Below the pieces are notes generated by a model, which saw nothing but the letters and a program-made list of their open reading frames with translations, did no database searches and was not told the origin of the DNA. A stretch of DNA of 64,000 bases. Source: Fragilaria crotonensis (lineage: Eukaryota; Bacillariophyta; Fragilariophyceae; Fragilariales; Fragilariaceae). Shown in pieces: positions 1 to 64,000 of this stretch; position 1 is the stretch's first letter; each line of letters begins with the position of its first letter. The stretch lies in assembly GCA_022925895.1 (NCBI GenBank), contig JAKSYS010000153.1, forward strand, positions 1 through 64,000. The letters are read 5' to 3'. The position numbers and the translations under genes were made by a program.

Positions 1-560
1 GTACTGTAGTAATTGACAATTGACCTATGCATACTGAGCACCCTCCGATGTTCGATATAAAAATGTCGACCGGTAGGTTATCATAATTGTACGCAATAGT
101 TGTATGTTGTATGCAGAGGCATAGCTGGTGTTATATACTCGGAGTACATACCTTGCATTCCAAGTTGTATCGTACGCTGCATATATTGCATGTTCATGTG
201 TCATCCATCGCTTCAGTATTCCTGGTGGTACCAGGGTACCGTACTCGGAGTACCAGATGCAAGAGGCACCGCGATTTTGTTACAATGGAGATCAATCGAA
301 CCCGAGGCGTCATTATCAGCCTTACCTCTGAAAAGCAATATCAAAAGCAAATATAATGCAAATGGATTAGTGTACTTTATTTGTAAAAATTCATATTAGA
401 ATGGATAGTCAAACGATGGCAGTCGTCCATTTATGTGAATGGGCGTTATGCAAACAACAGGAAGGAAACCTATAGCTCAAGGTGGAATCCGTTCTCGTCT
501 TCTCGAATTTTGCAGTCCCATGGCAGCCTTTGTCGCGACGATGATTCAGAATCACGTTCT
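1..560. other. intergenic, GTAC-rich
   Basis: No convincing gene is visible. Short open frames here have no recognisable composition or motif. The stretch carries several copies of the GTAC-centred words (CTCGGAGTAC, GGTACC) that recur in every intergenic region of the window. Confidence 0.5.
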
Positions 561-1452
561 TCAGAAAGGGATAAAGAACGTTCGTACGCGCTTGGATGGC
601 GATTCCAGGCTTTCTTCGACGTCCTCGTCGTCCAAGTCAAACACTGGCGAGGCTCGTTTGAGCGTCCACATATCCTCAAGTTCCAGTGACGTAGAATTCG
701 ATCGGAAGATGGATCGAGGCAAACCTGTTGCGATTTGAGCTTGATGTGGTTGGACCTCTCTCGTGGGGGACGGTACCAACGGCGCTGACGCCGATCTTAG
801 AAGTGGCTTCAGAGGCTGCGTGGAAGACTTGACATTCAGAGCGTTCGAGGAGCGGAGCACGAGAGTAATCGCAGTCATGATGGCAGATGAGATTGATGAA
901 GTAATTTGAAGGAACAAATTGTGAGAAACAGATAGGCTGAACGAATCCGAATCGTGCTCAGAAATATAATCACAAAGCCCTTCACCGCTTTCCAAGACCG
1001 ACTGAATCATAATTGGCGATCTAGGTGCACAAACTTTTTAAATTCAATTGTATCAGATAAAATATCTTCAGATCTGTAGTTCTGAATATTTCCGTTGACG
1101 GTTATTTGCGGTTTTAAATGTCCGCGCCAAATGAATAGAGAAACAACTGCCATCGGCGAGAAACGATGATACGACGATTTGAGAAACGCCACGGTCGCCT
1201 GTTGCGTCAATAAACGGAGATCTGACGATCATAAGAATGAATGCCATGAAGGGTCCATGATGCTGTTTCATGACCTGTTCCTCCTAGGTACCAGATGGAA
1301 TGCCTTACCTGGAGAAGCTTCCCGACGTCTTCTTCGACGGAGTATTGCTCGATAAACTTAAAAGGGCGCCGTTGCGATTTGCGCTTGATAAATTTCTCTT
1401 CATCGTTGCAATGGTTGTTGTTTTCGCCATGATGTGGAACGAACGTCGACAT
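561..1452 (-). CDS. hypothetical protein, two exons (tentative)
   Basis: This is an unrecognised small protein of about 194 residues. A proposed first exon at 1452..1309 encodes a basic, hydrophilic stretch starting MSTFVPHHGE and ending VEEDVGKLLQ. It runs into a good donor (CAG followed by GTAAGG). The second exon (about 1001..561) begins after a phase-matched CAG and reads SVLESGEGLCDYISEHDS. It contains a hydrophobic/serine-rich segment, then an acidic patch DLDDEDVEES followed by a Lys/Arg-rich C-terminus. The splice keeps frame and gives a natural-looking junction, but the intron (about 307 bp) is longer than usual for a diatom. The acceptor is a choice among several. An alternative is that only the downstream exon is real. 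No function can be assigned. Confidence 0.35.
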
Positions 1453-2536
1453 GGTGTTTTCCTTCGCCTGCAGTCCTTTTCGATGAGTGTGCAGGTTGTT
1501 CCGTACTCGGAGTACATTTTGTGTCATGTGGGAGGATGTGTCACTTCAGCAGGCACCGACTACCGGTAGGCTTCCAGTAGTCACGCTCCGTAGATTCGCA
1601 CCTACACGTTCTATGATATGGGGTTAGGTATGACTCGAGAAAACTGCCGTTTTCTATCGGCACAACCCTGCAACCAACGACAATCTCTTCGTCGGCAGAC
1701 TCCCGTTTGGCAGGTGTCACGTGTGTGATTGGCCACCCCATTCTCAACTCCGACCCTACTGCACTCGTACGGTACAGTACTACCAGTTGCGTTTCGCCAG
1801 GTTTCAGGAGACCAGCGTCCGGAGTCCGGAGTCCAGAGTCCAGTGTGTCCAGTGCCCAATGTTTTTATGTGCGAGTATGGATACTCCCAGTACTAATAGT
1901 ACTACCGAAGTACTACTGCCGACTTCCCACGTCAGACGTCAGAGTACTTCATGGTACAGTTCGGAATGTCCCAGTCCCGCGTTTCAAGGATGAGCCAGTC
2001 AAACAATGCAAGACCGACCTGCTCTGATTTGAGTCTCGGAGTTGCATGCCGGGAGGGCAAGGAGTGCCAACTTAAAAACCGGAGGACGCTACATATGCCA
2101 CCACGAACTACCTGGCACCGGTTTATGTATCCCTGGTAGCACAAAGAACCTACCGGTAGTACCAGTGTATAGATATAGACCACCTCCTTGTCCTATCATT
2201 CACTTTTATGAGGTGAGCTAGGCGTCTCACAGAATCGGTCGTACCAACAACTGTATAGCCACCGACATTACCTTTGCATGTCTCATGATTCGGGATTGTT
2301 TGAATTTCAAATTGCATTGACTCCTTCTCAATTCTCATATTATGTTTTCTCACGACCGACGCCGAAATTGTCAACAAAAATTTCGCCGCACTCATAGCAT
2401 TCCGAGTAGGAGACTTGGATGGCTGCCAACCTTTAAGGTAGCATCGTGATGCGTGAACGATGGTAAACTAATAGTTAACTTTCTACCCAGTCGTGCTTAA
2501 TCCATGCCTTGGATCCGACACTACTGAGCAATACCT
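1453..2536. repeat. intergenic with heptamer repeats and GTAC words
   Basis: No gene is supported. Around 1813-1850 there is a short tandem run of related heptamers (GTCCGGA, then GTCCAGA). Many GTAC words occur between 1750 and 2170. The open frames here are short and overlap on both strands. Confidence 0.45.
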
Positions 2537-5500
2537 TCAGGCCCGTTTGAAATCATCGGATTCTTCACCCAGATCCTCCAGGAGTACCCACTTGAAAAAT
2601 TTCGTCGGAGCTTCAATGCTCGCGTGGTTGCGTGTGATAGGGTTGTGGATACTGGCACGAACTTCCGATTCAAACACAGCAATCAACCGAGAAGCTGATG
2701 AGCTATCGGTGTTAACAGGGCCCGGGCGACCACCGCGAAGAGTTGACGAAGTGAAGTCTTCCTTTGTCTCCTTGGCAAAGACACCGCGATTCCTCATTTC
2801 GGCTCGAAAGGCGTCGCGGACGGAACGTAAGCAAGTCGACACAAGTACATGCGGAAAATAGCATTCAACTTGGTTGCTGCGCTTGTAAGCTCGCGACTTC
2901 GTAATCGCTCCAACGTTTCAAAAAGCTGAATGACGCAGGAATACCTTAGTCTTGCCCAATTGAATGCCCACCTTGGTGAAGTCGACAGCTCCACGGCGGA
3001 AATTACCATTGTATGCCTTGGTCGGAGGGGTTGGCGGAGTTTGCGTTGACGGTTCGGGTTTGGTCCATGGTTGATACCTAGATTTGACGGAACCTGCCGT
3101 TGACGAGGGTGGACAGTTGCTTGTATCCGGTGATGAGAGAGACTGGCTGCTAGAAGTTTTGGACCAAGTTGGTGGCGAGGAGGAATAACCAGAGTAACTC
3201 TTGGCCTTGGCGGCAGGCGGTTCGTGTTTCTTCGACGAAACGTCACTGGTGTCAACCAACCCGTTCTCTTTATTTTCTTCTGCTTCGAATGCCTGGACCT
3301 TTCGATAGATCACTTTCAGCAATTCCTTGCACATTTCCTTGTAGTTAACAGCGTCGGGTTGGGCTGTATTTTGAGAAGATGTAGCATGAGAAGGGGGTGG
3401 AATGAGCCACGGAACGCCCCACCTCGTGGTGGCTGCCATTTTGTGTGGAGCTGGTGCAGCCCAGGTGGGTCGCGACGAAGCCCCGTTCTCCAAAGCAGCA
3501 GGCGTCTTCTTCATATCTTTGGTCGCGACGCAACGATATCTCTTGCAAAACTCCGCATGTGGATAGTGCTGAGGAAACCAGCGCGACTGACTCGGACCGC
3601 CTCCAGAATGCCGCCGCATCTCAATTGTTCGGCGACTATCACAGGATCAAAGTCATCTGCCACTAAATGATCATTTGGTTTGAGACAACGTACGTAGTGA
3701 GGTGCAGTTTTGTCAATCTTGAAACGCAGCTCGCGTAGCTGACGTCGAAATTGTCCTCCCACAGTTGCTTTATGGCTGAAGATTCCGAGCGTCGGAGTTT
3801 GTACGGTGTGTTGATGTCCGAAGCAGAGTCATTGCTTGGTGGGAGCGCTTCACCGGACAGGACTTCGGACAGGAAGCAGACAAATGGATTGGTCGAGTTC
3901 GCTAACAGTACAGTCGATTCATTGTGCATCTCGTCGCGATTTTTTCTCAACAAAGCCATCTGTTGTATATTCAACAAATCCGGCATAGTGATGGACTTCA
4001 AATTGAAACACCGCCACTTGCTTGCGATTGGCACGGAACCGTGAGTGACCAGTGCACTTTGAATAAACATCCGACGCAAAAGAGCGATCTGTGGTCCCAG
4101 GAGCCCGACATTGGTCGTCCAAAATGTTGAGAATTCCAGATCCTCGTTTGTCAATCAAATCCAGAACATCTTGATTTTCTGGAAATTCGATGAAGGACCA
4201 TTCGATCCCTTCTCTTTCATACTCTGCTTGCTCATTCTTCAATACGAAAGCATTAAACTGCTGTTGGAGTGCTTCATTGCAATAGTTGATGCACAATTGC
4301 TCGAACGAGTTAGTAGTAAATGACTCGAAGCCAAAGATGTCCAAGACACCGATCGTTGCAACCGGCATATTGAGCAAATCCTCCTCGTCTTCCTCATCAG
4401 GATGATATGCAATCGAGTCATTTATTCGCATGACGAGGTATTGAAACATAGCACCGTATGTAGCCTTGATGAGGGCCTCTAAACACTTTTCAGCCTTTCG
4501 CTTATCCAAACTTCGTTTCACATACCCATCCCGACCGGCTTGAATAGAGAAAGTGCAAAGCGCCTCATTCAAGGCCACTGATGTTATTCCAAGCAGTTGG
4601 CACGCCGGCTCCAGATGAGTGGCTGGTCATCCATTCCGATTCATCATTGTCGTGTTCAATGAACACAATGTTCGACGCATGCAACAGCGCTGCCGTGACG
4701 GAAAAGATATTCTTTTGCTCTCTAGGTGCAAAATTCATGGTATTCATGGCAACTCGAAGAGCCTTGTAAGTATCTGCATCGGCAACACCGTCGCGCCGAT
4801 CTTGCGTTCCGGAATGCATCATGAAGAAATCTTCAGGTGTTGCCGAGCTTGCCAAAAAATAATGTCTTAGCTCCTTTGGATCCATGCCTCTGAGCAATTC
4901 AAAGAATACATGATAATTGCGCTCTCCGGGAGATTGGGTGACGAGTCGAACCTTTTCCAATAGATACGTGTCAATGGTGGCGCCAACCAGCCGTCCAGTC
5001 TGGGTGAATTGAATCTCAATGAATTTTCCGAAGCGACTGGAATTGTCGTTGCGGATGGTGCGGGCATTGCCAAAGCTTTCCAATATAGGATTTGATTGCA
5101 ATACTTTTGATTCAATTGAATTGCTTGAGAATTGAATTGAATCGTTGCGATTCATTGCGGCCGCGGAAGGAGGGGGCGACGCCCAATTCTTGACCTTGGC
5201 GTCTTCCGCACGCTTCTCCTCAACTTTCAAATAGGCACGTTTGACGGGCACGTGAGGAGCGGATGCTCGTTGACTAAGCGCAGCCAAATACTTCATAACA
5301 AATTTGGTGGTGACTGTCTTGCCTGCTCCACTTTCTCCACTAACGAGAATGGCTTGGTTGGCTTCGACTGAAGTCGGATCTTCCAAGGATGCTTCAATTT
5401 TCGCATCATGTTGCGAAAAGATGCATCGGCGATTTGATACACATGCGGTGGAAGGTCCGCCTTGAGTTTTCTCCGCCTTGTCCCAGTATCGCTTCATGCT

Positions 5501-6055
5501 TGATTCTCCGTAGAGTCTGGGAATACTCTTGAAAGGATTTAGGGCGAGCAGTACTGGACCAGTGGCTGTGTAGATTAAATCTTCCTTGTAGCGATGCAAG
5601 AGACAATGAACAACTGCAGGTTCGTGCAAGTGCGTGAGGGTAATTAAATCGTTGGGAGGGATGATCGTTCCCTCGGCATTTTTGGCGTAGTCATTGCCCA
5701 AAACAACGTGTCCGTCCTGCAGAGCGGTTGGTGAAAGGGCAATCGTTTCACCATCATCGTCAAGTTTGACAGAGATTGCTGAAGAACTCTGATTCACCAT
5801 GAGCCCACCAGTCCATCCCCACTGCTGCGTCCGCCCCATGCTTGCTCCCGTGGCGGAACTTGCTCCTCCTGCAACCGAGCCCACGTCGCTGTTGCTGTCG
5901 GCATCGCTGAAATACGACCCTGCTTTCCTCAAGGTCAATTTCGACGTAGATCCATACTTCGGCACCTTGGGATTGCGAATGGCTTCCACGACATGTAGCT
6001 GGACCCATACACGGGTGGTGCCTTGCACGCCGCCACCCATCTGGCTGCTGCTCAT
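2537..6055 (-). CDS. myosin heavy chain, motor plus short tail; frame interrupted
   Basis: This is an actin-based motor ATPase. The start MSSSQMGGGV at 6055 opens a 496-residue frame with an N-terminal extension, the P-loop GESGAGKT (residues 240-247) and switch I NDNSSRFGKF. Further frames carry switch II DIFGFESF, the relay region, HYVRCLKPND, the SRAGF motif, a converter (GKTKVFLRH) and one degenerate IQ helix (TKLNAIFRMYLCRL). After that comes a tail of only about 80 residues, so the whole is near 1,170 residues with no visible introns. The conserved sequence changes frame at least eight times. Examples lie near 5460 and 5405 (two compensating shifts around VYQIADASF), 4615, 3940-3945 (six T on the plus strand where five fit), 3770, 3560, 2935 and 2835. 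Each shift is one base with no gap, so introns do not explain them. The gene is either a very young pseudogene or carries consensus indel errors. I cannot assign a class. Confidence 0.93.
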
Positions 6056-7229
6056 GGTCGCGATCTACCAGAGAAAGGAAGTATGACAACCAGGTTTTGC
6101 GATATTCGTCTTATCTGCAACAGTACTGAATCTGTGTATTACTACGGAGTTCAAAGTTCAAACTCTACTGGTACACTGGTACTATGAATAAGTGCGCAAA
6201 CGATAGATATATGATATATCTTATCCTTATATCGCATATATATATATATATAGGTTATACTTGCACGATACGTACACAATCCGCATGACTGAGCGCCGTT
6301 CATCCAAAGACGTGGGGGTATGGGGTATGTGGTATGTATAATGTATACTCTTCACAGATCAGCCTTCGTACTCCGCGTATTACGTATTACGTAGTTCATG
6401 AGCCCGAATACTGAATACCCCTACTACTAGACTGCCGTTGTCCTGCTACTGGAGTATTGGAACTTCTAACATTCACACAAAGTATCATATGCATACTCGT
6501 CGTACTAGTACCTGGTACTCGAGTACCTGGTATTTGGCGTAATCCTCAGACCCCAATGCTTTCCCGGCACGCAGTTTTCCAGTATCCTGTACTGTAGATG
6601 TTAGTATGTCGGTATGCTTTGACGAATTGCATCCCGAGTACCAGATATCATACTACTTGTACTACGTATATATGTTTATGGGATATGGGCAGTCCCGCCG
6701 TCCCGCCTGACTGTCCAAACGAGTATTGTCGTTGAATCCGTTGCAGACGAGGCTGTTATGATCGATCATACGGACGGTGCACTTTTTCTGTTGATAGTAA
6801 GAGTAGACAACTCGCTGCTTGCTCGCTTTTACGGTACAACAGTACCAAAGCTGTACGGAAATCGTTGTCTGGGATATCGGACCCAGATAGAAGGTGGAAA
6901 AACACGGCTCGAGTTCATTAAAGAATATATGATACAGATTTGCACACTAATACTGAAACGTTCGATTCGCGGTTTCGTGCGTCCTGGTGCCGTTCAAAAA
7001 ATGAGCGCGTGCGGCTACTATACTCTATACTGTCCTCTGTACTCGGACTACTCGAGTACTTGCATACTTGGTACAAGTACGCTATACGTTGTAGGTGTAC
7101 ACCACTCCGTACTCGACGCTCAAGTTGTCATACTCGCCGTGTCCATGCAAGTTTCGACGTTTCCAAGAACACTTGATGTGTCTTGCTTGTTGGTCTCAAT
7201 CACAATTATGCACCGCTGTTCTCATTTGA
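6056..7229. repeat. intergenic, GTAC-rich, AT microsatellite
   Basis: No gene is supported. A TA run lies near 6200-6252 (repeated ATAT, ending in an ATATATATATAT tract). Dense GTAC words such as CTGGTACTCGAGTACCTGG occur near 6510. This is probably the promoter side of the myosin gene, but I see no distinct promoter element. Confidence 0.5.
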
Positions 7230-9130
7230 AATGTCACCATGGTTGCTACTTCCAAAGTTGTATTTGATTGTTGTGGTGCACAGTTCGACAATCTACAATA
7301 TACTTCCTATCCCACGTCCATGCAACTGAGTCAGAAGACCACCATGAAGTGGCTGCAAGCAAATCCAGTTTGCAATCTAAGTGACATTGAGTTCCAAACA
7401 ACTGAGCGTGGTAAAGCAAGTGCAACAAGCAAGTGAATTGGTGAATTGAGTACAGGCAGTGCTGGTGGAAGGAACTGGTGAGAGCTGTTCCATAGCTACC
7501 GTGCAAGTGATCATGCAAGTGATCATGTGTCTCACAGGATCATGTGAAGTGTGTGTTTCTAACTCGAGCAAATGTGCGAATGTGACGAGAGATAGATAGA
7601 CAAAATAGTGAAACTAGTAGGTACACCAAAGAAGAAGGAAGCAAGGAATGTGTGCTGCTGCTGACAAGATGTTATTGTTGTGCTTTTCATTGTGCAAGGA
7701 GGCCACACTATTGCCTTTGTCTCTTCTCATCAACAAATACAAAAGACAAAAAGAAATTGCCGATTTATGGAATAGTCCTGACTTCAATCCTGTTGCCCCT
7801 GTGTCAGATTGCCATATTGATTTCCATACTTACTATTCATTCATATGAATAAGTGGCAGCTCTTCCTCCAACAAGCAAGAACGCCACAACAGCATATCAA
7901 GGACATCTTCACCTCTATGATGTGCTTGGACCTGCTGCAAATCATCACATGGTGCTGGGAACAGAGCAGCAGGCAAGGTGAAGAAAGGGGGATCAACAAT
8001 TCTGTTGAGGAAGCAAGAGAAAGAAGAGCAGCAAGAGGCAACCATGTCTCCAGAGGTGTATGATGATGACAATGATTCAGAGTCAGAGAAACAATGGATC
8101 TCTTGAAAGATGACCAGCTTGTGTTCATCAAACACAAGCGGTGTTTCTGAATGGTCGACCGTCATATGGCTGCTCTTGATTTCTGGAGGTTACCGAAAAC
8201 CACTAACTACTCAACTAGTCACTGCAATCACTCACTTATTGCACAGGTACATCTGATGCATCCTATGCTGTAAGTACTGCAACAAGCACCAGTAGTGCCG
8301 ACAGTCATTGTTGCAAATGCTGCCATCAAGATAATTCTCAGGACAATGACGAATCCGTGTTGCATCCTCCTGCACCACAGCAGTTGATGCAGGAATTGTC
8401 AGAGTGCCAATGCCAGTTGGTTGACGATTGTCCCGACAATCAACATCATATGAGTTGGCTTAAAGGAAGTGTGGAACTTGGAGAATTCTTGAGTCTCTAT
8501 CCTTGCTCCTGGTTTGCCTTTAAACACAATCAATGGCTTTGCTCAAGAAAAGCATACTTCTTGACACAGTCACAGTAACAGACACCATGACTTGACGTGT
8601 AGACAAAGATGAGGTACGCCCATTGATGGTTCTCTCACCTGCAGCACTGATGGTTCGCCCAGAGGACATGACACAGAAGATTGGTGTCTGGGACATGATG
8701 GGTTGCTCAAGTCCTCCTTCAGCTTCCTCCATCATTGCACCTGTGACAGTTGCATGTCAAAATGACGGCAACATGAACTCAAAGTCTCACCTGATAACTG
8801 CCACTCATCAATTCAAGCCAAAATATGAACCTTTTCTCAATTTGTGAAGTATCTTTGGCAAGGCATTCTTGGAAGAGTGGTGCAAGTAGATTGATGTGGT
8901 GGGTGTCAGAAGAATGATTGTGTCAGAATAGGGGCTTTTGGTGTGCCAAGAATTATGATTTGGTGCACCAACATTTTGGTATGTGCATTGTCCCATTTTC
9001 TCGGTTTGTTGTGCTCTGCGGATTCATTCGATGTACGTTTGGAGGGTGTGAGATTCATCGCTGGTTGCACCAAGCTAACGATCTTAAAGTCTAGTACATT
9101 GCATGCGTAGATCCTCATATAGATATATGT
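7230..9130. other. CA/TG-rich non-coding tract left of the MULE, possibly old transposon debris
   Basis: The base texture changes sharply from the GTAC-rich DNA to its left. There are many CAAG, TGCAAG and CACCAT words and few GTAC. Only short open frames exist (none above about 110 residues) and none shows a family motif. Its texture resembles the internal DNA of the neighbouring MULE, so an eroded older element is possible. I see no inverted ends to prove it. Confidence 0.35.
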
Positions 9131-9139
9131 TACATATAA

Positions 9140-9691
9140 GGGGAAATTGCTATCGTACCTGTTATCTATTCCAAAATTGAAAACACCTGTTATCGGCTAT
9201 AATATACCCCTCAAATGACAATAATAGCATGCTAACTTTTACTATATCAAAAACACCTATTATCTTTTGCCATTTTTCAATAGCACCATTTATGTTTTAC
9301 ACAACTTGCAATATCACCTATTACAATTTGCAATAACACCTGTTTCGATTATGCCAATTTCAACTCCACGCAAATTATCGTACCCCATAACGTAGAATGC
9401 CAACACATTGACACACTTTCAAACGTAAGGATCTCACGCATTGCTTAGCATTATCATGTGCTTCTCACTGATGAAATAAGCTGTGTTATTCCATTGACAA
9501 TGCTTTGTGTGATGGTGTGAGGAAGTATGTGGTCATCTTGTGTGCTCTTGGGTACATTCTGGTCGCATTGTCATATGCCTTCAGATTTCTCGGGCTTGAG
9601 ATGGGTCAGTAACAAAAATCGCTCGTATACAGTGGTGTACAAATGTACAACAACGATCTTTTATGACACCAACACAACACAATCTCATCAG
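9140..9691 (+). repeat. left terminal inverted repeat of the MULE
   Basis: This is about 552 bp and matches the reverse complement of 13089-13637 with only scattered differences. For example, near the inner end ACAACAACGATCTTTT on the left corresponds to ACAACGACGATCTTT on the right. The first ~200 bp hold several short A/T-rich words resembling CACCTRTTAT, repeated at irregular spacing (9167, 9187, 9248, 9317, 9336). These could be subterminal transposase-binding sites. Confidence 0.93.
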
Positions 9692-9773
9692 CCATTCATC
9701 ATCATCAACAGCATCACCCTCTCCCTCCCCCTTCCCTTTTTGACAGTCCCTGACACTGATTTCTTGTCTCATT

Positions 9774-10525
9774 ATGCCACCAAAGAAGAAGCCAAGAAGA
9801 GCAGCAGTTGAGAAGAGCTTTTTTCCAGGAGACCCAAGGTTCTCTATTCCTGTCTCGGCACATGCAGAAGATGTGCAGGCGCTGCAGGAGAATAAGTATT
9901 TGAGTACAAACCTGTTGGACTACTTGATCCAAAGAGGAGCTCCATCTCCCACACCACCGTTGCTTCCCACTCAGGATGAAGATATAGCCGCACCACCATT
10001 GTACATTGGTGGATTAGCAACAACTTTCTTCATTGAGAAGGCAAATGAACTGGTGCTCGAATCAACGTCGCGAAAGAGCCTTGAAATCATTTGAATGAGC
10101 CTGAAGAGCTACAAAGCCACCACCCTTGCCAGGGGATCAAAGCTTGTTGTGCCAATGGTTCATAAGTCACATTTCTTTGTCCTTGTGATTGAGTTGACTG
10201 GAAAGCATGGTTGTGAATTCTACAAGGGTATTGAGTGCTACGACTCGATGGATTTTGCAGTGCACCTACGACAAGGACACGAGGTGCAGCAAGTCATATT
10301 TGTGCATTTCTTGCTGAATTTCACAAATTCGCGCTTTACTTTGTCTGTGATGATAAGTTTAAGATAGGTCGCCCTCAAACTCAGGTCAAGCACTGCCCAT
10401 GTCCGACTCAAGGTAATGTGATTGATTGTGGCCTCTTTACGATTGGTGTGGTTCTGCACATCATCGACAGTATTCAATCACCAATGAAACTTTCAAACAA
10501 GAACAATGACAAAACTACGTTCTGA
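9774..10525 (+). pseudogene. Ulp1/C48-type cysteine protease-like ORF of the MULE, frame broken
   Basis: It starts with MPPKKKPRRA, a nuclear-localisation-like basic start just inside the left inverted repeat. The central part shows the order of a Ulp1/SENP deubiquitin-like protease: catalytic His in VHKSHFFVLVIEL, Asp in ECYDSM, then an oxyanion Gln and catalytic Cys in TQGNVIDCGLF. An in-frame TGA at 10092-10094 separates the N-terminal third from the protease part. A one-base frame change lies between about 10270 and 10367. Similar proteases occur in some plant MULEs, where they may process SUMO or transposon proteins. The protease identification rests on motif order, not on an alignment. 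Confidence 0.7.
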
Positions 10526-10716
10526 TTTGGCAACTCACCTTGCCGCTGTTGAAAACTTATCCAAGTATCCACTTCCTTGCAGTGTCATCAGAGGATGCTT
10601 TCCGCATTGCTCACCATGGACGACACCGATGATGGCAGCATTGTGGTTCTTGGAGAATCAAAAATGCAGAGGACTCAGCAAATGCCGAGTCCTCAACTAC
10701 TGAAGTTGAGGTCATC

Positions 10717-13012
10717 ATGGACGGAAAAGTATCAACAAATGATGTGTCTGCTAATGTTGCAGAGTCATCCGCAGCCTTCTCATGTAATGTCATTGAGGGT
10801 ATAGTGGATGGTAATGTAGCAACTAAAGAGTCAGCAGCAAAGGATGCAACACAGTCGCCTGGCATGCTTAAGCTTCTCATGGAAATGATCTCACCGGCAA
10901 GCCGTGCCATGAAGAAGTGTGGAGGCAAGATATTGAGATTTGAGGAAGGAGAGGAGAAGAACGATAAGAACGATACTGAAAAGAAGAAGGTTGCTGGCGG
11001 TAGCGATATTGTACTAGTGCAAGCCAAGAAGACAGACTCCCAGGGCATGCCAAGTGAAGGTCAGGAACAACAAGGATGCCAACCACTACAAGCACCTAAC
11101 AAAATGAACACCGACGCAAAAGAGCATGTTGAAGATGTTGTATTTTCCAAACTAGTGAAGGAACTCAAAATTGAGTCCTTCAAAAGCCTTGCTGATGTGA
11201 CTCCAGTCATGGAGCAATACCAGAAGCAGTCGGGATGTCAGGTTGCGATTCGTCGAAGTGAAGTGGACAAGTTCCGGGTCTACAAATGCGCTGAGCACGT
11301 CAACTGTGTGTTCAAGGTTCATGTTGGGAGGAGACGAATAGATGGCAAGTATGTCATCAAGAAGCAATCTGTGTTGCGTCACACAACGGTCCGTCGTCCA
11401 CTCAAAGCAAGTGATGGGCGACAGTGGAAACAGCGGCGCGCTGAAAAAGTTCAGGAATACATTGAAGAGGCTGCAAAAACGAAGGTTGGAATACCAACTG
11501 CCCGAGATGTGATGAAAACGGGATCTCTGAAGGAGATTCTGTGTCTTACTTTGCTGCCTACCGTGGCCTCCACAAAGACTCACTAATGTCAAAGCACAGA
11601 GCAAAAGAAGGCTACCAGCAAATGATTCCATACCTGCAACAGCTACTGAAAGGCAATGCGGCTTCAGTCATCGAGTGGGAGACAAATGAGGATCATGAAT
11701 TACTACAGGCTATGGTGATTCCGGGATTTATGGATGGCATCCTTAAGTTTGTACGCCCCGTGATCTCACTCGATGCGGCGCATATGAAATGTGCTGACCA
11801 TGTTGGCACTCTTTACATTGCTTCTGTATTGTCAGGAGCTAACGAGGTATATCCGATTGGCTTCCTGCTGTCTTCTGGAAATGAAGACCGAGAAACATGG
11901 ACACACTTCCTGACAAAGCTGAAACAGGCTTGCCCTTCTTTGTGTGAAAGGGATGCGACAACTGAGCTGAATCCTTTCATCTTTATCTCAGATCGTGACA
12001 AGGGACTTCAACAAGCCCTGGATGATGTGTTCCCAGACAACACAAACGTGCTGTGTGTCAAGCACATTGAAGCCAATGTGAAGCAGAGGTTTGGTGCACA
12101 ATGTGCGGCATATGTATTTCGGATTGCACGCACATTCTCTACTCGGCAGGAGAAGTTCTTCATTGATCAAGTACGGAAGCTAAGACCAGCCGCTGCAACC
12201 TACATAGAAAGCATTGATGGATTGTGGAAGAATACATCTTGGCTGGATGAGAACATGAGACTTCCGCCTCGGTATGGAATCATTACATCAAACACAAGCG
12301 AATCTGCCAATAGCATGTTCCTTGCACCTCGCAGCATGCCATGGCTCAAGCAATCGAGAAGATTATTGACATCATGACGAGTCGCATTTCAAGAAATAGA
12401 ATGAAGTATGTTGACAAGAATCCAGATAATGTTGTTGCTGCTGTCTGGCAAAGGATTAGAGATGAAAGGGATGCTTCGGCCGGCTTTGATGTGTACGAGT
12501 TGGCAAGTGGAGGAGGGCAATATAAGGTAACACCTCAAACACAAGAAATGAGTTTGGGGGATCGTGCAACACACATGATTCGGGTAATCAAAAGGTGGTG
12601 TACTTGTGGCTTCTGGCAAGATATTGGTATTCCGTGCCGTCACTTCATGGCATGTTTTCGAAAATTGAGAGATAGAATGGAATTCACAAGTCTGTTGTCT
12701 GAATCACACGATGGCATACCAGACTTTTACAAGTACAAGGCACTGCAGCTTCTTTATGAACCGATCATTGTTCCAGTTGTGGTAGACACAATTGCTTATG
12801 ACGGAAAAACAAAGCCTCCTCCACAAAGAATCAAGAGACAACCTGGTAGACCAAAAGTGAAAAGATACCGCAGACGGAGTGAACTCTCTGACCCATCAAA
12901 GTCGCCAATTGTGTGTTCCAAATGTAGAGAGCGTGGACACAATCGCCGAACATGTGGAATGAAACCAAATGTGGTCCTTACAGAGGTTGCTGACAACAAA
13001 CAAGAAAAGTAG
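10717..13012 (+). pseudogene. MULE transposase (DDE, SWIM finger, CCHC knuckle), frame broken twice
   Basis: This is the cut-and-paste transposase. The N-terminal part is acidic/charged. It is followed by a MuDR-type DNA-binding zinc domain (about 11220-11400: C and H residues in YKCAEHVNCVFKV and VLRHTTVR). The catalytic MULE core has VISLDAAHMK (first Asp), FISDRDKGLQQAL (second Asp), a CVKHIEAN motif and NTSESANSMF (likely third acid). Then come a SWIM zinc finger WCTCGFWQDIGIPCRHF (about 12598-12648) and a C-terminal knuckle CSKCRERGHNRRTC. Frame changes of one base lie at about 11541-11586 and 12341-12377. Conserved sequence continues across both, so the whole would be near 765 residues. 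The start at 10717 is the first good ATG of the frame, and an upstream link to the protease ORF is possible. Confidence 0.9.
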
Positions 13013-13088
13013 CTCTTAAAGTAGTTCAAGTTGCATGTATATGTGGTGTTGTGGCTGTTGCTCTTGATCATGAAGAACAGCTACTTCA

Positions 13089-13637
13089 TGATGAGATTGT
13101 GTTGTGTTGGTGTCATAAAGATCGTCGTTGTACATTTGTACACCACTGTATACGAGCGATTTTTGTTACTGACCCATCTCAAGCCCGAAATCTGAAGGCA
13201 TATGACAATGCGACCAGAATGTACCCAAGAGCACACAAGATGACCACATACTTCCTCACACCATCACACAAAGCATTGTCAATGGAATAACACAGCTTAT
13301 TTCATCAGTGAGAAGCACATGATAATGCTAAGCAATGCGTGAGATCCTTACGTTTGAAAGTGTGTCAATGTGTTGGCATTCTACGTTATGGGGTACGATA
13401 ATTTGCGTGGAGTTGAAATTGGCATAATCGAAACAGGTGTTATTGCAAATTGTAATAGGTGATATTGCAAGTTGTGTAAAACATAAATGGTGCTATTGAA
13501 AAAATGGCAAAAAGATAATAGGTGTTTTTGATATAGTAAAAGTTAGCATGCTATTATTGTCATTTGAGGGGGTATATTATAGCCGATAACAGGTGTTTTC
13601 AATTTTTGAATAGATAACAGGTACGATAGCAATTTCC
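13089..13637 (-). repeat. right terminal inverted repeat of the MULE
   Basis: This is the reverse complement of the left repeat, ending GCAATTTCC at 13637. It is followed directly by the target duplication TACATATAA at 13638-13646. Confidence 0.93.
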
Positions 13638-13942
13638 TACATATAACGATGCTACGTACTTCGTACTGCTACTGTGCCATATCCATAATTGCTCTACTGT
13701 ACTAGTATCATATGAAGAGCAGAGCGTAAGGCGTAAGTTGAGTAACGGTGGTAAGTACAAGTATGCAGTATGCATACTCGTACTGGCTTTTTTACATTTT
13801 TGCTCCGAGAGTGCTCAGTTGCACAATCATCCGAATGAGGGGACTGCGCATTCCTTGCATGGCGTGATTGTGTTCCGCCGCAACGTGCAGCACACATCTA
13901 ACACAAGACATATGAAGCAGCTTCATTTGTTTTGATCCTATA

Positions 13943-15554
13943 ATGTTCACAAATCGAAATCGAAGTCGTAGCGCAATGGTGCTTGTGTCAATAGTTATGG
14001 CCATAATTGTTCGGGGTGTCTCCGCATTGTATGTGACACCTCCATTTTCTCTCAGCCAAGCGAAAGGAGACAGTTCGCAGTTTTCAATCCAATGTGTTTA
14101 TACCATTGATTGTTCTGCCACCATCCTCAATTATAGCCAACGAATCTTCGGACGAGGATCCTGACACGCTTCCAATGCCAGCTCAGGAATCCTCGTCGTC
14201 GATGGCTTTTCTGAGAATCACAGTGGATACATGATTAACAGAGCCATCCACGACTACAGTGTTGGAGTGGTGCGTGTCATAAGCCCCTACATGGCGCGAG
14301 GATTGCAGAAGCAACAAGAGGAACTTCAGCAGTCGCAGGAGCATCAGGAACTACCGGTAGACTTTTTCCAACAAACGGCTCCACTCGACCCCCAGCATCT
14401 CAAACGATGGTTGGATTCAATACCGTTTCCTTGAAGCCGTCATCTGTGAATCAGACAGTGGACTGGACTATGCAGAACGACTGGCTTGTGCAATAGATGA
14501 ATTAATCACGTCGAAGCCACCACTAAAACACAATGGATATGTTGAGGCTCGGAGAGATAAGTTTAAAATGAATGAGCGATGTCGGTCACGAGGAATTCAA
14601 ACCGTATGGCAGGCTCTTTGTCGGACGCCAGAAGAAGCACTCAAAGTGGCGCAGGGCTCTGCCACGTCTTGGCCATGTAACATTGCCGACCATGGAGTTA
14701 TCATCAAACCTCGTCGTGGAGTAGCTAGTGATCGTGTAGCGCTGTGTCAAACGCTTGACGACGTATCCGCAGCAGCTAAGCAGATCTTGGATTCAATTGT
14801 TTTTGGGACCTATGATGTGCACCATGATGCTGTCTTGATGCAAGAGTATGTTGATGGGACGGAATATGCGGTCGACGTCGTTACGAGGGATGGAGTCCAC
14901 AAAACGGCGGCCTTGTGGGTCTATGAAAAGACATCCACCAGCGACGACGGCACCTCCAATCCCTTTGCATACCTGTCTGGAAAGCTGGTTTCTGCCGATG
15001 ATCCTAATCATCCTTTTGCACTTGCTATCATGGACTATGTGGATGACTGTCTCTCTGCCTTGGACATATTCTGGGGCATGTCCCACAGCGAGGTCAAGGT
15101 TAGCTCGAAGGGACATATCCGACTCATGGAAGTTAACGTCCGACAACAAAACGATCATTTTGGTCCGATATGCAACATCTGTATGGGGTACAACGCATTG
15201 GATCTGTGCCTTTCTGCTTTTCTGGATGATCCAAATGATGACGACAGCTTGTTCGCTTCCGTTCCAACTCGCCCCATGCTCTTGCGCCATGGAGTAATTG
15301 TCAATTTGGCATGCTTTGTCGAGGGACAAGTTTGCAAAATCCATCACCTAGACGAAATACAAAGTCTTGAATCCTATGTGACTATGGAACTTTTTCCTGG
15401 ATTTGAAGTTGGCAGTACTGTCCGTCGGACGAAAGATATTCGATCCGATTGTGGGTGGGTTCATTTGGTCCATGAATGCGAGGATTGCATGATGCGCGAC
15501 TACGAAATTGTGCGAAGCAGAATGCCTACCATGTTTCAAGTGCAGAACGACTAG
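13943..15554 (+). CDS. ATP-grasp domain enzyme with signal peptide; frame interrupted
   Basis: This is a carboxylate-amine/thiol ligase-like protein of unknown substrate. It starts MFTNRNRSRS, then a hydrophobic stretch VLVSIVMAIIVRGVSAL, a signal peptide or plastid-type presequence. A Rossmann-like pre-ATP-grasp segment ILVVDGFSENHSGYMINRAI follows at about 14190. Next come CESDSGLDYAERLA and the ATP-grasp core: VIIKPRRGVAS (nucleotide-binding Lys), VLMQEYVDGTEYAVDVV and the metal-binding IRLMEVNVRQ. Between the presequence and the core the same frame contains one TGA (14162), which an intron within about 14060-14190 would remove. I could not fix its borders. A one-base shift lies near 14417-14425, after which the frame is open to 15554. 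Carnosine-synthase-like and biotin-carboxylase-like families share this fold. The gene converges on the alpha-galactosidase, 131 bp away. Confidence 0.82.
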
Positions 15555-15685
15555 GAAGACTCCATGATGCAATTTTGTTCGCAGCATTAACATATGTCAA
15601 CATACCTGGCAGAGAAGGACACCAGTTGGATTATTGTTGTCGTCGAAACAAGATCGGCATTCGCGTAGCAAGTTCGAGAGGAGAG

Positions 15686-16915
15686 TCAAGACAGAACAGG
15701 CACCTCCATCTCCGTACGAATGCTTCTTTGAGCTCTTACGGCTTTCAGTTCATACACGATACAGGAATGTCGTTTCAGGACCGGTATGGGAATAGCTCTC
15801 TCCATATCGGAGAAATTCACCTCTTCATTTGTCCACAAGTCACGAATGTGCAGCGTTTCGTCCGGTCCTGGAACTACTCCAACCGTATAGACAGATATGG
15901 GCTGCAATTTCAATTCGACATCCTTCCAGTTGATGACCAAAACCACAACAGCATCATCCGAGGTCGTCGTGACCAAAACAGACCAGTCTGCGTGCACCGA
16001 ACACCCCGCAAAGCAGGTGGCTTGAGGAGATTTTGGATCTTGATTAACACGAATTAGATTCATGTTTGAGATGATTTCCTTAGTGTCTGCCGTCAAGGTA
16101 TCCAGATCCATACCCAACAAAAGTGGTGCCTTCACGAGACACCACAGAGAAAAGTGAGCACGATTCTCCTCGTCACTCAAGTTTCCATTACCCACTTCCA
16201 ACATATCAGGATCCAACCACGCTCCGGGTCCACCACGTTGGACATGCTGCTGGGATTCCCAAAAGTTGGCTCGTATCGACGCCCAATTCGGTTCTATGTC
16301 ACCAGTCGTCCGCCAAGAATTTCCCACGGCCGGCGCCCATCGCCACGAATCCTCGGTCCCCCACTGGCAGAGGCTGAAGAAAATCGGACGGCCAGTGGCG
16401 TTCAAGGCGTTACGCATCGTCGTATAGCGATCAATTCCAGGAACGCCACTTGAATAGCAATTATCATACTTCAAGTAGTCAACACCCCAGTCGGCAAATG
16501 TCTGGGCGTCAACGTCCTCGTGGCCTAAAGATCCAGGAAAGCGCGCACACGTCATCGTTCCGGCGGAGGTGTAAATGCCAAACTTGAAGCCCTTGGAATG
16601 CAAATACTCTCCAAGTGACGCCATCCCAGAAGGAAAACGCAGTGTATCGCCGACGTACTTTCCATCGCTGGTTCTATTATGACTCATCCAGCAATCGTCT
16701 AGATTGAGATACGTATAACCAAATTCTTGAAATTGGAGGAGTGCCGCGGCAGCTTTCTTGATCTTGTCTTCGTCAATGTCGCAATTAAATGCGTTCCAAG
16801 AGTTCCAGCCCATTGGTGGTACCAACCCGAGCCCATTGTTCAAGGCCCGCACAGGAGCTGTTAACAACAGAGGAGACAGGTGCAGGGCGAGCAAAACGCT
16901 CTGTAGAAGTGTCAT
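15686..16915 (-). CDS. alpha-galactosidase, glycoside hydrolase family 27
   Basis: This retaining exo-glycosidase removes terminal alpha-galactose from oligosaccharides, glycoproteins or glycolipids. It is a clean 409-residue frame, the usual length for GH27. The N-terminal hydrophobic segment (LLQSVLLALHLSPLLLTAPVRA) is a signal peptide, so the enzyme is probably secreted or lysosomal/vacuolar. Family signatures are visible: PPMGWNSWNAF, the YLNLDDCW substrate loop, nucleophile Asp151 in YLKYDNC, CQWG, and acid/base Asp206 in WRTTGDIEPNW. There is then DPDMLEVGNG and a C-terminal beta-sandwich. Conserved Cys residues fit the family's disulfides. Start chosen at 16915 because the signal peptide follows directly. 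No intron or break is visible, in contrast to several neighbours. Confidence 0.95.
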   Translation of the reverse strand: MTLLQSVLLALHLSPLLLTAPVRALNNGLGLVPPMGWNSWNAFNCDIDEDKIKKAAAALLQFQEFGYTYLNLDDCWMSHNRTSDGKYVGDTLRFPSGMASLGEYLHSKGFKFGIYTSAGTMTCARFPGSLGHEDVDAQTFADWGVDYLKYDNCYSSGVPGIDRYTTMRNALNATGRPIFFSLCQWGTEDSWRWAPAVGNSWRTTGDIEPNWASIRANFWESQQHVQRGGPGAWLDPDMLEVGNGNLSDEENRAHFSLWCLVKAPLLLGMDLDTLTADTKEIISNMNLIRVNQDPKSPQATCFAGCSVHADWSVLVTTTSDDAVVVLVINWKDVELKLQPISVYTVGVVPGPDETLHIRDLWTNEEVNFSDMERAIPIPVLKRHSCIVYELKAVRAQRSIRTEMEVPVLS

Positions 16916-17406
16916 CGTTAATCTAGTAGTATACTAGCGTACTTAAGTAGAATGACATGACATGAGAGAGGATGTGGGATTGATGTGCTTTTGACAGTTG
17001 ACGGTTGACATGTTCGTATGCATACACACGTTGACATCAAGCTCGCACGATTCACGATGCATGTGTCTACAGTCTACAGTCTTCAGTTTATCTCTCGCCA
17101 AACAACAACTACTACCGTTGTACTGTAGATTGTAGTACTCCAAACTCCAAACTCCAAACTCCAAACTTCAATACAACGACTCTGGAATTACCACCTAAGC
17201 GTTCAGCGCGATCGCACCAGGTGCAGTTCTTCTATCAACGAATGCAACACTAAAAAGTGAGTGCAGCTCGACCAACAAACACAGGAGCTATAGATACAAT
17301 TCAATTATACCTCTATTCCCCACACACCTTGTTTTGCAGCTCGAGTGATTGGCAGTGATATAACACATAACATCATGTCACAGCATTTAGCACACGCGCG
17401 ACAGCT
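16916..17406. repeat. intergenic with CTCCAAA microsatellite
   Basis: No gene is visible. A tandem heptamer, CTCCAAA repeated four times, lies at about 17140-17167. The stretch is the promoter side of the alpha-galactosidase and the downstream side of the membrane-protein gene. Confidence 0.55.
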
Positions 17407-18691
17407 TTAGGCATCAAAAGAAACCTTCTTGCTTCCCAACCTACCGGGCGGGCTCCTGCTCAAAGCACTCTTCTTTGGACTTCGGCTCGGACTTCTGGAT
17501 TCGCCGTAATTGAATGGGGAGGCCATTTGCCACAATGATGCCCACCTGACACTCCTGGGTGTTAGTCGCATGAATTGTGGCCTATTCATTCGCCTTCGTA
17601 CACTGAGGACATGTGGCGGAATTGCATTTGTGCACATCCACAGTTACATTGTTTGCCCCGAGACCAGTATTCATGTCAAATCTGTCGTCACTCTCCCATG
17701 AATTTGTGTGGAGGGGGACAGGGACGTCCTCTTCACTTTCAGTGTCGATATCCTTTCCAAAGTTGCCGAAGGGGACTTCCCTCTTCCGCCAACAATAGAG
17801 GAAAACACATAAGATGACAATGAGAAGAACAAAGATTGCGATACAAATGGCTAAGATGCCAATCCACCTGTTTTCACCTTCCAGGACGCTTGATGACGAA
17901 CTGCCGTTCACAGCATTGACCCCGGATTCATCTTCTGACGCTGTCAACATAAGGAGCAAGCCTGTCATGTTGGTATCAAATGGGCGCTCCGTAGTCTCCC
18001 GAAAGTCAAAGTCGTCATCGATTTCTTGCGATGAATCGTATACAGCAGCAGTTACGATCATGGTAATCTCAATCTGAGGGCGGCCTCGAACCTTCTTTTG
18101 CGTCTGAACAGTGACGGATGTATAATCGACTTCCATGTCGTTTTGTGTAACGTTCAGGTTATCTTTGAGAAATTGCAGGACGATATCCTGAAAACGACTG
18201 ACTTCCTGGGCCTCCATGAGGCGCGGATGATCAAGAGTAATCTTCAAGGGTATGGACATGGTGACAAAGAATCGAGTTGGAGACAATGTTGGATATGCTG
18301 AAGGCGACGCCGAAGGGGATTGCGTCACCGATGGCATGAAACTGGGCGCTTTAGATGCCGTGGGTGAATGGGAAGGTGAAATCGAAGGACGGTTTGACGG
18401 CGCGAAGGAGGGAATGTTGGTCGGAACGGGGCTGGGAGCCGGACTTTCGGTAGGCTGTTTGGAAAACAAATTGGAGGGACTTAAGGACGGGCGCAGACTC
18501 GGTTGAACTGTATGCGTCGGTGATATGCTAGGAGGGAAGGAGGTCGTGGGTAAACCTGTGGGTGTCTCAGAAGGGGCGGGACTTGGAGCTGGAGAATCGG
18601 TCGGTGCCTCACCCTCGAAGATATTAGGCACCGCGTACGATGACCTTGACAAGAGCAGAAACAAACCTGACAGGATTTCTGTTTTCCTCAT
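17407..18691 (-). CDS. Ser/Pro/Thr-rich single-pass membrane protein; one frame shift near C-terminus
   Basis: This cell-surface protein is of a kind common in diatoms. The signal peptide MRKTEILSGLFLLLSRSSYA is followed by a stalk (residues about 30-140) of PSPAPS, PSxxPS and SPT units, a likely O-glycosylated linker. A folded ectodomain of about 110 residues (MSIPLKITLDHPRLMEAQEV... to TGLLLMLTAS) contains N-glycosylation sequons. One transmembrane helix lies at residues 276-301 (IGILAICIAIFVLLIVILCVFL). A cytosolic acidic tail ends in the Cys motif CNSATCPQCTKANE. The long frame stops at 17582. In the next frame the sequence continues as a basic tail, NRPQFMRLTPRSVRW to SPPGRLGSKKVSFDA (17407). 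The switch is one missing A in an A-run near 17588. The ectodomain resembles the SEA-like 'PT-repeat' proteins of diatoms, but I cannot name a function. Confidence 0.85.
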
Positions 18692-19463
18692 TGTGCTGTT
18701 GTTTTTCCTTTGTCTGGTGAAGACGTCGATTGTGTTGAGTGTTGAGATGATACGATTAGAAATTATCGCTCTTCAAGGAAGTGAAATATGTGTTCAACAT
18801 CAAAAAGTGAGCAAACATCGCCAACATCTAAAAACAAAACGTTTTTCGCATGGCGTCGTATTTTTTCCATACGTTTATAACGAATTGGAAGTACAGCCTT
18901 GCACATACGAACTGCATACTACCTTCTGTGACCAACGGTGACAAATTCGGTTGCGCCAACTCTTCGCATCTGTCATGCACACGCCGACAAATACGAGACT
19001 GGAGTACTGCACTACCGTACTAGTACTAGGTACCCACTTGGAGTAAGTGCTCGCCCTTATACTCGCATACCTGGTACTCCAGTACTGTACGATGAAAAGT
19101 TAATGTAGTGGATAATCGGAGTCCATTTTCCAAAGCTTGGTCGTTGTAAAGTTGGAGTATTGTACTGTATGTACTACTTGTACTATTATACGACAGTACC
19201 AGGTACAATACTCCGAGTACATAGAGTATATCGATGGTCTACAACTCTACTCGACTTTATTCATATGCGCGCATTTATTTCCATTATGTCTACTCTTTTT
19301 GTAAATGCTACCATACGGTATGCATACTGTACAAGTATTCCTTACGATATGTGTACCAGGTAGTAATACAGAGTACTGGTACAATGTACTCGTACGTCCG
19401 GTAGCGGTAGTACAAGGCGATAGATCATGGTACTTGTACCTGGTACCAGGTATCATGGATCAT
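18692..19463. repeat. intergenic, GTAC-saturated
   Basis: No gene is supported. From 19010 to 19460 the DNA is packed with GTAC words in palindromic contexts (GGTACCAGGTAC, CTCCGAGTAC, CCAGTACTG). The left edge holds the promoter of the minus-strand membrane protein. Confidence 0.55.
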
Positions 19464-22400
19464 TACAGATAAGACTATAAGCAAATGCGACAGTATACGA
19501 TATAACTACTGTCACTGACCTTACCGTCTGGTCGCTACGGAGTGTCTAACTGACGGCTCTAGGACAAGTCGTAACCATACCGTACACATATGGTCGACGG
19601 AAAATACATATTCTCGGATGTAGAAATTGCTCACTTGCTTTGCAACTGATCGATTTGAATGGATGTGGTGATGACACATCTGCCTGTTCATTCTTTCGCT
19701 ATGTTCCTTGCAAGTCACACCATTACCTCACTTGTACCCATGTGTACTTATGGAGTGCAACATCAGTGGTTCCGAAACATCCCAAAAATCAATTATAACA
19801 ACAAAATTCAAGCGCGCCGATTTGATTATTCAAAGGACGCCGCCTTTCCAACCATGTATGCGACCCTCGTACGAGGCCCGTAAACATACCCAACATGATC
19901 TACCATCTTTACCTGTCCATGAATGTGCCCGAAGTTGGCCATCATTTGACTTCTGACGTATATGGTCACTAACGACGATCAGTCCGACCCTATGATATAT
20001 ATTTACCCCAGCACTACCCATGATCGACACCCGCAGCAGGTTCATCGACATACCAATATTTCCATATCAAACACGAACAAACCGCTCGAAGTCAGCGCAA
20101 ATTCCCCAGTATGCATTTCAATTACCCCAACCCAATCATTGGCACCAAATTCAATGAGTACGGGCTTTATCCTTATCATATATGTAAAGCCCTCGATCTC
20201 AATGCATGCCATGCACAACCGCAATCAAGGCAAAGTTAAAAGCAAGTATACCAAGCTCTACATCACTAAGAGGAAATACAACCGTTTATACGGACACTCA
20301 GAATACCAATGTTGCAGCAATGTGTGTCAACAATGTTCAAGAATGTTTCAAGGGCATCACAAATTGATTAGGTGCCTACCGTGTATGCGTACTACTCAGG
20401 TACCTCACTACTTGTACCAAACAAACTCATATCACCCGCAGTACTAGCGTAGTAGACTAGTCTACTTTCTGAGACATAATCCCAGTCCCAGCCCCAGTCA
20501 CACTTACCAACTACCAGAGCAACCAGTACGAGTACTAGCTATTAACTGACTTGCACTAATTATGCAACAATCAAGCTAACTTGAGTAGAGTCACGTACAT
20601 CGGCCTCCACGTCAACTCACTACAGCAAACAATTGTATGATGTGTAACCAATGGCCCATATGAAATGTGAAACAACAAAAAGTTTAACTGCGACACATGA
20701 CGCTCGTCTCAGTCAACCTTCCACCCATTCCCAGATTGCCACTCCTAACTAATTCCCCAGACACATTTCAAATGGATCAGCTCGGGAACCAACTGTTCAG
20801 AATGGTCAATAACACGTAAATTTACACTAGCGCAATACTGCTAGTACATCCTGATGCAAAATTTTATGCTGGGCAAATCTGATCACTACTCGGGAATTAT
20901 TCCTGTTACTCTCACAATCCGTCGAATTTCTCGATAAGCCATTATTCAAAGACACTACTATGACGCCTGCTCCAACCGAAACTATCCCACGCAGCCTTAC
21001 TATGAACGAGCTTGCCATCCAAGCGGCAACAACGGCAAAGCTTAACAGTTTCGCTACTGCTTACGAGAAGAACCCTGGCCAGGCATCTCGTGTCGAAGCG
21101 AGCTTTGCCAAAACCTGTTCCGCTGTTACTAAGTTCGCCCAAATCTGCGACTCCGGCCTCGTCAAGCAACTCTTCTTCGTCCAGCCAAACTTCAAAATGG
21201 CCATCATCTCCTGTCCTTTTGCTACCCAAAATTCCCTCGGTGACGACGTCATTGCAGGTAGCCTTGGTGATGCACTCGATATCATCTGCCCTGTCACAAT
21301 CCGCATGAAAGATGCCAGGGGCGAAGTCATCAGTGTCTGTTCGTCTCGAGTCAACGCCGAGAAATACAAACTCGCCATCTCCACTTCCAACCCTCTCGAC
21401 GAAGAAGGTCCCGAACTCCCAGCTGACGCCGTCGAAATGCCGGAACCTGCAGGCCCAGATCGCATCAGAGTTGACATCACCGACCCTACAAAACAACCAT
21501 GTATTGTTGCCATCCCTAAAGTCTTTCCATTTACGCCAGGCTACTCGATCCCAACCAACCCCCCAGTATCTGTCACAAACACCGCAAGTCTAACCAACAT
21601 CGACCCTGACAGTCTACTCCAAACCTGGTATGAAACGATCAGGTACGGTTGTCTCAACCTTGATAATCACTCCATTCACGCCAGAGACACCCTGTTTGTC
21701 TATGAAAATCTTGAGAAGAACGAACTCATTGCAAACAACCGCAACCTCGCGTCTCGTTGCACGGTCGGGCTTGAATTCCCAACTTACGACGACCCACTTT
21801 ATACCGAAGTCATCGAGGTTCTCAGAAGCGAAAAAGACAAGGCTAACCTTGCATTTGGAACTCAACTCCTTGCTAACCAACCATTGTTCCGAGCTTCTAC
21901 TCAAACTCCTAACATTCAGCCTCAACCTTCGCAAGCGAGTAATGCTCCAACTATGGAACATCATGGCATGGCCGCCTAATTGACGGTTTCGCCAAAGCCA
22001 TCAACGATTCAGCATCTAAATCTCTGACAGGATCTGAGCGCGAGAGAGCCAGAGAAGCTGCCGAAGTCGCCCAATTCTACTCGATCTTATTCGCCTCAAC
22101 AATCGACATCGTCCAAGACGACGGAACAACCGCTACCTCTATCCTACCTGCAACAATCCATCCTCTCTTCACTCCCGTATTGATTGCCAACAAAAATTCC
22201 AAAGCAACGAAAGCTTTGAAAGATGCGGTCGAAGCTCAAGCCGCTGAGCTAAGCCAGAGCAACGACAAGTTTGCATCTGCGGCAAACCTCAACCCGCGAA
22301 TGTTTGACCAACCCCTCACAGCTGCGTTGCGCGCTGGCCAATGGGAACACAAGCACACAGTACTCAACCCGACAGGCATTACCTCCAATTTTGGGTTGTA

Positions 22401-25400
22401 CCATCTTGCACCACCGCGAACAAACAGTGCTATTTACCGAAACCGGCAAGAAGGCGAAACCTTGTTGGTCCAGCAGGAACAAGTCGAGGAAGACAAGAGT
22501 CGCGTTGGTGCTAAGATCACTGACCTGTATTTCAATGGTCGTATGGGAAATCTTGCCGAACTCAACGAGATGATCGGAAACTTCTACGCACTCATGAACG
22601 TAATCATCGAATTCGATGCACGTCGACCACCAATTCTGTGGCAGGAAATTGTGAAATTTGACAAAATTCTCCGAACAGAAGAAGGCCGGAGTTGGTGCGA
22701 TATCCATCGATATGCAAGAGAAATCCTGTTTAATGTTGTGCAGGAAATCCAGTCAACCATTGCAGGATTTGTCAACGAAGCGAGGAAGCAAGGATATAAG
22801 AAACTCGTGTCGACCGGTACTGGAATCTCTTCAATGATATTTGCCGATGCCTTGCTCCAGTCTAACCACATTCTCAACAACTTTACCAGTACTGTCCTCT
22901 CGATGGGGGCGGGAACGTACAAAGAATCGACTCTCCTTTTCAAAGTATTCAACCCGGAACCAGAGAAACGGAAAAGAGATAACGCGGAGACCGGCAATAC
23001 CAGCCACTACCCTGCCAACCAAGCATCCAACCGACAGCGGACAGCGGGAGGCGACAGATCAACTCATCGCACCAACACGGTAACGCCTTCAGGCTCACCA
23101 AGCTCATCTGCACCGACCACCGCCACGGGACCACCCGGCAAAGTGGTTTTCATGCATGAAGGAAGTCCACCACCTATGCGACTACCGCACCCAGGAGCCA
23201 TTTTCCCCCATGCAACCCGTCCAAGTAACCTGACCCTGATGTGCTGTCGAAGTGCCTACTCAGGGCGTGACTGCGTCACACCGACTTGTACATTTTATCA
23301 CTTCCCGAACCAATTGTCCAGCATCCCACGCGAACTCAAAGACAAACTCAAAGCATGGGTCACTAGCACCCCATTGGTCCAATGGCATGGTGATGCAGTA
23401 AATTGGGCAACACCAGGTACAGTGCCAGCTCAACCCCGCACTAGTAACACAACGCGATGAACTGTGCGCAATTTCACTCACACACACAACGTAAATCTCT
23501 ACCGTCATGCACGCATACTATCGTGGTCATGGTACTTGTACTTAATTCCCGATACGTAACATGTCAAGTGCAAACGTATTTCCCAACCTTTAGGCTCAAA
23601 ATACCCCTAACCAGTAGCACCCGCCTCTTATCATCAGGCAGCGCGACAAAACCAGTCAAGATATTATTATGGCAACACAGAACCGAGCCACGTAAGTGTC
23701 ACCAGTCCAATGCCTACAGGACATGACCCTCGCAACCTTTCGGTCGCCGGCAGTACCGCTACAAATGTCAACACAAACATGCTATGCCACCCAACCCCAC
23801 AAAATGTATCGATTGTAGAACAGCCACCCTCGGATGAAGCCTACAACATGCCAACCTCATCCGCCTACCTTCGCAGTATAGCGGCCGCACCATCCGTAAC
23901 CGATACCAACAGTCCAACAAATAAGCGCCTATGTGACGATAACTGGACAAAGGGAACCTATCCTCACAACGGCTAGATAAGTTTGCGGCAACTACCCTTC
24001 CATCATCCGTCCAAATCCAACTTGCACAAACCTTCGGTAAGGATTCTATCAATCATTCGTTCTATGCTGAAAAGTGTTTTCGCCATATTCTATTACCTCT
24101 ATTTAAGAGCGGTTTTCTATCTTGCAGAGCAACCAAAACACTGGAAAAAGCATGTCGCCGCACTCGGCAACTCCAGCAACTACGGAAGCGGTACCAGCAT
24201 GTCGACTTCCGCCCTTTGCAAGGGTTCCAACACGACTGGGAAGCAACTTCATCCATCAGAAACGATTGGAAGCTATGACAACAGCTTGCTTGATGCACCG
24301 ATGGGGACGTCGCAACTATGGTCCGATGGATAGGGGACCTCACGTTAACGCGCACCTCAACGTCACGTCAATCCTGACAACACTGCAGCCAATTGTGGAT
24401 CCTGACATCTACAAAGACGTCGAGCGAATCCTTTCTCACGGAGCGCCAGCCCTTTGCAACGCATCCGCTAGCGAAGCGAACTTCCAAGCGTACCGCAAGT
24501 ACGGAAACCACCAGTCCGTCACCCGACACCAACCAATATTTGAGTCAACAATCGTTAAGCAGAGCAAGCGCGGTCTTACCCTAATCATGGACCCACAGAT
24601 GATCAACTTTGCACTAAATGCTCACTTGTCACCTCAGGGTCTTGTCGACATCCTCCACAAGCGGCGAAAACCAAGACCTCTCTCCGACAGTAGTTTCCGA
24701 CCCCACCCTGGCGCAACCGCTATTAACGATTGGACACACAAGGACAATGAACCGAAACTCCACTTTGCCAACTCGTTCAACAATTTCTGTGTATGGCAAT
24801 GGAACCTTGCCATTACCTATCCGGACGCGGATCGTCACACAGGGGATGATGACGTCCAATGTGCTTTCCCAAGGATAAAGTATAACCCCCAACTGGTCGC
24901 TATGCACAGTGCTATTTCTAATAACACGCTGATGATGAACACCGGCTTAACCTTCGGCGATAACACCAGCCCATCCAACTGGGAACCTATTGCAAGAGCA
25001 AGGCAACAGTTAGCTCAACACCTTTGGCGTGACGGCGACGCAATCATTGCGAGCAGCAAAATACCTACCTCCATTCAATTTCGCAACTCCCGCAACACCA
25101 GCGGAGCGTGAAGCGTTGCGAAAGCGATCCTGATGATATCAACACAGGCGTACTCGATAAATATGGCAACCGTCGCCCACAACATATGATCATCACGTCG
25201 ACGATAATATGTATGCTGACATCACCGAATTACTTCCGAGCAGCATCCGCAAGCGTGATAGCGCTCTACGAAATTATCGGTTATCCCAGCGGTAAAATTC
25301 CCGATCCAATATCTTGGGATAAATTTGAAACAACTCATGGGCATATCCGTCGCGTAGTTGGGTGGGAATTTAACACTCGTGATTTAACGTTCGCACTGCC

Positions 25401-28290
25401 TGCAGACAAGCGTCAAACAATCGCTGAGCTTTTAGCAACATGGCTGACGCGAACACAGTGCACACTCCTCCAAGCTGCAGAACTTCACGGAACCTTAGCG
25501 GACGCGTCCCAGGCGTACCGCCCAGGAAAGCTCTATTCTTTGGATTTCAAAATGCTCTAAGAAGAGCAATCCAGACCAGGTATCACCAAGTGAAAGGTTT
25601 CTACAACCGATCCAAGAAAACCAAGCTTCTCTCCGCCCAGCTACCCAAGGAACTCCACAACCGACTGGATAGCCTCATTGCTCGCGACATTGCAGCGCTT
25701 CTTTGGCGCACGAAAACCACTATTCCCATCCCACAATCTGTCACATTTGAACTGAAACAACTGCACCAGCACCTTGCGGATATAACGCGACCATGGTCAA
25801 TCAGTATCGGCCACGTGGTTCCCCGTGTCCCGCAGTTTACAAGCCTGGGAGATGCCTGCAGAATGGGAGGAGGTGCCTTTTGCCATGAATTGAAATTTTG
25901 GTTTGACATTGTCTGGTCACCCCAAACGCGAGCATTATTCGACGAAGGCCGCATACACATCAACCTACTTGAATTCACTGTTGTCCTTCTGCAGCTAGCT
26001 GCAGCAATTGTGCGATCCGAAGACACCCCAGCCATTACATCCATGCCACCACTGTCCAAACTGCTGATCCGAACTGATAACTCACCCTCGCGCAATTGGG
26101 CTCACAAGTATCGGCTCGCTCCGAGCGAGGCCAACTATTTGTCAGTCTATATGCATCGCTCCTCGAGCGAACTGAACTTACTATCGCCTGCAACCATGTG
26201 GCAGGCGTTGACAACACCCTCGCTGACTTTATATCGCGCCCCCCTGAATCTATCTCACATCCTGATCGTTGCAAACAGATTTTTCGCGAGGAGCCGAGGC
26301 TCAAGTCTTATCACTTTTTCCACCCAAGTGTAGAGCTCTTATCCTGCCTGGTGTCCAGGCTGTACACCGAACGTTGGCAGGAAAGCCCGCCTCTACCAAA
26401 GTCGCTCGGACGATTCGAAATCGTCGACTCCATTACTTCCTGTTCTGTCACCATCTGAATCTATCCGATGACTGGCTCCTGGAACACCAACCACAAGACC
26501 GGGCTAATTTCCAACTGGCCATGTATGCTACGCACCTGGCAACCGGCTCCACATTGCATTTCCGAGCGATTAAAGCATCCACCATCGCAGCATACCTGCA
26601 TGACGTAGCAACCTTCCTCGGACGCTTTCGCTCAATCGACCCGCGGTTTATATCAGCGACTGACACAAAATTAGCACCAGTCATCGCCAAAGTCCTGGAA
26701 GAACAACGTAGGTGGGAATCTGTACCTAATCGCCGCGAACCGTTTACATTGGAACTGCATCAAGAAATCGCAACCCTGCCAGCAATTGCCCTCGATAGTT
26801 GTTGCCTCGAGGCAGCAATGTCCAATTGGACCCTGTGTAACTTATACGCCGGATGTCGCGGAATCGAATAGGCCCAAACAAGCAGCAGCCAACGGTACTT
26901 ATCGACTTTCTTACGTAACCGATTCCATCACGCGTACGCCTTCACACTTGACGACGTGCAATGTTTTACCGCTTCTTCCTCGCCTGTGACAATACCGGAA
27001 GCTATTGCCAACCCATCATTAGTCGGAAGAATTAAACTCAGATTCGAAGAGCAAAAGAATGGGAGAACGGCGAGTGGAAGTTGTTTAAACCCAACTCACC
27101 CCCATTTGTGTTTCATCGAACACTTTATTGCAATACTCAACCGCCATAAGCTTCTCACGAACTCTTCACCCGTGCACCCCTAAGCGTATACCGTGCGCCC
27201 GACGGTGTGGCTTACAATATCACAACGATGGACATCGAAAATGTTATCCGGCGGGCAGCCTGGCCTGTATAACCTGGATCCTATCAAGCACCGCGCCCAG
27301 CTCGCATTATGGTCAAGTCATTCACTAAGAGTTGGAGCATGCACAACTCTTTATTCGCAAGGCTTTAGCGAAATGGAAATCAAATACCTCCTCCGCTGGA
27401 AGTCTAACGCATTCATGACTTACCTCCGGAATCTCGCTGTTACTTCTCGACGCCATAATGTTGCGATGAATGAAACGAGTACAATCCCTTTGTCTAGTTG
27501 TATGTGTTCCAAAACCAAAATCACTCGTATGGGAAGTACCGGTACAATACTAGGAAACGATGCAACTAGTAACGCCTTGATGACTTACCCCGCAACTTAC
27601 TAGCGGTTACGTCGCGAAGCCAGCAACAACACTCTCTATGACACGCTTATAGTGAAATCTCTAATTTTGTGTGTGACCGATTCGCAGTATTCTGTACCGA
27701 ACATGAATCCAGCACTGACAGTACCCATGCTACAGTATGGGAGTATCTCGCACATCAACAAAATTCATTTCAACTAGAAGAATTTGACCGTTAAGTCGCA
27801 GTTTTCGTTCTACGGTACTTTGTACTGTAGCACCTTCGATCCATGGACAGTTCAAGTACATGTACCTGTTAGCTATACGCTGAACCAACACAGAACAAGG
27901 CACCCTTACTCTGCCTCTTTGTCCTGCTCGACCCACTTACAACAACCCAATTAAAAGGTTTTTTTTTTGTCTGCCGCCGCCGCATATGGCTCCCAACCAT
28001 GCTATCTTACAGATATGCATCGTCAGCAGACGACATGGGCAGGCCTGTGCTAAGTGAACCATCCAGGAGCTTGTAGACTCCTAGAATTCTAACGTCATAA
28101 CCACTGCGTTTTAGCCCACTATGCCACTGTAGAGACCTACTAGCACTAGCGCACTCGTCACCGTGGCATTTTCGGTATACACGTAGTAGCCATCGACGTA
28201 GAATCATTCACTAGCACTTTACCATATCGAGTGCCTGTAGCAGTACAGCTGAGGCGACTTCTGGGAATCCTGTGGATTCTCGAGAAGGGA
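19464..28290 (+). mobile_element. DIRS-like tyrosine-recombinase retrotransposon fossil
   Basis: The element is about 8.8 kb. In order it carries a first ORF (20960-21979, unrecognised, in the gag position) and a second ORF (about 22180-23460) ending in a Cys/His cluster CCRSAYSGRDC. A reverse transcriptase region follows (about 24300-25110, with the polymerase motif neighbourhood GDDDVQCAF and TFGDNTSPSNWEP), then an RNase H-like region (about 25640-26260). Last is a tyrosine recombinase (about 26450-27600) with LYAGCRGIE, HSLRVGA, LLRW and a terminal TYLRN. RT plus tyrosine recombinase and no integrase defines the YR (DIRS/Ngaro-like) group. The first two ORFs look whole; the downstream part is broken in roughly half a dozen places. 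Terminal sequences (19464-19690 and 27960-28290) recur together at 31396-34830. It appears moderately young, since coding texture is preserved. The borders are estimates. Confidence 0.8.
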
Positions 28291-28785
28291 GAAGCATGAA
28301 TGATAAATTGCATACTGGTAACGGTACTGTACATTTTACCATGCAGTCCAGTACCATGTATGTACCACACCAGGTACACCGAGCTACTCGAGTACCGGAG
28401 TATCAGTACGGTACTACGGGTTTTTCTGTAGAGTCCACAGTGACAGTACAGGATTGGAGTAAGGTGCGTCACTATCATACATGTACTCACTTCTCAGTGA
28501 CACTGGAGTACCAGGTACCGATACAAGTACGAGCGTAGCTGGTACTCAGTATGATACTGGGATTGGTCTTAAATTGGTACTGTACTGGTCGGAGTACTCC
28601 AGTACAGTAGATGAAGAAGCTGCATGTATGATACAGAGTACAGTGTGTATACGAGACAAGTACATGTATGCATAGCGAGAGTCGCACTTCCCGTGTGAGG
28701 ATGTGTGTGAGGTCTGAAACACAATTTCTCTTGACTGGAGTGTATTGTACTGCTACAAGTACCTGGCACCAGTCAACTTGTCGCC
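28291..28785. repeat. intergenic, densest GTAC tract
   Basis: No gene is visible. In the 120 bases 28501-28620 I count eight GTAC tetramers, against about 0.5 expected in random sequence of even composition. Most sit in the contexts GGTACT, GAGTACT, CAGTAC and CAAGTAC. Confidence 0.6.
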
Positions 28786-29242
28786 ATGCGTCTCCTCAAC
28801 CTTTTACTCGAATGCGCTCTCCTAAGCCATACATTATCCTTCTCTCTGTTTCCTTATCAACGGCACTGGGTAAGATCTAAACCTTTGCACGCGGAAGTGG
28901 ACGAAAGATCTTCAGATGACGACACTCCATCCCTTCTGCTTGCAACGATTTGGACAACGAACTTGCGAAATTTAAGTCCAAGTATCCCACCAGTGAATCA
29001 GATTATTTGGCAGCAGCTCGCAAACGAGCCGAGGAGCGACGTGAATCCATCAATAGCCAGTCAAGTGACGACGATTGGAAGAAATGGCCAAAAAGAAACA
29101 AGCTGAGGGCGTCGTGTTGGATGACTGGGAGCAATCCTTGGTCGAAGCGGGAAATGCGGATTCTCAAATTCTTATACCTATCGTTCTAACTGACGAAGGT
29201 GAGGACGGAGATGACCCAGAACCGAAGCTTCTGTTGTTCTAG
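28786..29242 (+). CDS. small secreted acidic hypothetical protein; frame interrupted
   Basis: I do not recognise the family. It starts MRLLNLLLECALLSHTLSFS, a signal-peptide-like start. An alternative start at 28812 reads MRSPKPYIILLSVSLSTALG and leads straight into a GTAAGA donor-like site, so a first intron is possible. The body is acidic and helical: RSSDDDTPSLLLA, then DNELAKFKSKYPTSESDYLAAARKRAEERRES, then KKKQAEGVVLDDWEQSLVEAGNADS. It ends in VLTDEGEDGDDPEPKLLLF and a TAG at about 29242. The three parts lie in different frames, with one-base shifts near 28945 and 29090. Texture across all three is coding and uniform, which supports a single gene of about 150 residues. Confidence 0.55.
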
Positions 29243-29700
29243 ATCCGTGCTTCTACTAGATAACGATTATTGATGCTTGATGAAGTGATGCACCATTTGT
29301 TCCATTGTGTATTTCAACATGTCGACCAGTACCGGTAGACGGTAGACCCGTTGGGCTGCCACGTGGCGCGTTCCAGGTGCTTGAGTCGTGAGTACTGTGC
29401 GCTCCAGTACTGGATTACTTGTACTATGCTTCACTCACGGAAATACATGTATGGATATTCCGAGTGCTGGAGCCTGGAGTACTCCATGACCTGGGACTTC
29501 CGGAATTTCCACTTCATTTCGTTTTGGACTACTTTTTTACCGTTATTTCTCAAATTATATTTTTAAGCACTACCATCATACATGTGCCAAGTTACCGATT
29601 TGTACCGGCACGCTCTCAGGGTGCTAGTCTTGCTGTTTCTTGACACCTTCTCTGGGAGAAGTTGTTTCACAAAATCATCTCAACAAAAGATCGTTGACTT
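29243..29700. other. intergenic between the small secreted protein and the hairpin block
   Basis: No gene or repeat is supported beyond scattered GTAC words near 29330-29480 (for example GTACTCC and ACTTGTAC). The composition turns AT-rich from about 29530. Confidence 0.45.
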
Positions 29701-29717
29701 ATTTCCTTCTCATTCGT

Positions 29718-29975
29718 AAGGAAAAATAAGGAGATTTAAGCAGTTTCTCGAATCTCCTTATATTTCCTTATATCGACAAAACGACAAAGCACTTATTTGT
29801 CATAGTAAAATAAGAGGTGTTTCAAGAAGATGATTTATATGTACCGCCGTTCACAACAGAGTAGTAACGGTATTTTCATGCTCCCATATTACAGTACGGT
29901 ACAACGAAGGAAAAAAAGGAGATTTAAGCAGATTCTCAAATCTCCTTTTATTTACTTATTATTCCTCATCCTTCC
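29718..29975. repeat. pair of related hairpins in AT-rich DNA
   Basis: Two inverted-repeat units about 190 bp apart share the core GGAGATTTAAGCAG, followed by its near-complement AATCTCC. The first (about 29718-29770) is framed by the outer arms TAAGGAAAAATAAGG and CCTTATATTTCCTTA. The second (about 29906-29975) has the arms AAGGAAAAAAAGGAG and CTCCTTTTATTTACTT. A third partial core AAGGAGATTTATG occurs at about 30031. They could be ends or copies of a tiny foldback element. Confidence 0.6.
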
Positions 29976-30232
29976 TTATGTCAACCAGTCTCAACAATAA
30001 GTTTTACGAAGTCCCGAGTCGGAACAAGAAGGAGATTTATGTTACCTTCTCCATATCAATTTTTCCTCCAGTGGCGGGCAGGCTCGCAAAGTTTCCATAC
30101 TTTTGGCAAACTTGAAAAAATGAACAAATCGTCAAAATAAGTGCCAGAGCTAGACCTCATAACCCAATAAACAACCTTACGTTAGGGATAAGGAGATATT
30201 CCGGATGTCCCTGGTATTACCTGGTACTAGTA

Positions 30233-31271
30233 CAGGGTTGGCAGTATCGTTGTGTTTGTTTAATTCAGCTGTTGAAAACATTTAAAAAAAACAAGTTGTT
30301 TAATTGAAATCTAGGTTAGGGTTAAGGTTTTACGGTTGTGATGCGGTTTTTTCATCGACAAGTCTCATTGCTCATCACATAACTATACTGTTTATGGGTT
30401 GAAACAGCATCAAAATGCAGAACATCAGTTAAGTGATGCATGTGAGACAATTCAATACATTTTGATTCAAGAATTGTGAGACAAAAGGATGTTATCAGTG
30501 GACACTTAGGGGATCCTTACCATTCAGTTGGTGGGATACCTGCATGCAACAAGGCAGAGCATTGTCAGGCATAAGTGCAACTACAAGTTCATGCTGATTA
30601 GTCCTTAGGGCTCCTTTCTATCTTGATTATCCTTGTTGTCTTGTTCTCAAGGCTTTGAACCGTATTGATTGGTGGTATACTCCGAGTACTTGACAACTTG
30701 GAGTACTGTAGTACTTACTACTTTGAATGTTGCTGTTCTAAACAAAGTTGTTTTAAACAGTTTTAAACTGTTTAAAACAAATTCAAAATCTGAATTTGTT
30801 TAAAACACAACAATAGCCTGGCAGGCAGGTGTTTTTCGCGGAGTGGTTTTTTTGGTTTTTATTCAAAAAACCACCTCGTTTTGGGTGGCAGTGGTTTTTT
30901 ATTTTCGAGCTAAAAAGGTGTTTTTTCAAAGAGTTCGTACGTGTTCACGCAGTACTGTGTACTGCATTCCACTGTATACTTGTTACTGTATCACGTAACA
31001 ATACTACAGTACACAGTTTCAAACTTCGCCACATTCAGATATGCAGTTGCAAACTACAAAGAAGGTTGAATAGATGTAAGGATGTAAATATGTTAGAGAA
31101 CAATTGCTTTGGTGTTATTGCAAGCATCCAATGAAGAATATTGGGTCCAACATCAAATAAAATGAGTGTAGAATTAAAGACCTTACTGTGTATAAAACAC
31201 TAATGTTTTTTTGTGTTTTTTTCAAAAACCACCTCGGCGAAAATCGGGACCGGTGGTTTTTCACAACCCTG
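30233..31271. mobile_element. possible outer non-autonomous element with CAGGGTTG ends, hosting the hAT-type MITE
   Basis: The left end CAGGGTTGGCAG (30233) and right end CAACCCTG (31264-31271) are inverted. Both ends continue into related GGTGGTTTTT / AAAAACCACC tracts (30830-30905 and 31215-31262). The 571-bp MITE at 30245 interrupts the left end. I could not find a clear target duplication for this outer element, so its borders are tentative. No coding frame inside is convincing. Confidence 0.4.
30245..30815 (+). mobile_element. hAT-type MITE, copy 1
   Basis: The unit is 571 bp, starting TATCGTTGTGTTTGTTTAATT and ending in the inverted form (TTTAAAACACAACAATA). Near the second end lie nested palindromes (AAACAGTTTTAAACTGTTT). 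It is the same family as 37216-37810 in the opposite orientation, alignable along its whole length. The interior has no long frame. A clean target duplication is not evident here. Confidence 0.8.
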
Positions 31272-31395
31272 CTGCCTGGTACTTGTACTGTAGAACATTT
31301 TTTTGAAGACTAATGACCTGATGAGTGATGTACTGTATACATTTATAGTACTGTACAAGGTGCTACTGCTGTATGCATATGATACGCAACATATT

Positions 31396-31770
31396 TACAG
31401 ATAAGACTTTAAGCCAACGCAACAGTAGACGAGTATCACTACCCTACTACTCCTATTGCAGTATCTTAAATGTCATACAACCAGTAATCGCTACGTAAAT
31501 GACATACTGACGGCCCTAGAGGACATTCGACCGCAACGCGGTCGAGGGCAAACAACTCGTTTCCTGATGGAAATCACTCACTTGTTTTGCAAGTGAGCGA
31601 TTTGAATACATCGGTGATGCGATATCAGCCGATGTACTTTTTTTGCTAACCCACCCGCCGTCCCCAACAGCCTCAGGCCAGTGCTTTAGTGAACCATCTG
31701 GGAATCCGTTGGACTCCTCGGATATTCAATAATCGTCATAGTCACTACGTTTTTAGAGCATCCTCCAAGG
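31396..31770 (+). repeat. second copy of the DIRS-like terminal sequences, left and right parts adjacent
   Basis: From 31396 the sequence (ACAGATAAGACTTTAAGC...) parallels 19464-19690. Shared words include ACAGATAAGACT, CTGACGGC, CTAGAGGAC, TGCAAGTGAGCGATTTGAAT and GGTGATG. From about 31641 it parallels 27960-28100 (TTTTTTTGCTAACC, GTGAACCATC, TGGACTCC, CACTACGTTTT). Here the left and right terminal parts abut with no interior. The right part seems to resume at 34085-34150 and 34776-34830, separated by later insertions. It is degenerate and was probably made by recombination or as an internally deleted copy. Confidence 0.6.
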
Positions 31771-31773
31771 GAC

Positions 31774-31980
31774 GATATCAAACGTTATCAAATGCCCGAC
31801 CGGCGCGCAAACTCGAGATTTTCGAAAAAAGCATCTTCCAAGGCTCGATTATCAAATATTTGACCTCCCGCATGACGCAACGCGCCGGCAGGGCATTTGA
31901 TAAATTTGATAACGCATTTGGTATTATCAAATCAGGGGTGATTTGATAATACCAAATGATATCAAATCCGATATCAAATC
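31774..31980. repeat. foldback element built from TTTGATAA words
   Basis: GATATCAAACGTTATCAAATGCCC with GGCGCGC on the left mirrors GCGCCGGCAGGGCATTTGATAAATTTGATAAC on the right. Next to it lies a perfect hairpin at 31920-31953: 15-base arms GGTATTATCAAATCA and their complement around a GGGG loop. The element ends with direct GATATCAAATC words. There is no coding capacity. Confidence 0.7.
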
Positions 31981-32020
31981 ACGGAAATCCGTGTACAAGT
32001 TACTTCGGAGTTGTACTCTA

Positions 32021-33271
32021 GTGTCTACCCACCCGGTCCATGTGCCTTAATTAATCCACTCATTTGCCTTAATTAATCCCATCATTTTCGTACGGGTGCA
32101 AGACGCTTTTCTGTACATTTTATACTCCGGGCCACTGAAAAAATGCTCCAATTGCAGTCATCAATATGAAAAGATAGCGACACTTATCTGCGTTCATTTG
32201 ATACATTTTCATCTTCTTTATTTTCAGTGGAAGTCGCTGATGTGAAAAATAGCTCGATACTTGATGTTTTCATCCCCAATCGGTGTCCGACAAAAGGTAT
32301 GAAATCTTGCGTAGCGTGTGGTAGATGTTCTACGTAATGCAAAAACAGTTCCTCTTTTTTCAAGTCCATTTTCATTCTATTCTGACATTCCAAATTGTCA
32401 CGTTGAGGCAAACATGCTCAGTGCCCGATGACCCACTACTTTTAGAAGTATCTTGTATCCTAAGTCTTTAAGTCATCTGTTGCGAAATCATCTCTGACGG
32501 TTCATTTAAAATCTGTTATGGATTAGTGAATTTTTTCATACCCTTGGTATATATTGTACACGATTTCTGTGTACAAATTGTCCGTTAGGGTTCCTCTTTC
32601 CAATCATTATTTCTAAGTGAATACTGCAAGCTGGTTAAATATCCAGAGTGCATCATCACCATTTGAAGTATACTTAAGATGTTGATCACCTCAGTTTTTT
32701 CAAATGTCAGAAGAGAATGATCTAAAACCATCGGATCAGACATCAGCTTTTCCTCCGTAGCCTATGGTATAAATTCTACACGATTCTTGGACATATTTTT
32801 CTTCTGGTTCGATCTCTATCTCTAATTGAATGCTGTTGCTTAAATACTGAAAATTAGGACAAGTTTCAAGTATGAAAACAACAGTTCAATGTATTTGACA
32901 CACAGCGGTCATCTTGCTTTTGGTTGAATTTGACATGAACGTAATTGAACCGTCGGCCAAAAGGTCTGTTAGAATTGTGGGTTTTACGTAGCATCTGGTA
33001 TTATTTCTACGGCTGGTCAAGATCAGAAATGACGTGAAAAAATTGGAGGGTAAAAAAAAATGATGAAGAAAAACACTTGCATCTCAATGATAAACATTAT
33101 TCAGATACTGAGCTTTAAAACCATAATCATTCATATGGTTCTTGAGCCAATGCCCAAGTTTCGAGTCCAACGGACGAGGTACAAGATAACAGGAACGATT
33201 TCCGACTTGAGCAAATATGGGATTAATTAACCCCAAATGGGGTTAATTAATCCCGTCGGGTGGGTAGACAC
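32021..33271. mobile_element. mariner-type non-autonomous element, TA target
   Basis: The element is 1,251 bp. The terminal inverted repeats GTGTCTACCCACCCG (15 bp, perfect) are flanked by TA on both sides (32019-32020 and 33272-33273). Both subterminal regions carry TTAATTAATCC words (two on the left, three on the right, there as GGATTAATTAACCCC). The interior has no transposase. It contains a diverged direct repeat of about 225 bp: around 32550 'GGTATATATTGTACACGATT' and around 32765 'GGTATAAATTCTACACGATT' begin parallel stretches. Confidence 0.85.
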
Positions 33272-33273
33272 TA

Positions 33274-34084
33274 GTATCTTTCCCTCCGTGAAAACCTGCG
33301 CCTGCTGTGGCACAGGGTCCGATGTACATATTTGTCGAACAAGAATGCGCCATCGGCCATCGACAACAACCATGAGTCGATTTCATTGTCTTCACGTCGG
33401 TAGACCGCGATGATATTCCGGATGAAGACTGTGTCTACTACAAGAACAAGAAGAATAAAGCTGCTTGCGGTCGCACATCTCACAGCAACAAAATCCTCAT
33501 CCTCATCTTCTTGCTTTATCATCTCCTTCACCATCGTAGTTGTCGTCCATCGAACCCGATACTGGATTCTGCGTTCACATTCCCTACTGTCGACGACGAT
33601 GTCGATACTGGATCGGAGTACAACCGCACAACAATTCTACCTCCTCAAGCGCATGATCAAGTCAGAACGTAAGGAGCAGCAATCAATAACAACAGTACTA
33701 CCGTAGTAAATGATTATTACTACCGGTAGAGTACTCTTTAGTAGTCTAGTACTAGTAGTTGTCATCAAACAATTCCTCTTGTGATTCTTGTTCGAGGGAG
33801 GTCGGCAGAGGATATTCTGATAAAATTTGATATTGTGAATTTCGCGCCTTGGAAGTTGCCTCTTCAAGAACTTCGATGTCGAGCAGGCCAGCCATTTGAT
33901 TAAACCGTCAGAGAATGCAACGGTTGTGGAAGACACTGTTTTTGTCACTATTACGTCATTTGATCCGGAAAATTGTGATCCCTTGGAGGGATCTCTATGC
34001 TACTATATCCAACGTTGCCTATGTACTATGTATTATGTATGCATACTACCTGGGTACGTGATACCGCAGCATACCAGACTCTTA
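33274..34084. other. intergenic, no supported gene
   Basis: Short frames on both strands (98 residues + from 33410; 103 residues - from 33948) overlap each other and show no motif. A poly-Ser/Val composition arises from simple TCATCCTCATC repeats. I see no gene here. Confidence 0.4.
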
Positions 34085-34152
34085 CGTAGTCGCTATGTGA
34101 TTACACTAGCACTTCCCATACCGTTCAACGTGCAGTACAGCCTAGGCCTCGG

Positions 34153-34769
34153 CAGGGTAAGGTAATTACCTTTTACCCCGCTGGTAAAGGGTAAAGGTAA
34201 GGGTAAAGTAACAACTTTCCTTAAAGGTTATTTCGCAAAGGGTAAAGGTAATGAATTTTTTTACCCTTTACCTTTTCAAAGGGTAAAGGTAATGACTTCG
34301 TTTACCAGGGTAATTACCTTTTAACCTATATTTTACCTTTTAAGGAATATCTGATTTTGAGGTGCATCATAGGTAGAATGTATGAATGTACTTCCATGTT
34401 GGTACCATAGCTAGAGCCTTGAACTTGACAACTAGGCTGCTGTATGCTGCTCCTCCTACTGATTCTTTGGAACAATTCCTTGCTCCTGGCTTGAAACTGC
34501 GAGAAGAGTTGTGCTTTGTGCTGCTGGTGTCACATGATTACCCGGGTAATTGCCCGGGTAAAGGGTAAAAGGTAATTATCAGGGTAAAGGGTAATTACCC
34601 GGGTAAAGGGTAAAGGTAAAGGTAACGCCCGCTGGTAAAAGGTAAGGTAAAGGTAACACGCTCAGTTTTACCCTAAGGGTAAAGGTAACGCATTTGCTAA
34701 AGGGTAAGGTAATGGGTAAGGTAAGAGTAATGCACTTTACCTTTACCCTTTGACTTTTACCTTACCCTG
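34153..34769. mobile_element. GGTAA-rich non-autonomous element
   Basis: The element is about 617 bp. It starts CAGGGTAAGGTAATTACC and ends TTACCTTACCCTG, inverted to each other. It is flanked by the direct repeat CCTCGG (34147-34152 and 34770-34775; seven bases if the border is moved by one). Both arms are degenerate arrays of GGGTAAAGGTAA and its complement, able to fold back on each other. The unique centre is about 150 bp (34370-34535). It lies inside the degenerate DIRS-like terminal copy. The CAGGG ends hint at hAT, but the duplication is shorter than eight. Confidence 0.75.
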
Positions 34770-35509
34770 CCTCGGCTGTACTGTACAGCCGAGGCGACTT
34801 CTGGGAATCCACAGGATTCGCATACTCGGACCACATCCCTACGTCTTTATATGACTACCAGTACCATTAGTACAAGTGCTGTAGCTCTGTTACCTGGTAC
34901 ATAGTACGTAAAGCGTCAAGGACCGTGATGTGTGATGAACTCTAAATGAGGGTAAATTTTTCGTACGTCACACGTGCCATGTGATTTCGACAAGGCTACC
35001 GGGTACGAGTACTTGTAGAGTCGGCATGGTACAAGTACTCTCCAATGTCATAGAGGTCGCCATACGTCATACTACGAGGTATTCGTACCTGGTACATTCT
35101 ACCATACAGATTCTGTTATGACGTCAGCACTACGTCGACGTTGGACAAGCACAAGACGAGTCCGTGCCATTTGTGTACTGACGTGAGGTACCAATTCCCA
35201 TGTACCTGACGGAACAACCTGTATCTACAGATAGCAACATCCTTCTGATGCTATATCATTAGACCTTAATTCGCCCCCTTCTGGATTTCGTCATTGTTTC
35301 ATTCCAAACACTTTGCTGAGGCTTGAGACACTGCACCGTCCGAGTTTCTGTTATACATCTCCAAGATTCGTGTTTCTTTCCTCGTCTTTTGCTTCGCCAG
35401 CTATCCTGAGGCGACCAATAGCTTTGTTTTGCTTCCTTCTATCACAACAGCCAATACGGATTCATTAACATCGTGGCCACTGTCGACCAAGACAACAATC
35501 GCCGTCAGC
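34770..35509. repeat. intergenic: end of terminal copy, GTAC-rich DNA, promoter side of folD
   Basis: 34776-34830 (CAGCCGAGGCGACTTCTGGGAATCC) parallels 28244-28270 of the DIRS-like right end. Beyond it lie GTAC words to about 35200, then a less repetitive stretch of about 300 bp that should include the folD promoter. I see no TATA-like box I would defend. Confidence 0.5.
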
Positions 35510-36466
35510 ATGACTGCAATCGATATTGACGGCATTTCAATTGCCAAAACGATTCGTCAAGAACTGAAAGCAGAAATCGAAACCCTGCCACAGGTGCCAG
35601 GTCTCGCCGTTGTGCTCGTTGGCGAACGTCGCGACTCTCAAACATATGTCAACATGAAGAAGAAAGCTTGTGCTGAATGCGGGATTACCTCCTTTGGATA
35701 CGATTTTCCTGCGACTGCGACGCAACAAGAAATAATGGATTGCATTTCATCCCTAAATGATAACCCTCTTGTCCATGGCATTCTCGTGCAACTGCCACTT
35801 CCACCGCACGTTCATGAACACACGGTATTGGAATCGATTGCTCCACACAAGGACGTCGACGGCTTACACTCTCATAATGTCGCCTCCTTATCCAGTACTG
35901 CTACACATGCTGGGAGCACCGCCTTGGATTGGAAGGAATTGACCACCATCCCCTTTGCACTTCCATGCACTCCGCAAGGTTGCATCGAATTGTTGGATAG
36001 ATCTGGTGTCGTGTTGGAGGGCAAACGTGCGGTAGTGTTGGGACGCAGTAATTTGGTGGGAATTCCCGTTGCACTCCTGCTGATGCATCGAAACGCAACG
36101 GTTACCATTGCCCATTCGCGGACGCACAACGTACCGGCAGTTGTTGCTGAAGCGGACATCGTTGTTGCCGCTGTTGGGAAAGCCCATCTGGTCAAAAAGG
36201 AATGGCTCAAAGAGGGTGCTGTGCTCATCGATGTTGGAATCAATAGCGTGGATTCCCCAACTGCCAAACGAGGGTACAAGTTGGTCGGTGATGTGGATTA
36301 TGAAGATTGTCGGAAGGTGGCCAGCATGATCACGCCAGTTCCTGGAGGGGTCGGTCCTATGACGATTGCGATGCTAATGCGCAATACTGTCCAAGCATGC
36401 AAGCGGACTCTAGTGAAGGATAATGCAGTAGCTTCCGGAGTCGACGAAGAAAAAAGGAACAAGTGA
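35510..36466 (+). CDS. folD: bifunctional methylenetetrahydrofolate dehydrogenase/cyclohydrolase
   Basis: This enzyme interconverts 5,10-methylene-, methenyl- and 10-formyl-tetrahydrofolate with NADP in one-carbon metabolism. It is a clean 318-residue frame starting MTAIDIDGISIA at the first in-frame ATG. The open frame extends 27 codons further upstream without an ATG. Motifs: catalytic Lys50 in SQTYVNMKKKAC, GILVQLPLPPH, DVDGLHS, PCTPQGCIELL, the NADP-binding VLGRSNLVGIP, GAVLIDVGI and C-terminal TPVPGGVGPMTIAMLM. Length is as usual for monofunctional FolD, somewhat enlarged by an insert after NVASLSSTATHAG. No strong organelle presequence is visible from this start, so I infer a cytosolic enzyme. 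It is one of the unbroken genes in the window. Confidence 0.96.
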   Translation: MTAIDIDGISIAKTIRQELKAEIETLPQVPGLAVVLVGERRDSQTYVNMKKKACAECGITSFGYDFPATATQQEIMDCISSLNDNPLVHGILVQLPLPPHVHEHTVLESIAPHKDVDGLHSHNVASLSSTATHAGSTALDWKELTTIPFALPCTPQGCIELLDRSGVVLEGKRAVVLGRSNLVGIPVALLLMHRNATVTIAHSRTHNVPAVVAEADIVVAAVGKAHLVKKEWLKEGAVLIDVGINSVDSPTAKRGYKLVGDVDYEDCRKVASMITPVPGGVGPMTIAMLMRNTVQACKRTLVKDNAVASGVDEEKRNK

Positions 36467-37215
36467 GTGTTTGTTCACGTGTGAGGATGAGTCGAGAATG
36501 GGTTGGCATAGGACGAACGTGAACGGTCACAGATCGATTTAGTCCTCTAGTGCTTCCTACGCTGTGGTTTCAGAATTTATCTTATAAAGGAATTGCCATT
36601 GATTCTAGACTCTAGGAGCATCGCCACCGTTGGCGCTATTTTTGTCCTCTTACACCCTTCAGTTTGATGGTATCCAATTTCGCACGAGGTTGATTTTGGC
36701 TCAGAAGAGATGTGAGGTGGTTGGAGATAGTATTTTGTTCATTTGAGCGAGAGCAAGAGATTTCCTGTCATCTAGATTTTTTTTTTTTGTTACTGCTGAG
36801 TCGACGCGACCCTACGATGCGGAGTCTTCAGGACAGTCAGGATCAAACCGCCGAACCCACGGCCCACGGCACAAGTTGGTGTTCCAAGTTCCAAGTTCCA
36901 AAGTCAAGACTCCACGCTACTGTAATCATTCGTACTGGTACTTGAAAGTGGACTCTACGAGGTGCTACTTGTACAGTACCAGCTTACTCCGGTAGATGAG
37001 TCTAATACTGTCGCTACGATTCACAATTCACAACAGAGCACAAGTACAAGTACAAGTACTTGTTCTCTCTACTAGTAGTAGTCGCAGGTCGCAGCGTCGC
37101 AGGTCGCTGTGCTCGCAGGGATTCAGTGACGTGTGTGACTTCGAGTGAAAAAAATGAAATAGATTCTTCGTTTTAACCACCGATGGACTATGCGCCCACT
37201 CGTATGAGTTACAAC
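36467..37215. repeat. intergenic with GTTCCAA heptamers and GTAC words
   Basis: No gene is visible. A tandem GTTCCAA run lies at about 36880-36903 and CAAGTACAAGTACAAGTAC at 37038-37060. Repeated GTCGCAGGTCGCAG units follow at 37080-37110. Confidence 0.5.
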
Positions 37216-37810
37216 TATCGTTGTGTTTTAAACAAATTCAGATTTTGAATTTGTTTTAAACAGTTTAAAACTGTTTAAAACAACTTTGTTTAAAACAGCA
37301 ACAGTTCACAGTAGTAAGTACTACAGTACTCCAAGTAGTCAAGGACTCGGAGTAGACCACCAATCAATACGGTTCAAAGCCTTGAGAACAAGACAACAAG
37401 GATAACCAAGACAGAAAGGAGCCCTAAGGACTAATCAGCATGAACTTATAATTGCACTTATGCCTGACAATACTCTGCCTTGTTGCATGCAGGTATCCAC
37501 CAACTGAATGGTATGGATCCCTATGTCCACTGATAACATCCTTTTGTCTCACCATTCTTGAATCAAAATGTATTGAATTGTCTGACATGCATCACTGATG
37601 TTCTGCATTTTGATGCTGTTTCAACCTATAAACAGTATAGTTATGCGATGAGCAATGAGCCTTGTCGATGAAAAACCGCATCATAACCGTAAAACCATAA
37701 CCCTAACCTAGATTTCAATTAAACAAATTGTTTTTTGAAAGAAAAAGTTGTTTTAAACAGCTGTTTAAAACAGGGTGTTTAAACAGCAATTAAACAAACA
37801 CAACGATAGT
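37216..37810 (-). mobile_element. hAT-type MITE, copy 2, with perfect 8-bp target duplication
   Basis: The unit is 595 bp. It begins TATCGTTGTGTTTTAAAC and ends AAACAAACACAACGATA, flanked by GTTACAAC at 37208-37215 and 37811-37818. Eight bases is the hallmark of hAT elements. It runs antiparallel to copy 1 at 30245-30815. A palindrome block (TTTAAAACAGCTGTTTAAAAC) near the right end is extended relative to copy 1. There is no coding frame. Confidence 0.88.
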
Positions 37811-37878
37811 TACAACACGTATACATAGTACAAGTACTGCACTTGGTAGTGTTCGGATTTCGGATACGATACTCGGAG

Positions 37879-37962
37879 TAATCAAAGGGAACACCTCATT
37901 CCTCATCGTTCATCGTACAGTAATCAAAGGGAACACCTCATTCCTCATCGTACAAGGAACTC
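37879..37962. repeat. tandem duplication of a 42-bp unit upstream of the DUF4079-like gene
   Basis: TAATCAAAGGGAACACCTCA followed by TTCCTCATCGT occurs at 37879 and again at 37921. The copies are identical over about 34 bases and lie 90-170 bp before the start codon at 38053. They could duplicate a promoter element or simply be a replication slip. Confidence 0.75.
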
Positions 37963-38052
37963 ATCGTGGTCGCACCTGACAACCTGAATTACTATTCCGT
38001 TTTGCGTTTGTGTTTGCATTAGTGCCATAAAAATCATATCAGATTCGTGACC

Positions 38053-38942
38053 ATGCGCTTGATCAGTGTATACCTCCTGTCTCTTTTGAGCATGGCTTCA
38101 GTTACAGCCTTTGCCCCTCCAAGTCGAGCTACCATCCCTGCTTGTTTCTCTTCTAGCAAGAGCTGTGGGTCGCATTTGGTTTCGCTTTCTCTCTTGAGCG
38201 ACCCGGACATGATGCATTCTCTTGTTCAGGATCATTCCATGACTGTTGCTGAAGGTATTCGTGACATTGCCATTTTCAAAGGAAAGACTTTGTCGTTGCT
38301 GCATCCTGTCATGATGCTTGGTTTACTGGGATTCTCGCTCTCGACTGGCTTGCTAGGATTGCAGTGGCGTAGGCAGAGAACGTTGGGGGATGAGATAAGT
38401 GCTCTCAAAAAGACCATACCAGCAACTGCGGAGGGCGAGGATTCTCCAACTCCTGCGGCGTTGGCAATCAAGCAGAAGTGGATGCCCTCACTGCGGAAAG
38501 GAAGCAATTGGCGGCCGAAGGGCCGCGTGACAACACTTTAGTCAGGGGCTTTGCTGGCATTCTTGGGAACCCTGTTTGCGATTGAGGTAAGGAAAGGAAA
38601 CATAAACAGATGCGACGCGATCAACTCGTACCCACGGCATTCCTGAAAATCGGACTCATTATCGCTTGCCCTCACCCATTTGTTTCTGCTCGTTAGGGTC
38701 CCCTTAATACGTATGCTCGCGCTGGAAAACTCTTTCCTGGACCACACTTGTATGCCGGAGCTGGTCTCGTTGTTTTGTGGGCCCTCGCGGTTGCGACCAT
38801 CCCCGCCATGCAGAAGGGAAGTGATACGGCTCGTACGGTACACATTGGAGCCAACGTGGTTGGCACTTCTTTGTTTGCATGGCAGGTTGTGTCCGGTATC
38901 CCCATCTTGCTCAAGGTGTGGGAAAACACTAAATGGCCATGA
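38053..38942 (+). CDS. DUF4079-like plastid membrane protein, two exons; frame interrupted
   Basis: This membrane protein is of a cyanobacterial/plastid family with no assigned activity. It starts MRLISVYLLSLLSMASVTAFAPPS, a signal peptide with a plastid-type Ala-Phe cleavage context (VTAF), so I infer a plastid membrane. Exon 1 contains the helix LHPVMMLGLLGFSLSTGLLGLQWR and a charged loop. It ends FAIEG at a GTAAGG donor (38587). The intron is 38587-38696 (110 bp, ending TTAG). Exon 2 reads GPLNTYARAGKLFPGPHLYAGAGLVVLWALAVATIP and a final helix to ENTKWP. Within exon 1, one-base frame changes lie near 38460-38467 and 38565-38570 (GGGAACCC). Coding sense continues on both sides (NQAEVDALTAERKQLAAEGP between them). 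The family name comes from memory of the helix pattern, not from an alignment. Confidence 0.75.
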
Positions 38943-39237
38943 GCAATCAACACCTGTTGAGGCACATGCTACACAGGAACTAGAATTTGGCTACTGGATT
39001 AGGAAAACGATAAGGAATCGACAAGCATCAACGCATCAATTAGGGTTAGTGGCAACCCAAGTAAACGCACAGAGGTCATCATATAAACAAGAGTAACGAG
39101 CAACAAACTTTTCTAAAAAACACATCGTTGTTGTAGCTAGCCGAGACGGAACTACTGAATGAGCCTTCTTCTTCGAAAACTTTTCCAAACCAGTGCTCAT
39201 TTTGGCTTTACTGGAGGAAATTCCGCATGTCACGTTT

Positions 39238-41204
39238 CTAAAACTTGATCGTAGACGCACTTGATGCTGCCACACCACCACCAACATGCGCGACAGTGCT
39301 CGCAATGTCGGTCTTTCGGAACATCTGATTCCAAGTTCGAAGAGAAAATTGAGTCAATCGAAACGTTTGAAACAAAAACAGTGCCCTCCAGACACCAGAA
39401 AAGGATGTACAGTAGCGCTCAACCGCAGGGATGCAAAGTGCAACGCCATTGTGACTATGTAGGACCCCAACAAGTATACCAAATCTTGAGAAGCCAAGAT
39501 GCAGCCTTCTAGCATCATGGCGAACGGATGCAACAGTAAGGTCCATCCCACCCACTGGGCGGTGTTCTTATGCATCAATAATGACAAAACAGCAGCATCT
39601 TGCGTAAAGGACGACCCGAACTTAGTGAGGACCATTTGTCCCAAAAGCTTGGTTGAGATGCCGATGCCCGCTGCAACAACCGTCAATCGCCTTAACAACT
39701 TGGCAAGGGCGCTTCTTGAATTCGACCTTGTCATGACTCGAGGCATAAAGGTTTGAGAGGCCTGCGATAACGAGTCCCCAAACGTGGCGTGTAAGAAGAA
39801 GACTCGTAACATGACGTTGTGTGCCGCGACAGCCGTAACGCCAAAGTCAGTGGCTCGTAGGGACAGTGCCGAGTAACAAATAATCTTCCCAACGATGGTA
39901 AAGAAAATTGGCCCCGTCTTCCATAGTAAGGAGAGAAAGGCCGCTGGGTCGGGGAGGCTCCAAAGTGGTACTGGTCGAAGAGCTGCAGGTGCTGCTTGAG
40001 TAAGATCGCCCTGTCCCAACGTTGGAAAATCCTTCAGTACCTCTTGAACACCATTGTCCTTTCGCTTCTCGTCCTCCCTCCAGCTCCTCATGGTCCGTCG
40101 CGTCTGGCGCAACAACAAAAGCGCCGCCGAAGAGGACGCTGCGGCCGTTGCTGCGGCGGCACCCACCATCCCAAATTGTGGAACGAGTGCCAAATCGCCC
40201 ATCACATTCACTAGCGATGCCACAGCCACTGCGATTGCAGGTGTGGTGGTATCCAAACAGGCCAAGCATACAGATTGGGCCACCATACCGAGAATAGAGA
40301 GCGGAGCCACCAGAGAACGTATTTGACAATATTGGAGTGCCAATTGAATCAAATCGGGGGAAGAGGATCCTCCGGCAGCCCATTGCAACAAAGGTCGCCC
40401 AGCAAAAGATGGTTGACGTGAGCATGGCGCCGAGTAGTGTAGCCAATCCCAGGACTTGGGAAGTCGCGGTTTGCAATTCCCGATAGTCCTGCTTGCAGAA
40501 TCCATTGGCAACACTATTGGTGGTTGCAATGGCTAGAAAGTAGGTCAAATAAATAGCTGAGTCCATGAGCATCGTTGCTGGCCCGGGGCAGCAAGTTGCA
40601 CAACATTTGAGTACTGTCCAACGACGGTAGTGTCCACAAGTGACAGCAGAGGTTCCGATAACCAGATCAGGGTAGTAGTTGAAATGAACAGGAGCATTGT
40701 CTTATAGGAAGGAATACCGTCTCGAAGCAGGGGAGAGTCGGGTGATGCATCTTGTTCCACCTGGGCACGTAGCCGTGTCAACGGTCCTCTCAGCAAAGGT
40801 TTGGAATAATGTCTGCTCAGCCCTAGCATTTGTTCGACGTCATTTGCGTTCCCTCGTCGTGAGAATATGGACAAAAATGAGGTTGCGGCAGTTTTGGCGC
40901 TCTTTCTATTGCTGTCAGCACCATAACCTGACCCAGTATGGCAGTGTCTTCCATGTCGGTGCTGACTTTGTCTGCAGACCCGCATGTGGCTAAAGGTCGG
41001 AGTATGACAACACCGAAGGGACGGGAACTGTGACGGTGCTATCTTTGCATTGAACACGCGCTCTGTAATTGCCGACTGACTCGATGCGGAATGTGTATGC
41101 GTATGCGTAAAGCAATCGACAGAGTGCAACGCAAGCGACAGGAACAACAAACATGCTCGATTTGTTCTCGTTCTTGACCTCATGTGAGCGGAATTCAGGA
41201 GCAT
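39238..41204 (-). CDS. MATE-family efflux transporter, plastid-type presequence; frame interrupted
   Basis: This is a polytopic cation/drug or organic-acid antiporter of the MATE family. The likely start is Met at 41183 (MRSRTRTNRACLLFLSLALHSVDCF, signal peptide ending near a Cys-Phe). A Met seven codons earlier is possible. A long presequence, about 130 residues, precedes the transporter. The first helices read LIWLSEPLLSLVDTTVVGQYS, with the conserved VDT. Next come IYLTYFLAIATTNSVANGF, then LDTTTPAIAVAVASLVNVMGDLALVPQFGMVGAAAAT, which is the classic MATE inter-domain pattern. The last helices and tail SGVWRALFLFQTFRLTQFS run down to 39238. Frame changes of one base lie near 40570, 40390 and 39400, with conserved sequence resuming each time. 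The substrate cannot be told. Confidence 0.82.
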
Positions 41205-41899
41205 GTATCTAGGAGACTATCAGGTACTCCAAGTTCTCAGTATATACGGAGACTGTGTGTGCAGCAACTCTCACAATCAGGTCAGTGTCAATTGCATTGA
41301 CGAAGTCTATTACTCGTACGACGGAAGACTTGCATTCCGTGAAGTGTGTGATCAATTGTGATCAAAAACCAAGTACAAGTACTAGCTCCAGTGCGGCGGT
41401 TTCCGTGCACCGGGTTTTATCGCAGATTTTTTCATCGTCACGCTGCCATTGGTACAAAATGTACAAGAAGAAATCCGCTTCTGGTGGCCACTTTCTTTTG
41501 ATAATACTTCAAGTACTACGGCATACACTCAAACATCACTAACAATTGTCCTTAAGGAGTGGTGCAAACTGCAAACTAGTAGCTAAAGAAGCATCAATAA
41601 GACATTATCTAACATATCAAGGAGTATCAGATGCCATTAATGGGGCTGCAACAAGTGAATCAAGGCAGAAGAAGTTGTGATTTTGGAACTGCGAAAGCAA
41701 GGTTCCCGGTGTACGCTGGTCATCATCTCCATCGGCAAACGTCCTCGGAATTACTTTGCAACTGCAGTGACACCACGGAGTCCCTTTGAACCTGGCACTC
41801 GCCAATATTCTACCCATTCAGTCAATCAAGCATCTTACAACTTCAGGATTTCCCTTTGACGATGAAACACCATAGATCATCAGACGTACCGAACGCTTG
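41205..41899. other. intergenic, no supported gene
   Basis: Only short overlapping frames and scattered GTAC words (41225, 41372, 41510) are present. This is the promoter side of the MATE gene. Confidence 0.45.
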
Positions 41900-42320
41900 T
41901 TATTGCTGACCTGTCATAACCATGTCGCCCGGTTTCGCAACCTCCGGTGAGGTCCCTTCCATTGTTGACAACTCAGAGAGCTGAGCTCCCTTATGCAGGT
42001 GGTACCAACTGACAAGACACCAAACGACAAGCATCAATTTGATGCGGCTGTGCAGGCTCAGAAGCACTCCTATGAGATCAAAACCTTGAACTGCTGAGGA
42101 TGCGTTAAATTGCCGGTCAAGTAAAACAAAGGCTTGCGCCAACAAAAGGCTGAACAGCATATTCTTCTTTAGTGCCAAGGACTCAACATGCGCTTTACCG
42201 TCACTGCAGCCGGAACATAGTTTTGTAGTCAGCATTGGAATCCCAATATTCTCTGATACCGAGCTGGCAATGACAAGTGTAGACGCACCTCCTTAGAAGG
42301 CATGTTCCTCTGAAGTTGGT
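41900..42320 (-). CDS. hypothetical membrane protein fragment
   Basis: An open frame of at least 111 codons reads MLTTKLCSGCSDGKAHVESLALKKNMLFSLLLAQAFVLLDRQF and later LMLVVWCLVSWYHLH. That gives two hydrophobic segments and a polar C-terminus. Upstream, the same frame stays open for about 25 codons (GASTLVIASSVSENIG). Beyond that, coding-looking pieces sit in other frames up to 42513. The texture is protein-like, but I do not recognise it. It may be the last exon of a gene or a decayed one. Confidence 0.35.
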
Positions 42321-42513
42321 AGTGGTGCACAACACAGCCAAGTATATATCGTGTATTGTTTGCTCTGACGGGACTGGTGGAGCACCGTTTCTCATTCCAA
42401 AGTTCTGGATAGTACCGGTATGTTGCTCGCATCGGAAGGTCTTCACCAATAGTCCAAATTAGCACAACAATGAAATGCAAACACCCTTGGTGAACGGTGT
42501 TGCTTTGATACAT

Positions 42514-43192
42514 CCCTGAACTACTATTGCCATGGATTGATAGAGAACTGCATCTGCAACAACATCATCTATCCCTTGCCATACAATTCATTCCGATTCC
42601 TTAACCACAACGACCGAACCAAGAAGTACCTTGCTTGGATATGGTCAGACCCAGCATTAGAGCGAGAACCGTAAATTGTTGATTTTTCATACCCTGCCTT
42701 CAGCATCATCTTGTCCCCTGCTTACATTTCGTCCCCGCCAAACAGAGCTGCACTTCTCTTGATTACAACTGTTCGGACACAACTCAGAGCGAGTATCTTC
42801 CTGATCACCAATCTTGAGCGTGTCCATGATTCGGCCGTCTGGCAACGCGCTTCTCATTACAACGTTAGCTGCCGTGAGATACTGACGCAAATACCTGTTC
42901 AGTACGTCAGCAAAACGGCGGTGTAATGGGCGCCATGGTCACTCAAGTTGGAAACACAGGAGTGTCAGTTGCTGCTTGGGGGATGCGTTCGAACGCAAAG
43001 TAACGGGTAACACGTAAAATTACTACTAGGACCTACGATAGCGACTTTGAAAAAAAACCGGCGCGGGCCTTCCTTCACCCCGTGCACGGAAACCGCCGCA
43101 CTGGAGGTCGTAGACTATTATAGTACTCGTACCTTGGAGCTAGTACAGTAGCTAGTTGCTAGTCTACTCCAGACTCCAGACTCCACCAGGCC
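42514..43192. other. intergenic, no supported gene
   Basis: Short frames only. A heptamer run CTCCAGA repeated three times lies at about 43162-43183, just before the repeat block that follows. Confidence 0.4.
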
Positions 43193-44100
43193 GTGTAAAA
43201 TTGGGGTATTTTCCTCAAATTGGGGTATATTCAACAATTTGGGGTATTTTCACCAATTTGAACCTTAAATCTATCCCAATTTAAAATCACGTAGAATATG
43301 TAGGAAGAGGCATGATAGTGTTGGCGGGTCGGCGGGAAGACCTCTGTGTTGATTTGGAGGGAAACCATGGAGCATGGAGTTGATTCTCCGTATTTTGAGT
43401 TGTAGCATATGTTATAAATTTTGTCAAACAAATTGACAATCAAATGCAGGCCAACAAGAAGCATACCAAGGGTATTAAGCCAACTCTTTTCCACGAGAAG
43501 TGGTTAATGGCTTATGCACTTCGCGTGACTGCTCGAGATACTGCAACAGACAGTTTTTGCCGAGGCTTGGGCTCCATTCAAAAACAATCCTTTTGAACCA
43601 GCCACTAAAGCGGTTCTTTGGTGGTCTGGCAACTGTTTTCCCTGGGACTGTTGAGTCTGATTTTGTGTTGATTAATTGGGAAAAGGACGATTATTGTACT
43701 AATCTCACTGATCGTTCCCTCAAGGGGATCCTACACTGCAAACAATACTTTGAATTCCTTGGTGTAGCTAACAAAATGAAGTAGTATTGATAAAAAATTG
43801 AAGATAATAGACAGGTAAGTGTGGTCTACGTCATAAACAAGTCTATTCTTGCCTACTAGTAGTTGTAGTACTTGAGTAGTAAACGTGGAAAGCAACGGTG
43901 CAGCCGAGTTGCACCGTTGCACCCCAGTTGGCAGTTGACACCCCAGTTGGCACCCCATTTGAAGACCCAAATTCACCCCAGAAATAGACTATTCTGGGGT
44001 TTTTGGGGTATTCAAAACCTCAATAATGTTTTGGTTTGCCATACTACATGCTGGGCTTACTTGCACAAAAATCAAACATTCATAACCTACTAGCTAATTG
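43193..44100 (+). mobile_element. decayed DNA transposon with hAT-like transposase C-terminus
   Basis: At the left edge, three tandem units of about 25 bp containing TTGGGGTATWTTC (43198-43262) look like a subterminal array. Inside, on the plus strand, a coding remnant near 43460-43784 includes NQPLKRFFGGLATVFPGTVESDFVLINWEKDDY and a last part NLTDRSLKGILHCKQYFEFLG. The pattern 'ESDF..(L/I)..EKD..R/C..LTD.SL.GI' is one I know from hAT-like transposase ends of stramenopiles. The right side has CACCCCAGTTGGCA repeated at 43922 and 43941, and a CCCCAGAA/TTCTGGGG hairpin near 43977-44000. No target duplication was found and the borders are guesses. Confidence 0.45.
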
Positions 44101-46122
44101 AAAACAACAATGAAGAACGTTCAAAACTTGTTTGAAGCTTCAATCCACTGTTGTGCCGTATAACAAGTGCCTTGAACTTGAAAAATGATGAGTATCTGTG
44201 AATGTAGAACATGGACTGCACACTAAATGCTGCCTTATCTACCATCCTCCACCTTGTAGGAGTAGTCAATGATTATCACTTGTAATCATTTTGTTGATCG
44301 CACCCAAATGCTGGTGCTTTAAAAGACAAGTACTACCAAAGCTCACCATGTGTTTGACATGCTCCAAGAATAGAGTTTTTTGAAATATGCATTGTATGCC
44401 AAATATCAGAGGTTGAGCTCATGCTTCAAGACACATGAATGCTGCCAGGCAGATTGTCTGCTGCCTTCAGTCTTCAGTCTAACATAGTTTGGATCAAAGT
44501 AATTGCACAGATTCTGCTGTCTGGTGATTGATGCCAAGAATGGAGAATGAGAGTAAAACACTCAGGATGGAACTGGTACATCCTCCAACCCTTCTACTTG
44601 AGAGTATTCTCCAATGTATGATAAAGTCTTTGTTGTTAGAAAACGCAAGATAACGTCTTGGAGGTTTTGCCTTCAGATATGAGTGATCAGGTGGGAATGA
44701 ATGAAAGACAATGCAATTCTTAATTGTCATCACTTAAAGGCTCGTGAAGTATCAACAAAGGTAGTACTGAGAAACAAGTGAATGCCATTCAGATATGACC
44801 AAGAATGTCACCTTCTTCCTTGAATCGCATCCACAGGACTGTATCATAGGACTGTCTCAAATCAAATGCAAGGGAGAAAACCTCCCTCCAGTCAATTGCG
44901 ATTTAGTAAATGCCACTAACACATGACTGACAATGCCACATCAAATCGTATTAACAGGATTTGGATCATCCTTCCAGCCAAGTGTGATGATCTTTGTAAT
45001 GCCACCCAGATATGACCCAGCACAATTCCACCTCGAATCCAATTTGGTTCATACTGCCTCCAATAAAAAGCAAGGGAGGACAGTCTCTCTTCCACCTAAA
45101 CATGATTAGTTGGCTCCATAATCATGTTCATGTAGTCTCGTCTCATTACTGGGCTGGACTCTTGTTGTATGATGTGGGTGTCACAGGATGCACTGGCATG
45201 ACCATGCCCCAATCATTTTGATCAAGATGAGTACAAACATGCTCTCTGTTGCATAGTCCTTTACCCTTTGCCCTCCTCTGTAAAAAACACACGGATGCTC
45301 ATGTAATAATAATAATCTAAAAAGTTAAAAAAAACTGAAATAACGCAAGTTATGTCATACAAGTTACATGCGTCGTAGTAGTAAGTCAAAATTAGTTCTA
45401 CAGTACTGGGTACTGGAGTACGCTCAACTCCATACTTCGTTTTACCAATTCTCAGTATGTCATTCTGGCGTAGGCCGGTGTCGTGTGTAGGAGCAACACA
45501 TGGAAATATTATTTATCATATTTAACGCTTTTAAACCGGTTTGTAGCTGCGATCACACACTCCAATTTCCATCTTATGGCCAACGTTTCTCAACGGGAAA
45601 GTAGTTGTGAATACTATATTAGAACATGAATACATATATAACTCATTGATTTCCACAAAGAACTGGACCGTTTCCGTTGTCCCGCCCACAGCGTCGCCCT
45701 CGCGCCATTCTGCCCGTTTCGCCGGTTCGACCTTCGAATTTTCCACACTCTGGTCGTGTATCACGTATCACACGTATGGCTGCCATAGTGCGTCGACTCA
45801 TGAATTTGCCGAACTCTCCCCGTGACATCTAACGCTGTCGCTCGTTGTTCAGGAGGGGAAATAGAGTGAATTTTCTCTCCATCCACGTAGAAAGTAATAA
45901 TTTTCATTCTTCACCCAGCAGTACTCCGACTATAGTTCATTCAAGTGCCAGACAAAAGCAGTGACTTCAACAGCCGGCAGGGGCACCATTCAACGCTCTA
46001 GCAGGTAGTACCTGAGAGGAACGCACCATCCCGTCCTCTCCCCTTCCATTTCACACCACTCACCCACTCATACGCACCCGCACATCCACAAATACTCGCA
46101 TCAATCCCAATTCCAACAAGAC
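44101..46122. other. gene-poor DNA, probable repeat debris, and promoter of the next gene
   Basis: From 44101 to about 45300 the texture is AT-rich and CA-rich with no frame above 80 residues. Loosely similar stretches (for example 'AATGCCATTCAGATATGACC' at 44782 and 'AATGCCACCCAGATATGACC' at 44998) suggest an old ~216-bp direct repeat. From 45350 GTAC words return. The last 300 bp before 46123 are C/A-rich, as expected of a 5' untranslated leader. Confidence 0.4.
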
Positions 46123-49100
46123 ATGATGGTGTTGAGCGCTTCCGAAGGACAGCGAAAAGAGAATTTACCGCTTCGCGGCAGTAGTGGGAGTGGAAGTGGC
46201 AGCGGCAGTGGCGGCTCGGAAAGTACGAGTGCATTGTCCAAACGACGGTCCAAAGGATTTGGAAAGGCACCCGTCAGTCCGGAAGGTGACCTAGGATTGG
46301 TGCCAAACCGACCGCAACACCCGCAACAGCTACAACGACAACAAAGCGGATCGTCTTTGGATTTGATGCTGCCTACTAGTACCACTGCTGACTCATCCAC
46401 TGGACTTTTAGTTCTCATGTGTACTCAGAATGCCCTGGCGCATCAAACTCGAACGCAGCTTGCCTTGTGTCCTCCGGGTCGGAATAGACGAACATTGCAA
46501 GCATCGATGAGGAGTAGGCCAATCCGATCGTCAACGTTTCCTGGAAATGCTTTAGTGGCAGCAGTGAAGGAGGATGATTATCTCAGTATCAATGCCAATA
46601 TTTTTGAAGCAGATGAAGGCGAAAGTAGCGGAGATGACGATGAACTCTTTGATGTCAAGGAATTACTGCTTGGGAAGCCTACGCTGTCAACTCGAACCAC
46701 AACAATGCAAGCAGTGCGAGAACCACTTTTCACACCTAGTACAGAGGAGAACAACAAACTGCCATTTCGATTCAGAAAACTTCGATACTTTGATGCAGCA
46801 ACAGCGTCAGATCGCTGTCTAGCAAGAGACTATTTGCGAAACGAACTTAAGAAATCGAGGAGACGAGCCTTGTTTCACAGATTGCAGAAGGAGCCAGATG
46901 TTGTCGATGGTATGAGTCGTTTCGAGGAAGCGGCAAGACTGTCGTCCTCGCTTCTGTTGGAAAGTTTGCTCCTTGACCCCTTGGAGAGTGTGGAAGGCAT
47001 GGCCAAATGCTATGACGGGATTGTGGCAGCGGGTGTGGCTCTGCAGCAAAATGGTACTCGTAATCAAGTCCTGAAGGCACTGAGCCCACTACTGATTTCA
47101 TCGCTCGAGAAAGTGTCCGGTCAAGTCATTTTGAATTTGGCAAAAATAAGGCGATTGTGCGGGACGCCTCGCTACCAACGTCGTTTTGTCCAACGCGTCG
47201 GCCCCTATCTCGTCCGACCATCGCGAGCTGCACCCTGGTGCTTGCGACACCAACATGATATGGAAGCGATCCTGGCGGCGGTCGAGCTCATTCTGGATTC
47301 GGCGGAAGATATTTTTTCAGGCAACTGGTATGAGAAGGGACGGCAGCTGCTACGCGATTCGGTTCGCAAGCAAACCCTCAGCGTGGCAGCTCAACAATTG
47401 AAGGATCTCAGCCCTGCTCCTTCGGTCTTTTGGCCCGCTCGACGATTCACTGTTACGCTGGCCGAATGGGAAGTCATGGCTGTTGATCGACAAATTAGAA
47501 TCTCCATTGCCAATATTTTCACGCAAGATTGGTCCAAGGTAGTGGCCATGCCAGTCAGGGAACCTGACCTCAAGAGTCGACGTCGTGTGGGTAGCAAACA
47601 AGTATTGCAATCCCCCAAGAGTCCGGTCCGCCACAAGGCTCCTAAATTTCATTCATTTCATGGCGTACCACCTGCTCCAGACGACGTCGATGCTCCATTG
47701 TCCCCGTCTCCTGGAGTTGTCAAGACTCCACCGCGATCGCCATCATCTCCTCCAAATACTCCAATGTCGAGAGAGATTCTAAGGAGCCCGCCACCTCCAC
47801 CGCACCACGAGCCCTGGATACAGGCACCACCAGCAATGACTCCCCTGTCGCCGCAAGCGTCGATTGCATCAGCAACGGACCCCCTCTCTCGGATGTCATC
47901 GAATGTGTCTGTGGCGTCGACTGGCTCCGCTAGCTTACAAGCGACACATTACCGCATGCTCACTTCGACAGCTGCCGAGCGCAAGCGAACTGTTGCTGCC
48001 TGTCGGGCACTTCGATCCCAGATTCAACGCTTCGAAGAAGCGTTCATGCAACTTCATGGTCGGGCGCCGAAGGGAGCATCAGAGCGCGCTCCGTTGGCTA
48101 CAACTTATGCGCAATATCGTGAATGGAAACGTGCCATTCGAGCTGATGCGGCGTGTCGTATTCAGGCTTTATTTCGTGGAGCAAGGATCAGATGGTTGCT
48201 GCTGCGCAGTAGCAACAGTCGATTAGCTCGGGTCGTCATGACGAGAGCAGGTCGAGCTGTTGCTGGTGGTGGCAAAGCGACCAATGTAGCGCTGGAAAAA
48301 TTAAGTATTCCCATCGACATAACGTCAGAGCCGGATCATAAGTTGGGCCTGCTGACCCCCATACCACATTCCAAGAAGGCGGATGGAGTGGATTTATTTA
48401 TAAACAACACCAGTTCAAGGCAATTGTCTCCAGTCACACCTCCTTCCTGGTCCACCTCGGTCCAACCCCGAAGTTTATCCCCGAGTTCGTTTGCTGCGTC
48501 ACCGTCGGCTACCAGCACCAGTGCCGCCAACAACGATTTGATGCAGATGTCTTTACCGGACCTTCAAGCTCGCAAACGGGATTTGAAACAGCAGCTGAAG
48601 CAATATGATATGAACTTTGCTCGCAAGCATGGTCGCATGCCGGTTAAGGCAGAGAAGGAACCGATTCGCCATGTTTATGAAATGTATAATACTCTCAAGA
48701 GTCGAATATCCGCAGTCGAACAACAAGAGCAGGAACAACAGCAGCAGAAAAAGCCTGCAGCTGTGACTGCAACGCAAGCGAAACAGCATCCACAACCACG
48801 TCCGTTGCAACGAACGCTGTCACCCCCCGTCAGCGTTTCCAGTGCTGGTGGGAGCAATCGCCTCGAATCAGATCAAGGCCAGGAAGTCATGGCACGTGGT
48901 ACTCGGCAAGGCAGTGCTAGCATAAGCAACACCTCGAGCAGCAAAGCCAAACAGCTGCAGCAGCAACAACAACTCCAACAGCTGCAGCAACAACAACAAC
49001 AACAGCAGCAGCAACAACAGACCGTTTATTCTCCAGCTCCCCTCAATTGGATCTTCCACCACCTGTGTTGGCTGGTACTCCGGCCCACGAGCTGGCGAAT

Positions 49101-49289
49101 CTCAAGACAGAAAAGGCTAAACTCCATCAAATGCTTCGGTCATATGAGAAAGATTTCTTTAAGGAGCATGGTCGTCAGGTGTCAAGCTTTGCTGAAATCA
49201 AACCAGTTGCAAGTCAATATCGTCGCTACAAGGAGATAAAGAAGGCAATTGCCGTCTTACAGCTGCAAGTGGATGGTGGTAGCCACTAA
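46123..49289 (+). CDS. polyQ protein with three FAM13-like repeats and an IQ motif; one frame shift
   Basis: This large, probably regulatory/scaffold protein is of about 1,055 residues. It starts [11 protein letters not shown] Gly/Ser run ([10 protein letters not shown]) is followed by a low-complexity region. An unrecognised helical region (residues about 215-470) includes [21 protein letters not shown] Pro/Ser-rich linker follows. Three copies of a helical unit match the C-terminal repeat of animal FAM13 (pattern ...F...HGR.P...Y..YK..K..I). They are at about 616-672 ([11 protein letters not shown]), 810-866 ([17 protein letters not shown]) and a last copy at about 49090-49250 ([12 protein letters not shown]). 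An IQ calmodulin motif [17 protein letters not shown] follows the first copy. A CAG/CAA-coded polyGln tract (48957-49020) precedes the last copy. A one-base shift near 49038 (CCCC run) puts the third copy in another frame. No RhoGAP domain is visible. Confidence 0.85.
48957..49020 (+). repeat. CAG/CAA repeat coding polyglutamine
   Basis: This is an imperfect CAG/CAA run interrupted by CTC/CTG codons, giving a Gln-rich tract with a few Leu. It is a natural site for length variation, and the frame is lost about 20 bases after its end. Confidence 0.85.
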
Positions 49290-49757
49290 ACTAAATATAA
49301 CAAATGATTGGAAAGATGAATATTTGCCGAGAGAGCTGCCACGGTTGGTGCTGCGCGATTCTGTGGACCATACACTCTTCAGGAGTGCGAGGCCCACGTT
49401 CGTGGATACAGCACTATATCGTCCGAGTCAATTTCCAAGCCGTCCGCCGAACTTGTCAATTCAATCAAGAGTTATATCGATGTGCGGTACTAGGTACTAG
49501 TATGATACAGGACACTTCTTCTTGTATGGAAGCGAATACGCTTCCGTAAGAATCGAACATGGGGGCAACTTGGATCATTTGCACCGAAAGACTGGACTTT
49601 CCTTGATCAGAAAATTGTACAGAGCAGTACATGGACTAATTGCACTGCCTTCAACAAGGAGCACTTCGAAGCTCAATTTTAGGCAAAGGTCCATCATTCG
49701 CATCCACTCTAGCAGGTACTTCAAAGGGCATAAACAACTTTTTTATAATTCGTGGCT
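49290..49757. other. intergenic between convergent genes
   Basis: No gene is visible. It separates the 3' ends of the polyQ protein (+) and eL6 (-). A few GTAC words occur near 49485-49500. Confidence 0.5.
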
Positions 49758-50612
49758 TTAAAACTTCATCAAATGTGGCTTATCATTCGCATTCAAAGTA
49801 AAACGAGCCGCCAAGTATCCCTCCAACATGGGGGTCGCAGCTACCGTCGTGAGAAGAACGGCATCCACCGCCGTTTGCGCAGCCTTGCGAGCATCCGAGA
49901 CAATGGCTGCCTTTGGAGCATCTCCCATGAAGAAATCATCCTCACCTTCCGTCTTCGCCTCCTTCTCTCTTCCAAAGAATGCATCATTGTAGGCGGAAAC
50001 ATCCACTCCACTCACATCGACCTTGGTGGAGGTGGCAATCACATACGCGGCATTGACGCGTCGGAGCGGCACTCCGTTAATTTTGTAGGGTCCGGTGACC
50101 AGAACGAGTCCCGACGGAAGGACTTTCAAGCAAATGACGCGCTTGCCACGGAATCGACCAGCCAAAAGAATCAGAACAGTTCCCGGAGTGATAGATTTGC
50201 GGATTTTAGGTGGCTGAGAGTAAAGGAAGGGAATGTTGGAGCGAGTTAGACCTGGCCGTTTAGGAAAGGTACAAGTAAAACGCAATAATGTACAGTGAAC
50301 TTACGTTTTGCTTGACAACATGCTTGACTTCGACCTTGACGTCCTCCGCCGGGTAGAATTTTGGGTTCTTTGGGGTTGTGGAGGTTGCCTTCTACACAAG
50401 CAATGAGAGAAATCGAATGTTAGAATGTTGAGTTGGAGACAAAAGGATGTGCAACGGCTACAACAGCACTGAGAATATCAAAATCAATCCAATGATTTGC
50501 ATATTCAATGAAACAGCCCTAGCTCGTATTGATCCTCCAGCATGATGATATCAAGAGCCATGGTCGTAGTGCAAACGCAACCTCGATCGGACCCACTTGC
50601 CTTTGCCGTCAT
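49758..50612 (-). CDS. RPL6: 60S ribosomal protein eL6, three exons
   Basis: This is a component of the cytosolic large ribosomal subunit. Exon 1 (50612-50601) is only ATGACGGCAAAG (MTAK). Its donor is GCAAGT, so intron 1 (50600-50392) is best read as a GC-AG intron. Exon 2 (50391-50305) encodes KATSTTPKNPKFYPAEDVK then VEVKHVVKQN and ends at GTAAGT. Intron 2 is 50304-50214 (91 bp, acceptor CTCTCAG). Exon 3 (50213-49758) encodes PPKIRKSITPGTVLILLAG, RFRGKRVICLKVL, GPYKINGVPLRRVN, an acidic middle and the end LNANDKPHLMKF. All junctions are phase 0 and the total is 184 residues, near the usual length of short eL6 forms. The frame is intact. A tiny first exon after the start codon is common in ribosomal protein genes. 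Confidence 0.93.
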
Positions 50613-51000
50613 CTTGCTCTGCAGTGTTTTTATTTGGTCTCACCAGCACGAGACTTGAGTAACCGGTGAGAGTCAAGAACCGGGTCCCTAACTTGTGGAC
50701 CATTCAATCCAACCAGAAGGAATTTTCGGAAAGGGATGGGGATACAAATCTGTGACTTCTGCTTCTGTACAATACCGTATCGTACTTCGTATCACCTGGT
50801 ACTCAGTACAGTACCATGCACCTACTAACGGTCAGTAACAGGTCCAACCTCAAGACTCGAGTATATACTGTGTACCGGTACCCGGTACTCGTACCGCGTA
50901 ACGACACCTCGGTCGTACTGGAGTACAGTACTGTAGTACCATTTGCTGGTACAGTACTGACAGGACAGCAGTAAGCACTTGTTCTTCTCTACGGTCCACA
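50613..51000. repeat. eL6 promoter side and GTAC-saturated tract
   Basis: No gene is visible. 50770-51010 is packed with GTAC words (GGTACCCGGTACTCGTACC near 50875, GTACTGGAGTACAGTACTG near 50915). It lies directly before the copia fragment. Confidence 0.55.
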
Positions 51001-53490
51001 GTACCAGTACTAAGTCTCTGGTATGTGCAATTCAAGTCCGACGCATGCCGTTGCCGAACCACAGGCCTACTTGTACAATGATCCAAGGAGGAGCAGGAAC
51101 ATCAAGTTCCCGAGCACGAAATCAGCCATTGCAGCAAACTTGCAGTGGATTGCGGTGGCGAGGAAGCATCCTGAGGTGGCAGAGAGTGTATTCTACGCTT
51201 TGCGGGGGGGTGCCGTCCATGGAGGGCAGGCCCAGTCAATTGCGCAGGCGATGCTCGACGACAAGAATCTTGATCCTTGCGAACTTTGGGCCGCTATTGA
51301 AGGGTATTACAACACTGCTTTGAATCGGGCTAATGTTGTATTATTTGATATAAGGCGCCTGCTGAATATCAGGTTGGACCCGGACACAACGGCCACAAAG
51401 TTTATCTCGGATTTTCGTGATTGTTTGCAACGACTTCGCAAGAATAATGCTCGTCTGTCGGATGATTCGGATACGTTGCGTGCTTTATTGCTAGTAGCGA
51501 TCCAAGATGACGATTTCGAGATGGTTCGGGACTCAATCGTTCATCGTCCGAACGAGAGCGTTGAGTCCATCCTCACCGAAATCAGAGAACGGGAAACCTC
51601 GTTGATGATGAAGGATCGGGCTTCGAACCCGAACAGCGACTCGAGTACTCGTTACTCCCGTCGCACCCAACAGTCATCTTCTACATCCTCCCGCGCGAAC
51701 TCTAAAGACTGTTCTCCATCTGACGCGAACAAGCCTGGCAATAGGAAGTGGTGCATACCGAAGTATCCCGACACTTGGAGGAAGTCGTTTGGTCATTCCT
51801 TCTTTAAGCTGGCTCTTGATTGGCAAACAGATGCTCACAAAGGTCGAACCCAGGAAGAATTGAATAAGAACTACGACACTATAGTCGAATCATTTATTCC
51901 TGGACAAAGAGTTCCAAGAAATCCAAGTCTCGGTCGAATACGAGCAGTCCGGAGTCTTCGGAATGGCTTCGGCTACTACAACTGGGAGTGACTTGCAGAC
52001 TGAGGGTGACAGTGAATCCCTCGCAAGCGCATTCGCTTACAAAGAGCCGCAGAGTGGTTACTGAACGCTCCGCTTGACTGGTTGCAGAGGAGTCGGCTGT
52101 TCGGACTTTACGTCGTGTAACTAGCGTTAATGACTACATTTCCGAAGCTGATCCCTCGCAGCATATTCTTGTATCCGATACTGGCAATGACCAGACACTA
52201 ATAACGAAGGCCTGGAGAATTTTAAAGAGGACTGGTCGCGAAGTCATCATGACAGGAGCTTTCGCTGGCAGAAGCGTTGGTGAAGTGTTTCCGGTGGTGT
52301 CGGCAGTGGCCAAGTTACTATGTGAGGATGGGAATGCGTATGCGGCATACGTACATGAGGCACTGTATGACAGTAACGATGCTCAACGCGAGTCTCTCTC
52401 GGTCCATCAGTCACTCCGTGATATACGCAACGGCATTGACGATCGCGCACGTTGCGAACGTGATGTTAGCGGCAATCCGGGGAAACAAATGGCGAGATTT
52501 GGATCGGTTACGATGCTATTCTTTTTTGATGGCACGAAATGCTTCTTTGAAGTTCAACGGATAACTGACGACGAGATACAACGGTTGCCTAGCGTGACAT
52601 TAACTGATGGAAGTAAACCGTATGAACCTCTTGCACGGTTACATTCTAGACGCCGCCCTGTTCTTGACGCCACTTCCATTAATTGGAAACGTTGTCTGGG
52701 TTTTATTCCCGATCATGTTGTCAGCAAGACTTTGTTGGCGACGACCCAACTCGTTCCGACGGTGGAATCTGAAACACGGGAGGTCATGCGAGATCACTTG
52801 CAGACAAGATTACCCGAGTTGAAGGTTCGAAGAATGAACGATACTTGTCATGTCGATACGTTCTTCTCCTCGATACCGTCGGTCCGCGGTTATACATGTT
52901 GGAACATGTTTTCTTTCCAGAAGTCTGGTTTGGATGCAGCGTACTTGATGCATCGACGTTCACAGAGTCCGTCCACATTGACTCGGATGATAAGTGATTT
53001 TGGAGCACCGAGTCAATTGAAGTCGGATAATGCTCCTGAGTTTCAAAGCAAGAGATGGATGGCACACCTCTCGTCCATGTCCATCTCTTCTGTGTTCACC
53101 GAGCCTCATCATCCAAACCAGAACCTGGCAGAGAGACGTGGCGGCATGTTGAAGACAGCCGTTACTCACTTGTTAAGGATAACGGGTGCCCCTTTGCCCT
53201 ATTGGTGCTTTGCATTGGAGTACATGTGCCTCGTTTGTTCGGTGACAGCCAGACGGAGTCTGGACTGGTTATCTCCCCATGAACGGCATTGGGGGGATCG
53301 CCCGGATATCAGTGTATTCCGGTTCGTTTTCTGGGAACCAATATGGTTTTACAATCCGCGACAGTCTTTTCCCAAATCTAAAATGTTGAAGGGCAGATTT
53401 TGGGAATTGCTCAGAACGTCGGTGACGCATTCTGTTATCTCATTTTGTCGCAACCAGAAGACGAATCGGAAGGGACGCCGCAGGTGCTAG
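51001..53490 (+). mobile_element. Ty1/copia (CoDi-like) retrotransposon fragment, fossil
   Basis: A gag region (51023-51991) has the UBN2-like pattern FISDFRDCLQRLRKNNARL and a charged tail. Downstream (about 52250-53490) is a region with an integrase core: DTFFSSIP..., SDFGAPSQLKSDNAPEF and HHPNQNLAERRGG, containing the expected acidic residues. I see no reverse transcriptase or RNase H after it and no terminal repeats on either side. The copy is therefore a partial, broken element with a few breaks between gag and integrase. Age is uncertain; coding texture is still clear. Confidence 0.85.
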
Positions 53491-55244
53491 CCAGGTCCGT
53501 AATACGACGGCGATTCGCCGGCGAGTCGGCGACCGAATAACTATTGTCGTATGTTTAATGTTAATCATCCTCAATGAACACGCATTACAAGAAGGAACAT
53601 CAGGACAGCAGCAGGTCTATTTTGAACAATGAGGAGGAAATCAATTTATTATACTGGTGCTGCACAAGATAAAGCTATATGCAATATGCTGGAGTACTTA
53701 TCAAGATTACGCATGATCAAGCAAGTGGCAGAAATGCCCTAGCTCACTGTTGAGAAATCGAGGATATTACCGCAGTATCCTTTCTTGCTGGCTGTTGATT
53801 CCGAATTTTGTGATATGCTGTGATGTGTGGTGACACTGATATGCCTCTTCTACTTCATTTTCCCGGCGAGCAGCATTGATGCTTTTGCACTCTTTTATTA
53901 ATGGTACTTTCACAGCATCATTGAAATCAATAACTTCAACTAATGTCACTGCACATTTTGTGGAAACAAGCAAGTTTCAAGCAAGTTTTGTTTTCCCCAA
54001 GCCTCATTACAAACAAGACATGCCAAGAACCTCCTGGTATGAGTATCAAATGTCGAGGGTGCCGAGGGCTACCAGGTGATGCTAGTGACACATTTGGATC
54101 AGCTGATACACTCCTTGCAGAGTTTCAAGCTCTTGTTGCTGGTGCTTGTTGTGATTCATCTTCAATTGCAGTATATGGTATTGGCATGACTGACCTACAG
54201 CACTGGAAAAGCTCAAAGTGTGTAGATGGCTTAGATCAAAGACTCTGCTGATAATTGCCTGATTCACCAAGAATTCAAGCAAGTAGCACCTTTTCAGTGA
54301 TTCAGTGAACACTCCTCTGTCCATTCTCTTGATGCACACGAAGAGGAATGAGAAGCCATCCTCTGAGACTGTTTATGAGAGGTAATGGGATGCAAACAAG
54401 GTCTGGCTGGTACTGCCCTGGATGAAGGTGCTGGCATCATCAGGGTTGGTATCCGGGTTTTGTTGTTGCATCATGTTTAGGAAATCCGGAGGCCAACAAA
54501 ACAGCAAGCGTTGTTTGTTGGGGTTGCAGCAAGGTACGAGTTTTGCGTTCCCGTAAGGATTGGGCTTATGCTGTGTATTGGTTGTCGTGGTGGTCGCTTC
54601 TTCTTCCTTTTTACTGGTGTCTGGTGGCTTGTTCCCCCTTTCAACGTGGACCCTATACATATACAATAGGCGCACCGCCCACCTTGAAAAAGTACTGTAC
54701 TAGCAGGTACTAGTAGTACTATTGACCTGTATGTCATAGAGGATACAAGTACAATTGTACGCTAAAACGAAAACATGCTTAGGCAATTGGAATGTACAGT
54801 ACTATCGTAGAGTATCGGTACGGGATTTAAAGAGTTGTATTCTCACCTGGTACAAGGCACAAGTACTACCGGTAGTAGTTAGTACTGTAAGACGAGGCAG
54901 TGGTGTTGTCGCAAACCGGACACAGGAGTCGGCCTGCAAGTCCGGACGTTCTGTTTATCGCACTGCCGTGTGATGAGGTGTGAGCGCGGAGCGCGGAGTC
55001 GCCATTCGAACGGGGACACTCGCAAGCTTTTGAGTACAAGTACATGTACGAGTATTTGTAATTTGTACTGCTGGATTCTCCCTCGACGGCCCTTCCCAGC
55101 TCTTGTGTACATAGACCTAGTAGTTAGAGTGGAAATTGTAGCTTGTATTTGCCAACTGGGCCGCCGCTGCCGCTGCCGCTGCCGCTGCTGTCATACTGCC
55201 CACTACTGGAGAGCTCGATATCAGATATCAGATAGCAACACGAC
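53491..55244. other. gene-poor DNA between copia fragment and HEAT-repeat gene
   Basis: From 53600 to 54680 the DNA is CA/TG-rich with few GTAC words. Frames are short and unrecognised (longest about 100 residues), a texture like 7230-9130 and possibly old transposon debris. From 54690 to 55110 the GTAC words return (for example 54694-54725). A (GCCGCT)n run lies at 55160-55192, just upstream of the next start codon. Confidence 0.4.
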
Positions 55245-58090
55245 ATGGCTGCAGCAGTTGTCAACACCGAAGGCCTTCCTGGGGAAGATGAGCACAATTC
55301 AGCGCTTCGTTTCGAAGACTTGACGATTGATGACGATCTGCCTCTGTTGGAACGCGTCGTCCGATACTGTCGTTCTGGCATTGCATTGCAACGATTAGTT
55401 CATGTAAAAATGCTGGCAGAGACTGCCGAGACTGTGGGGTGAGTCAAACATCTAAATAGTTGTCATTGTTGTTGTAGTTCTGGTTGAATTTTGTGGGTGT
55501 TAATGCGCACATATCGCCTGAAGTGATGAAGGCTGTACCTTAACCTATACCTGTTTGTTTTCTGCTCTGGAGTACTCGACACCACTGTAGTCTCATGAGC
55601 TCACTGACTAACTCACCAACTATCAACTTGCACTCATAAATGACTTGTCCAACATTATGTACCAACAGAATGAGTGCAACACTGTCCACGTTGGTCCCGC
55701 TTCTCCATCCTCTCGTATCGGATCCTGAATCGATTATTCGTCAGCATTTGGCCTCGCAGCTGCCATTGGCAGTTGTGTATGATCCGAGGAGTTGGTCCTC
55801 GCCAGAAACTGTCGGTCGAGCAGATCTTGCAAGACCCGTCGACGCCGAGAATGTTTGTCGAAGCTGGCTACAAGGCTGTGACTTCAGCTATCGTCTCTCA
55901 CCTTCACACATTGATAACAGACGTCGATACGGACGTTCGTCGAGCCGCATCCGAATCTTTGTCTGCGCTCAGTACACAAATTCAAAAAAAGGATGTCGCA
56001 TCTGTCCTTGTATCGATCCCTGTCTCGCTTGCGCGAGAGGTTAAACCCCTCAAGGGCATGCCGGACGGTTTCCATGAAGAATTGCGTATTACCGCATGCC
56101 ACTTGTTGGCAGAACTCGCGGGTGCTGCTGAACATGGTAAACTCCCACCAGAATGTGTCTCCAATCACATCTGGCCGGCAGTCTCAAAACTCTGCCGCGA
56201 CCCTTCCTTTCGAGTCCGTCGCTGTGCTGCGCAAGCCCTGCCTCGAATCCTGGGAGGAACTGGTTCGTTGTCGTTGGCGCAGGAAGCAATTCTCCCGGCC
56301 TTTGAGGAGCTTTCCGGCGATGACATGTACCGTGTCCGGAAGAGCACTGGCGAGTGTTTGGTAGACATGTCAAGATCACTCGTGATTGTCGCACAAATGT
56401 CCTCGAACGAAGCAGAACGCAACAAGATTAAGGCCATGCGCCGTATGATCTTGATTCCGATAGCCTTGCAGTTGCTCTCCGATGCCAACAAATTTGTCCG
56501 ACACGGCATGATGCAATTTTTAGGGCCATTTATCGCGTCGTTCTATCCTCTCGAGGCGGGGACATTGGATTTGCCAGGGACCGACGCAGCAGATCCTGTT
56601 TTGGAGGGAATCGGATCCCAGTTCTTTCCGCATGCCAGTTCCATGGTGTCGCGCTTGAATGCGTCGGGATCAACCACGACCTCTTCGCCAACCCCAACTC
56701 CAGCCACTTTGGATCCACCGACACCGCAGGTCTCAGAACGACAAATACTTATTGACTGTTTGCCAGAGTTCGTTCCATCGAATCGCATATCCTACTTGAC
56801 CTTGTCGGCGGTCGCCCGACATCGGCGAGAAAACCCTCCTGATCCGGAAGATTTGCGGGCTATTCAGTCTGGAATGTTGGGGCAGTTCTGCGCGCTTGCG
56901 ACAATTGCGACTGGGGATGACAATACTGATGCTGAAATGAGTCTATTGCGCATATTCCTATCCAGCAGTGATTCTGTTGTTTGGTCCAGAAAATTGGAGA
57001 GGGCCTCTTTACCAATGCTTTCTATCATTGATCAATCCCAATCATGGTGCTACGTCTGAAGATGCTGTCCTTGCAGCGCCTCCGCTCCCTGTCAAGCGAT
57101 GCTTGGCATCTAGTTTACACATTAGCACATGTCTTGGGGTCAGCATTCACCGTTTCCGATCTCTTGCCGGTCTATCGTCAACACTTTGCATTCGACACCG
57201 ACGAGTCTGTCCGCTTGAACGTCATACGCAACTTCCCCTTGCTGTTCTCGCTCTTGCCCTCGGCTGCCCTCAAGGCGGAATATCTTGCCTTGTGGAGAGA
57301 CATTGTCAAGGGCGAAGACTTGCTGGGAGCTCACAAACGGTCGGCGACAGACCCCATGCTTCTCAATTGGCGCCAGCGCGATCACGTTTCGCGCAGTCTG
57401 CCGGAATTGATTGGCCTTGCAAGCAGTGCGCAAGTATATGAACATATTTGGCCCATTGTAAAGTTGCTCCTGGTCGATTCCGTATCGTTGGTTCGAGAAG
57501 ATGCGGAATGGTCAATTCCCCTTTTGTTGCGAGCGTTTTGTTCTGAAAATGTTAAGATGGAGAATGCGAAGCAATGGTCTGCTGATATCTGCCAAGAGGT
57601 TATCCTATGGCTCAAGGAAACTATTCTCGGGTCTTCCAAAAAAGGAGAAGGAAATGCAAACTACTCCAAACGACAACTGTATTGCAGCATCTGTTCAACT
57701 GTTGGCTTTGCTTTACGCTTTGGTGATTTCTCTCCTCAATGGGACGAACGCTACCGCCACTTGTTGCCCAAGGGCGTTACAGAATCTTACGTTGCATACC
57801 AAACACTCTCGACCGCAGAGCGCCAACATCTGCGACGGTTGTTAGTGTATGATCTCTTGCCTCCCGCTCTGGAGATGAAATCCGATCGTGTGACCAACGT
57901 GCGACTCACGCTTATGAAGATTTTACAATCCATGCCTGGAGATGTGCGATCCCTGTCGACGGCGGCGGAAGTCTTGCAAGAGCTAGAAGATGAATGGGTA
58001 ACATGGGAAAGCTTCAATGGCGGAGAAAATGCTCTTGTTAAATCTCCGCAAAAGCAGCACCGCCCCGAGGAACTTCGAGCTGCTATCTAA
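55245..58090 (+). CDS. HEAT-repeat protein, PP4 regulatory subunit 1-like; frame interrupted
   Basis: This is probably a scaffold/regulatory subunit of a PP2A/PP4-type phosphatase. Exon 1 (55245-55438) runs from MAAAVVNTEG to VRYCRSGIALQRLVHVKMLAETAETV. A GTGAGT donor opens a 230-bp intron (55439-55668, ending AACAG). Exon 2 continues in phase with GMSATLSTLVPLLHPLVSDP. HEAT units with the VR signature follow: VDTDVRRAASESLSAL, DPSFRVRRCAAQALPRIL, DDMYRVRKSTGECLVDMSRS, NKFVRHGMMQFLGPF, then in the last third DESVRLNVIRNFPLL and VSLVREDAEWSIPLLLR. It ends RPEELRAAI. Frame changes lie near 55790-55815, 57035 and 57115. Between the last two the conserved text (INPNHGATSEDA, PVKRCLASSLH) sits in a third frame. 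The total would be about 860 residues. PP4R1 is my best family guess; other HEAT adaptors remain possible. Confidence 0.82.
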
Positions 58091-58199
58091 ACTTGGTAAC
58101 CCTTTTTGAGTTCAAGGCAGGTTCCCTGTCATATGTGTGGCAATCGTGCAAGTGAAAGTATTCAGTGAAGGATGCTTCCAACAATAATCTTTTGCTAAA

Positions 58200-59185
58200 T
58201 TAACAATAATCGAGGCGTTTCCGAGGTTCGCTAAACGCGTCATCGCCTTCTACTTTTTGTTTCACTTGTCCATTGGCATAAAGTTCGCAGGGAATTGGTG
58301 TCGCATTCTGCGGTCTCATGCCTGCACCATCCTCAAAATTTCACGTATGACATTGTAATGGCAAACCACGGCAATCGTTTCCTCCATTCGCTCTGCAAAC
58401 AAGTATTGCATAGCCCTTCGAATCGCCTTCCCTCGATTGTTTTTTCCATCGTACAAAACCGCTGGCCACGTATCTGGGAGCAGCGTTTTGGCATCAATGG
58501 TCCGGTCTGTCGCTTCAAGGTCCTTCAAGACTTTCTGGATGGGTCGAGGTGTATTTTCTGGCACCCGAGAGCCGACTTCGGCCAAATCGTAGTGTATGAG
58601 TATTCGTTGTTCGGGATCGGGGAACCCCAAAATGGCCGTATGCAGGGCCCTTGTCAATGGCGATGACACAACAAGCTCAGGGTGTCCTTGATCAAACTGA
58701 TATTCGACAAGCTGTTGAGCCTGGCGCACGCCCTCGGGGGTGAGACTTGCGTCGCGTAATCGTTGATCCCTCTGTCGATCCAAACCCATCCGTTTTGCCA
58801 CTTGCCCTTCGCTCTGACCATGACGAATCAAATACAAGCGCTTAGGTGCCGTGCGAGGAGTCTTCAGTGTAAGATGCTTGGCTGTTGACATGGATGGAGT
58901 TTCAGTCATGGGTCTCCAAGGCGACTTGTGATGACCACGTGTGGACGGAGTTGATACTGTGGTTGGCATGGCTGCCGTTGTTTCTGTTGTTGTTGTTGTT
59001 TTCGGCCTCATCATTGGAGCGGTTTTGGAAACCGCAGAGTCTGAATCAGTCCTGACGCGATTTGCCTTGGAGGCTTTGGTCGGAGTCATGTAACGAGGGC
59101 GGCTTGTCATGATGATTCCCACTCCGGTATTGTACTCGTAGTATGTCGTTGTTTGCTGTCTCGATTTTGAATTTGAGACACGCAT
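58200..59185 (-). CDS. histidine phosphatase (phosphoglycerate-mutase-like) family protein; one late frame shift
   Basis: This phosphohydrolase is of unknown substrate. It starts MRVSNSKSRQ. The first ~110 residues are Thr/Pro/Lys-rich and look disordered. The catalytic domain begins KRLYLIRHGQSEGQ (RHG at 121-123, with the His nucleophile at 122). It continues SLTPEGVRQAQQLVEYQ, VVSSPLTRALHTAI and the second catalytic His in VVCHYNVIREIL. The long frame stops at 58316. One base over, the C-terminus continues GAGMRPQNATPIPCELYANG to RKRLDYC and a TAA at 58200. The shift is in the TTTT run near 58340. The 'RPQN...P.P.E.Y' ending is typical of diatom members. The 3' end lies 109 bp from the convergent HEAT-repeat gene. 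Confidence 0.88.
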
Positions 59186-59932
59186 CTTCTTGATTCGACA
59201 TGTACGACTTATTACAGACGACGACAGACGAGGAGGTGTGCAGTTTGCTGCAGTTCTCTTCTGCTGTTTACTCCGGCTACAGCAGTACCGTAGGTCAAGA
59301 GTCTTCTGTACATGTCATACCATGTCCTACTACGGTAGCTTCACCGGTAAACGGGCGCTACCAGTAGTAGCTGTACCCCAGTTTCCATATTCTGGAGTCT
59401 GGAGTACCAGGTACGTACGTCTCAAACAGAATCCGAGGAATCAGGGGTATGATAGTCATGATGGAACGAGTCCCACAAAAAACGCCGAATTGCTACCGAA
59501 ATGGATTCTTGGTAAACATTCGATTCCCTTAAGTAAAGAACAGTTTTCCGTTATAAGTGTATCATGGAATGTAGACATCCAATGATCCGACTGGAGGACG
59601 CCTGCGACAAAAATCCCGTATTTCCTCCCGTATTAGCTCCAAGGGTGTCCTTGACACATGAGAAGTGGGCATTCATGCAACTCATCAAAGTTGATATTGA
59701 TCACTTGGATACATATGCGTTGAAAATAGCGGGCATCGAACCCACCGGCTCGATTCCAACTTTTTTGACAAGAAGAGAATCATTCGTGTAAAAGATAAAA
59801 AAGCACAATGCTCCGACGTGCCGGATCATCTGGTATCTTCAAACCGCATTCTACATCTATTGTTGTACTCCGAGTCCATAGTGCATACCTTTCCATCGCC
59901 TTGCTTGAACTTACCACTTACCTCTGTGCACC
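59186..59932. other. divergent intergenic region
   Basis: It separates the phosphatase (-) and LRR (+) genes and so should hold both promoters. GTAC words cluster at 59290-59420 with a CTGGAGT heptamer pair near 59390. Frames (131 and 75 residues) are short, and I do not support a gene. Confidence 0.45.
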
Positions 59933-62900
59933 ATGGACAATGAAGATGATCCAGGTGCTATCCCTGCTGTTAGGCATGTGGAATATGTGAAGGAAGCGGA
60001 AGCTCCACCTCCTGTTGCCCCGTTGCAGAGAACAAAGGATGATATGAGCGAGTCTCCGTTCGACGAAACAATCAAGGAAGAGCAGCTCAAGGAGCTTGAC
60101 GACATCATTGCCATGATTTCTTCTAACACGAGTCCCGATTCTTCGATTGCTCCAGCACAAGCAAGTTCTCCCCATCCTCTTCCCCCGCCATCAGCACCAC
60201 CGACGTTTGACCCACTTGAACACCATCTTCCATTTAGCCCCATTGTACATCCCATTCAAGAACCATCGCCGTTGGACGACTTGAACGCTCCTGACGATGA
60301 ACCGATGATCGAAGCGAAGGATGATCAAATGTCATCGTTTGGCTCGGCTGGAGGGCCGTCGTATCTACCAGAACCGATCCGATACACGATGGAGGATCCG
60401 CCATTGGAACACCAGCACGATGAAGTATCCGATGCCTCGGATGGTGAAACGCCGACTCGGTCTCCCCTGGTCACGAGAAAGGCTACATCACCTTCGCCTC
60501 TTCTTGTTAAGCAACCAGATCCCGAGTCGCCAGACGACGAGGGGATGGCTGTGAGTGATGAACCGACGCTTGCCGACCAAGCCGTTTTCACCCGCAAATC
60601 AGAAGACGACGATGATCGCAGCAAAGTTGACTCGATCATGTTAATTGACAACGACGTCGAGGACGACGATGATGACGAAGACGACGTAGAAGAAGATGAC
60701 GAAGAGATTATGGAGGAAATCGCAAGAGAATGCTCCCCTGTCAGCGCGTGTCTCACTGAGGTTGGTACAATGGCGGGTGAAATCTACAATAGTGTCGAGG
60801 AGAATCTCAAGCGTCAAGATTCCAACGCTGAGGCTGAAGAAGATAACTTACAAAAAGGCGAGGCTATGCTGGCTGAGGAAAGCGAAATTTCCTTGGTTCC
60901 TCCAAACTCGGATGCTGTTCCACAGTCCGATGAAACAACAGACGCCGACCCACCGCAGGAACTTGATCACGCCTACGCAACGCCCTACGACCCTCAGGAA
61001 ATCCTGGCGTACCCATCGGAAGAGGGATCACTTCTGCAGTACCCAACTGAATACGATGTCACCCACAGTCCGCTGCCTGCAGTTCCGTCTCTTCTTGGCG
61101 AAGACGCGTACGAGGATGAAGACGTTGAAATCGTCGACCGTGAGTTGGATTTCAGCAACCAAGACATGGAACCAGAGACTGCAGAGGTTGGTGAGAAGGA
61201 TGAGGTGCTCGTTTTGCCGAATGTCGTTGCCGGCGATGAATCGGAACCTCAATCAGAAGCAGAGGAGACTGGAGACGAACCGTCCGACGAGGACAAGATG
61301 CTGAAAGCTGAGAGGGATGCCGAGGCTACCAATTCTATTCTGAGCAGCGCTGCATTGAGCGCAGCTCTATTGGGCTTGGGCCCGAGGATATCGAATCGTC
61401 TTTCCAACGTACCGCGAGATGAGCGACTGGCTGCTCCCGAAGGAGTAGATCCCATTGATAATCCCATCCGAAGAAGCGCGTCGGCGGAGGAAACCATATC
61501 TAGTAGGGAAGCCTATGTTGTGGGATCCATCAATGATACCTCTCGTGACCCCAAGCATCCCGAAGATATGGTATGGATTCATAAACACCCCACGAATGAG
61601 GATATGAATGCGAGCCATGATTACACGGTCGGGACTGCTGTGAACGAGAGTCGCGACGACGGGGTCTCAGAAGAAGAACATTTCATTGACGAGGAGCAAC
61701 CACCTGATAACTCGAAGACCCGCGACGCTTTCGCACAGTCGAAGAATCCTGGAAGTTGGAGTCGAAAGTGCTATATCTTGATCTGCATCGGTCTCGCTGT
61801 TCTCGCGATAATTATTGCCATCAGTGTCGTCTTCGGGACGAAAAGCGCGAGTAGCAATGCGACGGAGGGACCTTCCGCAGGCGGCGAGACTCGTGAGACA
61901 CAATTCAGTCAACTTCTTGTGGGAAATTCTCTGGCGGATCCTTCGCTACTTTCGGATGAATCATCGTCGGAATCCAAGGCGATGAAATGGATGATTTACG
62001 AAGACCCACTGGCGCTTGATCCTACCAACTCCTCGGCTGAGAACGAACTGCGTATCTCGCAAAGGTACTCTCTTGCCACACTGTATTTTGCGTCTCCTGT
62101 TGGACAGTGGGCGAATGCGAGTCGATGGCTCGACAACGATGAGTGTGAATGGTTTGGAATTGTCTGCGATGGAGATGTAGTCAATGAAATTGATCTTTCT
62201 GAAAACAACGTTACCGGTACTATTTCCGCGGACATTGCTCAGCTCTCTTCGCTCGTTCGATTTGTTATTAATCAGAATGGGGTGAAAGGGAGTATTCCAA
62301 CGTCCATGGCGAAAATGTTGAATTTAAAAGTGTTGGGGTTGCGATACAATTCCCTGGATCAAAAGTTACAAGGCTTTGATTTTTCAATGCTGACAGACCT
62401 GGAAGTCTTCGATGTCAAGGAAAACAAGATGTTGGGCTCTATTCCGTCTTCAATTTACTCATTGACAGCGTTGACTTATTTGGACTTCAACAGCAATCGT
62501 CTGACCGGAACTGTGTCGACAAAGATTGGCAGTCTAACAAAGCTCGAGCGCTTCGTTATAAAGGGGAACGCATTCGTTGGTAGTATTCCATCAGAGATCG
62601 GAAAACTTAAATTGGCGAAGATCATTGATGTCTCCGGCAACCAATTAAGTGGTCCAATCCCGACCCAAGTAAATGCTATGACTGAGTTGATTGTGTTCAA
62701 CGCGTACGAAAACAAGGTTGATGGCAAAATTCCGCTTGGATTTGGAAGTCTTTCTAAACTTGGTACGTTTCTTGCGTCCTCTGTCGCCAAGGCCTCTTAA
62801 TCTTGAAATCGCAGAACTTACACCGCCCCCTTCGCTACGATATTAGAAACGCTCGAGCTTGCAGACAACCTCATGATTGGACCCATCCCCCCAGAGCTAG

Positions 62901-63898
62901 GTAACGCTATCGAACTGAGAGAATTGACCCTCGATGGCAATATCTTGACAGGCACAATCCCTTCCTCTCTGGGAAAATTGGTCAACCTGAAGACCTTGAG
63001 CCTCGGTGACAACCCCTTTGGCGAAAGTCTTGTCCCTACCTTTATCTACGAGCTCCCTGACCTAGTAGAGCTCAGTCTGCAAAATGCCACCCTTGTTGGT
63101 CCAGTGGCCGCTGCGATTGGTAATCTGGACAATCTCGAGACGCTTCGTTTAGATAATAACTTCCTCAACGCGACTGTCCCATCCGAAATGGGCAATTTGG
63201 TCAACCTACAAGTTCTCCGCCTCGAATTGAATGCGTTAACTGGATCACTTCCAACATACATCGGCCAACTCGTCAAACTTGCTGAACTTCGCGTGCATGA
63301 CAACCTTATGACCGGCAGCATTCCGTCCCAAATCGGCGAGTTGGTGCAGCTTACGAGTCTCACCTTCGGACGCAACTACTTCAATGGTGCATTTCCGCGT
63401 ACCGTGTCCAACTTGGTGAATTTGCAGCTTTTGACGTGCGAGGATAACTTCCTGACTGGAACACTGCCGGCCAACATTGGAAACATGAAAGAGCTGGAAG
63501 TTTTCCGATGTCATCTTCAACGCTTCGAAGATGTCGTGACGGCAACGGGGCTGCAGGGCCAGCTACCGAGTTCGATTGGAAATCTGAAGAAGCTGAAAGA
63601 ATTGTCCCTTTACCAGAATGGCTTGACGGGCTCTATTCCGTCTGCATTGGGCTCTTGCGAATTCTTAGAAGTGCTCGATCTCGAACTGAATAAATTCGTT
63701 GGAGTGGTGCCTTCAGCGATTGGTAAGCTTCCGATACTCTCAATTTTGCTACTTGGGGGAAACAGCGGGGTGACAAATCCATTGCCACAATCAGTGTGCT
63801 CTATCGACACCATCACGCGGTATCGAGTTGACTGTGGTTTGCGTTGCACGTGCTGTACGGACCTTTGTGGAAGCCGCGGCGAGACCTTGGCAGAATGA
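59933..63898 (+). CDS. transmembrane leucine-rich-repeat protein with long acidic N-terminal region, two exons
   Basis: This is a putative cell-surface receptor or adhesion protein of about 1,293 residues. Residues 1-610 are strongly acidic and probably disordered, with runs such as DDDDDEDDVEEDDEEIMEE. A single transmembrane helix lies at about 613-636 (LICIGLAVLAIIIAISVVFG), preceded by basic residues (SWSRKC). After it come a plant-type LRR cap (ASRWLDNDECEWFGIVC) and about 17 LRRs of the form LxxLxLxxNxLTGxIPxxIG. The C-terminus has a Cys cluster (CGLRCTCCTDLCG). With no signal peptide, the topology is N-terminus inside, LRRs outside. A phase-1 intron is 62763-62846 (84 bp, GTACGT...TTAG). 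Splicing restores the repeat as LSKLETLELADNLMIGPIP. Frame is intact in both exons except possibly a small irregularity near 63510-63545. Related 'EDDEE-TM-LRR' proteins are expanded in diatoms, with unknown ligands. Confidence 0.92.
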
Positions 63899-64000
63899 TT
63901 TTAATTCCTTTCACATTGGAGATATCAGGTACTACTCTGGAAAACAAGCAAAACGTTATCAGCACTCCTCTATATGTTTTATTTAATCATGACGATTTGA

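Follow-up and report, generated by a model that had tools for sequence, protein, structure and literature searches.

The element and its protein-coding parts

The window, a stretch of 64,000 nucleotides of DNA from the diatom Fragilaria crotonensis, carries at positions 9140-13637 a Mutator-like (MULE) transposon. The 9-bp target duplication claimed for it in the initial annotation is there: TACATATAA was read from the window at 9131-9139 on the left side, where it is identical on the contigs C71 and C298, and again at 13638-13646 on the right side. Target site duplications of MULEs are 8-10 bp long. A 9-bp duplication was found in all five insertions of the window's subfamily with both flanks, and also at L060, with no matching 9 bp at L021. 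The left terminal inverted repeat (TIR, 9140-9719) starts with GGGGAAATTGCTATCG, the sequence of the left end being GGGGAAATTGC, and the right one occupies 13053-13637, its end being without two of the four terminal C found in most other copies. Alignment of the arms (9142-9719 against 13053-13637) gave 96.3% over 588 columns and a TIR length of about 580 bp, in agreement with the long TIRs that define MULEs, so that the assignment to MULEs with inverted repeats is kept and their length corrected from the approximately 550 bp first given. A search of the window against Rfam gave no match.

All protein-coding parts, recognized from frames and alignment, lie on the plus strand. The N-terminal part (9774-10367) contains a basic start, the motif FPGDPRF and the first part of a C48 domain with the catalytic His at 10170-10172 and Asp at 10242-10244 (positions counted by hand), and is interrupted by an in-frame TGA at 10092-10094. 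The second C48 part lies in another frame (10235-10525); its CPTQGNVIDCG stretch contains the Gln and, at 10427-10429, the nucleophilic Cys. They are followed by an acidic, variable linker with a C-x4-C...H DNA-binding-like region (10660-11583), by the DDE transposase core (11466-12377, with PF10551 at 11760-12074), whose acidic residues Asp, Asp and Glu are situated in SLDAAH, ISDRDKG and SNTSE, and by a C-terminal part (12314-13012) with a SWIM finger (12581-12652, from Pfam), a basic stretch, a CCHC motif identified by eye (12914-12955) and the stop. In the window's own frames both the MULE DDE domain (E 6.6e-10) and the SWIM finger (PF04434, E 5.4e-5) are over the Pfam cut-offs; the Pfam CCHC model has no match in these frames and a C2H2 model matches below cut-off only. 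Owing to the broken frame, none of the protease frames 9777-10094, 10095-10367 and 10235-10525 matches the Pfam C48 model by itself; the last of the three aligns across the Gln/Cys region with C48 domains that do match Pfam. The combination of MULE transposase, SWIM, CCHC and C48-type protease, first proposed for an alga, is thus present, and the alga is a diatom.

PF10551 is over cut-off in the window and its relatives, the D, D and E residues are invariant in 6/6 rows, and SWIM, which follows DDE in MULEs of the MuDR type, is also over cut-off in the proteins P0002, P0003 and P0004. The model PF03108, for the MuDR/WRKY-GCM1-type DNA-binding domain that such MULEs carry, reached 13 to 18.7 bits, below its cut-off of 25 in all six proteins with a match, and the C-x4-C spacing of the DNA-binding-like region upstream of DDE was read by eye.

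Copies, decay and age of the insertion

The element is not a product of chance: in the genome search 89 stretches matched, of which nine, counting the window copy, were nearly complete at 93-100%. Three of these nine copies, on C62, C71 and C298, are one insertion, since their flanks and duplication are identical. No empty site turned up: the joined flanks matched only these three filled contigs and, at 74%, contig C533, in a match reaching 14 bases past the junction.

The window copy is dead. In addition to the in-frame TGA, which is common to all three contigs with this insertion, its reading frame shifts four times, and another assembled version lacks at least two of these shifts. The TGA is a product of CpG decay. 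Among eight copies, transitions amount to 70/1941 at CpG in comparison with 48/11068 at other C or G; CpG decay of this kind is a mark typical of methylated repeats.

The inverted-repeat ends of a DNA transposon are inherited and not made at insertion, which means that their similarity is no clock. For this reason we reject the near-identical ends, 12 of 555 compared sites of which differ between the window arms, as the argument for recent movement put forward in the initial annotation. The movement itself is supported in another way: the perfect 9-bp duplication and a substitution distance of about 1% to other insertions (identity of L001, the window copy, to L004, L005, L006 and L007 is 0.9898-0.9908; L008 was left out of this comparison and its flanks kept for the duplication count) speak for the window element having moved fairly recently.

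Association of the C48 domain with the transposase

The protease was first described as a separate, linked gene of Ulp1 type, which we reject. In less decayed relatives the domain order is C48, finger-like DNA-binding region, DDE, SWIM and CCHC, all within a single open frame, at most 1042 residues long. The search for open-frame copies linking protease and transposase, proposed together with that description, recovered seven loci (L004, L010, L025, L057, L058, L059 and L060) where C48 and MULE domains are both over their Pfam cut-offs in one frame, spanning 700-1042 residues. Judging by their similarity, the seven may include alleles: over 5.2 kb the identity is 99.5% between L025 and L057 and 99.1% between L058 and L059, the right flanks of the latter pair being different. 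The C48 domain comes first and on the same strand as MULE in 28 of the 44 C48 matches in the genome. By the rule of our script a C48 part is present in 27/34 DDE-bearing loci of the clade, and two of the seven loci without a scripted C48, on C298 (L002) and C80 (L022), show it by tblastn. It is almost certain that we are dealing with a fused C48-MULE transposase with C48 at its N-terminus.

The long frames could also be chance run-ons, the protease having a separate transcript, which is the case in plant KI-MULEs. The frames are indeed separate in the window and in many copies, five C48 loci (C137, C313, C579, C20 and C346) have MULE on the opposite strand only, and a C137-type copy (L040) with C48, DNA-binding and CCHC pieces and without DDE is found at full length in four places. 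The seven single-frame loci stand against this and, furthermore, the C137 type, in which the query jumps from 555 to 974 on a single strand, looks like a fused gene with an internal deletion and not like an ancestral two-gene state, which makes two genes a highly improbable explanation. Opposite-strand C137 and C313 read as internally deleted fused genes, and a second, ancestral two-gene architecture was rejected; of the five loci, this inspection covered C137, C313 and a part of C346.

In relatives PF02902 (C48) is over cut-off. Among rows extending to these positions, 9/9 have the catalytic His and Asp and 10/10 the Gln and Cys, and the four residues follow in Ulp1 order, aligned with SENP1. 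The profile of the C48 alignment matched deSUMOylases in PDB (SENP1 at 2.1e-8, SENP7 at 4.6e-7, SENP2 at 6.8e-7 and Ulp1 at 7.8e-5) with matches extending across the domain, and the deneddylase SENP8 at 0.18-0.46 only. A single sequence, P0002, reached Ulp1-like chains at E 0.74 only; it is the sequence profile that settles the fold family. The Trp following the catalytic His in SENP1 is Phe in the elements (HFF or HFY), therefore the specificity may differ. Comparison with the host gene L027, whose available frame covers the first half of the domain only, gave no match (E 2.4). Living copies would on balance encode an active isopeptidase.

C48 relatives of the adenain type process viral proteins. 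The C48 domain could accordingly be a polyprotein protease which is released from the transposase by its own cleavage of the linker, having nothing to do with SUMO. Its N-terminal position, the variable acidic linker (between groups 7 to 28% identical, the domains 29 to 67%) and the change of the lid Trp to Phe would fit this explanation. We consider it unlikely given the domain-wide matches to deSUMOylases described above, with no viral protease among the 20 PDB matches listed for the profile and no conserved cleavage-like motif seen in the linker by eye. In viral contigs 49 candidate stretches were obtained with the C48 alignment and 65 with the transposase alignment, none of them confirmed.

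Fused C48-transposases occur in six diverged groups. Trees of the C48 and DBD-DDE parts have 10/16 splits in common, and the deep splits between groups are congruent except for the position of L028. Omega was computed for fourteen pairs, and every C48 value below saturation is reported: 0.118 for L030-L034 and 0.049 for L034-L035, the latter with 7 changes only, as well as five values of weak constraint, 0.845 for L058-L059, 0.582 for L004-L010, 0.553 for L025-L060, 0.537 for L057-L060 and 0.387 for L031-L035. With saturated dS, L058-L035 gave 0.123 and L058-L031 0.175. The five weak values are tentatively ascribed to out-of-frame ends. These comparisons show purifying selection on the protease in some pairs, which is not clear in other, frame-damaged pairs.

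It is known that MULEs capture pieces of genes, ULP domains among them, according to the accounts in PMC2528002 and PMC13317346. A host gene fragment captured in the manner of plant Pack-MULEs, a mere passenger without function for the element, would also be in accordance with the weak constraint in several C48 comparisons. Such a passenger was already disfavoured and is very unlikely, having kept its catalytic residues in all rows reaching them, the low omega of the two well-framed close-copy comparisons, a history in common with the transposase half across diverged groups and the same order and strand in most C48 matches. Because the catalytic residues are kept, the deep splits are common and purifying selection acts in some pairs, the sequences favour a single old fusion whose parts were inherited together. 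Of the two origins considered at the outset, ancient association is thereby favoured over independent recent capture, with six diverged groups and splits common except L028.

Related elements and a possible role of the protease

C48/Ulp1 domains recur in unrelated DNA transposons such as plant MULEs, CACTA and Ginger1. Ulp1 domains in plant and animal MULEs are already known. As described in PMC13317346 and PMC2528002, they are borne by the Kaonashi (KI) MULEs with the KIU genes of Arabidopsis and by MULEs of melon, rice and grapevine, which the diatom element resembles in the long retention of an Ulp1/C48 domain. In the KI-MULEs as described there, ULP is a separate gene in reverse orientation to mudrA and the elements are non-TIR, and in grapevine the ULP domain lies downstream of the transposase frame. 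In contrast, C48 in the diatom element is N-terminal in the transposase, on the same strand and, in relatives, in the same frame, between TIRs of about 580 bp; neither a reverse ULP gene of its own nor a non-TIR structure was found. C48 (Ulp1) is also encoded with or in the DDE transposase of Ginger1 and of Mutator elements of hydra and lancelet (PMC2836005). By that account Ginger1 has an integrase-type transposase and a C-terminal Ulp1 domain, unlike the diatom MULE with its N-terminal C48, and a fused domain may well be present too in the hydra and lancelet elements, which are recorded in Repbase reports.

A diatom MULE with SWIM and one ORF has been described as MULE-Diatoms, lineage 37 of Dupeyron and colleagues (PMC6446971), which the present element resembles in these features. 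Compared by description only, that lineage has TIRs of 123-124 bp and no TSD, whereas ours has TIRs of about 580 bp and a 9-bp TSD; C48, Ulp1, peptidase and protease are absent from the main text on that lineage. We found no Ulp1 domain in a diatom MULE in the literature. The association of C48 with transposons is extended to stramenopiles, in a genome with the mark of CpG decay. MULEs can also encode an anti-silencing protein, VANC of VANDAL elements (PMC5735166, PMC13317346), to which a putative anti-silencing role of the diatom protease may be likened. VANC is a separate DNA-binding protein; PMC13317346 also describes VANC forms with an Ulp1 domain whose function is not known.

In the fused protein, the transposase half would bind the GGGGAAATT ends and then cut and paste the element. 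The tethered protease would act at the sites of transposase binding and take SUMO, or a related tag, off the transposase, repair factors or silencing proteins bound to the element, which would make transposition possible on CpG-methylated, silenced copies. We hold it probable that the copy in the window is a decayed member of a TIR MULE family of autonomous type whose sole gene is the C48-transposase fusion with this proposed mechanism. Removal of SUMO at the element, taken as the role of the protease, is tentative, its prospects falling just short of even, and we infer from it a possible escape from silencing. The question can be tested in one protein, with the protease in the same chain, catalytically intact by its residues and long tied to the transposase, since on one chain a single Cys change separates the protease from the transposase. 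A rather unlikely extension is a self-targeted anti-silencing transposase, in which the same-chain deSUMOylase would strip SUMO from silencing factors on the element's own copies, a single ancient fusion would have preserved this through the radiation of the diatom MULE clade, and the derivative of C137 type found at four loci, with C48 and DNA-binding parts and no DDE, could be a helper or a spoiler in trans. In the host genome a PIAS/SIZ-type MIZ finger was found below cut-off only, and SUMO-like and C5-methyltransferase domains are present.

The window element and its copies

The window element (9140-13637) lies between two copies of the 9-bp target duplication TACATATAA (9131-9139 and 13638-13646), and its inverted repeats (9142-9719 and 13053-13637) are 96.3% alike over 588 aligned columns, which bears out the initial annotation of a Mutator-like element (MULE) with inverted repeats and a 9-bp duplication. 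A single coding region occupies the space between the repeats. It opens with an ATG at 9774, 54 bases inward of the left repeat's end, and closes with a stop at 13012, 40 bases ahead of the right repeat. It is in pieces, broken by a TGA at 10092-10094 and four frame changes (frames starting at 9774, 10235, 10660, 11466 and 12314). MULE DDE (transposase core) and SWIM finger domains were found above Pfam cut-offs in these frames, while the C48 (Ulp1/SENP-type cysteine protease) part remains below its cut-off because it is split between frames. The neighbours of the element are a myosin-head ORF (4568-6064, minus strand) and an ATP-grasp ORF (14361-15551, plus strand), the latter starting about 0.7 kb downstream.

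Search of the element's own genome (62.1 Mb, 881 contigs) gave 89 matching stretches, nine of which, window included, are near full-length copies at 93-100%. Contigs C62 (the window), C71 and C298 share flanks and duplication and so represent one insertion on three contigs: their left flanks show 0 substitutions over about 1.5 kb and their right flanks 4 to 11, and within the element itself there are still 14 to 25 substitutions along with 13 to 23 gap events. Of these gap events 10 to 17 fall in homopolymers, and the assembled frames are therefore partly unreliable; the C298 frame is open at two of the window's frame changes, near 11.53 and 12.35 kb. All three contigs, by contrast, carry the TGA at 10092, which lies in a pair of adjoining CpG-type changes when compared with most of the other copies, and we read the window insertion as truly dead. 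All five window-subfamily insertions with both flanks assembled (C62, C875, C285, C230 and C566) have a perfect, mostly A/T 9-bp duplication. The terminal GGGGAAATT motif also occurs in diverged subfamilies, at loci L060 (893-5245), L021 (2158-6493) and L058 (right end 5221); the 511-bp arms of L021 are 99.4% identical, yet it has no matching 9-bp duplication.

The protease as front half of the transposase

Genome search for open-frame copies linking both genes uncovered, among other copies and subfamilies, seven loci with C48 and MULE domains above Pfam cut-off in one frame: L004 (858 residues), L010 (801), L025 (717), L057 (997), L058 (1042), L059 (967) and L060 (968), of which L025 and L057 may, judging by 99.5% likeness over 5.2 kb, be one insertion. 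The association of a Ulp1-type protease with the MULE thus stood, and its description as a separate gene did not, C48 being the front half of the transposase. In P0002, the protein predicted from L058 with its ATG at the second codon, C48 is followed by a DNA-binding-like region, DDE, SWIM and a CCHC motif. Genome-wide, 28 of 44 C48 matches have a same-strand MULE or P0002 match within 6 kb, five have a MULE on the opposite strand only and 11 on neither. Among these 11, tblastn revealed pieces of the DNA-binding and DDE regions at C129 (L028), C16 holds a window-type copy truncated where the contig ends, and C193 overlaps a C137-type copy. P0002 itself found 36 loci, 34 with the DDE part; C48 was scored by the script's rule in 27 of the 34, and in two of the other seven (C298 and C80) it was shown by tblastn. 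All these counts are lower bounds, since such searches score best candidates only.

Among solved structures, a ten-row C48 profile found SENP1 (2.1e-8), SENP7, SENP2 and Ulp1 (7.8e-5), and its His, Asp, Gln and Cys line up with the SENP1 residues; P0002 as a single sequence reached E 0.74 at best. His and Asp are kept in 9/9 rows reaching them, Gln and Cys in 10/10 (hand-selected loci, L021 and L022 left out). Phe follows the catalytic His in place of the Trp of SENP1, so that the substrate of the element's C48 may differ from that of SENP1. FPGDPRF or FPGDPRY stands upstream of C48 in all N-terminally complete groups (L058, L030, L035, L028, L040, L010) except L057, a locus with a later frame start.

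MULEs with a Ulp1 domain are an already known kind. In Arabidopsis, melon, rice and grapevine the ULP domain has a frame to itself, running opposite to mudrA in KI-MULEs (PMC2528002, PMC13317346), and Ginger1 transposases carry Ulp1 at the C-terminus, the same paper citing hydra and lancelet Mutator elements with Ulp1 (PMC2836005). A broad MULE survey includes a diatom lineage, and the words C48, Ulp1, peptidase and protease are absent from its main text (PMC6446971). In the open-access literature, which excludes subscription papers and Repbase, we found no diatom C48-MULE described. The novelty here lies in how the domains are arranged, in the host group and in the evidence of long joint history. 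Such a transposase would carry a deconjugating protease of its own to the DNA being moved.

Joint history of the two halves

Selection was estimated on the N-terminus plus C48 (Nei-Gojobori). Omega is 0.118 for L030-L034 (22.5 synonymous, 9.5 replacement changes) and 0.049 for L034-L035 (6 and 1); L058-L035 (0.123) and L058-L031 (0.175) are only indicative, as dS is near 2. Higher C48 values were computed for L031-L035 (0.387), L057-L060 (0.537), L025-L060 (0.553), L004-L010 (0.582) and L058-L059 (0.845), on uncorrected frames, several of which start or stop out of register and so carry inflated replacement counts. For L004-L010 the DDE part gave 0.897, and this pair is therefore uninformative for C48 and DDE alike. 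No ratio was used at saturated or infinite dS (L058 with L060, L004, L028 and L040; L028-L010).

Whether the association is ancient or due to independent capture had been left open; the simplest reading is a single old fusion, with 10 of 16 splits common to the C48 tree and the DNA-binding plus DDE tree over 19 loci. Four of the six discordant splits fall among near-identical window-subfamily copies, one in the L024/L025/L057 trio and one in the placement of L028.

Many other MULE matches in this genome come from a lineage marked by the PF21056 model. C48 is absent from its frames that were read (L043, L052, L055, L036, L042, L053, L054 and L056), and tblastn with P0002 gave no match in any of L042-L056. 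A repeat at four places (C137, C313, C579 at 30982-34353 and C20 at 11765-15119), 96-100% alike over 3.4 kb, carries its C48 gene on the strand opposite to that of a MULE match lying 3.2-3.3 kb away; on C137 and C313 this gene (L040, L041) keeps the DNA-binding and CCHC ends without DDE and SWIM, and it may be a derivative sitting next to or within another MULE.

CpG decay and other features

In eight window-type copies (L001, the window element, and L004-L010) transitions number 70/1941 at CpG, compared with 48/11068 at C or G elsewhere and 14/2438 in CHG contexts. The second MULE lineage (L044-L051) has the same bias (10/1447 against 2/10089). Both families appear to have once been CpG-methylated, since transitions concentrate at CpG as repeat methylation would leave them. 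TGA makes up 84 of 128 in-frame stops in P0002 matches (raw tally), the pattern expected from decay of CGA codons. Part of the signal could come from nanopore errors at methylated sites. The assembly of Fragilaria crotonensis SAG 28.96, the probable host strain (61.85 Mb, 879 nuclear contigs), combines Nanopore with short-read polishing (PMC9476933). The host genome has 13 C5-methyltransferase and 12 SUMO-like domain matches, and only below cut-off matches to the PIAS/SIZ MIZ finger.

The host is a diatom, as its silicon transporter domains indicate, three of which lie in one 1456-residue open frame (C97:29749-33762). Elsewhere in the window, at 30301-37721, the arms of an inverted repeat, at least 517 bp long, 94% alike and reaching the ends of the compared stretch, flank a methylene-tetrahydrofolate dehydrogenase/cyclohydrolase ORF (35327-36463), and an ORF at 52078-53487 with a weak, below-cut-off integrase-core (rve) match is possibly an LTR-element remnant.
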